A stretch of 64,000 bases of DNA from Rhodobacteraceae bacterium HLUCCA12 (GTDB lineage: Bacteria; Pseudomonadota; Alphaproteobacteria; Rhodobacterales; Rhodobacteraceae): positions 1 to 64,000 of the forward strand of contig LJSV01000011.1 in NCBI GenBank assembly GCA_001314715.1, given 5' to 3'. A program made the translations under genes and the position numbers. Below the pieces are notes generated by a model. It saw nothing but the letters and a program-made list of their open reading frames with translations. It ran no database searches and had not been told where the DNA came from. Every line of letters starts with the position of its first letter. The stretch's first letter is position 1. This document shows, in pieces, positions 1 to 64,000 of the stretch.

Positions 1-1
1 C

Positions 2-547
2 CTGAGGCTCTACACGATCGCCGATCTTCTCGTCGTGGCCTCGCTTCTGCTGGCACCGATCTTTACCGACGACCTTGCCTTCCTGCGTATCCTGCGCGCT
101 CTGCGCCTGATCCACTCCTATCACCTGATCCGCGATCTCAGACGCGAGAGCCGGTTTTTCCGACTGCACGAGGATGCGATCCTGGCCGCTGTCCATCTCC
201 TCGTCTTCATCTTCGTGATGGCATCGCTGGTGTTCGTTGTGGCGTTCGGGGACAGGGCGGGTCCCGGCGCCTATGTCGACGCGCTCTACTTCACGGTGTC
301 CGCGCTGACGACGACGGGGTTCGGCGACATCACCCTCACCACGCCGGGCGGCAAGCTGCTGACGGTGTTCATCATGGTGGTCGGGGTCGGCTTGTTCCTG
401 CAACTGGCCCGCGCCATCTTCCAGCCTTCAAAGGTGCGCTACCCATGCCCGGAGTGCGGCTTGAGCCGGCACGACCCCGACGCGATCCACTGCAAGCATT
501 GTGGAGAGCCGCTGAAGATCGAGACGGAAGGCGCCAGCGGCGCCTGA
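2..547 (+). CDS. Voltage-gated-like K+ channel with C-terminal zinc ribbon (5' partial)
   Basis: The frame is open from the first bases, so the N-terminus lies outside the window; a GTG at 35 is probably internal. The visible protein starts with an S4-like helix with regularly spaced arginines (FLRILRALRLIHSYHLIRDL), then an S5 helix, a pore loop with the filter-like motif TTTGFGD, and an S6 helix. After the pore comes a short cytoplasmic tail with two CxxC pairs (CPECG and CKHCG), a zinc-ribbon fold. This is a membrane cation channel of the two-helix pore family, probably K+ selective. The zinc ribbon is an uncommon tail and may sense metal or redox state; that is inference. Confidence 0.8.
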   Translation: MRLYTIADLLVVASLLLAPIFTDDLAFLRILRALRLIHSYHLIRDLRRESRFFRLHEDAILAAVHLLVFIFVMASLVFVVAFGDRAGPGAYVDALYFTVSALTTTGFGDITLTTPGGKLLTVFIMVVGVGLFLQLARAIFQPSKVRYPCPECGLSRHDPDAIHCKHCGEPLKIETEGASGA

Positions 548-994
548 GCGGGCAAGCGCCGCCGCCAGGACGGTGCGCGCCAGGGTGGATGGATCACGGG
601 CCGCAACCTCGTCGTCGAGGGGCAGGTCCGGAAGACCGGTCACGATGAGTACCTCGATCATGGTTCCAGCAGAACACGTTCTGCCTCTTGAACGGCAGAA
701 CAACTTTCGTCCAGGCAGACTGAAGAAACGCGTCGCTGGACGGCGGAACCGCAGGCGTGCTGGCGCGGATTCTTTCCGGGCCGTCCTATTGTGGCCGTCT
801 GAAAGGGAACGCGGCCCGATATTTCATGGGCCGCACGGGGTAGGATGGGGGGCAAAGGTGCAATGGCGGTACTCAACAGCACCCGCAGACGTTCGCGATT
901 ACAACCGTTGTCAGAGGCCTCCCACACTTGTTCATATTGCCGCCGGGACCAATGACGAGGCCCCCCGGCCCACCTTGAAGCCAAAGGAGATCCC
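548..994. other. Intergenic stretch, no supported gene
   Basis: About 450 bases without a convincing coding frame. It holds two small inverted repeats: 8-bp arms at 678-685 and 694-701, and 7-bp arms at 811-817 and 828-834. Neither is followed by a T-run, so they are not clear terminators. A small minus-strand open frame (428-703) overlaps the zinc ribbon codons of the channel and looks spurious. Confidence 0.4.
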
Positions 995-2035
995 ATGAAC
1001 GAAGCGCTGATCTGGTTGGGCATCGCTTTCTGCATCTCGCAATCGGCCCTGTTTTCCGGGTCGAACATCGCCGTCTTCAGCCTCAGCCGCCTCCGGCTCG
1101 AGGCGGCGGCCGCAGCAGGCGACAAGACCGCCGCAAGCGCGCTCGAGCTCAGGCGCGATGCGAATCTCACGCTCGTCACGATCCTGACGGGCAATGTCGC
1201 CATCAACGTGCTGCTGACCATGCTGGCGGATTCGGTGCTGGCGGGGGTGCTGGCCTTCTTCTTCTCGACCGTCGTCATCACCGCGCTGGGCGAGATCGGG
1301 CCGCAGGCCTATTTCTCCCGCAATGCTTTGCGGGCGGTCGCGATCTTTGCGCCGCTCCTGCGCTTCTACCGCATCCTGCTGTGGCCCATCACGAAGCCCA
1401 CGGCCCTGCTCCTCGATGCCTGGGTCGGCACCGAGAGCGTGCCCTGGTTCCGCGAACGCGAATTGCACAACATCCTGCGTTACCACGCCCTGCATGACGA
1501 CAGCGAGGTCGGACGGGTAGAGGCGATCGGGGCGATCAACTTCCTCGCGCTCGACGACCTCGTCGTGCAGGACCAGGGCAAACCGCTCGATCCCGAAAGC
1601 ATCGTGCAACTGCCTTTCGAGGGGGATCGCGCGGTCTTTCCCGCACTCGAGCGCGCGCAGGATGATGCGTTCATCCGCAAGCTGGCCACATCGCGCAAGA
1701 AGTGGATCGTGCTCACCGATGACGACGCGCAGCCGCGCCTGCTGCTGAACGCGAGCGCCTTCCTGCGGGATTTCCTGATCCTCGGAGGTGATGTCGATCC
1801 GAACGACTACTGCCATCGTCCGGCAGTGGTCACCAGGCCGACGGAAACCCTCGACACGGCGCTGGGCATCCTGGCCACCCAACGCGCCGGGGACGCCGGC
1901 CATGACGAGACGGTGATGTTGCTTTGGTCGCAGAAGGTGAAGCGGATGATCACCGGGTCGGATGTCCTCAGATGCCTGCTGAGCGGCATGGGCGCGCACG
2001 AGAAGGTCGCGACCATGGATGCGCCAGGTCGCTGA
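995..2035 (+). CDS. CNNM/DUF21 transmembrane protein with CBS-like region
   Basis: A 346-residue membrane protein. The N-terminal ~170 residues form a DUF21/CNNM domain: a hydrophobic helix near 5-25, a hydrophobic block around 65-105, and the family-like GEIGPQAYFS segment at the end of the membrane domain. Residues ~190-330 resemble a CBS-pair module. The C-terminal CorC/HlyC domain of longer relatives is missing. Relatives are linked to Mg2+/Co2+ efflux, so ion transport or its regulation is likely but not proven. AAGGAG stands 6 bases before the ATG, which fixes the start. It appears monocistronic. Confidence 0.75.
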   Translation: MNEALIWLGIAFCISQSALFSGSNIAVFSLSRLRLEAAAAAGDKTAASALELRRDANLTLVTILTGNVAINVLLTMLADSVLAGVLAFFFSTVVITALGEIGPQAYFSRNALRAVAIFAPLLRFYRILLWPITKPTALLLDAWVGTESVPWFRERELHNILRYHALHDDSEVGRVEAIGAINFLALDDLVVQDQGKPLDPESIVQLPFEGDRAVFPALERAQDDAFIRKLATSRKKWIVLTDDDAQPRLLLNASAFLRDFLILGGDVDPNDYCHRPAVVTRPTETLDTALGILATQRAGDAGHDETVMLLWSQKVKRMITGSDVLRCLLSGMGAHEKVATMDAPGR

Positions 2036-2100
2036 GGGGCCGACGTCCCCATGCCATGCCCCGTGGTGTCGCCGCGTGTCCTTGGGTTTACTGACATCCC

Positions 2101-2468
2101 CTTGATGGATTCGACCGTCTTACGCCTTCATTTGCCGGTTGCCAGATCGAGAATTTCGGCGACCATCGGTTTACGGCGTGCGCCGCATCCGGCGCGGTGC
2201 TGGCCTGTTTCGGCGTTCACACGCTGGCAGAGTGGCTGTGGGGGCCGCATTTGCCGGCGGCACCTGCCCCCAGAGCGCTGGAATGGGCGCTGCTCGGGGT
2301 TGGCGGTCGCCTCCTTCGGGCTGATGGCCTTTGCACAGGCGCTCTTTCCGCTCTGGGCGCATCACCCGCGCCACCGCCGGTCTGCGGGTGCACCTGGCCA
2401 ATGGCTTTTATCTCGACGCGATGCCCGACCGACTGGTCGACGGCCTGCGCGCAACGAATTCCAATTGA
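2101..2468 (+). pseudogene. Remnant of a NuoL/DabB-like proton-conducting subunit (C-terminal part)
   Basis: No single frame stays open, but three consecutive frames read like one membrane protein. Frame 1 up to about 2300 gives VLACFGVHTLAEWLWG; frame 2 around 2310-2365 gives LAVASFGLMAFAQALFPLW; frame 3 from about 2379 gives VHLANGFYLDAMPDRLVDGL and stops at 2466-2468. The last segment resembles the C-terminus of NuoL/DabB-type subunits (RVHLxNGxYxDxxxDRL). Two frameshifts and the absence of the first several hundred residues indicate a decayed gene. The assignment rests on recollection of the family's C-terminus, not on an alignment. Confidence 0.5.
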
Positions 2469-2663
2469 TCCCCCCAAGGAGACATCCCCCTTTCATCAGG
2501 ACCAGACAGATTGTTCCCGGCCGGGCTGCGCATATACGGGAGGCTGCCGCGGGCCGCGCCGTTCCACTGGACGCGACCTTGGCGGTTAACCCGTTCATGG
2601 GACAGACTGGCAAGGACCTCTCGAAGGCATCGGCAAGGTTGGCGCAGTTGCGCACCGGAAAGA

Positions 2664-2987
2664 TCAGACGGTTTCACTCAGTCGCATCAGAACGATTCCG
2701 GCGACGATCAAGGCCAGGGCAATCACGCGCGTTGCGGTGACTGCCTCACCAAAGAACACGATTCCGGTCACAAACGCCCCGACCGCACCGATGCCGGTCC
2801 AGATCGCGTAAGAGGTTCCCAACGGAAGGGTCTTCATCGCCAGCGCCAGCAGGACAAAGCTTGCGAACATCAGAACGACGGTTACGACCGACGGTATGAG
2901 CAGCGTGAAGCCCTGCGATTGTTTCATGGACGAAGCCCAGAATATCTCCAGCAGGCCTGCAAGCAGCAAAAATGTCCATGCCATCAT
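2664..2987 (-). CDS. sugE: SMR-family small exporter, SugE/Gdx type
   Basis: A 107-residue protein with four hydrophobic helices and the SMR glutamate in the first helix (GLLEIFWASSMKQSQGFT). The KxSxGFT stretch and the SYAIWTGIGAVGAF segment are typical of the SugE/Gdx branch (guanidinium exporters) rather than EmrE. The start ATG has GGAG upstream. The gene lies 37 bases downstream of the LivM-like permease stop on the same strand, so it is probably the last gene of the liv-like operon. That context fits export or balancing of a guanidinium-type compound, which is inference; a general cationic-drug exporter is the alternative. Confidence 0.82.
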   Translation of the reverse strand: MMAWTFLLLAGLLEIFWASSMKQSQGFTLLIPSVVTVVLMFASFVLLALAMKTLPLGTSYAIWTGIGAVGAFVTGIVFFGEAVTATRVIALALIVAGIVLMRLSETV

Positions 2988-3024
2988 GATCTCCGGCGAT
3001 ATAAGGAAGTTGGGACAGCCTGGG

Positions 3025-4020
3025 TCATTCCCGCGCGGCAGCGTCGGACGGCTTTCGACGGATCAGGCGTGACAGGTTCGTGCGCAGATCGGCCAGCCCG
3101 TTCGGCAACCACAGCATGACGGCGACGACCAGAATGCCCAGCAACAGTAGGCGGAACTGCCCCAGGTCGCGCAACAGCTCGTTGCCGATGGTGATGATGA
3201 ACGCACCCAGAATCGCGCCGGGATACTTGCCCATACCGCCGACGCTGAGCATGATCAGCACCATCAGAAAGAACTCGTTGCCCAGAACCCGCGGCGTAAT
3301 CACGGCGACATATTGCGCATAGAGCGCGCCGCCCAGGCCGGTGACGAGTGCGGAAACGGTAAAGATCAGGAATTGCGACCGGCGCATGTTGATGCCCAGC
3401 GACCGCGCAAAGGGCTCGGAATCACGCAGCGCGACAAAGGCTTTGCCCCAGCGCCCGCCGATAATGATGAAATAGATCACATAGACGACCAGCGCGGCGA
3501 TCCCGAGCATCAGGAAATACCAGCCTGTCTTGTCATTCGAGCGCAGCACGAAATCGCCCAGCTCCAACGGCGGCACGCCGATCAGCCCGCGCGCACCGCC
3601 CGTGCCAAAGTTGCGACCCTGTTCCAGCAATGTCGGCAGTGACAGGTGCAATGCAAAGGTAAAGAGCGCAATATACTCGCCGCGCAGCCGCATGGATGGC
3701 CAGGCGATAAGTGCGCCGGCGACCCCGGTCACGACGGCCCCGGCCGGAATGGCCAATAGCGGCGGAACGCCGTGATTGATCGACAGCATCGCCGAAGCGT
3801 AACTGCCGATGGCGAACAGGGCCAGTTGGGCAAAACTCAGGATGCCCGCATAGCCCATCACCAGATCCCAGGCCGCGACCACGATGACCCAGACAAAGCA
3901 CAGGATCAGCACATGCAGGAAATAGGTGTCATCCACGAACAGACCCAGCAGACCCAGCAGGCCGACCGCCACCAGCAAGACCGCAAGGTCGCGGCCCGTG
4001 CGCTTGTGAGAATGGTTCAT
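3025..4020 (-). CDS. livM: Branched-chain-type ABC transporter permease (LivM)
   Basis: A 331-residue inner-membrane permease of the LivM family, with about ten hydrophobic helices and the family segments AAWDLVMGYAGILSFAQLAL near residues 45-65 and ALRDSEPFARSLGIN in the cytoplasmic loop. It pairs with the LivH-like permease encoded just upstream (4 bases apart) to form the membrane channel. The operon order on the minus strand is livK, livG, livF, livH, livM, sugE. Transporters of this type carry many amides, urea and amino acids besides leucine, so the substrate cannot be read from this subunit alone. Confidence 0.88.
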   Translation of the reverse strand: MNHSHKRTGRDLAVLLVAVGLLGLLGLFVDDTYFLHVLILCFVWVIVVAAWDLVMGYAGILSFAQLALFAIGSYASAMLSINHGVPPLLAIPAGAVVTGVAGALIAWPSMRLRGEYIALFTFALHLSLPTLLEQGRNFGTGGARGLIGVPPLELGDFVLRSNDKTGWYFLMLGIAALVVYVIYFIIIGGRWGKAFVALRDSEPFARSLGINMRRSQFLIFTVSALVTGLGGALYAQYVAVITPRVLGNEFFLMVLIMLSVGGMGKYPGAILGAFIITIGNELLRDLGQFRLLLLGILVVAVMLWLPNGLADLRTNLSRLIRRKPSDAAARE

Positions 4021-4024
4021 CTGC

Positions 4025-4894
4025 TCAACTCCATTTGCCCATCAGGCCACGCGGGCGGATCATCAAAATCAGAAGCAGGACGACAAACCAGATCGGCATG
4101 GTCCAGGTTGCCCCCAGTTCCGAGATCACGAAAGCCTCGATCACTCCCAGGATGAACGCGGCGTAGAGCACGCCCTGAATGCTGCCCAACCCCCCGAACA
4201 CCACAATCACGAATGCCTTGAGAAATGGCGACCATCCGCCCAGGGGTGACACCAGATAGATCGGCGACAAGAGGATCGCCGCGATCCCGGCCAGCACCGC
4301 CGAAAGGCCGAAGCTGATCGCGAAGATCCGGTTTGCCTTGATGCCGACGACGGCGGCCCCCGTGGCATCTTGCGATACCGCGCGCATCGCCCGGCCCAGG
4401 CGGGTATGACTGAGCAAGACTTGCAGCGCGATCACGGTAACAAGCGCGACCGCAAGAACGAACAGCGACTGAAGCGGTATCCGTATCCCGCCCAGCATCA
4501 AGACCCCTTCGAAGGTCGGCGGCATCGACTTGGCCGTGCCACCGAAGAGCACCAAGAAAAGGTTGTCCAGCGCCAACGCCAGCCCCAGCGTGGTGATCAT
4601 CGTTGCGATCTTCCAGTTGGGACGTGCCCTCAACGGGCGGACGACAACGCGCTCGACCCCGACGCCAAAGACGAACATCAGCACCGACACGGCGATCAAC
4701 AGCGGAACGAAGCTCAGGCCCAGGTATCCGGCCGAGAGCACCCAGGCCAGATAGGCCCCGGCGGTATACATCGACCCATGCGCAAAGTTCAGAACGCGCG
4801 ATGTGCTGTAGACCAGCGCCAGTCCCAGTGCAAAGACGCTGTAGACGGCACCCTGGGTCAGGCCGGTAATCAGTGTCGCGATATGTTGTTCCAT
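4025..4894 (-). CDS. livH: Branched-chain-type ABC transporter permease (LivH)
   Basis: A 289-residue permease of the LivH family. The early helix TQGAVYSVFALGLALVYSTS, the NFAHGSMYTAGAYLAW segment and the EAA-like loop RLGRAMRAVSQDATGAAVVG are characteristic. A longer open frame reaches 4942, but the extra 16 residues are polar and overlap livF. The ATG at 4894 is preceded by an AGGGAAAAGG ribosome site and begins MEQHIATLITG, as usual for LivH. It sits 13 bases after livF and 4 bases before livM. Confidence 0.88.
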   Translation of the reverse strand: MEQHIATLITGLTQGAVYSVFALGLALVYSTSRVLNFAHGSMYTAGAYLAWVLSAGYLGLSFVPLLIAVSVLMFVFGVGVERVVVRPLRARPNWKIATMITTLGLALALDNLFLVLFGGTAKSMPPTFEGVLMLGGIRIPLQSLFVLAVALVTVIALQVLLSHTRLGRAMRAVSQDATGAAVVGIKANRIFAISFGLSAVLAGIAAILLSPIYLVSPLGGWSPFLKAFVIVVFGGLGSIQGVLYAAFILGVIEAFVISELGATWTMPIWFVVLLLILMIRPRGLMGKWS

Positions 4895-4907
4895 GCCTTT
4901 TCCCTGC

Positions 4908-5609
4908 CTATCCGTCTTTACCGGCAGGAGCCGCCTGGGCACCCTCGGACGTGTCGGGTTCCAACTTGAACAGCTTGCCTTCCTCGATCTCGTAGAGGCG
5001 GTGAACGTGATCGCGGATCAACGACAGGCTCTGTTCGACAATCAGGACCGTCACCCCCGATCGGTTTATCTGGGCAATGGTGTCCAGCATGGACTCGGTC
5101 AACGCAGGCGCGAGACCCAGCGAGGGTTCGTCGATGGCCATGAACCGCGCATCCGACATCATGCCGCGTCCCAGCGCCAGCATCTGTGCCTCACCCCCGC
5201 TCAGGGTTCCGGCCTGCTGGTTCGCACGTTCTTTCAGCCGTGGGTACAGGTCGAACACTTGCTCCAGGATCTCGCGTGTTCGGTTCGGGTCGCGCTGAAG
5301 ATAGGCGCCCAGAAGCAGGTTCTCGCGCACTGTCATGTCGTTGAAGAGGTTGCGCACCTCGGGCACGTAGACCAGTCCGCGGGCAACAAGATCGGGCGCA
5401 GCGATATTGTCGATGCGTTCCCGTCGATAGCGCACGGTGCCCGACCGCACAGGGGTCAGCCCGCAAATGGCCTTGAGAAGCGTGCTTTTGCCGTGCCCGT
5501 TCGCGCCGACGATCCCGACCAGTTCGCCCTCGCCGACATCCAGCGAAACGCCGTGCAGAACATGGAAATCGTCATAGAAAACGTGCAGATCCCTGACTTC
5601 AAGCAGCAT
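4908..5609 (-). CDS. livF: ABC transporter ATPase (LivF)
   Basis: A 233-residue ABC ATPase with Walker A GANGHGKSTLL, signature TLSGGEAQMLALGR, Walker B MAIDEPSLGLAP and the switch histidine replaced in the LivF manner (VLIVEQS). It powers the LivH/LivM channel together with LivG. An upstream in-frame TTG (5621) exists, but the ATG at 5609 has GGGAAAAG just ahead. It overlaps the livG stop by 11 bases, which suggests translational coupling. Confidence 0.88.
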   Translation of the reverse strand: MLLEVRDLHVFYDDFHVLHGVSLDVGEGELVGIVGANGHGKSTLLKAICGLTPVRSGTVRYRRERIDNIAAPDLVARGLVYVPEVRNLFNDMTVRENLLLGAYLQRDPNRTREILEQVFDLYPRLKERANQQAGTLSGGEAQMLALGRGMMSDARFMAIDEPSLGLAPALTESMLDTIAQINRSGVTVLIVEQSLSLIRDHVHRLYEIEEGKLFKLEPDTSEGAQAAPAGKDG

Positions 5610-6333
5610 GGCTTTTCCCAAGGTAGAGTTCGATGATTTCGGGGTCGGACATGATTACATCCGGCACGTCCAGGCGGACGATCTGCCCGAAGTTCAGGAT
5701 CATGATGCGCGACGACAGCCTGGCCAGCGTTCGCACCTTGTGTTCGACCAGAACGATGGCGATGCCCAGTTCGGCATTCACCCGCTGGATCAAATCGGCG
5801 AAGATCTCGATCTCGGCCTCATTCAGGCCGGCCAGCGGTTCATCCATGAACAGCACCTTTGGATCGGTTGCCAGCGCGGCGGCCAGCATGATTTGCTTGC
5901 GCGTGATCAGGTCAACCGACGCCGCGCTTTGCATCTGATTTGTCTCGAGCCCGGTCAGCGCCAACACCGTATCAAGACTGCGCTCTGATCCGCGGGGTTT
6001 CCCATGCCAGCCGAACTCCAGCCCGACCTCGATGTTTTCGCGCACGGTCATTGAACTGAAGACCTGCGGAATCTGGAAGGTGCGCGCGATGCCGGCGTGG
6101 CAGAATTCATGCGGCTGGCGCCCGGTCAGGGTTTGTCCACGGAACGTGATACTGCCCGCGTCCGGTGCAAGCTGGCCGGTGCAAACGGCAAGTGCCGTGC
6201 TTTTCCCCGCGCCGTTCGGTCCGGCGATCCCGAGGATCTCGCCCTCTCGGACCGCGAAATCCAGATGGTCGAGCGCCACGAGTTTGCCGAACCGTTTTAC
6301 GACCCCGTTCAGGATCAGGATGTCTTGGCTCAT
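5599..6333 (-). CDS. livG: ABC transporter ATPase (LivG)
   Basis: A 244-residue ABC ATPase with Walker A GPNGAGKSTAL, a LivG-type Q-loop region GIARTFQIPQVF, a Walker B VLFMDEPLAGLN and the H-loop IVLVEHKV. The canonical LSGGQ is degenerate here: the region reads SVDLITRKQIMLAAALAT, which is unusual and worth checking for activity. The ATG at 6333 starts MSQDILIL; an upstream extension to 6441 would read through the hairpin between livK and livG and is rejected. It overlaps livF by 11 bases. Confidence 0.86.
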   Translation of the reverse strand: MSQDILILNGVVKRFGKLVALDHLDFAVREGEILGIAGPNGAGKSTALAVCTGQLAPDAGSITFRGQTLTGRQPHEFCHAGIARTFQIPQVFSSMTVRENIEVGLEFGWHGKPRGSERSLDTVLALTGLETNQMQSAASVDLITRKQIMLAAALATDPKVLFMDEPLAGLNEAEIEIFADLIQRVNAELGIAIVLVEHKVRTLARLSSRIMILNFGQIVRLDVPDVIMSDPEIIELYLGKSHAA

Positions 6334-6411
6334 CGTCTTTTCACCGTTGCTTGGCGCGATGCGCGGCGTCTGGTGCAATCGGCCCGGATCTTGCCGGGCT
6401 ATGGCGACTGC

Positions 6412-6439
6412 GGGTCCGGCAACCGCGGTTGCCGGACCC
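6412..6439. terminator. Perfect 28-bp palindrome between livK and livG
   Basis: Two 14-base arms pair without mismatch, giving a very stable hairpin between the binding-protein gene and the first ATPase gene. No T-run follows on the minus strand. It probably protects the livK transcript or partly stops transcription, so that the binding protein is made in excess over the channel; that role is inferred from position. Confidence 0.5.
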
Positions 6440-6459
6440 AAAGGATTGTGGTGCTGCGC

Positions 6460-7683
6460 TCACTCGGCCAGCCATTCCGGTGGCATGAAATCGGCGTTTT
6501 GCTGCGTGCCGATGAACAACTGGACATGGCTGTCACCTTGCGCCTGCAACAGGTGCGATGGCAGGGTATCGTCGCCAAGGCTGACATACTGGTCGTCGTT
6601 GAACCGGTAGACGCCGGTCACGCCCTCATAGTTCATGGTGCGAATGGTGTCGTTGATGGCCTCGTAATCGTCGACGCTGCCGACCTGACGCACGGCCTCG
6701 ACCCAGAGCATCAACTCATCATAGATCGCGGCCCCGATGCTGAACGGGGGCGCCGCATCGAACTGGTCGCGCCAGGCCTGTTGAAAGGCTTCGCCGCGCT
6801 CGCCGGGCAAGTGCGCCGACACCGTCATGCCCAGCACGCCCTGCGCGCCGCCATCGGCGATGATCTCCTGAAAGGCGGGGGTGCTGAAGATGTAGCCCGC
6901 ATACAGCAGCGCGTTCTCGGTCGGGTCCTGTGCAAACTGGTCGATGAAGGTGCTGACGCCCGCAGTGTCCAGAAGCTCGAAGAAGACCAGCGCCGGATCG
7001 GCCTCTTTCACGCGGCGATTGATCCCCGACCATTGGCGGTTGTCATAGGGCACTTCCTCTTCCAGCACCACGGTCCAGCCGGCGGCTTCGGCCGCGTCGC
7101 GCACGCCCTCGGCGGCGTTGAGTTCCCAGTCGTAGGGGCCGTGCAGGATGGCGATGGTCTGCGACGGGAAGTCATGATCGAGCGACTGGATCTGTTCAAA
7201 GGTCGCCTGGGCGTAGTTGTAATCGACATCCGACCCCATGAAGATGTTGTCGCACCCGAGGTTGGCGCGCAGGCCGATCACGTTCGATGTGGCGTTGTTG
7301 TTGATATAAGGGACGGGATAGTTGCAGAACGCCGGAATGTCCGGCCCCATTCCGCCATAGCCGTTGATCAGCACATGCGCGCCGTTGCGCGCGACCAGGT
7401 TGTTCCCGGCGGCTTCCAGCTTGTCGGGCGTGAGATCGCCGATGTCGAAGACGTCCAGCTCCAGCGGTCGGCCCAGCAGACCGCCGTCGGCATTCACTTC
7501 GTCCACCGCAAGCTCAAGTCCCATCTGCATCGCGATGCCATCGCTTGCGAAGGGTCCGGTGATCGGGATCGGCGCACCGACGATGATCGGATCGCCATCC
7601 TGCGCCGTGGCCGATGTTGCAAGAAAGCCGGCAGCCGCTATGGCGGCGATTGCCAGGCTGTCGCGAAGGTGTTGTTTTCTCAT
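6460..7683 (-). CDS. livK: Periplasmic ligand-binding protein of the LivK type
   Basis: A 407-residue secreted binding protein. The first ~30 residues are a signal peptide (RKQHLRDSL, a hydrophobic core, then an ATAQDG cleavage region). The mature part starts with DPIIVGAPIPITGPFASDGI, the usual opening of Peripla_BP_6 proteins. It should capture the solute and deliver it to LivHM. The ATG at 7683 has GAGAGGAA ahead in transcription order; a longer frame to 7749 adds a non-signal leader and is rejected. It faces a divergent ureohydrolase gene, so the solute may be a guanidino compound or amide; this is inference. Confidence 0.85.
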   Translation of the reverse strand: MRKQHLRDSLAIAAIAAAGFLATSATAQDGDPIIVGAPIPITGPFASDGIAMQMGLELAVDEVNADGGLLGRPLELDVFDIGDLTPDKLEAAGNNLVARNGAHVLINGYGGMGPDIPAFCNYPVPYINNNATSNVIGLRANLGCDNIFMGSDVDYNYAQATFEQIQSLDHDFPSQTIAILHGPYDWELNAAEGVRDAAEAAGWTVVLEEEVPYDNRQWSGINRRVKEADPALVFFELLDTAGVSTFIDQFAQDPTENALLYAGYIFSTPAFQEIIADGGAQGVLGMTVSAHLPGERGEAFQQAWRDQFDAAPPFSIGAAIYDELMLWVEAVRQVGSVDDYEAINDTIRTMNYEGVTGVYRFNDDQYVSLGDDTLPSHLLQAQGDSHVQLFIGTQQNADFMPPEWLAE

Positions 7684-7873
7684 CAGAAATTCCTCTTCCC
7701 GTTGATATGGCGTGTCGTTTTCCTGCAACGCGTCTTCAAGGCTGCACACTTGGCCTCGATCAGTAAGGCAGAAGGCGCGGACATCACAGCGATCGACGCC
7801 GCGAAATGTGGTCTTGTCCGCACCACGGCATCGATCGCCTGGATCTGTACCTTACGCGTGACGGCAAGTTTGC

Positions 7874-7901
7874 TCCAATGGTGACCGAAGCCACCATTGG
7901 A
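7874..7901. promoter_or_regulatory. Dyad element in the livK/ureohydrolase divergent region
   Basis: The 300-base space between the two divergent genes contains a perfect inverted repeat with 10-base arms (TCCAATGGTG, and its complement) separated by 8 bases. It lies about 80 bases before the ureohydrolase start. A regulator site is the simplest reading; the LuxR-type regulator encoded at 9001-10074 is the nearest candidate. No other structure was seen in the space. Confidence 0.4.
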
Positions 7902-7983
7902 ATGGGTCGCCTATCCGTTCAACGCTGATGCGGTATCGAACACCGGTTTTCAGACTGATCGAGACTTCATGAAAGGGCGAAAG

Positions 7984-8943
7984 ATGACCTCCACGATTGA
8001 CGACGGCAAGTTCTCGGGTTGGCTGCATACGGGTAGCGGTGGCACCTTCATGCGCGCCCCGCGGGTCGCGCCGCAACAGTCCGAGCTGCGCGCGGCGGGC
8101 GTGACAGCCGCAGTGCTGGGTTTCCCGTGGGACGCGATGTGCATCAGCCGTACCGGCACCAACCACGGGCCCCATGCGATCCGCGAGGCCAGCGACCAGT
8201 TCAGCCTGTTCAATGCCAATACCGGGGTCGATCTGAACGATCATTACACCCTTGCCGACTGCGGCGATGTTCCCATCGTTCCCGGCAATGCGATAACCAC
8301 CATGAACCGCGCCGAGGCAATCGTGGACGAGATTCTGGCGGCCGGGGCGATGCCGGTGACGCTGGGTGGCGATCATTCGGTCACGATTGCCTGCGTGCGT
8401 GCCTTTGCCAAGAAGCACAGGAACGCGGGGCTGATCCTGGTGGACAGCCATTTCGACACCGCGCTGGAGGTGGGTGGCGAGGAACTCAGCCATTGCTGCC
8501 CGATCACCCGCGCTGTCGATGCCGGATTCGACCCCAAGAAGATCGTGATCGTTGGCACCAACGGCTGGATGAACCCCAAAAACGAGCTGGACTATATCAA
8601 GGACAACGGCATCACCCTGATGCCCCTTGATGACATTATCGAAAAGGGTGCACAGCGCGTGGGCCGCGAGGCCCGTGAGATCGCGGGAGACGGGACCGAT
8701 AGCGTCTATCTCACCTTTGATATCGACGCGATCGACGGCTCTGCGGCGCCCGGTACCGGCGTTTCGGCGCCCGGCGGGATGACATCGCGCGAGGCGATCG
8801 CGCTCGTGGCCGAACTTGGGCGGGGCGGTCTTGGCGGCATGGATCTGGTCGAAGTGTCGCCCCCCTATGACCATGACGGGATCACCAGCCGGCTTGCGGT
8901 GCGGCTGATCCTCGATATGCTGGCGGCCGGTGCCAGCAAGTAA
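7984..8943 (+). CDS. Ureohydrolase of the agmatinase/arginase family
   Basis: A 319-residue cytosolic enzyme that should hydrolyse a guanidino group to urea and an amine using two Mn (or Ni) ions. The metal motifs are present: GGDHS near 127, DSHFD near 153 (most relatives have DAHxD) and FDIDAID near 243, followed by APGTG. The last motif lacks the usual proline after the final Asp (DG in place of DP). These deviations leave the substrate open: agmatine, guanidinobutyrate, guanidinopropionate or guanidine itself. The ATG at 7984 has GAAAGGGCGA ahead; an ATG at 7969 is weaker. It is divergent from livK. Confidence 0.82.
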   Translation: MTSTIDDGKFSGWLHTGSGGTFMRAPRVAPQQSELRAAGVTAAVLGFPWDAMCISRTGTNHGPHAIREASDQFSLFNANTGVDLNDHYTLADCGDVPIVPGNAITTMNRAEAIVDEILAAGAMPVTLGGDHSVTIACVRAFAKKHRNAGLILVDSHFDTALEVGGEELSHCCPITRAVDAGFDPKKIVIVGTNGWMNPKNELDYIKDNGITLMPLDDIIEKGAQRVGREAREIAGDGTDSVYLTFDIDAIDGSAAPGTGVSAPGGMTSREAIALVAELGRGGLGGMDLVEVSPPYDHDGITSRLAVRLILDMLAAGASK

Positions 8944-8965
8944 GACGCGCCTCCATGCGTCCACC

Positions 8966-8994
8966 GCCGGCTACGGGGTCAGCCCGTGGCCGGC
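8966..8994. terminator. Bidirectional hairpin between convergent genes
   Basis: A 12-bp stem (one G-T pair) with a 5-base loop fills the short gap between the ureohydrolase stop and the LuxR-type gene stop. The arms start GCCGGCTACGGG. No strong T-run is present on either side, so efficiency is uncertain. Confidence 0.5.
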
Positions 8995-9000
8995 GCAACG

Positions 9001-10074
9001 TCAGTGAAATGCGATCACCTCGGCAAGAAACAGGTGGAAAAGCTCGCGCTCGGTGGTGATATCGAGCTTGGTATAGAGCCTCCATCGGTGGTTCTTGACC
9101 GTTCCAACGGAAATATCGAGCTGGCTCGCAATCCGCGAATTGGGGAATCCCAGAAGCGCGAGGCGAAAGATTTCCGCCTCGCGCGGCGTAATTGCGTATT
9201 TCTCGCAAAATTTCTGGATCGCCTGCTCGCCGGAAATGCCGATGGATTCGCCGGATTTGCGTTCAGCCGACAGAATGACCCCGCCCGGCGCCAGGGGCGA
9301 GTTCTCGTCCAGGTCCTCCCAATGAACAAGGGCATCCTTGCCGAGGTCCAGATAGGGCGCCCCTTCCGAACGCTCTTGCAGCGCATGCCGCGCGGTCTCG
9401 GCATCGGTCAGGGCGCTGTCGCGCCAGGCGTCGCTGGAAAACACCGGCTCGCCCTTGGCGTCCAGGATCAGAATGGCGCCCGTGAAATCATCCTTGTCGG
9501 CCTGCGGCGTGGTCCGGCGGTTGCTGAAAAAGCTCTGCAAATGCCTTTGGTGCAACGATACGATCAGCGGCAGCAGGCTGTTCGCATGGTCCTTGTCTTC
9601 GTCGGTGAACATGCCGCGCACGCGCTCGCAGCAGATGGCGATGGTCAGGCCGCCGACGGTCGGCAACAGAAACGCCAGCTCGTCATAGATGAAGGCAATC
9701 TTGAAGATCTGTTCCAGATAATCGGGCTCGACCCGCGGCTGCGAGGTCATCGACCGCAGGTTGACGACCTGCGGCTGCCGGTTCTCGCGCGATAGCTTGC
9801 GCAGCGGGTCGATGCGAAAGAGGCCGCGCAGATAGAACTCGACGGCATCGTCGCTCATTGCGTTGTTGTACAGAAACACGGGTGTGTCGAAGGCGGAATA
9901 CCGCATGACGATCCGCTTTTGGCAATCCAGTGCGCGGGCGGTAAAGGCCGAGATCTCGCGATAGAATGACGACGTGCCCAAGGCATCGACAACTTTTGCC
10001 AGCGCAGCGTAATCCGCGCCGGAACACGACCATCCGGCGCTTTCCATGGGGGTTTTCGGCTTTTTGAACACCAT
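9001..10074 (-). CDS. LuxR-type HTH transcriptional regulator
   Basis: A 357-residue regulator. The last ~60 residues are a LuxR/NarL helix-turn-helix: YAITPREAEIFRLALLGF, then SRIASQLDISVGTVKNHRW as the recognition helix region. The first ~280 residues do not match an autoinducer or receiver domain I recognise; they contain a region reminiscent of a sensory PAS/GAF fold (AILILDAKGEPVFSS). It lies between the ureohydrolase and the amidase gene, convergent with the first and divergent from the second, so it likely controls this nitrogen-compound module. Confidence 0.78.
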   Translation of the reverse strand: MVFKKPKTPMESAGWSCSGADYAALAKVVDALGTSSFYREISAFTARALDCQKRIVMRYSAFDTPVFLYNNAMSDDAVEFYLRGLFRIDPLRKLSRENRQPQVVNLRSMTSQPRVEPDYLEQIFKIAFIYDELAFLLPTVGGLTIAICCERVRGMFTDEDKDHANSLLPLIVSLHQRHLQSFFSNRRTTPQADKDDFTGAILILDAKGEPVFSSDAWRDSALTDAETARHALQERSEGAPYLDLGKDALVHWEDLDENSPLAPGGVILSAERKSGESIGISGEQAIQKFCEKYAITPREAEIFRLALLGFPNSRIASQLDISVGTVKNHRWRLYTKLDITTERELFHLFLAEVIAFH

Positions 10075-10242
10075 GTCCTGTCACCATCCGGGCATGCCTG
10101 TCTTCTTCGACCCGACATCCCTATCATGATCCCAGCAAAGCGCCTTGGAAACCGAAAAGCAATCCGGTGACCGCAGTCATGTTGTGCACGTCTTGAGCGC
10201 CATCTAGGGTGAATGGCAATCGAGGACGCGAGACGAGAATCC

Positions 10243-11016
10243 ATGTTCGCGCTTTACCAAGGCAAGGCCCGGCCCGGCGACCCGGGGCACAACCTGTCCG
10301 TCATCGAATGGGCGGCGGCCGCGTCGGCGGCGGCGGGTGCCAGGCTGCTGGTTGTCCCGGAATTGTTCGTGTCGGGCTATCGTCTGGACGACGAGGTGAT
10401 GGCAACCGCCGAGCCGATCGACGGTGCCTGCGTGGCGAAACTGCGAAAGATTGCCGCCAGGCACTCGGTGGCGCTGGTCGCCGGTTTGCCGGAGAGGGCG
10501 GGCACGCAGCTTTTCAACACGGCGGTTGCGATCGATGCGCGTGGTCACGTGGCGGGGGCCTATCGCAAGATCCATCTGTTCGGTCCGGACGAAACACGGA
10601 TTTTCGCCCCCGGCACGGATCCCTGCGTGGTCGAGGTCGAGGGCGTGCGGATCGGGCTGGCCATCTGCTATGACATCGAGTTCCCCGAGATGGCGCGCGC
10701 GCTGGTGCGCGGCGGTGCTGAAATGATCTGCGTTCCCACCGCAAATATGCATCCCTATGTCAGCGTGCCGACAACGCTGGTCAGGGCACGCGCGCTGGAA
10801 AACGGCGTTCCCGTGATCTATGCCAATCATTGCGGCACCTGCGGGCCGCTGAGCTTTACCGGCGGCAGTTGCATCGTTGCCTTTGACGGCACCGACCATT
10901 TGCGTGCGGGAGCCGGGGATGATGCGACCCTCCTGACATGCGAGGGTCGTAGGCTTTTCGCGAACAGCGAAAACGATCCGCTTCGCAGCACCCAGCTTGC
11001 GGATTTGAGACTTTAG
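10243..11016 (+). CDS. Nitrilase-family amidase (carbon-nitrogen hydrolase)
   Basis: A 257-residue cytosolic hydrolase with the full catalytic set of the family: Glu in VVPELF, Lys in YRKIHLF and Cys in AICYDIEFPEM. It should cleave an amide or carbamoyl C-N bond, releasing ammonia. Start at 10243 gives MFALYQGKA, the normal opening of the family; the ATG at 10213 adds ten polar residues with poor ribosome-site spacing. Next to the ureohydrolase and liv-like transporter it may act on a downstream amide of the same pathway, for example an N-carbamoyl or amide intermediate. The substrate is not deducible. Confidence 0.8.
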   Translation: MFALYQGKARPGDPGHNLSVIEWAAAASAAAGARLLVVPELFVSGYRLDDEVMATAEPIDGACVAKLRKIAARHSVALVAGLPERAGTQLFNTAVAIDARGHVAGAYRKIHLFGPDETRIFAPGTDPCVVEVEGVRIGLAICYDIEFPEMARALVRGGAEMICVPTANMHPYVSVPTTLVRARALENGVPVIYANHCGTCGPLSFTGGSCIVAFDGTDHLRAGAGDDATLLTCEGRRLFANSENDPLRSTQLADLRL

Positions 11017-11212
11017 CGGAACGGAGGAACGGCCTGAGGTGTTCAGTCCCGGCATTTGACGGATTGGATTGACGATGAATCTTTCCCGCTCTGACGCACC
11101 CGATCTTTCAGATGTATTCGTAGGGCGAGATGAACTGATGCGTTGCCGGCCCTCGTCCGATGGTGTGCTGTAAGCCACGAACACAGGCCGATCTCTCCGA
11201 GATGTGCCGAAC

Positions 11213-11241
11213 TTGCAACGTCTTGCGCGTCTCGCTATATG
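11213..11241 (+). promoter_or_regulatory. Sigma-70-like promoter ahead of the sensor-exporter cluster
   Basis: TTGCAA and TATATG are separated by 17 bases in the ~310-base gap after the amidase gene. This is the best promoter match in that gap and would give a transcript starting shortly before the possible leader peptide at 11272. Otherwise nothing recognisable is seen in 11017-11212. Confidence 0.4.
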
Positions 11242-11271
11242 GTTCATATGCAACGCGATTTTTGAGGAGCA

Positions 11272-11334
11272 ATGCTCAGAATTGTCTCGCCGGCCCGGAA
11301 TGCAATGCGACCGCTTGGGCGAGCGGAGTGTTGA
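11272..11334 (+). CDS. Possible 20-residue leader peptide overlapping the MFS gene start
   Basis: A short frame, too short for normal gene calling, begins with ATG at 11272 behind a strong GAGGAG site and codes for MLRIVSPARNAMRPLGRAEC. Its TGA (11332-11334) overlaps the GTG/TTG start codons proposed for the MFS gene (11328/11331), which have no good ribosome site of their own. This arrangement suggests translational coupling or attenuation. It could instead mean that the MFS protein is started elsewhere. Confidence 0.3.
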   Translation: MLRIVSPARNAMRPLGRAEC

Positions 11335-13871
11335 ACAGATTGCAGGCAGCGGCGCTTCGCAAGCTGAACCGCACCAGCATCTTGCTGGGCAGTCTGTTCC
11401 TGCTTCTTGTGGCATTGGCGGCCAGCGCTCTTCTCAGCTTCGCTGCGCTGGAACGCGCACAGGTGGAGCTTCTCTCCGAAGAATACACGCTGGCCGGGCG
11501 TGAAACTGCGGCAGAGATCGAGTATGGCCTTCGCTTTGGTCGGCCGCTCGCGCAATTCATAGGGTTGGAAGATATCCTGGAGGATTTGCGCGGCATGCCT
11601 GGGGTGACAGCCGTGGGCGTTGCGGATAGGCAAGGCGCGCCACTGGGCGACTGGGCATCGGATCTGGAACCCGATCAGGTCGCGGTTGTGGGCACGGCGG
11701 CACGCGACCTTCTGACAGATTTGCCAAGCATTGACGAAGGCGCCCACGCCGGCGCGCCTGTTGCCGATCACACTCATCGCTATTTCCTGACACCGCTACG
11801 CGACCGTGACGATGATCCGGTCGGCGTTCTGGTTGTGGCCGTGCTGTTGTCAGAGCTTTCGATGGCACGGGCACAAGGGGTCACCGAGGCCGTAACGTCG
11901 ATGCTGGTCGTCAGCGTGGTCGCTGCGGGCCTGCTGGCGGTTTCGGCAGGGCGTTTGCGCAGCGCGATGTTTCCCAAACGCAACGGCAAGGCCGCGTCGC
12001 GGTGGCGCTGGATCATTGTTCCATTGGTCGTGCTTCTGTCCGCGCAAACCGCATATGCCGTGTTCGTACTTCAGATCATGCGCACTGATCTGGCAGCCGC
12101 GACGGAAACGGGCGCGGCGCGCATCGTAAACCGCGTCGGCGACGATCTGGATCAGTTGTTATCCCTCGGTCTGGGGTTCGACCGCATGTCGGGCCTGGAC
12201 GCATTGTTGGCCGAGGCGATCTCGCTCAACAGTGCCGTCGAACACCTTTCGATTCATGACCCTTCCGGTGCCGTCCAGATGCGCGTGCTCCGCGAGTTCG
12301 ACGAGGCAGCCGGTTGGCTGACCGGATGGATGCCGGTGCCTCAGTCCGGCCTCATCACGCGCGAGCTTTCTGGGCGCGACGGAAGCCCCGCCGGACAGCT
12401 TGTGGCCCAGATCGACAGCACGCCAATTGCCGCAGGGTTGGCCGATCATGTCATCACGATGCTGACCGTGGCGGCAACCTCAGCCTTCGTCATGATCGAG
12501 CTTTTCATATTGCTGCAGATCGTCCTGAGCCGCGCTGTTGCACGCGATGGCACCGGACCGACTGAAACCGTTGAAACGTCGCTGCCTGAGCAAGAAAGCG
12601 ATGCGTCGCTCTCTGAATCCGAAGCGCACGCGGAAACACGGACGCTGCACCTGGTGGCGCGCCCGGTCATGTTTGCCTTTATCCTGTCCTGGGCGTTGCC
12701 GTTATCGTTCCTGCCGCTGAAAATGCGCAGCCTGGGAGATCAGCTCTGGGGGTTGCCACAAGAGTTGGTGTTTGCATTGCCGATCTCTGCAGAGATGGGC
12801 GCAGCGCTGGTAATGGCGGTGCTTGCAGGGCGAATGGCCGATCGGGTTGGCTGGTCACGGCCCTTTATGGTCGGACTGGCGCTGTCGGCACTGGGCGGTG
12901 TGGGCGCAGCGCTTGCGCCCGACAGCGCCAGCTTTATCCTCGCGCGTGTGGTGACAGGGCTGGGATACGGTCTGGCCTGGATGGGATTGCAGGCTTTCGT
13001 CGTCCAGACCTGCGGTGCTGAACAGCGCGGACAGGCGCTGGCCAATCTGCTGGCAGGAATCCTTGCCGGGTTCATCGTCGGAACCGCGATCGGTGGCATC
13101 GCCGCCGAACAATTCGGCCGGGATACGGTTCTATGGGCAACGGGGTTGACGGTGCTTGCACCGCTGGGAATCGCGCTGATAACGCTGCGGCCGTATCTGG
13201 GAGTGGCCGCACCGCGCGCCGCGGCTTCGGACGGTCGCGCCATACCCGCTGCGGTGCCGTCTGGCTGGGGCCCGCTTTTGCGCAGCCCGGTATACATGGG
13301 AATGATGATCCTCTCGGTGGTGCCGTTTTCAGTTGCGCAGGTCGGGCTTTTGTATTTTGCCGTGCCCCTGCATCTGGATCGTATCGGCGCCGCGGCTTCG
13401 GATGCCGGGCGCATCATGATGGTTTATGGCGTCGTCGTCATCGTGCTTGGCCCGATGCTGAGCCAGTTGATCGACCGAAGCCGGTTCAAGGCACCCATTG
13501 TCGTTGCCGGGGGTCTGGTGGGCGGGCTTGGGCTTATGCTGCTTGTGGCGGATCTGGGGCTTGCCGGGATCTTTCTTGCCGCCGTCTTTCTGAGTTTGTC
13601 GAGCACCTTGATCGAGCCGGCACGCGCGGCGGCAATTCTTCGGCTGCCAGCGGTACGGGCGACCGGGCACGCCTCGGCCCTCGGGTTGCAGCGGGCGGCA
13701 GACAAGCTGGGTCAGATGGTGGGGCCTGTCGCAATCGCAATCATGCTGCCCGCCTTGGATATGATGGACCGCGTCGCCGTGCTGGGCCTCGGTTTCGCTG
13801 TGGCCAGCTTGTTGCTGGCTGCGGTGGTCCTGTGGCGCTACCGCAAGAACAAGGCGTCGGCAGATGTCTGA
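11328..13871 (+). CDS. MFS transporter with two N-terminal periplasmic sensor-like modules
   Basis: About 847 residues if started at GTG 11328; an open frame extends to 11160 but its first 56 residues look non-coding. Order: helix ~18-38, a ~145-residue periplasmic loop, helix ~185-210, helix ~227-252, a ~125-residue periplasmic loop, helix ~376-402, an acidic linker (~405-445), then a full twelve-helix MFS domain. The MFS part has a motif-A-like loop (AGRMADRVGWSRPF) and GYGLAWMGLQAF. The loops resemble Cache-type sensor modules in layout only. An integral transporter whose activity is gated by periplasmic ligands is the likely role. Its stop overlaps the next start by 8 bases. Confidence 0.72.
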   Translation: MLNRLQAAALRKLNRTSILLGSLFLLLVALAASALLSFAALERAQVELLSEEYTLAGRETAAEIEYGLRFGRPLAQFIGLEDILEDLRGMPGVTAVGVADRQGAPLGDWASDLEPDQVAVVGTAARDLLTDLPSIDEGAHAGAPVADHTHRYFLTPLRDRDDDPVGVLVVAVLLSELSMARAQGVTEAVTSMLVVSVVAAGLLAVSAGRLRSAMFPKRNGKAASRWRWIIVPLVVLLSAQTAYAVFVLQIMRTDLAAATETGAARIVNRVGDDLDQLLSLGLGFDRMSGLDALLAEAISLNSAVEHLSIHDPSGAVQMRVLREFDEAAGWLTGWMPVPQSGLITRELSGRDGSPAGQLVAQIDSTPIAAGLADHVITMLTVAATSAFVMIELFILLQIVLSRAVARDGTGPTETVETSLPEQESDASLSESEAHAETRTLHLVARPVMFAFILSWALPLSFLPLKMRSLGDQLWGLPQELVFALPISAEMGAALVMAVLAGRMADRVGWSRPFMVGLALSALGGVGAALAPDSASFILARVVTGLGYGLAWMGLQAFVVQTCGAEQRGQALANLLAGILAGFIVGTAIGGIAAEQFGRDTVLWATGLTVLAPLGIALITLRPYLGVAAPRAAASDGRAIPAAVPSGWGPLLRSPVYMGMMILSVVPFSVAQVGLLYFAVPLHLDRIGAAASDAGRIMMVYGVVVIVLGPMLSQLIDRSRFKAPIVVAGGLVGGLGLMLLVADLGLAGIFLAAVFLSLSSTLIEPARAAAILRLPAVRATGHASALGLQRAADKLGQMVGPVAIAIMLPALDMMDRVAVLGLGFAVASLLLAAVVLWRYRKNKASADV

Positions 13872-15390
13872 TCGGGCTACGCACGCGCTGCCCTCGCTGG
13901 GCGCCGAGATAGAGATGCCGGTTATCGATAACAGTGGCGCCACAGGACTGGTGGATGATCGGTATTTTGCGTCCCTGCGGACATTGCGCGGATCTGCTGC
14001 ACGCATCCAAAGGCTTCACGAGCGAGCCCTTGCAGTCGTGTCCCCAATGGCTGTGAATGGGATCGACAACGGCTGGAACCTGCTGGAAACCGCCCATGCG
14101 CCGGTGGCGGCGGGGCAGGGTGGGCTTTCGCGAATGGCACGCCGGATGCGCGATGACATCGCCGACGTCAGATCCGCTCTGGCAAAGCTGGATCTGCGGC
14201 TGACATCGCTAGCGCAACACCCCACCGCAGGGTCCGGGGCGGCGCTCTATCGACGCGTGGTTGCGCCAAAGCCGATCTATCAATACCTGACCGGTCGGCG
14301 CGGCTGGAACCATGCCGCCGGAATCGACGCCAAGGCCCAGAATGGCCCGACGACCGGCACCAATCCGGACGAGGCCACGACAGTCTTGAACCTCTTGCTG
14401 GCAACGGCACCTGCGTTCATCGCATTGTTTGCCAACAGTCCGTTTGAGAACGGGTGCCGCAGCGGGCAGATGGAAACGCGCATGACGCTGTGGCCCCGCA
14501 TGGTATCGAGCAGCCGGTTTCCGGCGGATCGTGCGCGGGTCGGGCTGCCACCACGGTGGTTCACGTCGCTGGGGGAGTATTTCACCTGGACTTTCGCGCC
14601 GGACACCGTGATGCATGCGGTTCCAGCCGGAAGCGGCAGCTACAAGGGTGACACCGCCCTGTTCGAACCCGACGGCGGGCCGATGAACGCGATGCGCTTT
14701 TTCGCCGGCGGCCCGGTGCAAGGCAGCTCGGTGCAGACCGGCGCGCAAACCCTGCTTACACCCAGTGCCGACCATTTCGTTTTTCTGCAATGGTCCAATT
14801 TTCTGGATTTCCGGATTCGATTTGCCTTTGCCCCACCGGGGCCCGATGTGGCGGATCTCAGCGCGGCATTTGCAGACCCGGCGCGGTTCCTGCCGCTTTT
14901 TCGTGAGCATTCCAGCAACCTCTATATCGAAAACCGGTGCACGGGCGCCAGTTTCTTCGATGCCGACCTTGCCACGCGGGCCCCACGGCAAGCACAGGTG
15001 AGTTGCATGATCGCGCCGCTGGCCTTGCAGGCCGGGCTGACAAAGGCCGCGCGCTTTCATGGCGCAGACTTCTGCGCCCGCTGGCCTGTCGCAAAGGTGG
15101 CGCGACTGCGCGCCCAGGCCATCCGCACGGGTATCGCCCCCCGACAATCCGGCGCGGAGGCGGATGCATTGCGCGCCTTTTGCGCCGAGGTTCTTGGCTT
15201 GGCGCGCAGATACCTGTCCGACAAGGACGCGGAACATCTGTCTTATGCCGATTGGGTGCTGGACACGGGCCTGACGGGTGCGCAGCGGGCGATCGACCAG
15301 CGCGCGCGTATGGGCAAGGCGGGCGCCGGCGTCACCGGCCTGCAAAGATTGAGCCGCGAACGCGAGGTGTTGCCGCCCCCCTTGAGTTGA
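13864..15390 (+). CDS. GCS2-family glutamate-cysteine-ligase-like enzyme
   Basis: A 508-residue protein resembling carboxylate-amine ligases of the GCS2 family (YbdK, EgtA, plant-type GshA). The opening LGAEIEMPVID matches the family's acidic metal/ATP site, the FANSPFENGCRSGQMETRM block near 187-205 corresponds to the NSPxxxGxxTGxxSxR block, and RWFTSLGEYFTWTF near 230 fits the same fold. It should form an amide bond between the gamma-carboxyl of glutamate, or a similar acid, and an amine using ATP. The start overlaps the MFS stop (ATGTCTGA). Placement between two exporters suggests it makes, or modifies, the exported compound. Confidence 0.68.
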   Translation: MSDRATHALPSLGAEIEMPVIDNSGATGLVDDRYFASLRTLRGSAARIQRLHERALAVVSPMAVNGIDNGWNLLETAHAPVAAGQGGLSRMARRMRDDIADVRSALAKLDLRLTSLAQHPTAGSGAALYRRVVAPKPIYQYLTGRRGWNHAAGIDAKAQNGPTTGTNPDEATTVLNLLLATAPAFIALFANSPFENGCRSGQMETRMTLWPRMVSSSRFPADRARVGLPPRWFTSLGEYFTWTFAPDTVMHAVPAGSGSYKGDTALFEPDGGPMNAMRFFAGGPVQGSSVQTGAQTLLTPSADHFVFLQWSNFLDFRIRFAFAPPGPDVADLSAAFADPARFLPLFREHSSNLYIENRCTGASFFDADLATRAPRQAQVSCMIAPLALQAGLTKAARFHGADFCARWPVAKVARLRAQAIRTGIAPRQSGAEADALRAFCAEVLGLARRYLSDKDAEHLSYADWVLDTGLTGAQRAIDQRARMGKAGAGVTGLQRLSREREVLPPPLS

Positions 15391-15447
15391 GGTCCGTGCG
15401 GAATTCCGGACAACGCTGACGGGTTCAAAAGGAAAAGACAACTTGCC

Positions 15448-17736
15448 ATGCGCCACCTTTTGCGTCGAAAACGGGGGTCGTGGGAAAGGACGATGGGCGG
15501 CATGGCACTGAATTTCAGGGACAACGGCACAGACGCGGCGGCTCCGCACGCCAGACCCCAATCTGAAGGGCATGGCCCATTCCCCATTCTCGCAGCGCTT
15601 TGGCGTGTGATGCGCCCTGAGCTGCGCACGCACCGCAAAGAGGTTGTGCAGGATCTGGGATTGGCCCTTGCCGCTGGCGCAGCGGGGGTGGCCGGTCCCT
15701 ATGTGATGTATTTGCTGCTGGCTGCGGCACTGCGCGACCATGCCGTGGCGCCCGTTCCCGTGCTCGCGCTTGGCGCCACAGTGCTGTTTGCGATCTATGC
15801 CGTCCTGCGCAACCTGCATCACAACCACGCGCTGGAAACCACCGAGGCCATGCTGCTGACGCTGAAGATGCGGCTGTTCCGCGCGATAATGCGAAAACCC
15901 ATTGCGTTTCTCGATGCGGTACGCCAGGCGCAGCTTACAAACATGCTTGCTCGCGATCTTGACAAGCTGGCGACAACGCTGCGGCAGAATGCGGGGCCGA
16001 TGCTTGTCGCCGCGCTTCTTGGGGTCGGACTGCTTGGAACGCTGTTGGCGTTGGATTGGCGATTGGGCTTGCTGGTCACCGGGTTGACGGTCATCTATCT
16101 GGTTGGGGCATTGTCCATCCATCGCGCCACGGCGCGTGCCGACTGGAACAACCCCGCGGCCCGTTCCACGCAGCAGCACATCCTGCGCGACATGCTGGAC
16201 GGCGCCCGCGACATCAGGCTCTATCAGACCCAGCACATGCACGAGGCCCGTTTTGCCGAAGCCGCGGACGCCTTGCGACAAAGAGATCTTCGTTTGCACG
16301 AAACCGCGGTGCTCGGTTGGAACTCGGTGGTGGATTTCATCGCATCGATGATCTTGCTGGGTCCGGTATTGCTGGGTGTCTGGCTGCACCTGAGCCCCGA
16401 TGTGGTCGTCCAACCGGAACTGGTGCCCGCGGTTTTGACCTTTTCTGCGCTGATGGCGTCGAACCTACGCAGTTTCGATCGCGGATTGCAGGCGATCGCC
16501 TATCTGGGCCATGCGCTGGAACGGATCGAAACGGTGATTGACTATCCCGAGGAACCGCAACAGCCATCCCCGACGCTGGAGACGATGCCCGACGATCAGA
16601 CCCTGCAGCTCGTCGGCCTCGGTCAACGGTATGGCGATCGAACAATCCTGAAGCGGTTCGATCTGGAGGTGGCAGCGGGTGAGCGCATCGCGCTGACGGG
16701 GCCCAGCGGGGCGGGCAAGACCACACTGGCCAACCTGATCCTTCGGCTGGAAGAACCTGCAACGGGATGCGTGATATTGGGCGGGCAACCCGCGCAATCC
16801 TTTCCGTTGCCGCTGTATCTGAGCTATTTTGCCCATGTCGGGCACCACACGCACCTGTTCCATGCCAGCCTGCGCGACAATATCGCCATGGGGTGGCGAC
16901 ACGTCCCCTTTGCGGATATCGAACGCGCAGCGCGGCTGGTGCGATTGCATGATACGATCTGCCGACTGCCCCAAGGTTATGACACCATGGTCGGCACGGG
17001 CGATCTGAACCTGTCACAAGGGCAAAGGCAGCGTTTGGCCTTGGCGCGCGCGTTGATCCGCGAACCTGCGGTGCTGGTGCTGGACGAGTTCACCTCGGCG
17101 CTTGATGCCGAAACGAAGGCGGCCCTGTTGGATGATCTGTTGGCGGTCTTTGCCGGCACAACCATCATGTGCCTGACCCATGATGCCGACGTGATGGCAC
17201 GGATGGACCGGGTTGTTGAGCTTGCACGTGGCGATACCGCCCGGCAGGCCCATGTCCCACCGGACCCGGACACGCAGCCGGACGGGGGCACAACGCCAGA
17301 ACCGACGCACCGCATTGACGAAAACGCGGCAGTCCTGCATCTGCCAGCCAAGACTGCGATGCTTGAGCGATTGGCACAATGGGTAGAGCTGTGCGCCGAA
17401 CACCGGCTGATCCCGCGTGACATGGTGTTCCAAATCAATCTGGTGCTGGATGAATTGGTCAGCAACATCATCTCTCATGGTCAATCGGAGGCGGCGGACA
17501 CCGGAATGATCGACATCGTTTTGGAGCGGGGCGAAGAGGGTGTAACGCTCACCCTGGAGGATGATGGCGTGCCCTTCGATCCCACGCAGGCGCCGCCGGC
17601 GGATACCGACGCGCCGCTGGACCAGCGGGCGGTCGGAGGGCTTGGGCTGCATTTTGTGCGTAGCTTCATGGATGACGTTACCTATCGACACGCTGACGGT
17701 CGCAACAAGCTGATCCTGACGCGAAGAGTCGCGTAA
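15448..17736 (+). CDS. ABC exporter half-transporter fused to an RsbW-like HATPase domain
   Basis: 762 residues from ATG 15448; ATGs at 15493 and 15502 are also possible. Residues ~50-345 are an ABC exporter membrane domain. Residues ~380-595 are the ATPase: Walker A GPSGAGKTT (~417), signature LSQGQRQR (~521), Walker B LVLDEFTSALD (~543), H-loop LTHDAD. After a proline-rich linker, residues ~625-760 form a GHKL ATPase like the anti-sigma kinase RsbW: N-box LDELVSNIISHG (~667), DDGVPFDP and GGLGLHFVRSFMDDV (~729). I know of no standard exporter with this tail. STAS and SpoIIE genes follow, so the tail probably receives a partner-switch signal. Confidence 0.85.
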   Translation: MRHLLRRKRGSWERTMGGMALNFRDNGTDAAAPHARPQSEGHGPFPILAALWRVMRPELRTHRKEVVQDLGLALAAGAAGVAGPYVMYLLLAAALRDHAVAPVPVLALGATVLFAIYAVLRNLHHNHALETTEAMLLTLKMRLFRAIMRKPIAFLDAVRQAQLTNMLARDLDKLATTLRQNAGPMLVAALLGVGLLGTLLALDWRLGLLVTGLTVIYLVGALSIHRATARADWNNPAARSTQQHILRDMLDGARDIRLYQTQHMHEARFAEAADALRQRDLRLHETAVLGWNSVVDFIASMILLGPVLLGVWLHLSPDVVVQPELVPAVLTFSALMASNLRSFDRGLQAIAYLGHALERIETVIDYPEEPQQPSPTLETMPDDQTLQLVGLGQRYGDRTILKRFDLEVAAGERIALTGPSGAGKTTLANLILRLEEPATGCVILGGQPAQSFPLPLYLSYFAHVGHHTHLFHASLRDNIAMGWRHVPFADIERAARLVRLHDTICRLPQGYDTMVGTGDLNLSQGQRQRLALARALIREPAVLVLDEFTSALDAETKAALLDDLLAVFAGTTIMCLTHDADVMARMDRVVELARGDTARQAHVPPDPDTQPDGGTTPEPTHRIDENAAVLHLPAKTAMLERLAQWVELCAEHRLIPRDMVFQINLVLDELVSNIISHGQSEAADTGMIDIVLERGEEGVTLTLEDDGVPFDPTQAPPADTDAPLDQRAVGGLGLHFVRSFMDDVTYRHADGRNKLILTRRVA

Positions 17737-17737
17737 A

Positions 17738-17763
17738 CCTCACCCGCAGGAATGCGGGCGAGG
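17738..17763 (+). terminator. Hairpin after the ABC-HATPase gene
   Basis: An 11-bp stem with one A-C mismatch closes a GGAA tetraloop directly after the stop codon. Only a weak T-containing tail follows (GGTCTTG). It may stop or reduce transcription before the STAS-phosphatase genes. Confidence 0.45.
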
Positions 17764-18102
17764 GGTCTTGCATGGTCAGGTTGCGTCTCGAATTGGCGCC
17801 GTGTAGCCTGCGGATAAATCGCGGCATCATGAAAGAGAAGGGGCGCGGGAAATCCTGGCGGGACGGGACAACACAACGCAAATGTGCAGCGGTGCAGGCA
17901 TGCGATGCAGTCTTGCGCGACAGAAGACGGCATAGGGCCTTTCGCGCCGTTTTCGTTGCCGTCCGTAGATACCGCGCTTGCACGTGAAGCGCGCGGCAAT
18001 GAGGAACGGTCGATACAACGCCCTGGCGGCATGAACCGCGTGAATAGAACTTGAAACGGGCAGCCCCGCTGGCGCTGGCCACAATCGAAAGAGGCAATAC
18101 TT
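17764..18102. other. Gap before the STAS gene
   Basis: About 340 bases without a convincing gene. A 7-bp inverted repeat (17973-17979 with 17987-17993, loop GCACGTG) is the only clear structure. The stretch may carry the promoter of the STAS-phosphatase-binding protein unit. Confidence 0.35.
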
Positions 18103-18453
18103 GTGGCCGAACAACTCAGCGTCACCCATGAGCGTGAAGGTCCAATTGCGGTTGTCCATGTGCGCGGGCGCATCGACAGTGCGACATCGCCGGAATTCGA
18201 AGGTCAGCTGGGCACCGTCTTTGCCAATCCGCCCGATGCCCTGATCATTGATCTGGCCGAGTTGGACTACATGAGCAGCGCGGGTCTTCGCGTGCTCTTG
18301 ATTATCGCCAAGCGCGCAAAAGCCGAAGGGTACCCACTTGTGTTGTGCAATCTGGCACCCGGAATCCGCGAGGTTTTTGATATCAGCGGTTTCACCGCAA
18401 TCTTCGATATTGCCTCAACCCGCGCCGAAGCCTTGGCCCGGGTGCGCAGCTGA
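18103..18453 (+). CDS. STAS-domain anti-sigma-factor-antagonist-like protein
   Basis: A 116-residue single-domain STAS protein. The phosphorylatable serine is expected in LDYMSSAGLRVLL (~residues 56-60), and the IDSATSPEFEGQL helix is typical. In Bacillus-like partner switching such a protein is phosphorylated by an RsbW-type kinase and dephosphorylated by a SpoIIE-type phosphatase. Both activities are encoded next to it here, but the kinase-like domain sits on an ABC exporter. The start is GTG at 18103 with AAAGAGG 8 bases upstream. Confidence 0.88.
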   Translation: MAEQLSVTHEREGPIAVVHVRGRIDSATSPEFEGQLGTVFANPPDALIIDLAELDYMSSAGLRVLLIIAKRAKAEGYPLVLCNLAPGIREVFDISGFTAIFDIASTRAEALARVRS

Positions 18454-18479
18454 CACAGGCCTTCGTCAGGGGGGCAGGC

Positions 18480-20525
18480 ATGTTGCGGTCGCTCAGATTT
18501 CAGCTTTTTGCCGGGCTCGTGGTTATCCTGACAACTGCGGCACTGACGATCACGGTTTCGACCCGCGATCAGATGCGCGACGCTTTGATCGGCGCCGAAA
18601 CCCGTGCCGCGCGCAATGTCCTGAGTCAGATCGAAATGCAGGTCTCCAACCGCTACCGCGAGTTGCTGTCCGAGAAGCTGCGCATTGTCAGTGAGCGGCG
18701 CAGTGCGCTGGAGCATATCGGCGCGGTCACGGTCGCGGCGGCCGAGGCGCATGAAACGCTTGTCACCGACGGAATTGCGGGCCAGGAGGAGGCAAGGGCG
18801 CTGACGCTCGATTTCCTCGACGGTGTCGCCCCCGGCGGGTCTGTGCAGACCTTTGCCATGACCCGCAGCGGTCAGGTTCTGGCGCATTCCGATGACCGGC
18901 AGCGGGGCCGTGATTTCAGCACGCAAACGGATATCAAGGGCCGATCCCTGCCCGCGGCGGTGGAAGAAGACATAGCCCTGGATGGCCATGCCTATATCCT
19001 TTTTGACGACAGTGACGCAGATGATACCGAGGGCGACGCCCGAGACGGGCGGCGCTTTGCCCATTTCCGGGACGTGCCGGCACTGGATCTTTATATCGGT
19101 GTGTCAGACCGCATTGACGATGTCGAACGCTATGTCGAAACCGGCGTCGAGGCCACGATCGATATGCTGTCCGAGACACTGGCAGACGTCTCCGTCGTCG
19201 ATACGGGCTTTGTTTTCATCCTGAACGATGCGCTGGAGATCGTGACCCCACCCGCCGATTGGGCAGCCCCAATGTTGAACCGGCAAGATCCGGCCAGTGG
19301 CATCCCCATACCCGAATTGCTTGCCGCCGCAGCGCAGGACGGCGACGCAACGGCAACCCGCTACACTTTGCCGGGGCCTGAGGCGTCGATCGACATGGAA
19401 GCCTATGTCAGCTACTTTCGGCCGTTGGGGTGGTATATTGTCAGCACCGTTCCCACCGCCGAGATCAACCGACCTGCCAATGCCCTGATCCGGCAACAGA
19501 GCGTGATCTTTGCGATCGTGCTGGGCATTGCGCTGTTGCTGGCCTGGTTGTTCGCGCTGACGTTGACCGGTCCGCTGCAACGTCTGACGCAGTATGCGCG
19601 CCGGCTTCCCGAACAGGACTTCCTGCACCCGAGCGGGGCGCATGGCGCGCTGGACCGGTTGGTGCGCACCCACTCCGAAGTCGGCGCGTTGGCGCAGACC
19701 CTTCGGTTCATGGAAGATGAGTTGCGCGACAAGATCGGTGTGCTGCTTGATGCCACACGCGAAAAGGAACGGATCGAAAGCGAGCTGAACATCGCCCGCG
19801 ATATCCAGCAAGGCCTTCTGCCAAAGATCTTCCCGCCCTTTCCCGACAATCCCCGGATCGACCTGCATGCATCGCTGACGCCGGCCCAGCATGTCGGCGG
19901 CGATCTGTTCGACTTCTACTTTCTGGATGACCACCGGCTGCTGTTCACGGTTGGGGACGTTGCCGACAAGGGCGTTCCCTCGGCACTGTTCATGGCAATC
20001 ACAAAGACCCTGGTGAAATCTGCAAGCGGGCAGGAGACCGATCCGGCCCTGATGATGCGACGCGTCAATGAAGCCCTGAGCACGGACAATCCGCGTGCAA
20101 TGTTTGTAACGCTTTTCGTCGGTATCCTTGATATCCGGACAGGCTGGATCGAATATGCCAACGCCGGGCAGAACCCGCCGATCCTTGTGCCAGCCAGCGG
20201 GGACGTATCGCTGGTGCGCCCGATCAGTGGGCCGCCCGCCGGCGTGCTGGAAGGGGTGGCCTACGATTGCCTGAACCTCAGACTTATGCCCGGCGACACC
20301 CTCATGGTCTATACCGACGGGGTGACGGAAGCCATGAATGCGGCCAACGAGGAATATGGCACAGACCGGCTGCTGGCCCTTTCGCAGTCCTTGCGCGGGC
20401 ACGGCGCGTCCGGGTTTGTGGACGGGGTGCTGGACGATGTGCGCCAGCACTCCGGCAGCGCGCTTCAATCGGATGATCTGACGTTGTTGTGCCTGCGCTG
20501 GCACAATTTCTCGCCAAAGAAATGA
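18480..20525 (+). CDS. Membrane SpoIIE-type PP2C phosphatase with Cache-like sensor and HAMP
   Basis: A 681-residue protein. A helix at ~8-26 leads into a large periplasmic sensor (~30-330) of double-Cache type. A second helix (~338-358) is followed by a HAMP segment, a short coiled coil (TREKERIESELNIARDIQQG) and a SpoIIE phosphatase (~445-675). Metal-binding motifs are intact: GGDLFDF, GDVADKGVPSALFM, YTDGVTEAMN and SDDLTLL. It should dephosphorylate the STAS partner encoded 26 bases upstream when a periplasmic ligand is sensed. A run of six G stands just before the ATG. Confidence 0.9.
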   Translation: MLRSLRFQLFAGLVVILTTAALTITVSTRDQMRDALIGAETRAARNVLSQIEMQVSNRYRELLSEKLRIVSERRSALEHIGAVTVAAAEAHETLVTDGIAGQEEARALTLDFLDGVAPGGSVQTFAMTRSGQVLAHSDDRQRGRDFSTQTDIKGRSLPAAVEEDIALDGHAYILFDDSDADDTEGDARDGRRFAHFRDVPALDLYIGVSDRIDDVERYVETGVEATIDMLSETLADVSVVDTGFVFILNDALEIVTPPADWAAPMLNRQDPASGIPIPELLAAAAQDGDATATRYTLPGPEASIDMEAYVSYFRPLGWYIVSTVPTAEINRPANALIRQQSVIFAIVLGIALLLAWLFALTLTGPLQRLTQYARRLPEQDFLHPSGAHGALDRLVRTHSEVGALAQTLRFMEDELRDKIGVLLDATREKERIESELNIARDIQQGLLPKIFPPFPDNPRIDLHASLTPAQHVGGDLFDFYFLDDHRLLFTVGDVADKGVPSALFMAITKTLVKSASGQETDPALMMRRVNEALSTDNPRAMFVTLFVGILDIRTGWIEYANAGQNPPILVPASGDVSLVRPISGPPAGVLEGVAYDCLNLRLMPGDTLMVYTDGVTEAMNAANEEYGTDRLLALSQSLRGHGASGFVDGVLDDVRQHSGSALQSDDLTLLCLRWHNFSPKK

Positions 20526-20560
20526 CCCCTGACGCACCCCAGTATTGCGGAGAGCCAAGC

Positions 20561-21754
20561 ATGATAACCCTGCGACCTTCACGCAAGCGGTCCGACAGCC
20601 TGACGACGGTAATGCTGACATCAATTCTGTTTGCGGCAGGTGTTCTGGCCTCGTCGGTCACGGCTCAGGATACCTATCCCACGACCCCAACCCTGTCACC
20701 CGAGGGCGAGCGCTGGCGACTGGGTTATCTGGAAGGCGGGCAGTATGTTGATTATGAAACGATCACCACGGCCACCATACGCGGGTTGATGGACCTTGGC
20801 TGGATCGAACCGACAGACCTGCCCACCGAACAAGGCGCCGAGGCCGGAGATTTCTGGCGCTGGTTCGCCGAAAATCTCGAAAGCGATTACATCGAGATCG
20901 TGCCAGACGCGTATTACACCGCGGGGGATTTCGACAGCGACCAGCGCCCCGACACCCGCGAAGCCATCCTCGACCGGCTGACAGAGTCCGGTGACATCGA
21001 CCTGGTCATTGCCATGGGCACCTGGGCCGGGCAGGACTTGCGGGTCGACGGTCTGGACGTGCCCGTCGTCGTCGGCTCGACAAGCGATCCGGTGGGTGCG
21101 GGTATTGTCGACAGTCATTCGGACAGCGGAATGGACCACCTGCATGCGCGGGTCGAGACGGATCGATACCAGATACAGCTGCGGCTTTTCCACGATATCA
21201 TCGACTTCGAACGGTTGGGCATCGTCTATTCCGACACCCGTGAGGGGCGCACCTTTGGCGGGGTCGATGCCGTGGAAGAGATCGCCGCGGAGCGTGGATT
21301 CGAGGTCGTTTCCTGTGACGCCCCTTATACCGGCCTGCCGCTGAGTGATGTCGAGGCGGCTGTGATCAGCTGTTACGACGAAGTCGCTGCGCAGGTCGAT
21401 GCGATCTATGTGACCGTGCATCGTGGCGTGAACCGCGATTCCCTGCCCAGGATCATGCAAGGCATCAATCGAAATCTGGTTCCCACCTTTTCCATGCTGG
21501 GATCGAGCGAGGTTCAGCGCGGGGTGTTGATGAGCATTGCGCAAGCTGATTTTTCGCATGTGGGCATGTTTCACGCGCAAACCATCGCGCGCATTTTCAA
21601 CGGCGCGTCGCCGCGTGCGTTGCCGCAGGAATGGAGCGCCCCGCCCAAGATCGCGCTGAACCTCGCTGCGGCCGAACGGATCGGCTATGATCCGCCCGTC
21701 GACCTGCTTCTGGCAAGCGACGAAATCTACGAAACCATTGACACCCCGGATTGA
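20561..21754 (+). CDS. Periplasmic binding protein of the ABC_sub_bind/TrpX type, no cognate permease nearby
   Basis: A 397-residue exported protein. The signal peptide has a basic start (RPSRKRSD), a hydrophobic core and an AxA-like end before QDTYP. The rest resembles ABC substrate-binding proteins of the TrpX group: two lobes, with GTWAGQDLRV and VVVGSTSDPVGAG in the first. No permease or ATPase of the matching importer lies next to it. Its place 35 bases after the phosphatase gene suggests that it presents a ligand to the phosphatase's periplasmic sensor instead of to a transporter. An upstream ATG overlaps the phosphatase and lacks a signal-like start. Confidence 0.72.
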   Translation: MITLRPSRKRSDSLTTVMLTSILFAAGVLASSVTAQDTYPTTPTLSPEGERWRLGYLEGGQYVDYETITTATIRGLMDLGWIEPTDLPTEQGAEAGDFWRWFAENLESDYIEIVPDAYYTAGDFDSDQRPDTREAILDRLTESGDIDLVIAMGTWAGQDLRVDGLDVPVVVGSTSDPVGAGIVDSHSDSGMDHLHARVETDRYQIQLRLFHDIIDFERLGIVYSDTREGRTFGGVDAVEEIAAERGFEVVSCDAPYTGLPLSDVEAAVISCYDEVAAQVDAIYVTVHRGVNRDSLPRIMQGINRNLVPTFSMLGSSEVQRGVLMSIAQADFSHVGMFHAQTIARIFNGASPRALPQEWSAPPKIALNLAAAERIGYDPPVDLLLASDEIYETIDTPD

Positions 21755-21788
21755 CAGCCCATCCGTCCTGTATGTCGGAATGGCCCGG

Positions 21789-22544
21789 CTATGCGTCGCC
21801 GCCCCCCAACAACGCCCGGCGGGCGCCGACTTTGGCGGCAAGGAATGTGGCGCTGCTGGGTTCCCACAGCGGGCGTCCCCACATATAGCCGTGTGAACGC
21901 AGGCTTGCCGGATCTCCGGCCAGCACCTCGGGCGGGAAGACAGCTTCCATCAACGCGGCTTCATCAGCCTCACAATGCTCCAGCGCCGCGCTACCCATCA
22001 CGACGATCTGGCGCAACCATTGCGCGTTCAGCGCGATGCGCGGGGCAAGCTGCTCTGGTTTTCCGGCAAACATGAAGAAACTGTCTTGCGATGGTGAAAA
22101 TGAAGCATGCCGGGTGCGGATCGCGTCTGTCAGCTTGCGCAAGTGCCAGCGCCGATATCCCTGCAAACGGTGCGTGCCTGCAAGCGCATCACCGATCTCG
22201 TAAAGCGACGTGTTGCGCAACTCGCTCAGGCAACAACAGGCCATCACGACTTGATCCGCTGAAAACGTCCGAATCCGTGGTGTTCCGGCATCGCGTATGA
22301 TCCGGCCTTCCGCATCCTTTTCATATTTCGAGATGAGCGCCGCGCCAAAAGCAGCATAGCCGATCACGCGCGCTTGCGGCAGCGCCCCGTAAGAGCGGGG
22401 CGCCACATACCGACCGGCATCCTCTGACCAGAAGGCATCTGTCACGTCCACAGGGGAAGGATCCACGCGCAGCGCCCCGTAGCGCTGTTGAAATCGGTCA
22501 AGCGCGAAGGGAAGGATAGTGTCAATACCGGCTGCCACCGTCAC
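21789..22544 (-). CDS. Protein of unknown function
   Basis: About 251 residues from GTG 22544, which has AAGG 7 bases upstream; the open frame runs to 22868 but its first ~108 residues look non-coding. I do not recognise the family. Visible traits: no signal peptide or membrane helix, a YGALRVDPSPVDVTDAFW start region, a central VVMACCCLSELRNTSLYEIG segment with three consecutive cysteines, and a C-terminus ending in ARRALLGGGDA. It is convergent with the binding-protein gene and lies between that cluster and the phn region, with no clear partner. Confidence 0.5.
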   Translation of the reverse strand: MTVAAGIDTILPFALDRFQQRYGALRVDPSPVDVTDAFWSEDAGRYVAPRSYGALPQARVIGYAAFGAALISKYEKDAEGRIIRDAGTPRIRTFSADQVVMACCCLSELRNTSLYEIGDALAGTHRLQGYRRWHLRKLTDAIRTRHASFSPSQDSFFMFAGKPEQLAPRIALNAQWLRQIVVMGSAALEHCEADEAALMEAVFPPEVLAGDPASLRSHGYMWGRPLWEPSSATFLAAKVGARRALLGGGDA

Positions 22545-22898
22545 CGCGATACCTTGAATGCAATCATGCGTGATTCTATGAGATTTTCTGGAAACTGCGT
22601 TTGGGCGGGCCCGATTTGCAAACGTTTCCCGTTCGTGTGTTGACGATGCTCGGCTCTCAGGCCTGACTGTTTCCCGAATGGACTTAAACGTCAGATTATT
22701 CAATCGAGTAGTGACCGTGAATCCGGGGCACAGGGTTAACTGACTGCAATTCAAGGTCAAGGGCTGCGCATGGCAAAGCCGCGAACATAGTCCCCTTTCC
22801 CGCCTCCTTTCCCACAAGCGCGCGGGATTGCGCTCCGGCACGGTGCTGACGATGGCATCTGGTGGCATCTGGATGCTGGGGGACTGACCGCCACGATC
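22545..22898. other. Gap between the unknown gene and phnM
   Basis: Around 350 bases, more AT-rich in the part near 22560-22720 than the neighbouring genes. It presumably carries the promoter of the minus-strand unknown gene and the end of the phnM transcript. No gene, tRNA or clear terminator was seen. Confidence 0.35.
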
Positions 22899-24041
22899 TC
22901 AAGCCACGCGCTGGCCGGCAACCCAGGTTCCGCGCACGGCGCCAGAGTTGCCGAAGCGGTGGACCCGCACGACATCCGCCCGCGTGCCGATGGTCAGGGT
23001 GCCCCGGTCGGTCAGGCCGGTGGCGCGTGCCGGCGCGCTGGTGACGGTTGCCACGCCGCGGGCCAGATCGCCCCACAAGTCGCCAAGGATCAATGCGCCG
23101 CTCAGCAGCGACGAGGGCACGTAATCCGACGACAGCACGTTCAGCAGCCCCTCCTCGGCAAGATCGCGGGCAGCGACATTGCCTGAATGCGACCCGCCGC
23201 GGATCAGGTTCGGCGCGCCCATCATCACGGCGATCGCGTGATCGCGGCAGGCGCGCGCGGCCTGCGCCGTCGTCGGAAACTCGGCCAGGGCGGCACCGTG
23301 GCGCGCGGACCGGGCGACGTGATCGGCCGTGGTGTCGTCGTGGCTGGCCAGTGTGGCACCCAGCGCCTGCGCGGCGTCCACGGCCGCCCGCTCATGCGCG
23401 TCGCGCACCCGGTTGCCCAAGGCGGTCTGCACCTCGACATGGGCCTGAAACTCCTCTTCGGTCAGGCCGTACTTGCCGCGCATGTAGCGGCGCAACTGCG
23501 CGAGATCGGCGAACTGGCGCTGCCCCGGCGTGTGATCCATCAGGCTGACGATGCCGACACTGTCCTCGGGGCCGAATTTCGCCAGTTCCGCTGTCAGGGT
23601 CTCGGAACAGACCTCGGCGCGCAGATGGATCAGGTGGTTGACGCGCAGAACGCCGGCCTTGCGCGCCGCCATGATCTCATCGGCCATCTTGCGCGCGTAT
23701 TCGCGGGCGCCCCGCTCGCGCGAGACCAGTGATCCGACGCGCAGCGCGTCGAACACGGTCGTGATGCCCACCCCGGCCAGTTCCGCGTCATGCGCGATCA
23801 TCGCCGGTGTGTGCGGCCAGTCCACGCCGGGGCGCGGCTGGATATGGCGTTCAAGGTTGTCGGTATGCAATTCGATCAGGCCGGGCATCACCAGATCGCC
23901 CGCGCAATCGATCGCGCCTGTGGGCACAGCGTCGCCTTCGTCGATCCCGGCGATCACGCCATCGGCAAAGGCGATCGCGCCGCGCAGAACGGTGTCGGGC
24001 AGAACAAGTGTCGCATTGGCAAGGATCGTCGTCTCGGTCAT
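22899..24041 (-). CDS. phnM: Alpha-D-ribose 1-methylphosphonate 5-triphosphate diphosphatase (PhnM)
   Basis: A 380-residue amidohydrolase-fold enzyme that removes pyrophosphate from the ribosyl triphosphate made by PhnGHIL, before PhnJ acts. Family marks: PGLIELHTDNLERHIQPRPG (metal site and canonical PhnM stretch), LASHDDTTADHV, and GAPNLIRGGSHSGNVAA. The ATG at 24041 starts MTETTILANATLVLP; the open frame upstream of it overlaps the divergent DUF1045 gene. It is transcribed away from the DUF1045 gene across a ~90-base divergent promoter space. Confidence 0.92.
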   Translation of the reverse strand: MTETTILANATLVLPDTVLRGAIAFADGVIAGIDEGDAVPTGAIDCAGDLVMPGLIELHTDNLERHIQPRPGVDWPHTPAMIAHDAELAGVGITTVFDALRVGSLVSRERGAREYARKMADEIMAARKAGVLRVNHLIHLRAEVCSETLTAELAKFGPEDSVGIVSLMDHTPGQRQFADLAQLRRYMRGKYGLTEEEFQAHVEVQTALGNRVRDAHERAAVDAAQALGATLASHDDTTADHVARSARHGAALAEFPTTAQAARACRDHAIAVMMGAPNLIRGGSHSGNVAARDLAEEGLLNVLSSDYVPSSLLSGALILGDLWGDLARGVATVTSAPARATGLTDRGTLTIGTRADVVRVHRFGNSGAVRGTWVAGQRVA

Positions 24042-24133
24042 GGTGCGTCCTGTCGTTTGAAACCCGGCCGTTCGGTGGCCGATACCCCAGAAAGTGTCAC
24101 GCAACCGTGACGCAAGATGCGCATCGTTCCGGC

Positions 24134-24796
24134 ATGAAACGCTATGCCCTCTATTTCGTCCCGCCGCGCGGCCCGCTGGCCGAGACCGCGGCACGCTGGC
24201 TTGGCCGCGATGCCGAAACCGGCGCGACCGGCGCGCACCCGCATCCGGCGCTTGCGGTCCTGAGCGTCAATGCCCGGCGTTACGGGTTTCATGCCACGCT
24301 CAAGGCCCCGTTTCGCCTGGCCGAGGGCCAGACCGAGGATGATCTTGTCGCCGCGGTCGAGGTGTTCGCGGCGGGGGCACGCCCGTTCAGCATCGCCGGG
24401 TTGCGCGTCGCCTCGCTTGACGGGTTTCTGGCGCTTGTGCCCGACGGCGAGCCCGAGGCCCTGAACGCCTTTGCCGCGCAGGTGGTCACGCGGTTCGAAC
24501 GCTTCCGCGCCCCGCTGACCGAGGCCGAGCGCGCGGGCCGCAATCCCGACCGGCTGAACCCGCGCCAGCGCGCGTTGCTCGACCGCCATGGCTATCCATT
24601 CGTGCTGGACCAGTTTCGCTTTCACATGACGCTCACCGACCGGCTGACCCCCGACCAATGCGCCGAATTGCGCCCGCTGGCCGAGCGCCTGTTCGCGCCG
24701 GTTCTGCCGCGTCCCTTCCCGATCGGGCAGATCGCAATCTTCGGCGAGGGGCGCGACGGGCTGTTCCATCAATTGCACCGCATGCGGCTGGGCTGA
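24134..24796 (+). CDS. DUF1045 phosphonate-operon protein, 2H-phosphoesterase-like
   Basis: A 220-residue cytosolic protein of the DUF1045 family, known as a companion of C-P lyase operons. It carries two HxTL motifs (HATLKAP near 54 and HMTLTD near 161), the catalytic signature of 2H phosphoesterases, which open cyclic phosphates. phnP, the cyclic-ribose-phosphate diesterase, is not present in this window, so this protein may perform that step; this is inference. The ATG at 24134 starts MKRYALYFVPPRGPLAE; the longer frame overlaps phnM. Its last 28 bases overlap the 3' end of convergent phnN. Confidence 0.8.
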   Translation: MKRYALYFVPPRGPLAETAARWLGRDAETGATGAHPHPALAVLSVNARRYGFHATLKAPFRLAEGQTEDDLVAAVEVFAAGARPFSIAGLRVASLDGFLALVPDGEPEALNAFAAQVVTRFERFRAPLTEAERAGRNPDRLNPRQRALLDRHGYPFVLDQFRFHMTLTDRLTPDQCAELRPLAERLFAPVLPRPFPIGQIAIFGEGRDGLFHQLHRMRLG

Positions 24797-25317
24797 AGCG
24801 CGGCGCGCAGGCGCGCAATCCCCTCGCGCGGGGTCGCGTCATTCGCGATCTCGATCACCGGCAGCCCCGCGGGAATGCCTCCGGCGTCGCGGGCCAGCCG
24901 CGCGGCGATCTCATCGAGCGTTTCGCGGCCACGCCCATGCAGCCGCCGGGCCAGAACCTCGGGCCGGGCGGTAACGTGGATCACCCGCAAATCCGGAAAT
25001 GCCGCCGTTGCCGCAGCCAGGGCCGCGCGTGAGCCATTGAAGACCACATCGCGGCCCTGGCGCAAAGGCGCCAGTTCGTCATGGGGAATGCCATAGGCCA
25101 GGCCGTGGGCCCGCCAGACCAGCGCGAATTGCCCCAGCGCCTCGCGCCGGGTGAATTCCGCGTCGCTGACGCCCTCGAACGGCTCGCCGCCCGCGGTCTC
25201 GGGCCGGGTGATGACCCGTCGCACCCAATGCGGGCCATCCGCGCCGCACAGACCGGCCAGAAGCGTGTCCTTGCCCACGCCCGACGGCCCGACGACCGCG
25301 AACAACCGCCCGCTCAT
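24769..25317 (-). CDS. phnN: Ribose 1,5-bisphosphate phosphokinase (PhnN)
   Basis: A 182-residue P-loop kinase converting ribose 1,5-bisphosphate to PRPP, the exit of the C-P lyase pathway. It opens [20 protein letters not shown] (P-loop GPSGVGKDT) and has the guanylate-kinase-like RPE/lid features ([23 protein letters not shown]). It overlaps phnL by 4 bases (ATGA) and is the last gene of the phnGHIJ-HAD-KLN operon. Its 3' end overlaps the DUF1045 gene by 28 bases. Confidence 0.92.
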
Positions 25318-25997
25318 GCCGCCGCCGAGAAACGGGTGACATCGACGACCCGGTCGCAGACCTGCGCGCGGGCGTCCTCGTCGTGGAAAATGCCCAGGAT
25401 CGCCGCGCCCCGATCCCTGGCTTCGCGGATCAGCTCCAGCACCACGGCGCGGTTGCCGGCATCCAGGCTGGCGGTCGGCTCGTCCAGCAACAGCGCCGGC
25501 CAGCCATGGATGAACCCGCGCGCGATGTTCACGCGCTGCTGCTCGCCCCCCGAAAAGGTGGTGGGCGACAGCGACCACAGCCGTTCGGGAATGTTCAGGC
25601 GCGTCAGCATCGCCGCGGCCCGTGTGCGCGCCGTCGCGGCGTCCATCCCCAGGTCGCGCAACGGCTCGGCGACCACGTCCAGCGTCGGCACCCGCGGCAC
25701 CACGCGCAGGAACTGGCTGACATAGCCCAGCGTCCCGCGCCTGAGCGCGATGATCCGGCGCGGTTCGGCCCGCGCGACCTCGACATCGCCAACCCGGATC
25801 GAGCCGCCATCGGTGCGGTAGTTGCCCCAGATCATGCGCATCAGCGTCGATTTCCCCGACCCCGACGCGCCGATCAGCCCGACGCATTCGCCGGGTGCCA
25901 CGCTCAGCGATGCGCCGCGCATCACCGTCAGCGACACGCCGCCCTGATTATGCAGGGTAAAGCCCTTGGAAACCTTGTCGACCGTGATCATCGCCAT
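25314..25997 (-). CDS. phnL: C-P lyase ABC-type subunit PhnL
   Basis: A 227-residue ABC-like ATPase needed by the C-P lyase machinery, not by transport. Walker [10 protein letters not shown], the PhnL-specific [14 protein letters not shown] segment, signature [16 protein letters not shown] and Walker [12 protein letters not shown] are present. The ATG at 25997 (MAMITVDKV) has GGAG 9 bases upstream and gives the normal length; an ATG at 26027 lacks a ribosome site. It follows phnK and overlaps phnN by 4 bases. Confidence 0.93.
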
Positions 25998-26045
25998 TTC
26001 ATCTTGCTCCAAATACGCCTGCGACATCGCCGCATCGCGCGCCGC

Positions 26046-26822
26046 TCAGACTTGCAGAACCGAACTGACCAGAAGCTGCGTATATGCGTGCTGTGGGTCA
26101 TCCAGCACCTGATCGGTCAGCCCCTGTTCCACCACATGCCCGCCCTTCATCACCATCAGCCGGTCGGCCAGCAGCCGCACCACGGCCAGATCATGCGTCA
26201 CGATCACCGCGCTCAGACCCATCTGGCGCACCAGACCGCGCAGCAGATCCAGCAGCCGTGCCTGCACGCTGACATCCAGCCCGCCCGTGGGTTCGTCCAT
26301 GAACACCAGCCGCGGCCCGTTCACCAGGTTGCGCGCGATCTGCAACCGCTGCTGCATCCCGCCCGAGAACTGGCGCGGCCGGTCGTCGATCCGGTCGCCC
26401 GCGATCTCGACGCGGTCCAGCCAGTCAAGGGCCTGGTCGCGGATCTGGCCATAGTGGCGCGCGCCCACGGCCATCAGCCGCTCGCCCACATTGCCACCCG
26501 CGCTGACCCCCATCCTGAGCCCGTCGCGCGGGTTCTGGTGAACGAAGGCCCAATCCGTGCGGCCCAGCATCCGGCGTTCGGGTTCCGACATCGCCAGCAC
26601 GTCGCGCGGGCCGTCGGCGCGGGTGTCGAACACCACGCGCCCCGCATCGGGGCTCAGGTGCCCGGCCAGGCAGCCCAGCAGCGTGGACTTGCCCGAGCCC
26701 GATTCCCCGACGATGCCCATCACCTCGCCGGGCCAGAGATCGAACGCGACAACGGCGCAGCCGATCCGGCCGCCATAGGTCTTGGTGATGCCCTCGACTG
26801 TCAGAAGCGGTGTGTCGCTCAT
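26046..26822 (-). CDS. phnK: C-P lyase ABC-type subunit PhnK
   Basis: A 258-residue ABC-like protein that binds the PhnGHIJ core. Walker [12 protein letters not shown], the Q-loop segment FVHQNPRDGLRM typical of PhnK, signature QFSGGMQQRLQIARNL and Walker B VFMDEPTGGLD are intact. It overlaps phnJ by 4 bases (ATGA). Confidence 0.93.
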   Translation of the reverse strand: MSDTPLLTVEGITKTYGGRIGCAVVAFDLWPGEVMGIVGESGSGKSTLLGCLAGHLSPDAGRVVFDTRADGPRDVLAMSEPERRMLGRTDWAFVHQNPRDGLRMGVSAGGNVGERLMAVGARHYGQIRDQALDWLDRVEIAGDRIDDRPRQFSGGMQQRLQIARNLVNGPRLVFMDEPTGGLDVSVQARLLDLLRGLVRQMGLSAVIVTHDLAVVRLLADRLMVMKGGHVVEQGLTDQVLDDPQHAYTQLLVSSVLQV

Positions 26823-27685
26823 GCCGCGTTCTCCTTGGGGCTCATCCGTCCGCGATGACCCGCCGCGCGCCGGCTTTCGCAATGATCGGTGTCCGAACAC
26901 ACGAACATCCGCCCGCCGGCATCGTCGGTGATGACCTCGTCCAGATAGCTGCCGTCGTCGCCGCACAGGTCGCAAGGATGCGGCGCCTTGGTGGCCTCGA
27001 ACGGGTAATCCTCGAAATCGAGGCTGATCACCTGCGTATGGGGCGGGATCGCGTAGATCCGCTGCTCGCGCCCGGCACCGAAGAGTTGCAGCGCCGGCGT
27101 GCCCGACAGTTTCGGGTTGTCGAATTTCGGGATCGGCGAGGGGTCCATGACATAGCGCCCCTCGACCTTGACGGGATAGGCATAGGACGTGGCAATCGCG
27201 CCATTCTTGGCGATGTCTTCGTAGAGTTTCACATGCATCAGCCCGTATTCCTCCAGCGCGTGCATGCGCCGGGTCTCGGTCTCGCGCGGTTCCAGAAAGC
27301 GCAGGGGTTCGGGGATCGGCACCTGATAGACCAGGATCTGGCCCTCGGTCAGCGGGGTTTCGGGGATGCGGTGGCGGGTCTGGATCACGCTGGCCTCGCT
27401 CGTGCGCTCGGTCACCGCCACGCCCGCCGTGCGCTGAAAGAACTTGCGGATGCTGACCGCGTTGGTGGTGTCGTCGGCCCCCTGGTCGATCACCTTCAGC
27501 GTATCTTCGGGCGTCAGGCAGGCCGCCGTGACCTGCACCCCGCCGGTGCCCCAGCCATAGGGCATGGGCATCTCGCGGCTGGCGAACGGCACCTGGTAGC
27601 CCGGCACCGCCACGGCCTTGAGAAGCGCGCGGCGGATCATCCGCTTGGTCTGTTCATCCAGATAGGCGAAGTTGTAATCGCTCAC
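26819..27685 (-). CDS. phnJ: Carbon-phosphorus lyase, radical-SAM subunit PhnJ
   Basis: A 288-residue catalytic subunit that uses an Fe-S cluster and SAM to cleave the C-P bond of ribosyl alkylphosphonate. The cysteines match the PhnJ pattern C-x2-C-x21-C-x5-C exactly (positions 238, 241, 263, 269). Other landmarks are PMPYGWGTGGVQVTAA and GADDTTNAVSIRKFF. The start is GTG at 27685, overlapping the HAD gene stop by 4 bases (GTGA). A longer open frame to 28018 runs antisense-like through the HAD gene and is rejected. Confidence 0.95.
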   Translation of the reverse strand: MSDYNFAYLDEQTKRMIRRALLKAVAVPGYQVPFASREMPMPYGWGTGGVQVTAACLTPEDTLKVIDQGADDTTNAVSIRKFFQRTAGVAVTERTSEASVIQTRHRIPETPLTEGQILVYQVPIPEPLRFLEPRETETRRMHALEEYGLMHVKLYEDIAKNGAIATSYAYPVKVEGRYVMDPSPIPKFDNPKLSGTPALQLFGAGREQRIYAIPPHTQVISLDFEDYPFEATKAPHPCDLCGDDGSYLDEVITDDAGGRMFVCSDTDHCESRRAAGHRGRMSPKENAA

Positions 27686-28278
27686 AAAAGCCCCCTTTCG
27701 GCCAGCGCCCGTTCCAGTGCGTCGGGTGTGGTGAACCGCACCGCATCCCAGCCCACGGCCCGCGCGCCGGCGACGTTGTCCGCGCGGTCGTCGATGAAAA
27801 GGCAGTCGCCGGGGGCAAGCCCGTTGCGTTCGCACAGGATCGCATAGATGCGCGGCTTGGGCTTGAGCGCGCGTTCCACGCCCGAGACCACGACATCCTC
27901 GAACAGGTCCGTCAGCCCGCGGTGCAGATCCAGCGCGACAGGCCAAGACGCGGCCGAGAAATTGGTCAGCCCGAACAGCCGCCTGCCGTCTTGCTTGAGC
28001 CGGTCGGCAATCTGCCATGTGCCGTGAATCGGCTCTTGGATCGTCAGGTGGAACCGGTCGAAATATTCCTCCATCCGCGCGGCGTGCTGCGGGTGGGTGC
28101 GGGCGATCGCCGCGATGGCGTCGGTCCGGCTTCGACCGCCGTCATTGGCAAGGTTCCAGGCCGGGAAATCGATCGCGTCGAACATCTCTTCGACAGCGGT
28201 CCGGGGCATGTCGGCAAAGGCTGCAAGCGGATCCCAGCGCACCAGCACATTGCCGATATCGAAGACGACATGGGTCAT
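27682..28278 (-). CDS. HAD-superfamily hydrolase inserted between phnI and phnJ
   Basis: A 198-residue HAD subfamily IA phosphatase with motif I DIGNVLVRWDP, motif II GLTNFSA, motif III lysine in RALKPKPRIY and motif IV FIDDRADNV. Motif I has N (DIGNV) where the second Asp of most phosphatases stands, as in YihX-type relatives. Four-base overlaps on both sides bind it to phnI and phnJ. It probably removes phosphate from a pathway sugar phosphate or a dead-end product; the substrate is unknown. Confidence 0.85.
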   Translation of the reverse strand: MTHVVFDIGNVLVRWDPLAAFADMPRTAVEEMFDAIDFPAWNLANDGGRSRTDAIAAIARTHPQHAARMEEYFDRFHLTIQEPIHGTWQIADRLKQDGRRLFGLTNFSAASWPVALDLHRGLTDLFEDVVVSGVERALKPKPRIYAILCERNGLAPGDCLFIDDRADNVAGARAVGWDAVRFTTPDALERALAERGLL

Positions 28279-29363
28279 TTCGCCGCCTCCTTTCGGGCTG
28301 CGGCCTGTGCCGCGCCCCGGACCTTGCGGATCAGTTCAAGCTCGGACTGGAAATCGACGTAATGCGGCAGCTTGATATGTTCCAGAAAGCCCGTGGCCTG
28401 GATGTTGTCGGCATGCGAGAGCACGAATTCCTCGTCCTGGGCCGGGGCGCCTTCGTTCTCCTCGCCCAGTTCCTTCCAGCGCAGGGCGCGATCAACCAGC
28501 GCCATCGAGATCGCCTTGCGCTCGGTCTGGCCGAAGACCAGGCCATAGCCGCGGGTGAATTGCGGCGGTTCGGTTTTCGACCCCATGAACTGGTTGACGG
28601 TTTCGCATTCGGTCAGGGTGATCTCGCCGATCTCGATGGCGAAACCCAGCTCGGGGATGTCCATTTCGACGGTGACGGTGCCGATGCGCAATTCGCCCAC
28701 GAAGGGGTGGTTGCGGCCGTATCCGCGCTGCGTGGAATAGGCCATTCCCAGCACGAACCCCTCGTCGCCGCGCGTCAGTGCCTGAAGCCGCAAGGCGCGG
28801 CCTGCGGGATATTCCATCGGCGCGCGCGTCATGTCGGGCGGTGTGTCCTCGCCGGGCGGTTCGTCCTGGATCAGCCCTTCACGGTTCAGGAAATCGGTGA
28901 TCCGGGGCATCTTGTCTGCAAGGCCCGCGCCCGTGGGGGCCTGTGGCGCCTCGCCCTCGGCGGCGAGTTTGAAATCCAAAAGCCGGTGGGTGTAGTCGAA
29001 GGTCGGGCCCAGGATCTGCCCACCGGGGGCATCCTTGAACGTGGCCGAGATGCGCCGGATGCAGGCCATGGCGCCGGTATCGACGGGGCGGGAATGGCCG
29101 ATCCGGGGCAGGGTGGTGCGATAGGCGCGGATCAGAAAGATCGCCTCGATCAGGTCGCCGCGCGCCTGCTTGATCGCCAACGCCGCAAGGTCGGGATCGT
29201 ATAGCGAGCCCTCGGCCATCACCCGGTTCACCGCCAGCGTCATCTGCGCGCGGATCTGGGCAACGCTCAGGTCGGGAATGGCCGGGTCGCCGCGCCGTTC
29301 CTCGGCAAGGAACGCATGGGCATTGTCGATGGCCCTTTCGCCACCCTTGACGGCAACATACAT
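28275..29363 (-). CDS. phnI: C-P lyase core subunit PhnI
   Basis: A 362-residue subunit that, with PhnG and PhnH, transfers the phosphonate onto C1 of the ribose of ATP, displacing adenine. It opens MYVAVKGGERAIDNAHAFL, the typical PhnI start, and has LGMAYSTQRGYGRNHPF and LPHYVDFQSELELIRKV near the end. The start shares one base with the phnH stop, and the HAD gene overlaps its end by 4 bases. Confidence 0.95.
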   Translation of the reverse strand: MYVAVKGGERAIDNAHAFLAEERRGDPAIPDLSVAQIRAQMTLAVNRVMAEGSLYDPDLAALAIKQARGDLIEAIFLIRAYRTTLPRIGHSRPVDTGAMACIRRISATFKDAPGGQILGPTFDYTHRLLDFKLAAEGEAPQAPTGAGLADKMPRITDFLNREGLIQDEPPGEDTPPDMTRAPMEYPAGRALRLQALTRGDEGFVLGMAYSTQRGYGRNHPFVGELRIGTVTVEMDIPELGFAIEIGEITLTECETVNQFMGSKTEPPQFTRGYGLVFGQTERKAISMALVDRALRWKELGEENEGAPAQDEEFVLSHADNIQATGFLEHIKLPHYVDFQSELELIRKVRGAAQAAARKEAAK

Positions 29364-29932
29364 CAGCCGGCCTCCACGATGGTCGAACGCGGAACACCCG
29401 CCAGGCGGCCGCCGCAGGTCAGAAATGTGTCGAACCCCAGCGGGAACAGGGCGCGATTGGCCTGGAACGCCGCGATGTCCGGCAGCGACAGGCGCACCGT
29501 TCCGCCGATGCCGGGGCCACGCAAAAGCGCGCCGGAATTGTCCAGGCTGTCCATCTCGACGATCAGCGTGGCGGCGCGGTCGGGGTATTCGGGCGTGCCG
29601 ATGGCGAACCGCGTCACCGGCTGCAACGACACCCAGTCGCCCAGCGCGAACATGGCCTGTCCGGGCCCGACCAGCGGCGCGCCGGTGTGAAAGCCGATCC
29701 AGTCGCGGACCGCAGCGCTATCATGGGCGCCGGTCAGACAGACCGGCGTGGTGCCGTCGAACAGGACCAGCGCGGCCAGACCGGCCGCGGGCGACAGGGG
29801 CGGCGGCGGCGCGGCGCCGGCGACCGTCACGATCGCGCCGGGGCACGACAGGGCACCAAGGATCGCGCGGAACCCGTGCGCCGCCTCGATCGGGGCATCG
29901 GCAAAGCCGCCGGACATGGCATCGGCTTTCAT
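29363..29932 (-). CDS. phnH: C-P lyase core subunit PhnH
   Basis: A 189-residue PhnH subunit of the PhnGHIJ complex. Family-like stretches are GFADAPIEAAHGFRAILGAL, GFHTGAPLV and LRGPGIGG, and the protein ends in a conserved-looking FPLGFDTFL region. It overlaps phnG by 4 bases and phnI by 1 base. Confidence 0.92.
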   Translation of the reverse strand: MKADAMSGGFADAPIEAAHGFRAILGALSCPGAIVTVAGAAPPPPLSPAAGLAALVLFDGTTPVCLTGAHDSAAVRDWIGFHTGAPLVGPGQAMFALGDWVSLQPVTRFAIGTPEYPDRAATLIVEMDSLDNSGALLRGPGIGGTVRLSLPDIAAFQANRALFPLGFDTFLTCGGRLAGVPRSTIVEAG

Positions 29933-30372
29933 TGATCCTCTCCGCGCACCATGGTGAAGAACTCGACCTTTGTCGCCCCGGCCCTGGCGGCGCGTGCCGC
30001 GCGGCGCTCGGCCTCGTCGGCGGCCAGAATTGCCAGCACGCTCGCGTGCAACTGGTCGGCGGCTGAGGTTTGCAGCAGGGCATCCAGAACCGCCGCGCGG
30101 CGCGCGTGATCCTTGTCGCGGCCCTGCACATAGCCGTGCCCGGCGGTTCCACAGGGCAGACGCACGGAACAGCGCGTCACCGACATCTCGCCCAGGTTGA
30201 ACGGCGCGCCGGTGCCGCCCTGGCGACCGCGCACCATGACCGCGCCCACTTCCGGGGCGCGCAGCGTTTCGTGCGGGGGCAGGTCGGGGAAAAGCGCCGT
30301 CAGGCGGTCTGCGGGCGCGCGCGCCAGCAGTCCCAGGGCCTGCGGACGATCGAGAGCGGGTGTGATGGACAT
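29929..30372 (-). CDS. phnG: C-P lyase core subunit PhnG
   Basis: A 147-residue first gene of the phnGHIJ-HAD-KLN operon. The central MVRGRQGGTGAPFNLGEM and SVRLPCGTAGHGYVQGRDKDH stretches are typical of PhnG. It is transcribed away from phnF, and the shared 78-base space holds a clear dyad operator. Confidence 0.92.
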   Translation of the reverse strand: MSITPALDRPQALGLLARAPADRLTALFPDLPPHETLRAPEVGAVMVRGRQGGTGAPFNLGEMSVTRCSVRLPCGTAGHGYVQGRDKDHARRAAVLDALLQTSAADQLHASVLAILAADEAERRAARAARAGATKVEFFTMVRGEDQ

Positions 30373-30382
30373 CTTGCCGATT

Positions 30383-30408
30383 TGTCTAGATTACTATACA
30401 ACTAGACA
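30383..30408. promoter_or_regulatory. Probable PhnF operator between phnG and phnF
   Basis: A 26-base dyad with 7-base arms (TGTCTAG and CTAGACA) around an AT-rich centre lies in the only AT-rich part of the divergent phnG-phnF space. Size and placement fit a GntR/HutC-type dimer site. PhnF would repress both its own gene and the C-P lyase operon until a phosphonate-related ligand appears. Confidence 0.6.
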
Positions 30409-30450
30409 TCATATAGCACGGATGAGCGGGCGAATGCACGTGAACTTTCC

Positions 30451-31161
30451 ATGACGAACCCGGAAATCGCGCTTTGGCGCCAGATCGCCGACACGCTTTC
30501 GGCAGAGATCGCCGCCGCCCATCCGGGGGATCGGCTGCCGACCGAGGCCCGGCTGGCCGCCCGATTCGGGGTCAACCGCCACACGGTCCGCCGGGCTCTG
30601 GCCGCGCTGGCCGAACGCGGGCTGGTGCATGCGCGGCGCGGGGCAGGGGTCTTTGTCGCGGCCCGGCCCACCGAATACCCCCTGACCCGGCGCATGCGCT
30701 TTCATCGCGCGTTGTCCGCCACCGGCCGCGTGCCCGGACGCAAGGTGCTGAGCGTCGCGACCGCGCCGGCCGACAGTACCGAGGCCCGCGCCCTGGACCT
30801 GGCCGAGGGCGCGGCGGTCCTGCGGGTCGAGGGGTTGATGCTGTCCGATGGTGTCACGATCGGGCATTTCCGCTCGGCCTTTCCTGCGACGCGTCTGCCC
30901 GGCCTCGAATCGCAGATTGAAGCCGGACGCGGCGTCACCGAATCGCTTGCGGCTTGCGGCGTGCCCGACCATGCCCGTGCCTGGACCCGGCTCAGCGCAC
31001 GCAGCGCCGACACGCTGCTGGCCCGGCATCTGCAAATGCGCCCCGGCGATGCCCTGATGCGCGCCGAATCGTTGAACCTCGGACCCGATGGCACACCCGT
31101 CGAATACGGCATCGCGCATTTCGCGGGGGAACGCGTGACCCTGACCGTGACCCCCGACTGA
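30451..31161 (+). CDS. phnF: GntR/HutC-type regulator PhnF
   Basis: A 236-residue repressor-type regulator. Residues ~5-75 form a winged helix-turn-helix (RLPTEARLAARFGVNRHTVR, then AERGLVHARRGAGVFV). Residues ~90-236 are a UTRA ligand-binding domain. It is divergent from phnG over a dyad operator and is followed by the second phnM, likely in the same transcript. Confidence 0.9.
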   Translation: MTNPEIALWRQIADTLSAEIAAAHPGDRLPTEARLAARFGVNRHTVRRALAALAERGLVHARRGAGVFVAARPTEYPLTRRMRFHRALSATGRVPGRKVLSVATAPADSTEARALDLAEGAAVLRVEGLMLSDGVTIGHFRSAFPATRLPGLESQIEAGRGVTESLAACGVPDHARAWTRLSARSADTLLARHLQMRPGDALMRAESLNLGPDGTPVEYGIAHFAGERVTLTVTPD

Positions 31162-31207
31162 ACCGTCACCGTGCTGTCACGCACGGCGCCGATAGAGGGG
31201 GCCAGAG

Positions 31208-32389
31208 ATGGAGCCCCCGATGCCGCACTTGCCCCCGATCCGCCTGACCGGCGCGCGCGTCCTGTGCGACGGTGCGTTGCAAAATATGCCCCTGACGCTG
31301 GCCGAGGGCCGGATCGTCGATGCCCCCGCCTCCGAGATCGACCTCTCGGGCTTTCTGGTCCTGCCCGGAATCATCGACCTGCACGGTGACGGGTTCGAAC
31401 GCCACCTGACACCGCGCCCGGCCGCGCCCTTCGACAAGACGCGCGCGCTGCGCTCGGTTGCGGCCGAACTTGCGGCGAACGGCGTCACCACTGCCTGGCT
31501 GGCCCAGGGCTGGAGCTGGGAGGGCGGGTTTCGCAGCGCCGCCGCGACCGAGGCGCTGTTGTCGGCGCTCGACGCCGCGCGTTCCGCGCTGCTGCCCGAT
31601 ATCCGCGTGCAGATACGGCTTGAAACCCATGTTCCCGACGATCATGCGCGCCTGCTGCGGACGGTTGCGCGATACGGGGTCGATTACATCGTGTTCAACA
31701 ACCACCTGCCCGAGGCGCTGGCCATGGTCCAGAACCATCCGAACCGCTTCGCGCAATGGGCCGCCCAGCAAGGCCGCAATCCGCATGACTTGCTGACCAT
31801 CATCGAAGAGGCCTGGGCGCGCGAGCGGCATGTGCCGCAGGCGCTGGCAGTGCTGGCCCCGGCCTTGGCGCAACATGGCGTCATCATGGGCTCGCACGAT
31901 GACGGCGACACCGCGACGCGGGGCTTCTTTCGGTCCATCGGCGCGCCGGTTTGCGAATTTCCGACCGGCATCGAACCGGCGCGGGACGCGATCGCGGCGG
32001 GCGAGCCGGTGATCATGGGCGCGCCGAACGTGGTGCGCGGCGGCAGCCAGTCAGGAAACATCGCCGCCGAGGCGTTGATCGCCGAGGGAATGTGTTCGGC
32101 GCTGGTTTCGGATTACTACTATCCGGCGCTTTCGCAGGCCGCGTTTTCGTTGGCCGAACGTGGTGTCCTGCCGCTGGCGCAGGCCTGGGCGCTGGTCTCG
32201 ACCGCGCCTGCCCGGATCATGGGGCTGCAGGACCGGGGCAGATTGGCGGCCGGACAGCGCGCCGATCTGGTGATCGTCGATCCCGACACCCACGCGGTCG
32301 AGGCCACGATTGCCGGCGGACGACTGGCCTGGGCACATGGCGCGGTGGCGCGGCGTTTCGTGGCCACACCGGCAATGGCGGCGCAATAA
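31208..32389 (+). CDS. Second PhnM-like amidohydrolase paralogue
   Basis: A 393-residue amidohydrolase of the PhnM family: PGIIDLHGDGFERHLTPRP at the metal site, GSHDDGDTATRGFF and MGAPNVVRGGSQSGNIAA. It differs from the other phnM in this window in the first site (LHGDGFE versus LHTDNLE) and lacks the AHDAELAGVGITT block. It may act on another ribosyl phosphonate or provide redundancy. GAGGGG precedes ATG 31208; an ATG at 31220 is also possible. It lies 46 bases after phnF. Confidence 0.85.
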   Translation: MEPPMPHLPPIRLTGARVLCDGALQNMPLTLAEGRIVDAPASEIDLSGFLVLPGIIDLHGDGFERHLTPRPAAPFDKTRALRSVAAELAANGVTTAWLAQGWSWEGGFRSAAATEALLSALDAARSALLPDIRVQIRLETHVPDDHARLLRTVARYGVDYIVFNNHLPEALAMVQNHPNRFAQWAAQQGRNPHDLLTIIEEAWARERHVPQALAVLAPALAQHGVIMGSHDDGDTATRGFFRSIGAPVCEFPTGIEPARDAIAAGEPVIMGAPNVVRGGSQSGNIAAEALIAEGMCSALVSDYYYPALSQAAFSLAERGVLPLAQAWALVSTAPARIMGLQDRGRLAAGQRADLVIVDPDTHAVEATIAGGRLAWAHGAVARRFVATPAMAAQ

Positions 32390-32399
32390 CGGCTGATGC

Positions 32400-32419
32400 G
32401 CGCCGGCCCGCACCGGCGC
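32400..32419. terminator. Short hairpin between convergent phn transcripts
   Basis: Two 7-base arms (GCGCCGG and complement) with a 6-base loop lie at the meeting point of the second phnM and the transferase gene; the arm touches the transferase stop codon. No T-run is present. Confidence 0.35.
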
Positions 32420-33036
32420 TAGCGGTCGTATTTCTCCAAGAAGGCCTCGGCCGGCAGCGCGCGGAAATCGTCAAGCGCGGCGCGCAGGCGATCATGCGGC
32501 CAGTTCCACCAGGCGAGCGCCAGAAGGCGCGCAATCACCCGGTCCGGAAAGCGCGCGCGCACCGGCCTGGCCGGCACCCCGGCCACGATCATGAAGGGCG
32601 CCACGTCGCGCGTCACCACCGCCCCGGCGGCAGCGACCGCGCCGATGCCCAGCGTGACCTCGGGCATGACGATGGCGCCGTGGCCGACCCAGCAATCATG
32701 CCCCAGGCTGCAGCGTCGCGCGGCCCGATGGGCGAAGAACCGCGCATCGTTTTCCGCCGCGTCCCAGTAATCGGCCGAGCGATAGAGGAAATGGTGCTGC
32801 GCCGCGTTCGCCATCGGGTGATCGGTCGGCCCGATGCGGGTGAAGGCTGCGATATTGGCGAACTTGCCGACGCTGCAATTGGCGATGTCGGCATAACGGT
32901 CGCAATAGGCGTAATCGCCGAAATCGCTGTTCAGAACCCGGCTGCCGCGTCCGACCTCGCACCACGCGCCGAAGGTGGAATTGACGATCTCGCAGTCGGG
33001 ATGGATGACGGGTTCGGTGGCCGACAGGCGCGCCAT
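32419..33036 (-). CDS. Hexapeptide-repeat acetyltransferase of phosphonate operons
   Basis: A 205-residue left-handed beta-helix transferase. Hexapeptide-like repeats run through GAWCEVGRGSRVLNSDFGDY and SLGHDCWVGHGAIVMPEVTL, with the family histidine in DCWVGHGAIV. Proteins of this size in phn operons form a known phosphonate-linked family; acetylation of aminoalkylphosphonates is a plausible role. It starts one base after the second phnE and is the last gene of the phnCDEE transcript. Confidence 0.85.
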   Translation of the reverse strand: MARLSATEPVIHPDCEIVNSTFGAWCEVGRGSRVLNSDFGDYAYCDRYADIANCSVGKFANIAAFTRIGPTDHPMANAAQHHFLYRSADYWDAAENDARFFAHRAARRCSLGHDCWVGHGAIVMPEVTLGIGAVAAAGAVVTRDVAPFMIVAGVPARPVRARFPDRVIARLLALAWWNWPHDRLRAALDDFRALPAEAFLEKYDR

Positions 33037-33037
33037 G

Positions 33038-34357
33038 TCACCCCTCGCCCTTAATCAGCTTGCGCCGCAGCCAGCCCGACAGCGTGTCCATGGCAATGAC
33101 CATCAGCACGACGAGGATGATGTAATAGCTGACCTTTTCCCAGTCGGCGGTGGTCTGGATTGCCTGCGTCAACAGCAGGCCGATGCCGCCGCCAACGATG
33201 GCGCCGATGATCGTGGCCGAGCGCGTGTTCGATTCGAACAGATACAGAACCTGGCTCAGCAAGACGGGCATCACCTGCGGGATGACCCCGAAGCGATACC
33301 CTTGCACCGTGCTGGCCCCGGTCGAGCGGACGCCCTCGATCTGCTTTTCGTCGACGTTCTCCAGCGCTTCCGAGAACATCTTGCCAAAGGTGCCGGTGTC
33401 CGTGGTCAGGATCGCCAGCGCGCCGGTCATCGGGCCGGGGCCAAAGGCGCGCGACAGGATGATGGTGAAGATCAGCGCATCGACCCCGCGCACGAAATCG
33501 AAGACCCGGCGCACGACAAAGCGGATCGCGCGCGACGGCGCGAAGTTCCCGGCGGCCAGAAAGGCCAGCGGCAGCGCCACAATCGCCGCGCCGAACGTGC
33601 CGAGAAAGGCCATCAGGACCGTTTCGGTCAGCGCCCAGAACACCTCGCCATGCTGCCAGATATTGTTGTACCAGATGTTCGATATCATCAACGCCAGGTT
33701 GCTGCGCGCCGGGTCGATCCGTTCCCCCCAAAGGACCGTCGATGCGACCTCGCCCGCGCTCATCCCCCAGAAGGGGCTCGACAGGTCAAAGACGAACAGC
33801 TCCCATCCCGGGAAGTAGCGCAGTGTTTCGGTGCGCGAGCGCGTCATCGACAGGCGCCCGGCCTCGGTGGTGATCGATACGCGGGTGTTCGAGGCGTTGA
33901 TCCACTCGGGCACCGTGTCGCCGGGGAGATCCAGCTGTATCCCGTCGTCGGAACGGATGCGGATCTGCCCGTAATCGGGATGGTCATAGATCACCGTCGG
34001 CCCGTCATAGAGGACCGCATGCCCCATCGGCAGGGCGATGCGCGCGGTCTCGCCGTCGATCTCGACCCAGTCCGGGCGCTGCGAGTCGTCGAATACCATG
34101 CGGCGCGATCCCTCGATCGACGCCTCGATGGTGCCGCGCCGGTTGTCGCGGGTCACGTGAACCTTGTGGCTGACGGCATCGCTGAGCAGGATCACGGCAT
34201 TGTCGAGCCGCGCGCGCGACATCAGCCCCGGCAGGTCGAACGCGAAAACGATGTAACCGAGATAGAGCAGGATCAGCGCGGGAATGGCGAAAGCCTGGAT
34301 CCTCTTGCCCCGGAACCGCGCGAGAGTGTCTTCGCGCATCACAGCAGTCGCGGCCAT
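33038..34357 (-). CDS. phnE: Phosphonate ABC transporter permease PhnE, long form
   Basis: A 439-residue permease, much longer than the usual ~260-290. After an N-terminal helix (~20-40) comes a ~170-residue mainly beta, hydrophilic stretch. The membrane domain follows, with the PhnE-type loop EALENVDEKQIEGVRSTGAS. The C-terminal half matches normal PhnE. The start at 34357 has six G six bases ahead and lies one base after the previous phnE stop. It pairs with the shorter PhnE, PhnC and PhnD for phosphonate uptake. Confidence 0.9.
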   Translation of the reverse strand: MAATAVMREDTLARFRGKRIQAFAIPALILLYLGYIVFAFDLPGLMSRARLDNAVILLSDAVSHKVHVTRDNRRGTIEASIEGSRRMVFDDSQRPDWVEIDGETARIALPMGHAVLYDGPTVIYDHPDYGQIRIRSDDGIQLDLPGDTVPEWINASNTRVSITTEAGRLSMTRSRTETLRYFPGWELFVFDLSSPFWGMSAGEVASTVLWGERIDPARSNLALMISNIWYNNIWQHGEVFWALTETVLMAFLGTFGAAIVALPLAFLAAGNFAPSRAIRFVVRRVFDFVRGVDALIFTIILSRAFGPGPMTGALAILTTDTGTFGKMFSEALENVDEKQIEGVRSTGASTVQGYRFGVIPQVMPVLLSQVLYLFESNTRSATIIGAIVGGGIGLLLTQAIQTTADWEKVSYYIILVVLMVIAMDTLSGWLRRKLIKGEG

Positions 34358-34358
34358 G

Positions 34359-35225
34359 TCAGGCCCCCCCATACGTCAGCCGGTTGCGGATCAGGCTGGA
34401 CAGTTGATCGAACGCCACGATGGTCACGAACAGCACCAGAAAGATGCCCGCGGCCTCGTCCAGCTTGCCCTGGCCGAAGGTCATGGCGTTCTTGAGTTCG
34501 TAGCCGATCCCGCCGGCGCCCACGAACCCCAGGATCGCCGAGGCCCGGATGTTGATCTCGAACCGCATCAGGCCATAGCTGAAATAGTTCGGCGCCACCT
34601 GCGGGATCACCCCCAGCCACATGCGCTGGCCCCAGCTTGCCCCGACCGAGGCGAGACCGTCCAGCGGCTTGAGGTCGGCATTCTCGTTGACCTCGGAAAA
34701 CAGCTTGCCCATCGCGCCCGCGGTGTGCAGGGCAATGGCGATGGCGGCGGGCACCGGGCCGCCGCCCAGAACGAAGATCAGGACCAGCGCCACCACGATC
34801 TCGGGCACCGCGCGCAAGATGTCCGACACGCGGCGAAACATGCCCGTCAGGCGCGGCCACGGGGCCAGACCCCGCGTGGCCAGCAAGGCCAGCATGACGC
34901 CGGCAAGGCAGCCGATCAGCGTTGAGACGGCGGCGATGTTGACCGTTTCGACCAGCGCGGGCAGAACGTCGATGATATGTCCCGGCAGGTTGGCGGCCTT
35001 TTCCGCCGCCTCGGAAATCATCGCCGCGGGAAAATCGAAGATCTGGCCGATGCCGTCCAGAAAACCGCCCGCGTTCCTGTCTTCGGCGATCCGGAAGCCG
35101 GACACGAACAGGATCACGAAGATCAGCAGCATGATCCCCGAATACAGCCGCTTTCGCCGCGTCATCGCCAGGTATGAGTCGCGGATCGTCTGCGGGCTGT
35201 CGGGGACGGCGTTTATCACGGTCAT
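34359..35225 (-). CDS. phnE: Phosphonate ABC transporter permease PhnE, short form
   Basis: A 288-residue permease with an N-terminal helix, then a membrane domain with the EAA-like loop SEVNENADLKPLDGLASVGA and GAGGIGYELKNAM. Start ATG 35225 has GGAcctcc ahead; an upstream TTG is not preferred. It is separated from phnD by a strong hairpin, so it may be transcribed at a lower level than phnD. Confidence 0.9.
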   Translation of the reverse strand: MTVINAVPDSPQTIRDSYLAMTRRKRLYSGIMLLIFVILFVSGFRIAEDRNAGGFLDGIGQIFDFPAAMISEAAEKAANLPGHIIDVLPALVETVNIAAVSTLIGCLAGVMLALLATRGLAPWPRLTGMFRRVSDILRAVPEIVVALVLIFVLGGGPVPAAIAIALHTAGAMGKLFSEVNENADLKPLDGLASVGASWGQRMWLGVIPQVAPNYFSYGLMRFEINIRASAILGFVGAGGIGYELKNAMTFGQGKLDEAAGIFLVLFVTIVAFDQLSSLIRNRLTYGGA

Positions 35226-35247
35226 GGGAGGTCCGAACAAGAAAAGA

Positions 35248-35275
35248 CCGGGTTCCGCAGCGGTGCGGAACCCGG
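35248..35275 (-). terminator. Attenuator-like terminator between phnD and phnE
   Basis: A perfect 12-bp stem with a 4-base loop, followed on the minus strand by TCTTTTCTTG, a T-rich tail. It fits a rho-independent terminator that lets only some transcripts pass to the permease genes, as expected when the binding protein is needed in excess. Confidence 0.65.
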
Positions 35276-35287
35276 CAGCCAGGGGGC

Positions 35288-36202
35288 TCAGTTCATCTGC
35301 GATTCACGCACCGCGATGATGGTCTCGTAGGCTTCGTGGTCGATCGGGAAGAAGCCCGCGGTCTCGCCGGCGGCGACGCCATAGGCGCAGTCCGGATCGG
35401 TCTCGTGCAGGTTGGCCAGAACTTCGGTCACGGTGTCCTTGATGTCTTGCGGCAGCGACTGGCGCAACACGATCGGGCCCTCGGGGATCGGGCGCGAGCG
35501 CCAGATCTCGACCAGGTCGTTCATGTCGACCAGGCCGGCATCGACGGCACGGCGCAGCGCGCCCGAATTGTAGCCGTCTTCCCAGTCGCCCAGGCCGTCG
35601 GCCCAGGTCACGCCGGCATCGACGTCGCCGTTGTTGACGGCGATGATCGTCTGTTCATGGCCGCCGACAAAGCGCACTTCGCTGAAATAGTCACCCGATT
35701 CCATCGACGCGCCTGTGGCCTGCGGGATCTCGACCGAAGGGATCAGGAAGCCCGAGGTCGAGTTGGGATCACCAAAGGCAAACACGCGGTCTTCCATGTC
35801 GTCGAGCGAGGTGATGCCGCTGTCGGCCCGCGCGAACCCGATCGAGAAATAGGAATACGACCCGTCATTATTGGTCTTGACCAGAACCGGTTCGACCGCA
35901 TCGGGGTCGGAAAGATACGCGGCGGCATAGCCCGAGGCGCCGAGCCAGGCAAAGTCCAGCGTGCCGCCGACGAGGCCCTGGATCACGCCGTTATAGTCGG
36001 CCGGGGTGAACAGGCGGGTGGGAACGCCGAGCGCCTCTTCGACATATTCGGCGAAGCACTCGTTGTTGGCCAGACGGTCCTGGGCGTTCTCGCCGCCCAG
36101 AATGCCGATATTGAACTCGGTGATCTCGTCGGCCTGGGCCATGCCGGTCAGGGCTGTGCTCAGGGCAGTGGTCAGGGTCAGGGCGGCAGCAAGCGTTTTC
36201 AT
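35288..36202 (-). CDS. phnD: Phosphonate-binding periplasmic protein PhnD
   Basis: A 304-residue secreted protein. Signal peptide: MKTLAAALTLTTALSTALTG, ending AQA before DEITEFNIGILGGENAQDR. It carries the PhnD-type GTLDFAWLGASGYAAA and the phosphonate-pocket FGDPNSTSGFLIPSVE. It delivers phosphonate to PhnE/PhnC. A weak hairpin (36227-36240) lies before its start after phnC. Confidence 0.92.
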   Translation of the reverse strand: MKTLAAALTLTTALSTALTGMAQADEITEFNIGILGGENAQDRLANNECFAEYVEEALGVPTRLFTPADYNGVIQGLVGGTLDFAWLGASGYAAAYLSDPDAVEPVLVKTNNDGSYSYFSIGFARADSGITSLDDMEDRVFAFGDPNSTSGFLIPSVEIPQATGASMESGDYFSEVRFVGGHEQTIIAVNNGDVDAGVTWADGLGDWEDGYNSGALRRAVDAGLVDMNDLVEIWRSRPIPEGPIVLRQSLPQDIKDTVTEVLANLHETDPDCAYGVAAGETAGFFPIDHEAYETIIAVRESQMN

Positions 36203-36257
36203 CGTTTCTCTCCGTTGCGATGAAGGGCCCCGTTCGGGGCACTGGGGTGGATGGCGG

Positions 36258-37073
36258 TTACTGGGCAGCCACGCGCACCGCGTGCAGCGCCGGGTTTGCG
36301 GCCGGCATCGCGGTCGAGGTCGCCTCTTCGTTGAAACTTTCGTCGGCGCCGTAGATCTCGCGCGCCATGTCGGTGGTCAGGTCGCAGGCGGGTCCGTCGA
36401 ACACCAGCCGGCCATCGCGCAGGCCGATCACGCGGTCGCAATAGCGCCGCGCGGTGTCCAGCGTGTGCAGGTTGGCGATGACCATGCGCCCGTCTTCGGT
36501 GTTGATGCGCTTGAGCGTGTCCATCACCACCTGCGCATTCATCGGGTCGAGGCTGGCGATGGGTTCGTCGGCCAGGATGATCTTGGGATCCTGCATCAGG
36601 GCGCGGGCGATGGCGACGCGCTGCTGCTGGCCGCCCGACAGGGCCTCGGCACGCTTGGGGGCCTGTTCGGCAATGCCCAGACGGTCAAGGATATCCAGCG
36701 CCTGCACGATGTCCGCGCGCGACCACAGATTGAACATCGTCGCCAGGGTCGAGCGGCTGTTGAGCTTGCCATGCAGCACGTTTGACGCCACGTCGATCCG
36801 TGGCACCAGGTTGAACTGCTGGAAGATCATCGCGCATTGGCTTTGCCAGGTGCGGGCCTCGGCGCCCCTGAGGGCCAGGATGTTGCGCCCCTCGAACCGG
36901 ATCTCGCCCGAGGAGGCATCCAGAAGCCGGTTCATCATGCGCAGGAAGGTCGATTTCCCGGCCCCCGAGCGGCCGATGATCCCGACGAACTGGGGCCGGT
37001 CGACGGTGAAACTGACGGTATCGACGGCCCTGCGGCTGCCGAACAAACGCGTGACGTTTCGAACCTCGAGCAT
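36258..37073 (-). CDS. phnC: Phosphonate ABC transporter ATPase PhnC
   Basis: A 271-residue ATPase with Walker [13 protein letters not shown], the PhnC-type [11 protein letters not shown], signature [16 protein letters not shown], Walker [14 protein letters not shown] and H-loop ANLHTLD. It is the first gene of the phnCDEE-transferase operon. The upstream space to 37447 presumably holds its promoter. Confidence 0.92.
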
Positions 37074-37447
37074 CTTTGCCTCCTGCGCATTGCCGGGTGC
37101 TTGATGTCGGGTGCAGGTAACAGCGCAGTGATGTTTGCGAGTCAGTTTTGTGAAAACACCGCTGCGATCATGACAAGCTGATTGCAGTCGTCCGCCTCAT
37201 CCGCCGCGACGCGCGGTTCCGGACCAGCGGCTTTTCCGTTCGTCGAGGCGGTCGAGGCTGAAATCGACGCGCTTGGCGAAACCGATGCCGAGGCACGGGC
37301 CGAACCGGAGGCCGCGAACGGGCGCGACCTGTCGCCCGAGGCGCGGGCGGAACTGGGCGCGATACTGGGGCTTTGACGCCCGGCCCTGTCACTTGAAGCG
37401 GGGCAGGGCGATGCATAGCTCGAATGTTGAAGAGACAGGAGGACCGC
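37074..37447. other. Gap upstream of phnC and the hibernation-factor gene
   Basis: About 375 bases. A plus-strand frame from TTG 37182 to 37376 (64 acidic residues ending LGAILGL) has host-like codon use in its second half, but no ribosome site or recognised homology. It may be a gene remnant or a small unknown protein. The stretch must also carry the phnC promoter; no convincing Pho box was found. Confidence 0.35.
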
Positions 37448-37765
37448 ATGCAGATCAAGATCAACACCGACCACAACATCCGCGGCGATGAACGGCTCAA
37501 GGAGGTCGCGCGCACGCTGGTCGAGCAGGGAATGGGCCATGTGTTGAACCGCCTGACCCGTGTTGAGGTGCATCTACAGGACGAGAATGCGCAAAAAGGC
37601 GGCGCGGATGACATCCGCTGCATGATCGAGGCCCGGCCCGAGGGGTTGGATCCGCGTGCGGTCACCCATCACGACGCCGATATCGAGGCGGCGCTGCGCG
37701 GCGCGTCGAAAAAGCTGCGCGCGCTTCTGGAAAGCGATTTCGGCAAGCTCGACAGCAAACGCTGA
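37448..37765 (+). CDS. Ribosome-associated HPF/sigma-54-modulation-like protein, short form
   Basis: A 105-residue protein of the HPF/RaiA fold: MQIKINTDHNI, then VEVHLQDENA and RCMIEARPEG strands, and a C-terminal helix (ADIEAALRGASKKLRALLE). Such proteins bind idle 70S/100S ribosomes. It lacks the C-terminal domain of long HPF and may act on stress or stationary phase. GGAGG precedes the ATG at 37448. Confidence 0.82.
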   Translation: MQIKINTDHNIRGDERLKEVARTLVEQGMGHVLNRLTRVEVHLQDENAQKGGADDIRCMIEARPEGLDPRAVTHHDADIEAALRGASKKLRALLESDFGKLDSKR

Positions 37766-37787
37766 CCGCCGCAAGCCGGTTCGGGCG

Positions 37788-37822
37788 CCGGGCGCGCGGG
37801 GCATCGAACCCCGCGCGCCCGG
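37788..37822. terminator. Strong bidirectional hairpin
   Basis: A perfect 14-bp GC-rich stem with a 7-base loop lies between the convergent hibernation-factor and EamA genes. It is the most stable stem in this part of the window. No T-run follows. Confidence 0.6.
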
Positions 37823-37872
37823 TCGGGCGGCGCGGCGGGGCCGCGCCCCCCTCCGGCCCGGCATGACTGGCG

Positions 37873-38706
37873 TCAGGCGCGGGGGCGTCCGGGCAGGCTG
37901 GCCAGGGCCACGCCGGCCAGCACGATGGCCGAAGCCGCCAGGGCTTGCGGTGTCAGGCTCTCACCCAGCAGCGCCACGCCGCCCGCCAGCGCGATCACCG
38001 GCACGCTAAGCTGCGCCGCTGCCGCGCGCACCGCCCCCAGGGCCGGCAGCACCGCATACCAAAGCGCATACCCCAGCCCCGAGGTCACGGCACCCGACAC
38101 GATGGCCAGCGCCACGCCCGGCGCGGTCATCCCCGCCGCCGACAGCCACGGCAGAGACACGATCGTCACCAGTGGCACGGCCAGCGCGAAATTCGTGGCC
38201 GTGGTGGCCAGCGGCCGTGCCGCCCCGCGCCCGGCCAGCGAATAAAGGCCCCAGCCCACCGCCGCCGCGACCATCACAAGCGCCACGCCCGGTGCCGGCA
38301 CCGCCTGTGCGCCCGGCAGCAAAAGGGCCCCCAGCCCCGCCAGCGCCAGCGCCGCGCCGGCCAGCCGGCGCAAACCGGGCCGCTCGCCCGCCGCGATCGC
38401 CCCTGCCAGCATCGTCACCTGCACCATGCCGAACAGGATCAGCGCCCCGATCCCGGCATCGAGCGCGACATAGGCCAGCGAGAACCCCACGAGATACACG
38501 CTCAGCGCCAGCGCCGCGCCCCATTGCGGCCAGCCCACGCGGGGCCGTTCGCGCACCAGTAGCGCCAGCACCAGCGCCCCCGCGATCACGCGGATCACCG
38601 CGAAGGGCAGCGGCGCGATCAGCTCGTCCGCCAGCGCCGCGCGATTGAGCAGGGAATTCGCGGCAAAGGCGACCATGACCAGCGCGCTCAGCACAAACAG
38701 GCGCAT
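37873..38706 (-). CDS. EamA/DMT-family transporter
   Basis: A 277-residue membrane protein of about ten helices in two repeated EamA halves. The first half ends near ALLLPG and the second starts near GVALVMVAAAVGWGLYSLAG. Substrate unknown; relatives export amino acids or metabolites. The ATG at 38706 gives MRLFVLSALVMVAFAANS; the open frame to 38748 enters the aminotransferase gene. It lies 16 bases after that gene on the same strand. Confidence 0.82.
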   Translation of the reverse strand: MRLFVLSALVMVAFAANSLLNRAALADELIAPLPFAVIRVIAGALVLALLVRERPRVGWPQWGAALALSVYLVGFSLAYVALDAGIGALILFGMVQVTMLAGAIAAGERPGLRRLAGAALALAGLGALLLPGAQAVPAPGVALVMVAAAVGWGLYSLAGRGAARPLATTATNFALAVPLVTIVSLPWLSAAGMTAPGVALAIVSGAVTSGLGYALWYAVLPALGAVRAAAAQLSVPVIALAGGVALLGESLTPQALAASAIVLAGVALASLPGRPRA

Positions 38707-38722
38707 GGCCGCGCGCCTCCGG

Positions 38723-39859
38723 TCAGGCCGCCGGGCCGAAAACAGCATCCAGCGCCCCGTTCAACCGCGCCAGCGTGCCGGGGATGTCTTGCAGCTTGTC
38801 CAGACCGAACAGGCCCAGCCGGAAGGTCGAAAACGCCTCGCCCTCGCCCACATGCAGCGGAACGCCCGCCGCGATCTGCGCCCCGGCGGCCAGGAACTTC
38901 TTGCCGGATTTCACCTCGGGGTCGTCGGTATGGCAGACCACGACGCCCGGCGCCTCGAACCCCGCTGCCGCGACCGATTTCAGCCCGCGCGCGGCCAGTG
39001 TTGCGCGCACCGCCTCGCCCAGCTGCCATTGCGCGGCGCGGGCCGCGTCAAAGCCCATGGCGCGGGTTTCCAGCATGGCATCGCGAAAGCCGCGCAGCGC
39101 ATCGGTGGGCATGGTCGCGTGATAGGCATGCCCGCCGCCCTCATATGCGGCCATGATCGCGCGCCATTTCCTGAGATCGAGGGCAAAGGAATCCGAGGTC
39201 GTCGCCTCGAGCCGGTCCTCGGCGCGCGGGCCCAGAACCACCAGCCCGGCCGAGGGTGTCGCGCTCCAGCCCTTTTGCGGGGCCGAGATCAGCACATCGA
39301 TGCCGAGTGCGTCCATATCCACCCAGACGCAGCCCGAGGCGATGCAATCGAGCACCATCAGCGCGCCGACCTCATGCGCCGCGTCGGCGATGGTGGCGAT
39401 GTAGTCGTCAGGCAGGATCATCCCGGCCGAGGTTTCGACATGGGGCGCGAAAACCGCATCGGGCCGGGTGTCGCGGATGCGGGCCACGACATCCTCGACC
39501 GGGGGCGGGGCAAAGGCCGGGCGGGGGTCGTTGCCCGCAGGCCGGGCCATGACGACCTCGGTCGAAGTGGCAAGGCCGCCGGCCTCGAATATCTGGCTCC
39601 AGCGGAACGAGAACAGGCCGTTGCGCACGATCAGGGCCGAGCCCCGGCCGAACTGCCGCGCCACCGATTCCATCGCATAGGTGCCGCCGCCGGGCACCAG
39701 CGCCACGGCGGTGCCGTTATAGGCCTCCTTGGCGATGGCGGAGATGTCGCGCATCACCTGCTGGAAATTGACCGACATATGGTTGAGCGCCCGGTCGGTG
39801 AACACGACCGAGAATTCATCAAGCCCGTTGGGGTCGATCCGGGGGTGCAGGGCTGGCAT
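38723..39859 (-). CDS. Class V aminotransferase (alanine/serine-glyoxylate or related)
   Basis: A 378-residue PLP enzyme. The PLP lysine lies in ISAPQKGWSATP and the cofactor aspartate region in LMVLDCIASGCVWVD. The family includes serine/alanine-glyoxylate aminotransferases and phosphonate aminotransferases (PhnW); the nearby phn genes make a phosphonate role possible, but the distance and the intervening genes weaken it. GGAG precedes ATG 39859. The gene is followed by EamA and preceded by pseI (69 bases). Confidence 0.8.
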   Translation of the reverse strand: MPALHPRIDPNGLDEFSVVFTDRALNHMSVNFQQVMRDISAIAKEAYNGTAVALVPGGGTYAMESVARQFGRGSALIVRNGLFSFRWSQIFEAGGLATSTEVVMARPAGNDPRPAFAPPPVEDVVARIRDTRPDAVFAPHVETSAGMILPDDYIATIADAAHEVGALMVLDCIASGCVWVDMDALGIDVLISAPQKGWSATPSAGLVVLGPRAEDRLEATTSDSFALDLRKWRAIMAAYEGGGHAYHATMPTDALRGFRDAMLETRAMGFDAARAAQWQLGEAVRATLAARGLKSVAAAGFEAPGVVVCHTDDPEVKSGKKFLAAGAQIAAGVPLHVGEGEAFSTFRLGLFGLDKLQDIPGTLARLNGALDAVFGPAA

Positions 39860-39928
39860 GGGAAACTCCGATATTGTTTTGGCGCAGACCCTAGCCGCAG
39901 GCGCGGACAAGGGCAAACCGATCGCGGC

Positions 39929-40969
39929 CTAATCGCCGATCTGGTCCAGCCGCACGGGCGAATGCGCGGCGACATCGGTCAGGACCCGCTTGCCGAGAAT
40001 GGCGTCGAGATGGCGCGGCGCGGCGCCCAGGCCGGGGCGCACCGAACGCACGGCATCGGCGGTGATGATCGCCCCGGCCTTGAGGGGTTTGACGAAATAG
40101 AGCGAGCGGCGAAAGGTGATGTTGCCGCGCTCGGATGACTTGGGCCCGTAATCCACCCGGCCCAGCGCCGCCCAGGCGTTCTTTGCCGCGCGGCAAAGCG
40201 CGGCCAGTTCCACCGGTTCCAGCGAAAAGCTGTCGTCGGGGCCGCCGCCCGACCGGTCCATGGTGACGTGCTTTTCAACGATCGACGCGCCCAGCGCCAC
40301 GGCAGCGATTGCGGTGGTGTTGTCAAGCGTGTGATCGGAAAGCCCCGTGACCAGATTGAACCGCGCGATCATGTCGGGGATCGTGCGCAGGTTGTAATCC
40401 TCGGCCGGGGCGGGATAGCCCGAGACGCAATGCAGGATCGCCAGATCGGTGCAGCCGCCATCGCGGGCGGCGGCGATGGCCTCGGCGATCTCCTCGGCAT
40501 CGGCCATGCCGGTCGAGATGATCATTGGCTTGCCGGTCGAGGCCGCATAGCGGATCAGTGGCAGGTCCACCGCCTCGAACGAGGCGATCTTGTAGGCCGG
40601 CGCGCCCAGATCCTCCAGCAGGTCCACCGCCGTATTGTCGAAGGGCGAGGAAAAGATCGTGATGTCATGGGCGCGGGCGTGGTCGAACAGGGGCGCGTGC
40701 CAGTCCCAGGGCATGTGGGCCTCGGCATAAAGGTCGTAAAGCCGCCGCCCGCCCCACAGCCCGCCCTGAATGACGAACCCCTCGGCATCGCTGTCGAGGG
40801 TGATGGTATCGGGCCGATAGGTTTGCAGCTTGACGGCATCGGCACCGGCCCGCGCGGCCTCGGTGATCAGGGCGCGGGCGCGTTCCAGCTCGCCATTGTG
40901 ATTGCCCGAGATTTCGGCCACCACATAGGGCGGGTGATCGGGTCCGATGGGGCGATTGGCGATCTTCAT
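39929..40969 (-). CDS. pseI: Pseudaminic acid synthase (PseI)
   Basis: A 346-residue NeuB-type enzyme condensing PEP with a 6-deoxy-AltdiNAc to give pseudaminic acid. The barrel domain (~1-275) carries ISGNHNGELERA, VKLQTYRPDTITL, FSSPFD and SDHTLDN; the SAF/antifreeze-like domain is ~285-346. It overlaps the WbqC-family gene by 4 bases and is the last gene of the pse operon. Confidence 0.9.
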   Translation of the reverse strand: MKIANRPIGPDHPPYVVAEISGNHNGELERARALITEAARAGADAVKLQTYRPDTITLDSDAEGFVIQGGLWGGRRLYDLYAEAHMPWDWHAPLFDHARAHDITIFSSPFDNTAVDLLEDLGAPAYKIASFEAVDLPLIRYAASTGKPMIISTGMADAEEIAEAIAAARDGGCTDLAILHCVSGYPAPAEDYNLRTIPDMIARFNLVTGLSDHTLDNTTAIAAVALGASIVEKHVTMDRSGGGPDDSFSLEPVELAALCRAAKNAWAALGRVDYGPKSSERGNITFRRSLYFVKPLKAGAIITADAVRSVRPGLGAAPRHLDAILGKRVLTDVAAHSPVRLDQIGD

Positions 40970-41697
40970 GCGGTGTCTCCGGTTTCCAGCGGGCGCAGGG
41001 TGCGCCGGGCGGCGCGCATCACCGCGCCGGCGTCGCGCCCTTGCATCATCACCAGATCCAGCGCCGAGGCATGGGGCAGGAACGGCGCATGCAACTGGCT
41101 GTATTCGGGATGGGTGTAGTCATGCAACTGCACGCTGATTCCACGGTCGGAAAATTCGGCCGCATCCTCGCGCAGGTACGCCTCGGCGCCGGCGGTGGAC
41201 AGATAGGTCGTGGCACCCACGGCCTTGCACAGTTGCGCAAGATGCGCCCCGCGCCGCCCGTCCGCGCCGATCTCGCTGGCGCGGCGCATCGGCGTGTCGA
41301 TGCTCAGCCATCCGGCCAGCAGGCGGATCAGCCCCTCGTTCAACGCGGCCAGCCGCCCGGTAGCGATCAGCCCCGGCAGCACGGTTTCCAGCTCGGCCAT
41401 GACCGGGGCGAAATGCGGCGCACGGGCATAATTGGCCCGCAGCGTGCGCAACAGCCGCTTGCCGAAGGCGGGATCGGCCAGTTCCACATCCATGATGCGT
41501 TGCTCGAACCGGCCCGCACTGGCGACCGGCACGGTGACATATTCCAGACCCTTCGGGGTGCGGATGCGGTTGCGCTGCTGCCACGAGCGTTTGTCGAACT
41601 GCACCGTGTCCAGCAAGATCACCAGATCGGCCTGGTCGGCCAGGTCGAACCAGCCAAGCCAGGGCAGGAACGTGGGTTGAGAGATCATGCACCGCAT
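40966..41697 (-). CDS. WbqC-family protein
   Basis: A 243-residue protein of the WbqC family, found in surface polysaccharide and sugar-modification clusters. The opening ISQPTFLPWLGWFDLADQAD and RIRTPKGLEYVTVPV are typical. Its biochemical role is not established; a transfer or ligation step on a nucleotide sugar is often assumed. It is one base from the methyltransferase gene and overlaps pseI by 4 bases, so it may modify pseudaminic acid. Confidence 0.85.
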   Translation of the reverse strand: MRCMISQPTFLPWLGWFDLADQADLVILLDTVQFDKRSWQQRNRIRTPKGLEYVTVPVASAGRFEQRIMDVELADPAFGKRLLRTLRANYARAPHFAPVMAELETVLPGLIATGRLAALNEGLIRLLAGWLSIDTPMRRASEIGADGRRGAHLAQLCKAVGATTYLSTAGAEAYLREDAAEFSDRGISVQLHDYTHPEYSQLHAPFLPHASALDLVMMQGRDAGAVMRAARRTLRPLETGDTA

Positions 41698-41698
41698 G

Positions 41699-42322
41699 TC
41701 AGGCCGTCAGTTCCGGCGGGTTGCGATAGGCATAGATCGCGAATTCGAACGCGACCGAGCCCGGTTTCGGCAGGTAGTCGTGGCGCAGCACCACATAGGG
41801 CGTGACCGCGCGCTTGACGAAGCCAAAGGCCCGTTCGGGTTGTTCATAGAACAGGCCGGGGTCTTGGAAATCGACATAGGTGCTCATCATGTTGAAGGCC
41901 ACACCGCCGCGACACCGGGCGAAAAGCGATTGCACGGTCTCTTGCCAGAACGCGCGGTTGCCCTTGCGCCGGTTGTTGAACACGCCCGAGACGAAGGCAT
42001 AGTCGAATTCGGCATCGCCCAGCGCGTCGGGGTGGCAAAAGACCCCGCCGGGCACCTTTTGACGGGCGATATCAAAGAATTCCGTGACCACATCGACACC
42101 GGTATAATGGGCGGGCGGTTGCCCGATTCCGACCAGATAGTCATGCAGGCTGGCCGTGCCGCAGCCGAAATCCAGGATCTGCCGCCCGCTCAAATCGGCG
42201 ATCGGCGCCAGCGCGGCGAAGCGGCGATACTGGCTTTCGCGGCTGGAATACTGCGCGGCCTCGGCGCTGTCGCCGTGGTCGCGCAAGAGCGTGCGGTAAT
42301 GGTCTTCGATGCGCCGGGTCAT
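41699..42322 (-). CDS. SAM-dependent methyltransferase in the pse operon
   Basis: A 207-residue class I methyltransferase. Motif I is ILDFGCGTASLHDYL, motif II the acidic TGVDVVTEFFDIA, and motif IV-like DYAFVSGVFNN. It overlaps the next upstream methyltransferase by 4 bases. It probably methylates a group on the pseudaminic acid derivative or its carrier. Relatives act on O or N atoms of sugars. Confidence 0.8.
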   Translation of the reverse strand: MTRRIEDHYRTLLRDHGDSAEAAQYSSRESQYRRFAALAPIADLSGRQILDFGCGTASLHDYLVGIGQPPAHYTGVDVVTEFFDIARQKVPGGVFCHPDALGDAEFDYAFVSGVFNNRRKGNRAFWQETVQSLFARCRGGVAFNMMSTYVDFQDPGLFYEQPERAFGFVKRAVTPYVVLRHDYLPKPGSVAFEFAIYAYRNPPELTA

Positions 42323-42942
42323 GGCTTGCCTTTGATCAGGGTCAGCAGGTGTTCGTTCTGTTCGATGCGCCGGTTTTCATAGGTGGTGATGTGGCGGTCC
42401 ATCCAGACCTCGGCGCGGTCGCGCAGCGGCGCGATGGCGTCTGAGACCTCGGCATCGGTAAAGCCGTGCAGACCAAGCACATTGCCGTCGCGCAACCGGA
42501 AATCGGTGTGTGCGGCGAACAGCGCCAGTGCCGGCGCGCCGGGCTTGAGGACGCGAACCACCTCGGCCAGCGCCGGGGCCAGCAGGTCGGGCCCCGCGCA
42601 TTCCAGAACGCCGATGCAGATCAGCGCATCGAAATGGCCGTCGGGATAGTCGATCGGCGCGACCGATCCCACCGCCACGGCGCCGGACAACCCGGCCTCC
42701 GCCAGCCGTGCATGGGTATTGGCAACGCCCACGGGCGAGATGTCGGTTCCATGCGCGTCGAACCCTTCCTGCGCCAGAAAGACCATGTGCACGCCGCTGC
42801 CGCAGCCCAGGTCCAGAACCCGCCGCCCGGCGCGCGCCGCGCGGTCGGGGAAGCGGCGAAACAGGAACTGCACCACCTTTTCCTTTGGATAGCGCGGGCC
42901 GCCGCCCCGGTTCCAGTTGTCCCAATGGGTCGGATCGCTCAT
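42319..42942 (-). CDS. SAM-dependent methyltransferase in the pse operon
   Basis: A 207-residue class I methyltransferase with motif I VLDLGCGSGVHMVFLA, GTDISPVGV and the post-motif YPDGHFDALICIGVLE. The ATG at 42942 shares one base with the pseG stop (TGATG); a GTG at 42945 is in frame just ahead. Similar pairs of methyltransferases occur in sialic- and pseudaminic-acid clusters; no substrate can be assigned. Confidence 0.82.
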   Translation of the reverse strand: MSDPTHWDNWNRGGGPRYPKEKVVQFLFRRFPDRAARAGRRVLDLGCGSGVHMVFLAQEGFDAHGTDISPVGVANTHARLAEAGLSGAVAVGSVAPIDYPDGHFDALICIGVLECAGPDLLAPALAEVVRVLKPGAPALALFAAHTDFRLRDGNVLGLHGFTDAEVSDAIAPLRDRAEVWMDRHITTYENRRIEQNEHLLTLIKGKP

Positions 42943-44042
42943 CACGGTTCCCTCAGCATCGCTTCGACCACCCGTTCGGTGCCCAGCCCGTCCACCGCGT
43001 CGCCCCGGCGGCGCTGGCCGACCGGAAGCGCCGCCAGATACGCCAGATAGTCGCGCGCCGCCTCGCCGATGCGCCGGGCCGGGGCCTCGCGCCAGCCCTC
43101 TACCACGCGGGCCTCGGCGATGCGACAGGTCTCGTGCGCGACCTTGTGCTGAATTGGCGACACCGGCACCAGAAGCGCGGGCACACCCATGCAGATCAGC
43201 TCATAGCTGATCAGACCGCTGGCGCTGATGGCGAAATCGGTCTCTTGCATCAAGGCGGCCATGTCGGTGACATCGACGTGGATATCGACCGCAAAAGGCA
43301 TCCGCCCGGCCAGCGCGCGCACCGAGGCCAGATGCGGGGCACGGCTGCCAATGACCACGCTGACGCGCGTATCGGGGGGCAGTCCGGTATCGCGCAACCC
43401 GGCAAGGATGTCGCTGACCGTGTTTTCGGCATCCATTCCGCCCATCAGGACCAGCAGATGCGCCAGCCGGCCATCGGCGCGGCGCGTCAGGCTGGCGGCG
43501 CGGCGTCGGGCGAATTCGGGGCGCAACAGGGCGAACCGCGGGCCGATGAGACGACGGGTGCGCGCGGGCACAAGCGTGTCGTATTCGGCCGCGCGCCGCC
43601 CCAGCGTCTGATCCAGCAGCAGATCGCCGTCATGCGCCCGGTCGGCCAGATCGTCCAGCACCATCAGCCGGGTACCCGGCGGGCAGGCGGCGCGTTCCCA
43701 GCGCGCGTCCAGGGCATAGTGATCCACCACCAGCCAGTCGGCGCCCGTGGCCAGCGCGTCCAGGGTCTGGGCGGCATCTTGGGCATGCGGCACACGCGCC
43801 CAATGCGCCAGGGGCGGGGGTGCGGGTTCGGGCGCCGTGCCGGGCGCCGGGGCGGGCAGGGAGGTAACGGCAAAGCCCTCGGCCGCGATCCGCGTGTTCA
43901 GGTTGCCGGGCAGGTCGCGGCTGACAAAACGGCACTCGGCGCCGCCTGCGCGCAAGGCCGCGGCCAGCGTCAGGCAGCGCATGACATGGCCCGATCCGAT
44001 CTCGACCGAGGCATCGGCACGAAAGGCGATGCGCAGGCTCAT
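42942..44042 (-). CDS. pseG: UDP-2,4-diacetamido-trideoxy-altropyranose hydrolase (PseG)
   Basis: A 366-residue GT-B-like hydrolase that removes UDP to give the free sugar for PseI. The catalytic histidine is in IGSGHVMRCLTLA (~19); VVDHYALDARWE and VLDDLADRAHDGDLLLDQ follow. The protein is longer than the ~275-residue PseG of Campylobacter, mostly through loops, without a recognisable acetyltransferase (PseH) domain. It overlaps pseF by 4 bases. Confidence 0.88.
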   Translation of the reverse strand: MSLRIAFRADASVEIGSGHVMRCLTLAAALRAGGAECRFVSRDLPGNLNTRIAAEGFAVTSLPAPAPGTAPEPAPPPLAHWARVPHAQDAAQTLDALATGADWLVVDHYALDARWERAACPPGTRLMVLDDLADRAHDGDLLLDQTLGRRAAEYDTLVPARTRRLIGPRFALLRPEFARRRAASLTRRADGRLAHLLVLMGGMDAENTVSDILAGLRDTGLPPDTRVSVVIGSRAPHLASVRALAGRMPFAVDIHVDVTDMAALMQETDFAISASGLISYELICMGVPALLVPVSPIQHKVAHETCRIAEARVVEGWREAPARRIGEAARDYLAYLAALPVGQRRRGDAVDGLGTERVVEAMLREP

Positions 44043-44719
44043 GGCCGCCCCAGTGCGAACAGGGCCTCGGCGCGCGCCCAGTCCTCGGGCGTGTCGATGT
44101 CCTGCACCCGGTGACGCGGCAGCGCCAGCCCCACCGCCCCCGGCCCGAAGGGGGCGCCCGCCGCCCAATGCCCCGCGCGCGCCCAGTAAAACTGCCCGGC
44201 ATCGTGCCAGGCCTCCTCCAGGTCCTGGCTGCGGGTGTTGCGGTGTTCGGGCTGCATGAAGGCGACGCGGCCACTGGCCGGATCGTGGCGCAAGGCGCGT
44301 TGAATCGGAAAGGGAAAGCTGGTGATCGCCATCACGAAATCGACCCCGGCTTGCCTCAGCCGCGCATACCCCGCACGCAGGTCGTCGGCGCGCACCATCG
44401 GCGCGGTGGCGTAGAGGCAGCAGACCGGGGTTTCATCGCTCAGCCCCAGGGCCGTTGCGGCATGGGCGATCACCGGCGCGGTGGGCGTGTGGTCGTCGGC
44501 CAAGGCATCGGGGCGGGTGAACGGCACCTCGGCCCCCTCGGCGCGGGCGATGGCCGCGATCTCACTGTCATCGGTCGAGACCACGATGCGCGCGAACACC
44601 CCGCTTTCACGAGCCGCCGCGATCGACCAGCCGATCATCGGGCGGCCGTGGAAGGGCGCGATATTCTTGCGCGGTATCCGCTTGGAGCCGCCGCGCGCGG
44701 GGATCACGCAGATGCTCAT
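44039..44719 (-). CDS. pseF: CMP-pseudaminic acid synthetase (PseF)
   Basis: A 226-residue cytidylyltransferase with IPARGGSKRIPRKNIAPFHG (nucleotide loop) and CCLYATAPMVRADDL. It activates pseudaminic acid with CTP for transfer to flagellin or surface glycan. Four-base overlaps with pseG and pseC place it inside the operon. Confidence 0.9.
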   Translation of the reverse strand: MSICVIPARGGSKRIPRKNIAPFHGRPMIGWSIAAARESGVFARIVVSTDDSEIAAIARAEGAEVPFTRPDALADDHTPTAPVIAHAATALGLSDETPVCCLYATAPMVRADDLRAGYARLRQAGVDFVMAITSFPFPIQRALRHDPASGRVAFMQPEHRNTRSQDLEEAWHDAGQFYWARAGHWAAGAPFGPGAVGLALPRHRVQDIDTPEDWARAEALFALGRP

Positions 44720-45873
44720 GCCGCGAGCGCCTGGGCAAGCGTGGCAACGACGCGATCCTGTTCGTCCTCGCTCAGGCCGGGGAACAGCGGCAGGCTGATC
44801 GCCTGTTCGGAATACGCCTCGGCCTGCGGAAAGTCGCCGGGGGCAAAGCCCATGGCCCGGTAGTGGGGCTGCAAGTGAACCGGGATGTAATGCAGGTTCA
44901 CCCCGATTCCGGCCGTGCGCATGGCATCAAAGGTGGCGCGGTGACGTTCGGCGGGCACCCGCACGACGTAAAGATGCAGGGCCGAGCGGTTTTGCGATGC
45001 GCGCCGGGGCAGGGTGACGGGAAGGCCCTTCAGCAGCCGGTCATAGCGCGCGGCCAACGCCTGCCTGCGGTCGATGAACGCCCCGAGCCGGTCCAGCTGG
45101 CTCAGCCCGAGGGCGGCCTGCATCTCGGTCATGCGATAGTTGTAGCCCAGCGCGATCTGTTCGTAATACCAGGGCCCGTCAGGCGCGCGCGTCATCTCGG
45201 CCGGGTCGCGCGTGATGCCGTGGCTGCGCGCCAGTTCCATGCGGCGGGCAAGGGCGGGATCGTTGGTGGTGGCCAGCCCGCCCTCGGCGGTGGTGACGAT
45301 TTTGACCGGGTGAAAGCTGAACACGGTGATGTCGCTGTGCGCGCACGACCCCACCGCGTGGCCCGCATGCTGCGCGCCGATCGCGTGGCTGGCATCCTCG
45401 ATCACCCGAACCCCGTATTCGCGCGCCAAAGCGCCGATGGCCGCCATGTCGCAGGGTTCGCCTTGCAGATGAACCGGCACCAGCACCTTGGGCAGGCGGC
45501 CCGAGGCCTTGGCGAGTTTCAGCTTGCCGGCCAGCGCGCGCGGACACATCAGCCAGGTTGCCCGGTCGATATCGACGAAATCCACCGATGCGCCGCAGTA
45601 GAGCCCGCAATTGGCCGAGGCCACGAAGGTCGTCGGCACCGTCCAGAGCGCGTCACCCGGCCCCAGCCCCAGCGCCATGCACGCGACATGCAGCGCCGAG
45701 GTGGCACTGTTGAGCGCGACGCCATGCGCGGCCCCGACCCGCGCGGCCACCGCCGCCTCGAACCGGGGCACGACCGGCCCTTGTGTCAGATAGTCCGAGC
45801 GCAGGACCGATGTGACCGCGGCGATATCCGCCTCGCTGATCGCCTGCCGCCCATAGGGGATGAAACCGCTCAT
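44716..45873 (-). CDS. pseC: UDP-4-amino-sugar aminotransferase (PseC)
   Basis: A 385-residue DegT/DnrJ-type PLP enzyme adding an amino group at C4 of the keto-sugar from PseB. Key sites: IEDASHAIGAQ (cofactor Asp) and FSFHPVKIVTTAEGG (PLP lysine). It opens MSGFIPYGRQAISEADIAAV at ATG 45873 and overlaps the pseB stop by 4 bases. Frame upstream of that is antisense-like. Confidence 0.9.
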   Translation of the reverse strand: MSGFIPYGRQAISEADIAAVTSVLRSDYLTQGPVVPRFEAAVAARVGAAHGVALNSATSALHVACMALGLGPGDALWTVPTTFVASANCGLYCGASVDFVDIDRATWLMCPRALAGKLKLAKASGRLPKVLVPVHLQGEPCDMAAIGALAREYGVRVIEDASHAIGAQHAGHAVGSCAHSDITVFSFHPVKIVTTAEGGLATTNDPALARRMELARSHGITRDPAEMTRAPDGPWYYEQIALGYNYRMTEMQAALGLSQLDRLGAFIDRRQALAARYDRLLKGLPVTLPRRASQNRSALHLYVVRVPAERHRATFDAMRTAGIGVNLHYIPVHLQPHYRAMGFAPGDFPQAEAYSEQAISLPLFPGLSEDEQDRVVATLAQALAA

Positions 45874-46868
45874 AGCGCGCCGATCTTCGCCGCGTTGTCC
45901 CGGATCCAGTCGGCCAGGACCTGCGGGTCCATCCATTCGGGGTTGGTATCCGAGGCATAGATAAAGCCCTCGGGCACCTTGCGCCCGTCCTTGATGCGGC
46001 CGGGGCTGGTGGACCAGTCGTGGATCGCCGGCAGGATCTTGAAATGATCGGCGTATTCATAGGTATGCGGCGCATCCTCGGGGCCGATCATCTGTTCGTG
46101 CAATTTCTCGCCGGGGCGGATGCCGACGATCTCGTGCCGGGCGTCCGGGGCGATCACGCGGGCGATGTCGGTGATGTTCATCGACGGGATCTTGCGCACA
46201 TAGATCTCGCCGCCTTCCATGTCGTCAAGGGCGTGCCAGACCAGTTCGACGCCCTGTTCCAGCGTGATCATGAAGCGGGTCATGCGCGCATCGGTGATCG
46301 GCAGCACCCCGCGGTCGCGGATCGAGCGAAAGAACGGGATCACCGACCCGCGCGAGCCCATCACATTGCCATAGCGCACCACCGAGAACCGGGTGCCATG
46401 TTCCCCGCCATACGAGTTCGACGCCACGAACAGCTTGTCCGAGGCCAGCTTGGTCGCGCCATAAAGGTTGATCGGGCTCGAGGCCTTGTCGGTGGACAGC
46501 GCCACCACCCGCTTGACGCCGCAATCGATGGCGGCGTCGATCACGTTCATGGCGCCGTTGACATTGGTCTTGACGCATTCGAACGGGTTGTATTCGGCCG
46601 TCGGCACGATCTTGGTGGCGGCGGCATGGACGACGTAATCCACCCCGCGAAAGGCGCGGTAAAGCCGCTCACGGTCGCGCACATCGCCGATGAAGAAGCG
46701 CACACGCTCGTCGCCGTTGAACAGCTTGGCCATTTCCCATTGCTTCATCTCGTCGCGGCTGAGGATGATCAGCTTGCGCGGGTTGTAGCGTGCCAGCGTC
46801 ATCGGCACGAAGGCATGCCCGAACGAGCCGGTTCCGCCGGTGACAAGGATGGAAGAGTTGGACAGCAT
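45870..46868 (-). CDS. pseB: UDP-GlcNAc 4,6-dehydratase, inverting (PseB)
   Basis: A 332-residue short-chain dehydrogenase-type enzyme and first step of the pathway. NAD site GGTGSFGHAF, catalytic STDKASSPINLYGATK (with Asp-Lys and Tyr-x3-Lys) and RMTRFMITLEQGV are typical of PseB. It is the first gene of the minus-strand pse operon. Confidence 0.93.
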   Translation of the reverse strand: MLSNSSILVTGGTGSFGHAFVPMTLARYNPRKLIILSRDEMKQWEMAKLFNGDERVRFFIGDVRDRERLYRAFRGVDYVVHAAATKIVPTAEYNPFECVKTNVNGAMNVIDAAIDCGVKRVVALSTDKASSPINLYGATKLASDKLFVASNSYGGEHGTRFSVVRYGNVMGSRGSVIPFFRSIRDRGVLPITDARMTRFMITLEQGVELVWHALDDMEGGEIYVRKIPSMNITDIARVIAPDARHEIVGIRPGEKLHEQMIGPEDAPHTYEYADHFKILPAIHDWSTSPGRIKDGRKVPEGFIYASDTNPEWMDPQVLADWIRDNAAKIGAL

Positions 46869-46926
46869 CGTTCTGTGATTCCTGAAAACGGGTTTGGCCG
46901 CGTTGGCCGGTCGGGCCTTGCGCCGG

Positions 46927-46945
46927 GCAGGGGCTTGGCCCCTGC
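46927..46945 (-). terminator. Hairpin between waaA and pseB
   Basis: An 8-bp stem (GCAGGGGC and complement) with a TTG loop lies in the 132-base gap downstream of the Kdo transferase gene. No T-run follows, so termination is only suggested. Confidence 0.35.
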
Positions 46946-47000
46946 GCCCTGCCTTGCTGCCGGATCGGCGCCCCCTGTATCCCCGATGCAGGACGCGGAT

Positions 47001-48350
47001 TCAATAGCGCCGCGTGCCGCGCGCCAGAAGTGGTGCCAGACCGGCCATGGTGCGCGCGCTTGCGCCCTTGCGCGCATCGGCAAAGGCCTGTGCGTTGCGC
47101 GCCATGTCCGCCAGGGCGTCCGCATCGGTCATCAGCGCGGCAATGCGTGCCTCAAGTGCCGTGGGGTCGGGCAGGCTTTCGAATGCGCCGGCGGCACCGG
47201 CCGGTTCGGCGTCAAAGGTGATGCCCCAGGTTGACGGGCCCATCACCACCGGCTTGCCCAGCGCCATGGGTTCCATGATGTTGTGGCCCCCCAGCGCATT
47301 GAGCGAGGCCCCCACGAACACCAGATCAGCCATCGCGTAATAGCGGTTCATCTCGCCCAGGCTGTCGCCCAGAATCACGCGCGTCTCGGCCGGGATCGGG
47401 CCGTCCATGCCGGGCCCCAGCACCGAACGGCGCAGCACCGCCAGCCCGCGTGCCGCCAGCGCGCGGGCAACCGCGTCAAAGCGCTGCGGGCTGCGCGGCA
47501 CCCACAGCACGCGCAGACCCGGATCGGCGGCCAGCAGGCGCGTGGTCATGGCCAGCAGCGCGCCCTCCTCGTCCTGCACGGTCGAGGCCAGCATCAGAAC
47601 CCGCGTTTCCCGGCCCGCCCAGCGTGCGCGCAAGCCCCGGCCCAGCGCGGGATCGGCGGGGTCGATCCCCTGGTCGTATTTCAACTCGCCGACCACATGG
47701 ATTCGGCCCGGATCGACCCCGATGGCGCGATAGCGTTCGGCAAATTCCGGCGTGCGGGTGAAGATCGCGTCGAAAAGGCCGTAAAGGGTCAGCAACTGCC
47801 GCTTGGACCAGCGATATGGCTTGCCCGGTGTGCGCTGGACCAGATTGCCGTTGGCCATCACCATCGGCACCCCCGCCTGCGCGCTTTCGATCAGCATGGC
47901 GGGCCAGATCTCGACCTCCAGCACGATCAGAAGCGCCGGGCGCGCGCGGCGCAGGAACAGCCGCATCGCCCAGAACAGGTCCAGCGGAACATAGCGATGC
48001 GTGACGCCTGCATCGCCCTTGAACAGCGTCCGACCGGCATTCAGCCCGGCCGGGGTCTGGCTGGTCAGCAGCACCGGGTGCCCGGCCGCGCGCAGCCGCG
48101 CGATCAGCGGACTGGCCGCGCGCATCTCGCCCAGCGAGGCGGCATAGACCCAGACCGCGCCGCCCGCCCCGGTGGGGCCAAGGCCGATGCGGTGCGACAG
48201 GTGGCGCAGAAAATCGGGCTCGCGCCGGGCACGCGGCAGCACCAGCAGCGGCGCCAGCGGCAGGACCAGGTGCAACACCCCCTGCACCAGAACATAGAGC
48301 GCGCGCACGCCTGCGGGCAGCCTTGCCGCCCCTTGCCGCCCCTGCGTCAT
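47001..48350 (-). CDS. waaA: Kdo transferase WaaA (KdtA)
   Basis: A 449-residue GT30 enzyme adding Kdo to lipid A precursor at the inner membrane. A membrane anchor lies near 18-38. The catalytic glutamate is in VWVYAASLGEMRAASPLI, and the family YVPLDLFWAMRLFLRRARP, LEVEIWPAML and GGHNIMEPMALGKPV blocks are clear. The ATG at 48350 gives the normal length. Its place before the pse genes suggests a shared envelope-glycan neighbourhood, not necessarily a shared transcript. Confidence 0.88.
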   Translation of the reverse strand: MTQGRQGAARLPAGVRALYVLVQGVLHLVLPLAPLLVLPRARREPDFLRHLSHRIGLGPTGAGGAVWVYAASLGEMRAASPLIARLRAAGHPVLLTSQTPAGLNAGRTLFKGDAGVTHRYVPLDLFWAMRLFLRRARPALLIVLEVEIWPAMLIESAQAGVPMVMANGNLVQRTPGKPYRWSKRQLLTLYGLFDAIFTRTPEFAERYRAIGVDPGRIHVVGELKYDQGIDPADPALGRGLRARWAGRETRVLMLASTVQDEEGALLAMTTRLLAADPGLRVLWVPRSPQRFDAVARALAARGLAVLRRSVLGPGMDGPIPAETRVILGDSLGEMNRYYAMADLVFVGASLNALGGHNIMEPMALGKPVVMGPSTWGITFDAEPAGAAGAFESLPDPTALEARIAALMTDADALADMARNAQAFADARKGASARTMAGLAPLLARGTRRY

Positions 48351-48721
48351 GCCGGTCTCCCATGTCTGCAAGGGCGGTTCGGTAGCCGCGCGCCCTGCGC
48401 CTGTCAAGCTTTGGCCGCCGCATCCGGGACGGGCTATGGCATGCCCGCGCGATACTGCTAGGATGCGGGCGACACAATCGCGAGACGTCGATGCCCATGC
48501 CATCCGACACGCCCGCAGGCCCGTTGATCCGGTCGCTGTCCATCACGGCGGCGACCAGGATCGGCGAACCTTGCGCAGGTTCGCGCCGTCGCGATGACCG
48601 CGTGTTCTGGGCAAGAAATCAAACGCCGCGCGGAACACCCGCGACGACTGGCGCGTTGTGCCCTGGGCGGTTCGTGCCCATATGCTTGATCTGACACCAA
48701 TCGCAGGAACCGCCCCGACCC
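48351..48721. other. Divergent gap between waaA and the EEP gene
   Basis: About 370 bases. Open frames on both strands look non-coding (no ribosome site, no family). It should contain the promoters of the two divergent transcripts, but no clear boxes or repeats stand out. Confidence 0.35.
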
Positions 48722-49471
48722 ATGAGTGCCGCCCGCCCCGCGCCCAGCCCGAGCGATGTTCTGGTCGGCTCGTATAACGTCCACAAGGGCGTGGGCAGCG
48801 ACATGCGCCGCGATCCCGACCGCATCATCGAAGTGCTGCGCGAGATCGGCGGCGACATCGTTGCGCTGCAAGAGGTCGATCGCCGCTTTGGCGATCGCAA
48901 GGGGGTATTGGACCTTGAGCAGCTGAATCAGGCGACGGGCCTTTCGCCGGTGGGGCTGGGCGGGCGCCTGGGGCGGCTGGCGCATGGCTGGCACGGCAAC
49001 CTCTTGCTGTTTCGCAATGCCGAGGTCGAAGCGGTGCGTGCCATCACCCTGCCGGGGCTGGAGCCGCGCGGCGCCATCGTCGCCGATCTACGGCTGGGCG
49101 GGCATCCGTTGCGGGTGATCGCCGCGCATCTGGGCCTGTTGCACCAGTCGCGGCTGATGCAGGCCCGCCGTCTTGCTGCCGAGATCGAGACCGATGACGG
49201 GCGCCCGACGCTGCTGATGGGTGACATGAACGAATGGCGGATCGGGACCAACTGTTCGCTGATGCCGCTGCGCAAGGGGCTGCGCGCGGTCAAGCGCTCG
49301 GCCGAGTTGAGCGTGCCGAGCTTTCCCGCCCGGATGCCGGTCCTGCCGCTTGACCGGATCATCGTTGGCGACGGTGCCGAACTGATCGAGGTTTCGCCGC
49401 ACCGCTCCCGGCTGGCGCGAACGGCCTCGGATCATCTGCCGGTCAAGGCCCGGCTGCGGTTCCTGCCATGA
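48722..49471 (+). CDS. Endonuclease/exonuclease/phosphatase-family protein
   Basis: A 249-residue metal-dependent hydrolase. The EEP motifs appear in order: SYNVHKG, LQEVDRRFG, IAAHLGL, GDMNEW and SDHLPV. Substrates in the family range from DNA to phosphoinositides and sphingomyelin. Being coupled by a 4-base overlap (ATGA) to a phospholipase-D-type gene suggests a lipid or lipid-linked role. Confidence 0.85.
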   Translation: MSAARPAPSPSDVLVGSYNVHKGVGSDMRRDPDRIIEVLREIGGDIVALQEVDRRFGDRKGVLDLEQLNQATGLSPVGLGGRLGRLAHGWHGNLLLFRNAEVEAVRAITLPGLEPRGAIVADLRLGGHPLRVIAAHLGLLHQSRLMQARRLAAEIETDDGRPTLLMGDMNEWRIGTNCSLMPLRKGLRAVKRSAELSVPSFPARMPVLPLDRIIVGDGAELIEVSPHRSRLARTASDHLPVKARLRFLP

Positions 49472-51057
49472 TCGACTGGCTGATCTGGATCGCGGGCCTT
49501 GGGGTGCTGCTGGTGCTGGGCACGGCGCTGGCGCTGTGGTCCTATGGCCGCTTTGCCCGCCGGGCGCTGGGTGTGCCCTCGCAGGCGATCGGGCCGGGCA
49601 CGGATGCGCCGCTGGACCGGGCGATCGCCCCGCTGGAAGAGGCGCATCCGGAACAGACCGGGGCGATGTTCGTCTTTGATGCGCATGAGGCCTTTGCCCT
49701 GCGCGAGCGCATCACCCGCATGGCCCGGCGCAGCATCGATGTGCAGTATTACATCTGGAGCGATGACATGACCGGGCGGCTGCTGGCGCTGGCGCTTCTG
49801 GATGCCGCCGATCGCGGGGTTCGCGTGCGGATGCTGCTGGATGATGTCAACGTGCTGGGCCGCGATCCGCTTTATCTGGCGCTGGACCGGCACCCGCGCG
49901 TGTCGGTGCGCCTGTTCAACCCGATCCGAACGCGCGAGCGGTCGATGCGGCGCGGGGTCGAGCTGTTCTTCAACCTCTTGCGCTATAACCGGCGGATGCA
50001 TGGCAAGGCCTGGATCGCCGATGGCCGGCTGGCCGTGGTGGGCGGGCGCAACGTCGGCGATGTGGATTTCGGCGCCGCCGCCGGGCGAAAACGCAACAAT
50101 GACGATCTGGACATGCTGCTGGCCGGGCCGGCGGTGCTGCGTGCGGCCGAAATCTTCGATGCGTTCTGGAACGCCCGGCTGGCGCTGCCGATCCGGGCGC
50201 TGTGGCAAAAGCGGCGCACCAGCCTGTCCCGGCTGCGGGCGCGTCTGGCGCGCGATGGTCACGGCGAGGTTGTGCGCGAATTTCGCGACCGGGTCGCGAT
50301 CGCTCTGCGCGCGCGCGGGTGGCCGCGGGCCGAAGGCGACGAGGGCGACGAGGGCGACGAAACCCGCCAGTTGCCGCTGGGCGCGTTGCGCTGGTCCGCC
50401 CGGACCCGGCTGGTCGCAGACCCGCCGGATAAGGCGCTGGGAAGTGGTCAGGGCGATTGGCTGCCCGATGCGCTGATGCCGCTGCTGGAACGCGCGCAGC
50501 ACTCGTTGCGGCTGATGACGCCCTATCTGGTGCCGGGCTCGGGCGGCATGGCGACGCTGTCGCGGCTGGCCGGGCGCGGTGTGCGCGTCGAGATCGTCAC
50601 CAATGCGCTGGCCGTCAACGATCATGTCGTGGTGCACGGCGCCTATCGCTGGTATCGCAAGGGCCTGCTGGCCACCGGGGTGCGGCTTTTCGAATTCGCC
50701 GCCCGCCGCGGCCATGGCCCCTGGCCCGCGCGTCCGCGCCCTATGCTGCACGGCAAGGCGCTGATCGTCGACGGCAAGATCGGGTTCGCGGGATCGTTCA
50801 ACTTTGACCTGCGTTCGCGGTTTCTGAACACCGAAATGGGCGTGATCTTCGACGAGACCGCGCTGCTGGCCGAACTCGACGACCGGTTCGACCGATCGGT
50901 CGCGCCGGATCGGGCCTTCGCGCTGGCCCTGGCCGACAAGCGGGTCTCGTGGCGGCGCGGCGACGAGCCGCCCACCGATATCGAACCCGACAGCACCCCG
51001 ACGCGGCGGCTGGTGTCGTTCATCGTCGGGCATCTGCCGATCCACAACTGGCTGTAA
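49468..51057 (+). CDS. Phospholipase D/cardiolipin-synthase-like protein
   Basis: A 529-residue protein with an N-terminal helix (~4-24) and two PLD motifs: HGKAWIADGRLAVVGGRN (~173) and HGKALIVDGKIGFAGSFN (~428). It should transfer or hydrolyse a phosphatidyl group at the membrane. An acidic repeat (GDEGDEGDE, ~290) sits between the two halves. It overlaps the EEP gene by 4 bases. Confidence 0.87.
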   Translation: MIDWLIWIAGLGVLLVLGTALALWSYGRFARRALGVPSQAIGPGTDAPLDRAIAPLEEAHPEQTGAMFVFDAHEAFALRERITRMARRSIDVQYYIWSDDMTGRLLALALLDAADRGVRVRMLLDDVNVLGRDPLYLALDRHPRVSVRLFNPIRTRERSMRRGVELFFNLLRYNRRMHGKAWIADGRLAVVGGRNVGDVDFGAAAGRKRNNDDLDMLLAGPAVLRAAEIFDAFWNARLALPIRALWQKRRTSLSRLRARLARDGHGEVVREFRDRVAIALRARGWPRAEGDEGDEGDETRQLPLGALRWSARTRLVADPPDKALGSGQGDWLPDALMPLLERAQHSLRLMTPYLVPGSGGMATLSRLAGRGVRVEIVTNALAVNDHVVVHGAYRWYRKGLLATGVRLFEFAARRGHGPWPARPRPMLHGKALIVDGKIGFAGSFNFDLRSRFLNTEMGVIFDETALLAELDDRFDRSVAPDRAFALALADKRVSWRRGDEPPTDIEPDSTPTRRLVSFIVGHLPIHNWL

Positions 51058-51135
51058 GGCGCGCAAGGCGCAAAATTTCTGCGCTTGCACAGTGGTCAGG
51101 AAAGCCTATCCTGCGCGCCAGCTGGAGTGCGCGAC

Positions 51136-53709
<2,574 letters not shown>

Positions 53710-53776
53710 AACCGGGTCCCAGGGCACAAGAGCGTTTGTTCACAATGTCTTGACAGTTGCGCTGCGGGCGGTTGGC

Positions 53777-53812
53777 GGCGTGTTCGTGGGCTCAGGCGTG
53801 TTCGTGGGCTCA
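53777..53812. repeat. Perfect tandem duplication of 18 bases
   Basis: The unit GGCGTGTTCGTGGGCTCA occurs twice without a gap, in the intergenic space between the PPDK-like and SleB genes. An 18-base unit keeps any reading frame, but no supported gene covers it. Confidence 0.9.
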
Positions 53813-54051
53813 CAAGCCGGCGAAAGGCGCACCGTGACGAATGGGCGCAGGGCGGGATGCGCCAGTCTGGCGGCGTAACAACTGGACGAATCCACAAAAT
53901 TCGCGTAACTGGCGTCGATCAAGCGGCCTTCTTTTCCTGGGAAAGGGTGCCGCGTGGAAACAATAGGACGAAGGCCGCGCAGAACGCGACCGAACCGGAC
54001 CGCCGCTGGTAGGCTTGATGCTGCCGCTGGCTGACGCAGAGGATGGACGGT
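53813..54051. other. Upstream region of the SleB gene
   Basis: Together with the repeat this forms a 340-base gap. No gene is supported on either strand; an antisense frame runs through it and through the SleB gene but has the look of a shadow. The SleB promoter should lie here. Confidence 0.35.
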
Positions 54052-54714
54052 ATGGGACATGGTATTCGCAAGGCCCCCTTTGGGGCGCTTTCGGCATTTC
54101 TCGTGATGGCACTGGTGGCGGTTCAGCCCGCCACGGCCGAGGTCAGGGTGCAGCAGGGGCTGATGATGGCGCTTGATACCGAGCGCGAGGCCATTCGCCG
54201 CGTTCCCGCAAGCCTGATCGTTCGCTCGTCCGAGGCCCAGGAGGCCCTGGCCGCGCGCCGGCTTGAGCGTGCCTGGCTGATGCAGCAGCCCGTAACCCTG
54301 GGCGAGGATCGCCAGTTCCAGTGCTTGCAGGAGGCGATCTATCACGAGGCGCGTGGCGAGACCATCGCGGGCCAGTTCGCGGTGGCCGAGGTGATCTTGA
54401 ACCGGGTCGATCTGCCAAGCTTTCCCGACAGCGTCTGCGACGTGGTGCATCAGAACGCCAATCGGCGCAATGCCTGCCAGTTCAGCTATGCTTGCAATGG
54501 ACGCTCGCGCACGATGGCCGAAACCGGCGCGCGCGAGCTTGCCGGACGCATCGCGCAGTTGATGCTGTCGGGCACGCCGCGCGAGTTGACCGATGGTGCC
54601 ACCCATTTCCACACCACCGCCGTGCGCCCGGTCTGGTCGCGCCGTTTTGCGCAAACTGCGCAGATCGGCACGCATCTGTTCTATCGCGCGCCGGTGCAGC
54701 TTTCCAGCAACTGA
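54052..54714 (+). CDS. Cell wall hydrolase of the SleB family
   Basis: A 220-residue exported hydrolase. A signal-like helix (APFGALSAFLVMALVAVQ) ends at ATAE. The SleB domain (~95-215) has the catalytic glutamate in LQEAIYHEARGE, with AVAEVILNRVDLPSFPD and TDGATHFHTTAVRP. It should cut peptidoglycan, probably in wall remodelling. An in-frame ATG lies 9 bases upstream (54043); AGAGG spacing favours 54052. Confidence 0.85.
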   Translation: MGHGIRKAPFGALSAFLVMALVAVQPATAEVRVQQGLMMALDTEREAIRRVPASLIVRSSEAQEALAARRLERAWLMQQPVTLGEDRQFQCLQEAIYHEARGETIAGQFAVAEVILNRVDLPSFPDSVCDVVHQNANRRNACQFSYACNGRSRTMAETGARELAGRIAQLMLSGTPRELTDGATHFHTTAVRPVWSRRFAQTAQIGTHLFYRAPVQLSSN

Positions 54715-54769
54715 TGGGCGCGCGCGCCGTATTCGGTCGGCGCAGCGCCCGGTCATGGCGTCCAAGGGG

Positions 54770-55429
54770 TCAGCGGTTGGTTTCGGTCAACCGCCGGCGA
54801 ACGTATTCGGTGACATGCCCGATCATGGGCTGCATATGCGCCTCTTCGTCGCGGAAGAAGTGATCGGCGCCTTCGATCTCGGTGTGGGTAATGGTGATGC
54901 CCTTCTGCTCGTGCAGCTTGTTCACCAGGGTATGCGTGTCCTTGGGCGGCGCGATCCGGTCGGCGGTGCCGTTGATGATCAGCCCCGAGGCCGGGCAGGG
55001 CGCAAGGAAGCTGAAATCATAGCGCGCGGCATCCGGCGCCACCGAGATGAAGCCGGTGATGTCGGGGCGGCGCATCAAGAGTTGCATGCCGATCCAGGCC
55101 CCGAAGCTGAAACCGGCGACCCAGCAATGCCGGGTATTCTGGTTCATTGCCTGCAAGTAATCCAGCGCGGCCGCGGCATCGGCCAGTTCGCCGTCGCCAC
55201 CACTGTATTCGCCCTGGCTGCGCCCGACGCCGCGGAAGTTGAACCGCAGCACCGAAAAGCCCAGACCGTGAAAGGCGTAATGCAGGTTATACACCACCTT
55301 GTTGTTCATCGTGCCGCCAAATTGCGGATGGGGATGTAGGATGATGGCAATCGGCGCGTCCCGCGTGGGCTGGGGGTGATAGCGCCCCTCCAGTCGTCCT
55401 TCGGGTCCAGGGAAAATCACTTCGGGCAT
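54770..55429 (-). CDS. Alpha/beta hydrolase
   Basis: A 219-residue hydrolase of the small dienelactone-hydrolase-like group. Nucleophile elbow GFSFGAWIG, oxyanion region LHPHPQFGGTMNNKVV, acid GTADRIAPP and histidine GADHFF are all visible. The RFNFRGVGRSQGE stretch is typical of this conserved alphaproteobacterial family. Substrate unknown. It is divergent from iscR. Confidence 0.85.
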   Translation of the reverse strand: MPEVIFPGPEGRLEGRYHPQPTRDAPIAIILHPHPQFGGTMNNKVVYNLHYAFHGLGFSVLRFNFRGVGRSQGEYSGGDGELADAAAALDYLQAMNQNTRHCWVAGFSFGAWIGMQLLMRRPDITGFISVAPDAARYDFSFLAPCPASGLIINGTADRIAPPKDTHTLVNKLHEQKGITITHTEIEGADHFFRDEEAHMQPMIGHVTEYVRRRLTETNR

Positions 55430-55499
55430 CGGGCAACCTTTGCGGGATCGGCAGGTGGCAGGCTTTCCGGCTTCAATCTTGACTCTTGTAGTCGGGCAA

Positions 55500-55516
55500 C
55501 CTAGAACAATTCTAAA
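55500..55516. promoter_or_regulatory. ICE-like Irr box ahead of iscR
   Basis: AGAA-CAA-TTCT with AAA to the right matches the alphaproteobacterial iron control element (TTTAGAA-N3-TTCTAAA) bound by Irr, with mismatches only in the outer left bases. It lies about 120 bases before the iscR start. It suggests iron/haem control of the isc-suf operon. Confidence 0.6.
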
Positions 55517-55634
55517 CTTTCGGCGTTGCGGACCTTGGCGGAGCCGGCGCGCGCGGGATAGCAGTTAAGCAACCCCCGTTCGCGCGTCAATGTGTTTATC
55601 TTGCGCGTATGCGCCACCTTTCGAGGATACGGAC

Positions 55635-56099
55635 ATGAAACTTTCGACCAAGGGGCGCTATGCCATGGTTGCAATGGTCGATCTGGCGCTGATTCTGAGA
55701 CAGCAGGACGGGCGACACGTTTCGTTGTCCGAGATCGCGCGGCGCCAGGATGTATCGCTGGCCTATCTGGAGCAACTGTTCGTCAAGCTGCGCCGGGCCG
55801 GGCTGGTTGAATCGGTGCGCGGCCCCGGCGGCGGGTATCGTCTTGCCCGCCCGGCCGAGGACATTCGCATCGCCGAGGTGCTGGAGGCGGTCGAGGAATC
55901 CGTATCCGCCATGGAAAAGGGCGCGGGGGCCTCGGGTGCGATGTCGGGCAGCCAGGCGCAATCCATGACCAACCGGCTTTGGGAAAGCCTGTCGGCGCAG
56001 GTCTATGTCTTTTTGCACCAGACCACGCTGGCCGAGGTGGCGGGCAACGGCCTCAAGCCCTGCCCGGCGGTTCCGGGGCTGTTTCGGGTCACGGCATGA
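55635..56099 (+). CDS. iscR: Rrf2-family regulator, IscR type
   Basis: A 154-residue winged-helix regulator and first gene of the isc-suf operon. It opens MKLSTKGRYAMVAMVDLAL and has the SLSEIARRQDVSLAYLEQLF recognition region and the VRGPGGGYRLARP wing. The three closely spaced cysteines that hold the [2Fe-2S] cluster in E. coli IscR are absent; the only cysteine is in KPCPA near the end. This matches the atypical IscR of Rhodobacter-type bacteria. GAGG precedes ATG 55635. Confidence 0.9.
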   Translation: MKLSTKGRYAMVAMVDLALILRQQDGRHVSLSEIARRQDVSLAYLEQLFVKLRRAGLVESVRGPGGGYRLARPAEDIRIAEVLEAVEESVSAMEKGAGASGAMSGSQAQSMTNRLWESLSAQVYVFLHQTTLAEVAGNGLKPCPAVPGLFRVTA

Positions 56100-57142
56100 G
56101 CGAACGCCTCTATCTGGACTGGAACGCGTCGGCCCCGCTGCGCGGCGAGGCGCGCGCGGCGATGATCGCGGCGATGGATCTGACCGGCAATGCCAGCTCG
56201 ATCCACGCCGAGGGGCGCGCGGTGCGCGGCCTGATCGAGCGCGCGCGCGCTCAGGTCGCCACCGCGCTGGGCGCCGACGGTGCCGATATCGTTTTTACCT
56301 CGGGCGCGACCGAGGCGGCGGCACTGGCCTGCGCCGGACGCGGCCTGCAGTGCGGCGCGATCGAACATGACGCGGTTGCGGCCTGGTGCGTCGACGATCT
56401 GCCGGTCGATGCGCGGGGACGCGTCGCAGTCTGCGATCCCGGTGCGACGGCGCTGCAACTGGCCAATTCGGAAACCGGCATCGTGCAGGATCTGCCCGAA
56501 GGGCTGGCGGTGTCGGACCTGACGCAGGGGTTCGGCAAGCTGCCGGTTGCGTTCAACTGGCTGGGTTGCGCCATGGGCCTTGTGTCGGCGCACAAGCTGG
56601 GCGGACCCAAGGGGATTGGCGCGCTGATCTTGCGGCGGGGGCTGGATGTCAGCGCCCGCATTCGCGGCGGCGGGCAGGAAATGGGGCGCCGCGCGGGCAC
56701 CGAGAACGTGATCGGCATCGCCGGTTTCGGCGCCGCCGCCGAGGCCGCGGCGCGCGATCTGGCAGACGGTGTCTGGGATCGGGTTGCGGAAATTAGAAAT
56801 ATTCTAGAACAGGCACTGGAAGCCGATTGTCCAGGGATTATCTCAGTCGGAAAGGGCCAGCCGCGCCTGCCGAACACGCTGTGCCTGCTTGCGCCCGGAT
56901 GGAAGGGCGAAACGCAGGTCATGACGCTGGACTTGGCGGGGTTTGCGGTCTCGGCGGGTTCGGCCTGCTCGTCGGGCAAGGTGGCGGCCAGCCGTGTGCT
57001 GCGGGCCATGGGCCTTGACGATGCGGCGGCGGGATCGGCGCTTCGGGTGTCGATCGGGCCGGATATCGCGCGCGAGGATGCCTTGCGCTTCGCGCAGGCT
57101 TATGCGGCCGCATGGAAGCGGGCGCGGGCGCGGATGAAGTGA
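56096..57142 (+). CDS. Cysteine desulfurase, NifS/IscS type
   Basis: A 348-residue PLP enzyme supplying sulfur for cluster assembly. PLP histidine region GAIEHDAVAAW, PLP lysine SAHKLGGPKGIGAL and active cysteine loop SAGSACSSGKVAAS are present. It is shorter than IscS (~400), and the substrate-facing EHDA replaces EHxS. The start overlaps the iscR stop by 4 bases. Together with sufS at the end of the operon, the cell has two desulfurases in one operon. An ICE-like palindrome lies inside this gene. Confidence 0.9.
   Translation: MSERLYLDWNASAPLRGEARAAMIAAMDLTGNASSIHAEGRAVRGLIERARAQVATALGADGADIVFTSGATEAAALACAGRGLQCGAIEHDAVAAWCVDDLPVDARGRVAVCDPGATALQLANSETGIVQDLPEGLAVSDLTQGFGKLPVAFNWLGCAMGLVSAHKLGGPKGIGALILRRGLDVSARIRGGGQEMGRRAGTENVIGIAGFGAAAEAAARDLADGVWDRVAEIRNILEQALEADCPGIISVGKGQPRLPNTLCLLAPGWKGETQVMTLDLAGFAVSAGSACSSGKVAASRVLRAMGLDDAAAGSALRVSIGPDIAREDALRFAQAYAAAWKRARARMK
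56792..56808. promoter_or_regulatory. Internal ICE-like palindrome in the desulfurase gene
   Basis: AGAA-ATA-TTCT with ATT and AGA flanks is an Irr-box-like palindrome in coding sequence, about 390 bases before the sufB start. The AT-rich codons around it contrast with the GC-rich gene. It may control a second, internal transcript beginning before sufB, or be a chance match. Confidence 0.4.
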
Positions 57143-57181
57143 ATGAATTGCGGGCCCAGGCCCGCCGGACAGAACGGGAAA

Positions 57182-58710
<1,529 letters not shown>

Positions 58711-58714
<4 letters not shown>

Positions 58715-58941
58715 TCGGGCAAGCCATTGAAACGCTTTATGCCGACATTGTTCGTGGCTGGCACAGGGCCGGGACGCGGTCGCTGCTGACGGGCAGCCTG
58801 GCTGCGCTGGGCCTGCTGACGCCGGCGATCATCGCACTGGCCTTCGTGGTGCCGCCGGCCGCGGTCGCGGCGGTTGTCGCGCCGCTTCAGCTGGGGGCGT
58901 CGCTGGCCATCGCCGGACGGTTGGAGGGGCGCGCGCAATGA
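58711..58941 (+). CDS. Small membrane protein in the suf operon
   Basis: A 76-residue protein. After a polar start it has two hydrophobic stretches ([20 protein letters not shown] and [14 protein letters not shown]). I do not recognise a family. It overlaps sufB and the next small gene by 4 bases each, so it is translated with the suf operon. Confidence 0.7.
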
Positions 58942-59135
58942 GCATGAAAACGGCCTTGGGCCAGACCTGGCGTCAGGCGCTGTTGTTCGGCCTTGTCTTC
59001 GTGGCGATCGGTTTCGGGCTCGATGCCATGCTGGGCCGCAGTGTCGATCTGGCGATGCGGGCGACCACGATCATCATCGCCTCTGGGATCTACTGGCTGG
59101 CGACGGCCTGGATGCTGACGCGCCGGCAGGGGTGA
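58938..59135 (+). CDS. Small membrane protein in the suf operon
   Basis: A 65-residue protein with two predicted helices (ALLFGLVFVAIGFGLDAML and TTIIIASGIYWLATAWML). Family unknown. It begins inside the previous gene's stop (ATGA). A role near the SufBCD machinery can only be guessed from position. Confidence 0.68.
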   Translation: MSMKTALGQTWRQALLFGLVFVAIGFGLDAMLGRSVDLAMRATTIIIASGIYWLATAWMLTRRQG

Positions 59136-59181
59136 AAGTCGCCATGAAAGCCAAACATCTGACGTCGGAAAGGGCGTGCGA

Positions 59182-59376
59182 ATGAACTGGAAATGGCTGC
59201 TGACCGGCGCCGAGCCGCGTATGCGCTACGGGCTTCTGGTGGCGATCGGGGTCGTGGTGATGATGACCCTGACCTATTCGATCTGGGCGCCCGGCGGGCG
59301 GGGCATGGCGGCCTTTGCCGCCATCGCCGCGGTCATCATCAGTCACATTTCTGCGAAACTGATCATGAAGAAGTAG
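59182..59376 (+). CDS. Small membrane protein in the suf operon
   Basis: A 64-residue protein with two hydrophobic helices (YGLLVAIGVVVMMTLTYSIW and MAAFAAIAAVIISHISAKL) and a basic end (MKK). GGAAAGGG precedes the ATG at 59182; a GTG 6 bases earlier is possible. Family not recognised. Confidence 0.65.
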   Translation: MNWKWLLTGAEPRMRYGLLVAIGVVVMMTLTYSIWAPGGRGMAAFAAIAAVIISHISAKLIMKK

Positions 59377-60225
59377 ATGTCCATGGCAGACGCACGCGAC
59401 ACGGGCCATAGCCCCCCGCTCAAGCTATACTGGTGGCGCGCACGACCGAATTTCGGCGACGCGATCAACCGCAGGATCGTCGCCCAGGAAACGGGTCGGC
59501 GGGTCGAGTGGGCGCCGCCAGAATCCGCCGACATGTTGGCAATCGGCAGCGTGCTGGGGTTTGAGGGAACGATCCGCAGGCTACGGGGGCCAATGGCGCA
59601 GCATCCGCTGATCTGGGGTTCGGGCTTCTTGTCCGATCCAGGGGACGCGCCAGTGGGAATCCGGGTCGGAATGCGGTGTCTGGCGGTTCGTGGCCCGTTG
59701 ACTGCCGCGTGCCTGCCGGGTTTTGCAGGCGTTTATGGCGATGCGGGTTTGTTGTGCCCACGCTTATTGCCGTTTGACGGTCCGCGCGCTGGGATCGCCT
59801 ATGTGCCGCACCACGCACAATGGAAAAAACCCGCGAAGCTGGAGGCCCTTCAGCGCGAAGGGTTGCGCATCATCGATGTCCGTCAGAGTGACCCGTGGGA
59901 TGTCGTGGCCCAGATTGCGCGGTGCGAGATCGTGCTTTCGGCCAGCCTGCATGGACTGGTGGTGGCCGATGCCTATGGTGTTCCCAATATCTGGGTGGCA
60001 ACCAACGACTGGATGGCAACTGAAGGTGCATTCAAGTTCCGCGATTATTTTGCTTCGGTCGGGCGCAAGGATGACCCGGCTGCCACCTTGGACGAGGCCC
60101 TGAGGCTGGCGGCGCAGGGCGCTATAGGTTTTGACTGCGCCGCCGGCGTGGCGCGGGCCCAAGAGGATCTGACGTCGGTGCTGGCGGAAGCGTTCCCCGC
60201 CGTGCTCGGGACAATGGAAAGTTGA
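59377..60225 (+). CDS. Polysaccharide-pyruvyl-transferase-family protein
   Basis: A 282-residue protein of the PS_pyruv_trans family, which attaches a pyruvate ketal to sugars. It opens with LKLYWWRARPNFGDAINRRI, followed by YGDAGLLCPRLLPF and the family-typical VLSASLHGLVVADAYGVPNI. Its place between sufB and sufC is unexpected: it has no obvious Fe-S role. It starts one codon after the previous stop and ends 42 bases before sufC. Confidence 0.82.
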   Translation: MSMADARDTGHSPPLKLYWWRARPNFGDAINRRIVAQETGRRVEWAPPESADMLAIGSVLGFEGTIRRLRGPMAQHPLIWGSGFLSDPGDAPVGIRVGMRCLAVRGPLTAACLPGFAGVYGDAGLLCPRLLPFDGPRAGIAYVPHHAQWKKPAKLEALQREGLRIIDVRQSDPWDVVAQIARCEIVLSASLHGLVVADAYGVPNIWVATNDWMATEGAFKFRDYFASVGRKDDPAATLDEALRLAAQGAIGFDCAAGVARAQEDLTSVLAEAFPAVLGTMES

Positions 60226-60267
60226 GCCGGCCATGAATGGCCGAGCCAAGAGAGGAAATGAGGAAAA

Positions 60268-61022
<755 letters not shown>

Positions 61023-61026
<4 letters not shown>

Positions 61027-62342
61027 GCGCCCCGGCCGTTGCGAAAACCCGCGCGGCCCGGCGCGAGGCGAAACTCGCCGCCACCGCCGCGCGGCTGGAA
61101 AATCACCCGCTGCCCCAGGGCGGCGGCTGGCTGGGCCGTGCCCGTGTCGCGGCGCTGGCCCGGCTCAAGGGTATGGGTCTGCCCGAACGGCGCGACGAAT
61201 ACTGGCGCTTCACCAACCCGGCGCGGCTTGCCGACGATGCGGTGACGCCCGCGGCGTTGTTCGATGCCAGCGACGAGGTCGACGAATTCGACGGTATCGA
61301 CCGGCTGAAGCTGGTGTTCGTCGATGGTGTCTTCGATGCGCAGGCCTCGGACGATCTGGCGCTTGAGGGGATCGAGATCGCCCGCCTGGCCGAGGCCGGC
61401 GGCAGGGACATCCACTGGGCGCAAGACCTGTACGGCGCGCTTGAGGCCGAAGGCCAGTCACCGGTCGAACGCCCGCTGGCCGCACGCAATTCGGCCTATG
61501 CCCGCGATGGCGTGCTGATCCGTGTTTCGGCCAAGCCGTCGAAACCGGTTTCGCTGATCTATCGGCGCAGCAGCCCCGAGGGCGCGGCGGTGCTGCACCA
61601 TGTGATCCGGCTGGAGCCGGGGGCCGAGCTGACGCTGCTGGAAAACGGCCCGGCCGCCGCGCGCTATTCGATCGACATCGAGGCCTGCATCGCCGATGGC
61701 GCCGCGCTGCATCATGTGCGGGCGCAGGGCCGCGACCATGAGCGCAGCGGCATCACCCATGTCTTTGCGCGTCTTGGCGAGGGATCGGTGTTCAAGTCCT
61801 TCACCCTGTCGGCCAACGGCGCGGTGCTGCGCAACGAGGCGGTGGTCTGGCTGAACGGCAAGGGCGGTTCGGCCCATATCGCCGGTGCGGCGATGGGCGA
61901 CGGCGCGTTTCACCATGATGACACCGTTTTCGTCACCCATGCCGCGCCGGATTGCGAAAGCCGTCAGGTGTTCAAGAAGGTGCTGCGCAACGGTGCGGTG
62001 GGGGTGTTCCAGGGCAAGATCCTGGTTGATCAGATCGCCCAGTTGACCGATGGCTACCAGATCAGCCAGTCGCTGCTGCTGGATGAGACCAGCCAGTTCC
62101 TGGCCAAGCCTGAGCTGGAAATCTATGCCGATGACGTGAAATGCTCGCATGGCTCCACCTCGGGCGAAATCGACGCCGATCAGCTGTTCTATCTGCGCGC
62201 GCGCGGCCTGCCGCTGGACGATGCGCAGGGCCTGCTGGTGCTGGCCTTCCTGGCCGAGGCGCTGGAAGAGATCGACAGCAACGAACTGGCCGACGACATG
62301 CGCCATCGCCTTGAAGGCTGGGTCAACCGCCACCGGCGCTGA
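61023..62342 (+). CDS. sufD: Fe-S scaffold subunit SufD
   Basis: A 439-residue SufD partner of SufB and SufC. ERRDEYWRFTNPARL near the start and the C-terminal KPELEIYADDVKCSHGSTSG, then DADQLFYLRARGL, are family landmarks. The start overlaps the sufC stop by 4 bases. Confidence 0.94.
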
Positions 62343-62367
62343 CCGGACCACAGCAACAGGGGCAAGC

Positions 62368-62865
62368 ATGGCCATCAGCGGCGATATCCTGCGCAGCTAC
62401 CGCGCACCGCGCATGGTGCTGCGCGAACGCATGGCTGGCGAGCGCCGCGAAGGGCGGGCGCTGGTCTATCTGATGATCGCCTGCGCGCTGATCTTCGTGG
62501 CGCAATGGCCCCGGCTGGCGCGGCAGGCGCATCTGTCGCCCGAGGTGCCGTTCGACGCGCTGCTGGCCGGCGCGCTGTTCGGCTGGATGTTCCTGGCGCC
62601 GCTGTTCTTTTACGGGATCGGCGCATTGCTGGGCATGGTGCTGAAACTGCTGCGCCGGGGGGCCGATGCCTTCGCGGCGCGGCTGGCCCTGTTCTGGGCG
62701 CTGCTGGCGGCCAGCCCGCTGGTGCTGGCACAGGGCCTGGTCGCGGCCTTTGCCGGGCCGGGCGCGTTGAGCGTGGCGACCGGGCTTGTGGTGATCGCGG
62801 TATTTCTGGCGATTCTGCTGGCCGGTCTGGCCGAGGCGCTTGAAGCGCGGCAAGGGGCGGCGTAA
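62368..62865 (+). CDS. Membrane protein after sufD, YIP1-like
   Basis: A 165-residue protein with about four hydrophobic helices and a basic N-terminus (LRSYRAPRMVLRERMAGER). It resembles YIP1-type membrane proteins that accompany suf genes in Rhodobacteraceae; function unknown. It lies 25 bases after sufD and 9 bases before the next membrane protein gene. Confidence 0.7.
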   Translation: MAISGDILRSYRAPRMVLRERMAGERREGRALVYLMIACALIFVAQWPRLARQAHLSPEVPFDALLAGALFGWMFLAPLFFYGIGALLGMVLKLLRRGADAFAARLALFWALLAASPLVLAQGLVAAFAGPGALSVATGLVVIAVFLAILLAGLAEALEARQGAA

Positions 62866-62874
62866 GGGGTCGGC

Positions 62875-63450
62875 ATGAACCGAGACGACATCACAGCCCT
62901 GGTGCGCTTGTCCGTGACCGAGCCCGAAAAGGGTGCGCAAGCGGTCATGGCGCTGGATCCGCCGCTGCCGGCGCGCTGGATGCTGATGGTCTTTGCCGTG
63001 ACGCTGGGCGTGGTTCTGGCCTATCTCTTGCCGGTCATCGCCGGGCAGGGGCCGGACCTGCCCAGCCCGTTCGCGGCCGCGATGCTGCAAGGGGGAATGA
63101 ACCTGGTCGCGGTCTTTCTGATCACCGGCGTGGGCCGGCTGTTCGGCGGGACCGGACGGTTCGAGGATGCCTTGCTGCTGGTCGGCTGGCTGCAACTGCT
63201 GATGGCCGGGGTGCAGCTTGTGCAACTGCTGGTTCTGCTGGTTCTGCCGCCGCTGGGCAGCGTCGTCATGGTGGCGGCGGTGGCCCTGTTCTTCTGGCTT
63301 TTAAGCGGGTTCATCCGCGCGCTGCACGGCTTCCAGTCGCGCTTCGTGGTGCTTCTGGGCACGCTGGGCACACTGTTCGTCGCTGCGTTCGTGATGTCGG
63401 TGATCCTGATCCTGCTGGGATTCGAACTGCCGGAGATGACCAATGTTTGA
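62875..63450 (+). CDS. YIP1-family membrane protein
   Basis: A 191-residue protein with about five hydrophobic helices (e.g. WMLMVFAVTLGVVLAYLLPV and VVMVAAVALFFWLLSGFI). The layout fits the YIP1 family. It ends in the sufS start (8-base overlap, ATGTTTGA), so the two are translated together. Confidence 0.75.
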   Translation: MNRDDITALVRLSVTEPEKGAQAVMALDPPLPARWMLMVFAVTLGVVLAYLLPVIAGQGPDLPSPFAAAMLQGGMNLVAVFLITGVGRLFGGTGRFEDALLLVGWLQLLMAGVQLVQLLVLLVLPPLGSVVMVAAVALFFWLLSGFIRALHGFQSRFVVLLGTLGTLFVAAFVMSVILILLGFELPEMTNV

Positions 63451-64000
63451 CGTCGCAACCGTCCGGCGCGACTTTCCGATCCTGTCGCGGCAGGTCAACG
63501 GCAAGCCGCTGGTCTATCTGGACAACGGTGCCTCGGCGCAAAAGCCGCAGGTCGTGATCGATGCGGTGACGCGGGCCTATTCGCAGGAATATGCGAATGT
63601 TCATAGGGGTTTGCACTACCTTTCAAACCTTGCCACCGACAAGTACGAGGCCGTGCGCGGCACCGTTCAGCGGTTCCTGAACGCAGGCCATGAAGACGAG
63701 ATCCTGTTCACCTCGGGCACGACCGAGGGCATCAACCTGGTGTCCTATGGCTGGGCGGCACCACGTCTGCAACCGGGCGACGAGATCGTCCTGTCGGTCA
63801 TGGAGCATCACGCCAATATCGTGCCCTGGCATTTCCTGCGCGAGCGTCAAGGCGTCAAGCTGGTCTGGGTCGACACCGCGCCCGATGGCTCGCTGGACCC
63901 GCAGGCGGTGCTGGACGCGATCACCGATCGCACACGGCTCGTGGCGGTGACGCATATGTCGAACGTACTGGGCACGGTGGTGGATATTCGCACCATTGCA
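63443..64000 (+). CDS. sufS: Cysteine desulfurase SufS (3' partial)
   Basis: The first 186 residues of a class V PLP desulfurase. MFDVATVRRDFPILSRQVNG, YLDNGASAQKPQVVIDAV, VHRGLHYLSN and the PLP-histidine region VMEHHANIVPWHFLRERQG match SufS. The PLP lysine and the active cysteine lie beyond the window end. It should give sulfur to SufBCD, probably with SufE/SufU help. Confidence 0.93.
   Translation, partial: MFDVATVRRDFPILSRQVNGKPLVYLDNGASAQKPQVVIDAVTRAYSQEYANVHRGLHYLSNLATDKYEAVRGTVQRFLNAGHEDEILFTSGTTEGINLVSYGWAAPRLQPGDEIVLSVMEHHANIVPWHFLRERQGVKLVWVDTAPDGSLDPQAVLDAITDRTRLVAVTHMSNVLGTVVDIRTIA

Follow-up and report, generated by a model that had tools for sequence, protein, structure and literature searches.

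An RsbW-like kinase domain joined to an ABC exporter within a ligase, transporter and partner-switch gene set of a Rhodobacteraceae bacterium

The main known task of partner switches is the control of sigma factors. What would such a switch act on if the only RsbW-like domain at its locus were the tail of an ABC exporter? This question is raised by a stretch of 64,000 nucleotides from Rhodobacteraceae bacterium HLUCCA12 (contig LJSV01000011.1, positions 1 to 64,000; hereafter the window), in which six co-directional genes on the plus strand encode a sensor-MFS protein, a GCS2 ligase, an ABC exporter with an RsbW-like tail, a STAS protein, a Cache-SpoIIE phosphatase and a PF04392 binding protein (Table 1). 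The set had been proposed from the letters alone (the sequence-only reading), and ORF calls and Pfam searches recovered it at about the same coordinates.

Table 1. Positions of the features discussed, numbered from the first letter of the window
Feature	Coordinates	Strand	Basis
MFS transporter P0001 with two N-terminal TM-periplasmic-TM sensor modules	11160..13871	+	Pfam, alignment
Sensor modules of P0001	about 11382-11963 and 12012-12533	+	module profile, hydrophobic segments
GCS2-superfamily carboxylate-amine ligase P0002	13864..15390	+	Pfam GCS2
ABC exporter (ABCB/MsbA/CydDC-like TMD+NBD) fused to C-terminal RsbW/SpoIIAB-like HATPase_c_2, P0003	15448..17736	+	Pfam
RsbW-like HATPase domain of P0003	17293..17733	+	Pfam, motifs
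Gap between fusion gene and STAS gene	17737..18102	+	366 bases
STAS antagonist P0004	18103..18453	+	Pfam STAS 7e-21, conserved serine
dCache_2-(HAMP)-SpoIIE phosphatase P0005	18480..20525	+	Pfam
PF04392 (TrpX-type) periplasmic binding protein P0006	20489..21754	+	Pfam ABC_sub_bind

The predicted ORF starts are over-extended: judged from an alignment, P0001 probably begins near 11340, and for P0006 we read, by eye, an ATG near 20561 as the probable start. Between the MFS and GCS2 frames there is an overlap of 8 bases. At the 5' end of the gap before the STAS gene lies a hairpin (67 nt folding at -27.2 kcal/mol, z -2.0; 9 of 200 shuffles were as good) that is absent from the terminator-like sites predicted in the window; since this gap with its hairpin separates the fusion gene from STAS, two transcripts are possible. 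In Lutimaribacter and in two further genomes, G074 and G367, a stand-alone HATPase gene precedes STAS at this very position. No HATPase remnant was found in the gap of the window, and the idea of a residual stand-alone kinase was dropped. Scans of the window with Rfam and for tRNAs gave no matches. A CN_hydrolase gene (window 10213-11016) was rejected as a part of the operon, being absent from six of seven distinct loci (nine stretches); L087 carries a different CN_hydrolase beside a urea/amide-type transporter.

The fusion itself is real, as the sequence-only reading had assumed. P0003 is one frame of 762 aa with matches to ABC_membrane (E 2e-21), ABC_tran (1.2e-24) and HATPase_c_2 (1.1e-23, residues 633-758), and the first two, both above cut-off, mark it as a type IV TMD-NBD exporter. 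Lutimaribacter encodes a fusion of the same layout (759 aa, L086:6786-9065), and a frameshift or assembly artefact is therefore unlikely. The nearest solved relatives of the tail are the anti-sigma F factor SpoIIAB and RsbW, and what we take to be the HATPase motifs N, G1 and G2 are intact. Between the window and Lutimaribacter the fused tail shares 66% identity, whereas the linker that precedes it shares 17%, which indicates that the tail is constrained; its first and second codon positions are indeed constrained, although less than the rest of the protein (differences at second positions 0.23 in the tail versus 0.09-0.10 in the ABC part). In the NBD, presumptive Walker A, signature, Walker B and H-loop motifs can be read by eye. 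At what we presume to be the Q-loop position both fusions have, again by eye, His instead of Gln, and transport activity of P0003 is thus not certain.

Together with the tail, the genes downstream of the gap supply the parts of an Rsb-type module, namely a SpoIIE phosphatase, a STAS serine and an RsbW-like kinase with intact ATP-binding motifs, and the working motifs are kept in all three. The YMSSAGL motif of P0004 aligns with SpoIIAA (1th8) and TM1442 (1sbo) (FMDSSGL/YMDSAGL), so that this protein carries the conserved, putatively phosphorylatable serine of such modules. P0005 matches dCache_2 (2e-19) and SpoIIE (1e-47), with HAMP below cut-off, and contains GGD, GDV..KG, TDG and DD..T, which we take to hold the metal-binding aspartates of SpoIIE/PPM phosphatases. 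P0006 exceeds the gathering score of ABC_sub_bind (E 4.7e-16, 59.3 versus 25.9 bits) and misses the TrpX equivalog cut-off (58.3 of 390 bits).

The two upstream genes encode a transporter and an enzyme. The MFS_1 domain of P0001 (E 3.9e-27) covers residues 504-841, and the two periplasmic modules that the sequence-only reading had seen added to it are borne out by flanking hydrophobic segments, by a single profile that matches both and by the recurrence of the tandem in relatives. The nearest PDB entries of the MFS domain are EfpA, NorA and VMAT, all weak; among models it resembles drug-efflux proteins and also symporters (e.g., MhpT, aromatic acid/H+ symport), all below cut-off, and transport may run in either direction. 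P0002 reaches 46.4 bits against GCS2 (gathering score 21, E 4.4e-12) with residues 87-214 only aligned, stays under the cut-off of every NCBIfam model matched and is weakly similar to plant glutamate-cysteine ligases (2gwc/6gmo, E 0.004). Across nine sequences (the window and eight relatives), 93 of its residues are invariant, including E15/E17.

Do these genes belong together? The only other fusion found, that of Lutimaribacter, lies in the same set of six genes in identical order with 69-79% identity per gene, which bears out the sequence-only reading on this point. Neighbours not conserved with the fusion gene had been named beforehand as an observation that would speak against the proposal; those around the second fusion are conserved. 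The MFS, GCS2, SpoIIE and binding protein genes are also found together in Aureimonas and four other genomes, a count that is a lower bound because genome contigs were scanned for GCS2 loci with two short peptide patterns only. These four genes co-occur even where the arrangement differs or parts are unlinked: in G367, HATPase-STAS-SpoIIE-SBP is convergent with GCS2-MFS; on the Aureimonas plasmid pAU20a and in three genomes of one genus from another family, SpoIIE-SBP is convergent with GCS2-MFS, with HATPase and STAS paired at another genomic locus in the latter three; and in G074, MFS-GCS2 lies on one contig and HATPase-STAS-SpoIIE-SBP on another, and thus represents co-occurrence without visible linkage.

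The idea that a kinase within the exporter is the core of the system is not supported by the same genomes. A stand-alone kinase is encoded at the STAS gene in Lutimaribacter, G074 and G367, while the window locus has the fused one only, and in G367 and G074 there is no adjoining ABC exporter. Moreover, a kinase tree places the fused tails on a separate branch (100/100, stem 1.1), apart from the stand-alone kinase that Lutimaribacter also has; the stand-alone proteins of Lutimaribacter, G074 and G367 group at 91/91, just under the mark for firm support, with an inner pair at 100/100. A search of 394 genomes of the family (393 genera) returned the window's own copy only among the best two to three candidates scored per genome, and the only other match in the class, G532, aligned over residues 43-593 and therefore without the kinase tail; five matches with frames longer than 550 aa (G634, G612, G515, G388, G393) were left out. 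Found in the window genome and Lutimaribacter only, the ABC-kinase fusion is very rare, so the link between kinase and exporter is not needed for the cassette. The fusion seems to be a late variant within a broader cassette, and since Lutimaribacter retains a stand-alone kinase too, the fused tail may have another role. A transposase that by eye seemed to lie between the second HATPase and STAS genes of Lutimaribacter has no Pfam match. Apparent further kinase fusions in L053, L056 and L059 were discarded because the N-terminal portions contain no Pfam domain and seem to be non-coding sequence taken in by an over-extended frame; in L057, the HATPase follows a region resembling a cyclase (Guanylate_cyc, E 3e-4, 20.9 bits versus a cut-off of 21.9). 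For L069, L072 and L075, the search covered the queries taken from the window and the profile of the sensor module.

The wider cassette becomes visible through the sensor modules. Among 26 mapped loci with a module-MFS gene, 25 encode a PF04392 binding protein and 18 an amino-acid enzyme (ligase, racemase or acetyltransferase), the neighbours having been scanned in part in six loci without a named enzyme. SpoIIE, STAS or kinase genes are present at 16 of the 26; among loci not chosen through the kinase the figure is 8/18, with no such gene seen in the stretch at the other ten (window excluded). The module profile was built over four rounds by adding matches below E 1e-4, so that drift is possible, and neighbourhoods were annotated largely from our own ORF calls with phmmer/HMM matches. 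Among plasmids, neither the entire fusion nor the sensor modules nor the MFS of L056 had a match, the L093 sensors matched Azospirillum (8) and Aureimonas (1) only, and no match was obtained in the viral contigs searched. The six genes represent one form of a broader cassette in which the amino-acid enzyme is interchangeable, a view missing from the sequence-only reading. More tentatively, and with less than even confidence in the combination, we propose a so far unrecognised family of bacterial self-sensing cassettes, in which an interchangeable enzyme (GCS2, ATP-grasp ligase, alanine racemase or acetyltransferase) would make a small signal, an MFS exporter with a new PDC-like periplasmic module, often in tandem, would release it, the PF04392 protein and the modules would read it, and a partner switch or nucleotide cyclase would serve as output, in some lineages onto ABC exporters.

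For the window, the likeliest reading, to which we give an even chance, is a make-export-sense cassette in which, at this locus, the switch gates an exporter. The GCS2 ligase would form an amino-acid conjugate, the sensor-MFS protein would export it, and the PF04392 protein and the periplasmic Cache/PDC-like modules would read the conjugate, or a related compound, outside the inner membrane. The signal would set the SpoIIE phosphatase and lead to dephosphorylation of STAS. Ancestrally, a stand-alone RsbW-like kinase would rephosphorylate STAS and carry the output; in the window genome, where that kinase would have been lost, unphosphorylated STAS would dock on the exporter tail and change export. 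With no stand-alone kinase gene at the locus and the exporter tail as the sole RsbW-like domain there, docking on this tail is the most likely course. The circuit drawn in the sequence-only reading, from a bound ligand via phosphatase and STAS to the tail, is plausible.

Other explanations account for parts of these data. Conceivably, though we rather doubt it, the fused tail is the cognate kinase merely parked on a membrane protein, so that STAS, or STAS plus another target, would be the output and the exporter unregulated. G367 and G074 possess the same switch with no ABC exporter next to it, and outputs through STAS proteins are reported or proposed for SypA and RbaV (PMC8256260, PMC3999984). 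Such parking leaves unexplained why the kinase is joined in frame to the exporter and kept so in two genera, and also why RsbW-like genes adjoin ABC-transporter genes elsewhere: in two other families, apparent ABC-transporter operons contain them at a distance of 6-9 bases from a gene for an ABC ATPase or HlyD, with an importer-type ATPase in two of three of these other cases.

An ordinary anti-sigma switch, in which the tail would tether to the membrane a sigma factor whose gene lies elsewhere until unphosphorylated STAS frees it, is unlikely. It would suit the kinship of the tail with SpoIIAB and RsbW, and the genome has eight matches to sigma-70 region 2 (Sigma70_r2), but none of them is on the window's contig C50 (112,312 bases). 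The remark in the sequence-only reading that no sigma factor is nearby hence holds for sigma-70 types, and the sigma-70 search found no cognate gene at the locus of the kind present in sigma B and sigma F switches. Contig C51 of the same genome harbors a second STAS+HATPase pair, which could cross-talk with the switch of the window. Finally, we consider it very improbable that an accidental fusion left the tail behind as a dead or structural relic and that the six genes merely moved together by horizontal transfer while doing unrelated jobs: the sporadic distribution of the fusion is compatible with this, but the tail has kept its motifs and the codon constraint described above, and the genes of the set remain associated across several arrangements and, in G074, are jointly present though on different contigs.

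With the kinase domain inside the exporter and no stand-alone kinase left at the locus, a direct test of switch-controlled transport is possible, and the fusion hints that partner switches may govern transport besides gene expression. The wider cassette provides concrete genomes and enzymes for seeking exported compounds of a new, amino-acid-derived class together with their receptors. Among the open-licence papers listed by full-text searches, no title or abstract beginning names such a fusion or cassette.

Comparison with known systems places the locus as follows. With RsbU/RsbV/RsbW and SpoIIE/SpoIIAA/SpoIIAB of Bacillus it has in common a SpoIIE-type phosphatase, the STAS serine and a HATPase_c_2 domain with intact motifs; it differs in that the kinase is fused to an ABC exporter, the contig contains no sigma-70 gene and a ligase, a sensor-MFS protein and a binding protein accompany the set. 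P0003 has the TMD+NBD layout of ABCB/MsbA/CydDC-type exporters and departs from them in its kinase tail and in its score against CydC (224.9 bits, cut-off 329.05). P0002 belongs to the GCS2 superfamily, as do EgtA, YbdK and plant-type GshA, yet lies far below their cut-offs (34/370.8, 32.5/176.4 and 15/463 bits, respectively). SiaA of the Pseudomonas SiaABCD system, presumably a membrane SpoIIE phosphatase with a periplasmic sensor, resembles P0005, which however scores 55.9 bits against the SiaA model NF038263 (cut-off 700), and, unlike in SiaABCD, there is no diguanylate cyclase among the six genes. RbaVWY of Rhodobacter capsulatus, a relative from the same order, is likewise a Rhodobacterales partner switch without a known sigma factor; it differs in that the sensor of RbaY is a REC domain and rbaVW is predicted to form an operon of two genes (PMC3999984). 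The C51 pair of the window genome may be the counterpart of RbaVW.

The window is a portion of a 112-kb contig in a genome of 3.7 Mb. The six genes that the sequence-only reading had described as co-directional are all present on the same strand, with domains that match those named (Pfam), and its statement that no sigma factor gene is nearby also holds for sigma-70 types, as sigma-70 region 2 has eight matches in the genome and none on the window's contig. The set is best read as a make-export-sense cassette in which a partner switch would be the output and the kinase, in this genome, would sit on the ABC exporter; all steps that lead from the ligand to gating of the exporter are ones that we infer. 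An amino-acid-like ligand would fit the binding protein P0006, given its closest solved relatives (3lkv, 6hni and 3lft) and its TrpX-type NCBIfam match; TrpX-type proteins bind aromatic amino acids. The MFS protein is a putative exporter on the basis of weak similarity to efflux proteins, and symporter models match it about equally weakly.

The first 400 residues of the MFS protein consist of two homologous modules, each a periplasmic portion between transmembrane segments, and a Pfam scan of both gave no match. Solved structures matched weakly throughout, the sensor domain 3lif with E 0.002 and CitA and DcuS with 0.09-0.8; unrelated proteins were among the matches, for instance a tendon repeat protein (E 0.045), so that a PDC-like fold is a lead rather than a result. 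The module profile matched 22 of 54 genomes in a mixed set, mostly picked for kinase hits. In four loci (L111, L112, L052 and L063) it is the SpoIIE protein itself that carries the module.

GCS2-type ligases resembling P0002 are rare: 60 further genera sampled from the family yielded two matches, both weak (E 4e-4 and 9e-4), 17 genus-mates one close and one weak match, and 72,556 plasmid records a single one, from Aureimonas. Nine GCS2 loci were compared, namely the window, three loci found via GCS2 (L086, L087 and L088, the last from the genus-mate G074), one found via the kinase (L099/L043, genome G367) and four found via the binding protein (L089 and L102-L104). A full sensor-MFS gene adjoins GCS2 in eight of them; the ninth, L087, seen on an 11.7-kb contig, has a C-terminal MFS piece only. 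Next to these two genes L087 encodes a transporter of the urea/amide type, a regulator of the AmiR type and a CN_hydrolase, and the window too has an ABC transporter, a regulator and a CN_hydrolase gene 5' of its cassette. All six window genes recur in identical order in Lutimaribacter sp. EGI FJ00013 (L086; 69-79% identity per gene), with an additional stand-alone HATPase gene before STAS. The arrangement varies elsewhere: in G367, HATPase-STAS-SpoIIE-SBP is convergent with GCS2-MFS; SpoIIE-SBP faces GCS2-MFS on plasmid pAU20a of Aureimonas sp. AU20, for which the plasmid alone was covered, and in three genomes of one genus, which have a HATPase and STAS pair elsewhere; and in G074, MFS-GCS2 and HATPase-STAS-SpoIIE-SBP occupy separate contigs.

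Full-length searches with the ABC-kinase fusion P0003, in which the best two or three candidates per genome were scored, retrieved its own copy only from 292 genomes of the order (1e-110) and from 394 genomes of 393 genera of the family (1e-85), and one further ABC protein, devoid of a kinase tail, from 385 genomes of the class (1e-75). The Lutimaribacter fusion emerged from the GCS2 scan and not from these searches. The two fusions are 75% identical in the transmembrane domain, 82% in the nucleotide-binding domain, 66% in the kinase domain and 17% in the linker. Phylogenetic analysis of 14 HATPase domains placed the stand-alone kinases from Lutimaribacter, G074 and G367 in one group with 91/91 support (inner pair 100/100) and the two fused tails on a branch of their own (100/100), whose position among the others is not settled; an earlier tree of 41 rows likewise did not place it. 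Judging from this grouping, a stand-alone kinase beside STAS was probably the ancestral state of the cluster; Lutimaribacter has both forms, and the stand-alone one was probably lost from the window genome. With the STAS serine, the phosphatase motifs and the kinase motifs all intact, the switch should still depend on a kinase, and P0003's fused tail is the sole one at the locus.

The cassette extends beyond GCS2. Among 26 mapped loci with an MFS protein carrying at least one module, several of them from one genus, 25 also encode a PF04392 binding protein, and the exception, L088, has it on another contig; the figure is 17 of 18 when the eight loci fetched via the binding protein are set aside. 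Ten binding proteins, one of them from a locus with a module but no MFS gene (L117), all scored above the Pfam cut-off. Amino-acid enzymes could be recognised in 18 of the 26 loci: GCS2 in eight (the window, L086 and L088 having been selected by it), an ATP-grasp D-Ala-D-Ala-ligase-like enzyme in five, alanine racemase in four (on three Azospirillum plasmids as annotated in the deposited records, accompanied on each by a GNAT gene, and in L057 by Pfam) and GNAT without another such enzyme in one. A formyltransferase is encoded in one further locus and a TauD dioxygenase in another; no enzyme was recognised in the remaining six. SpoIIE, STAS or HATPase genes are present in 16 of the 26, and in eight of the 18 that are neither the window nor chosen via the kinase, one genus contributing three genomes to these eight and another genus two; the source genomes of L109-L116 were themselves mostly picked for kinase hits. 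On two of the three Azospirillum plasmids an adenylate cyclase gene adjoins the set instead.

Coordinates of features in the window and in other fetched stretches
Stretch	Positions	Strand	Feature	E-value
Window	3025-11016	mostly -	5' of cassette: branched-chain/urea-type ABC transporter (BPD_transp_2, two ABC ATPases, Peripla_BP_6), LuxR-type regulator; CN_hydrolase on +	
Window	26819-28018	-	PhnJ, downstream; probably member of phosphonate C-P lyase cluster	1e-143
L086	9650-10670		about 1 kb between second HATPase and STAS; transposase (resemblance by eye) rejected, longest + strand frame lacking a Pfam match	
L057 (G597)	7798-9630		HATPase protein with cyclase-like N-terminal domain (Guanylate_cyc, slightly under cut-off), close to module-MFS, binding protein and alanine racemase	3e-4
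L118 (G391)	7400-12161		modules without MFS, beside SpoIIE-like protein	
L117 (G424)	6071-8123		modules without MFS, beside PF04392 binding protein	
L063 (G486)	1-17001		apparent operon with GlnQ-like ATPase and HATPase	
L058 (G714)	1067-7367		PrtD-type exporter with HATPase; RTX-repeat protein on opposite strand	
L098 (G000:C51)	8772-9683		STAS and HATPase pair	

Around relatives of the kinase, 37 loci were fetched, and nine contain an ABC gene, in three within the same apparent operon and in the other six 0.7-7.6 kb away. In L063, STAS and SpoIIE genes are followed further on by the ATPase gene, 6 bases, the HATPase gene and then an NHLM-type (bacteriocin) HlyD/ABC1/ABC2 exporter above NCBIfam cut-offs; L052 (G667, of the same family as G486) runs from STAS and SpoIIE to an amino-acid-type SBP/permease, a GlnQ-like ATPase and, after 9 bases, HATPase; and in L058 the exporter, of the type I secretion kind, is followed by HlyD and, after 6 bases, by the RsbW-like HATPase. 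The three same-operon loci support a kinase-transporter link in two other families, the ATPase being of the importer type in two of the three. Neither an ABC-RsbW fusion nor such a cassette is named in titles and abstract beginnings of the open-licence papers found, a scope that indicates absence only weakly. The one other HATPase_c_2 protein above the Pfam cut-off in the window genome lies on contig C51 beside its own STAS protein (motif DSSG), and this pair may be the counterpart of RbaVW, the STAS/kinase pair of Rhodobacter capsulatus (PMC3999984).
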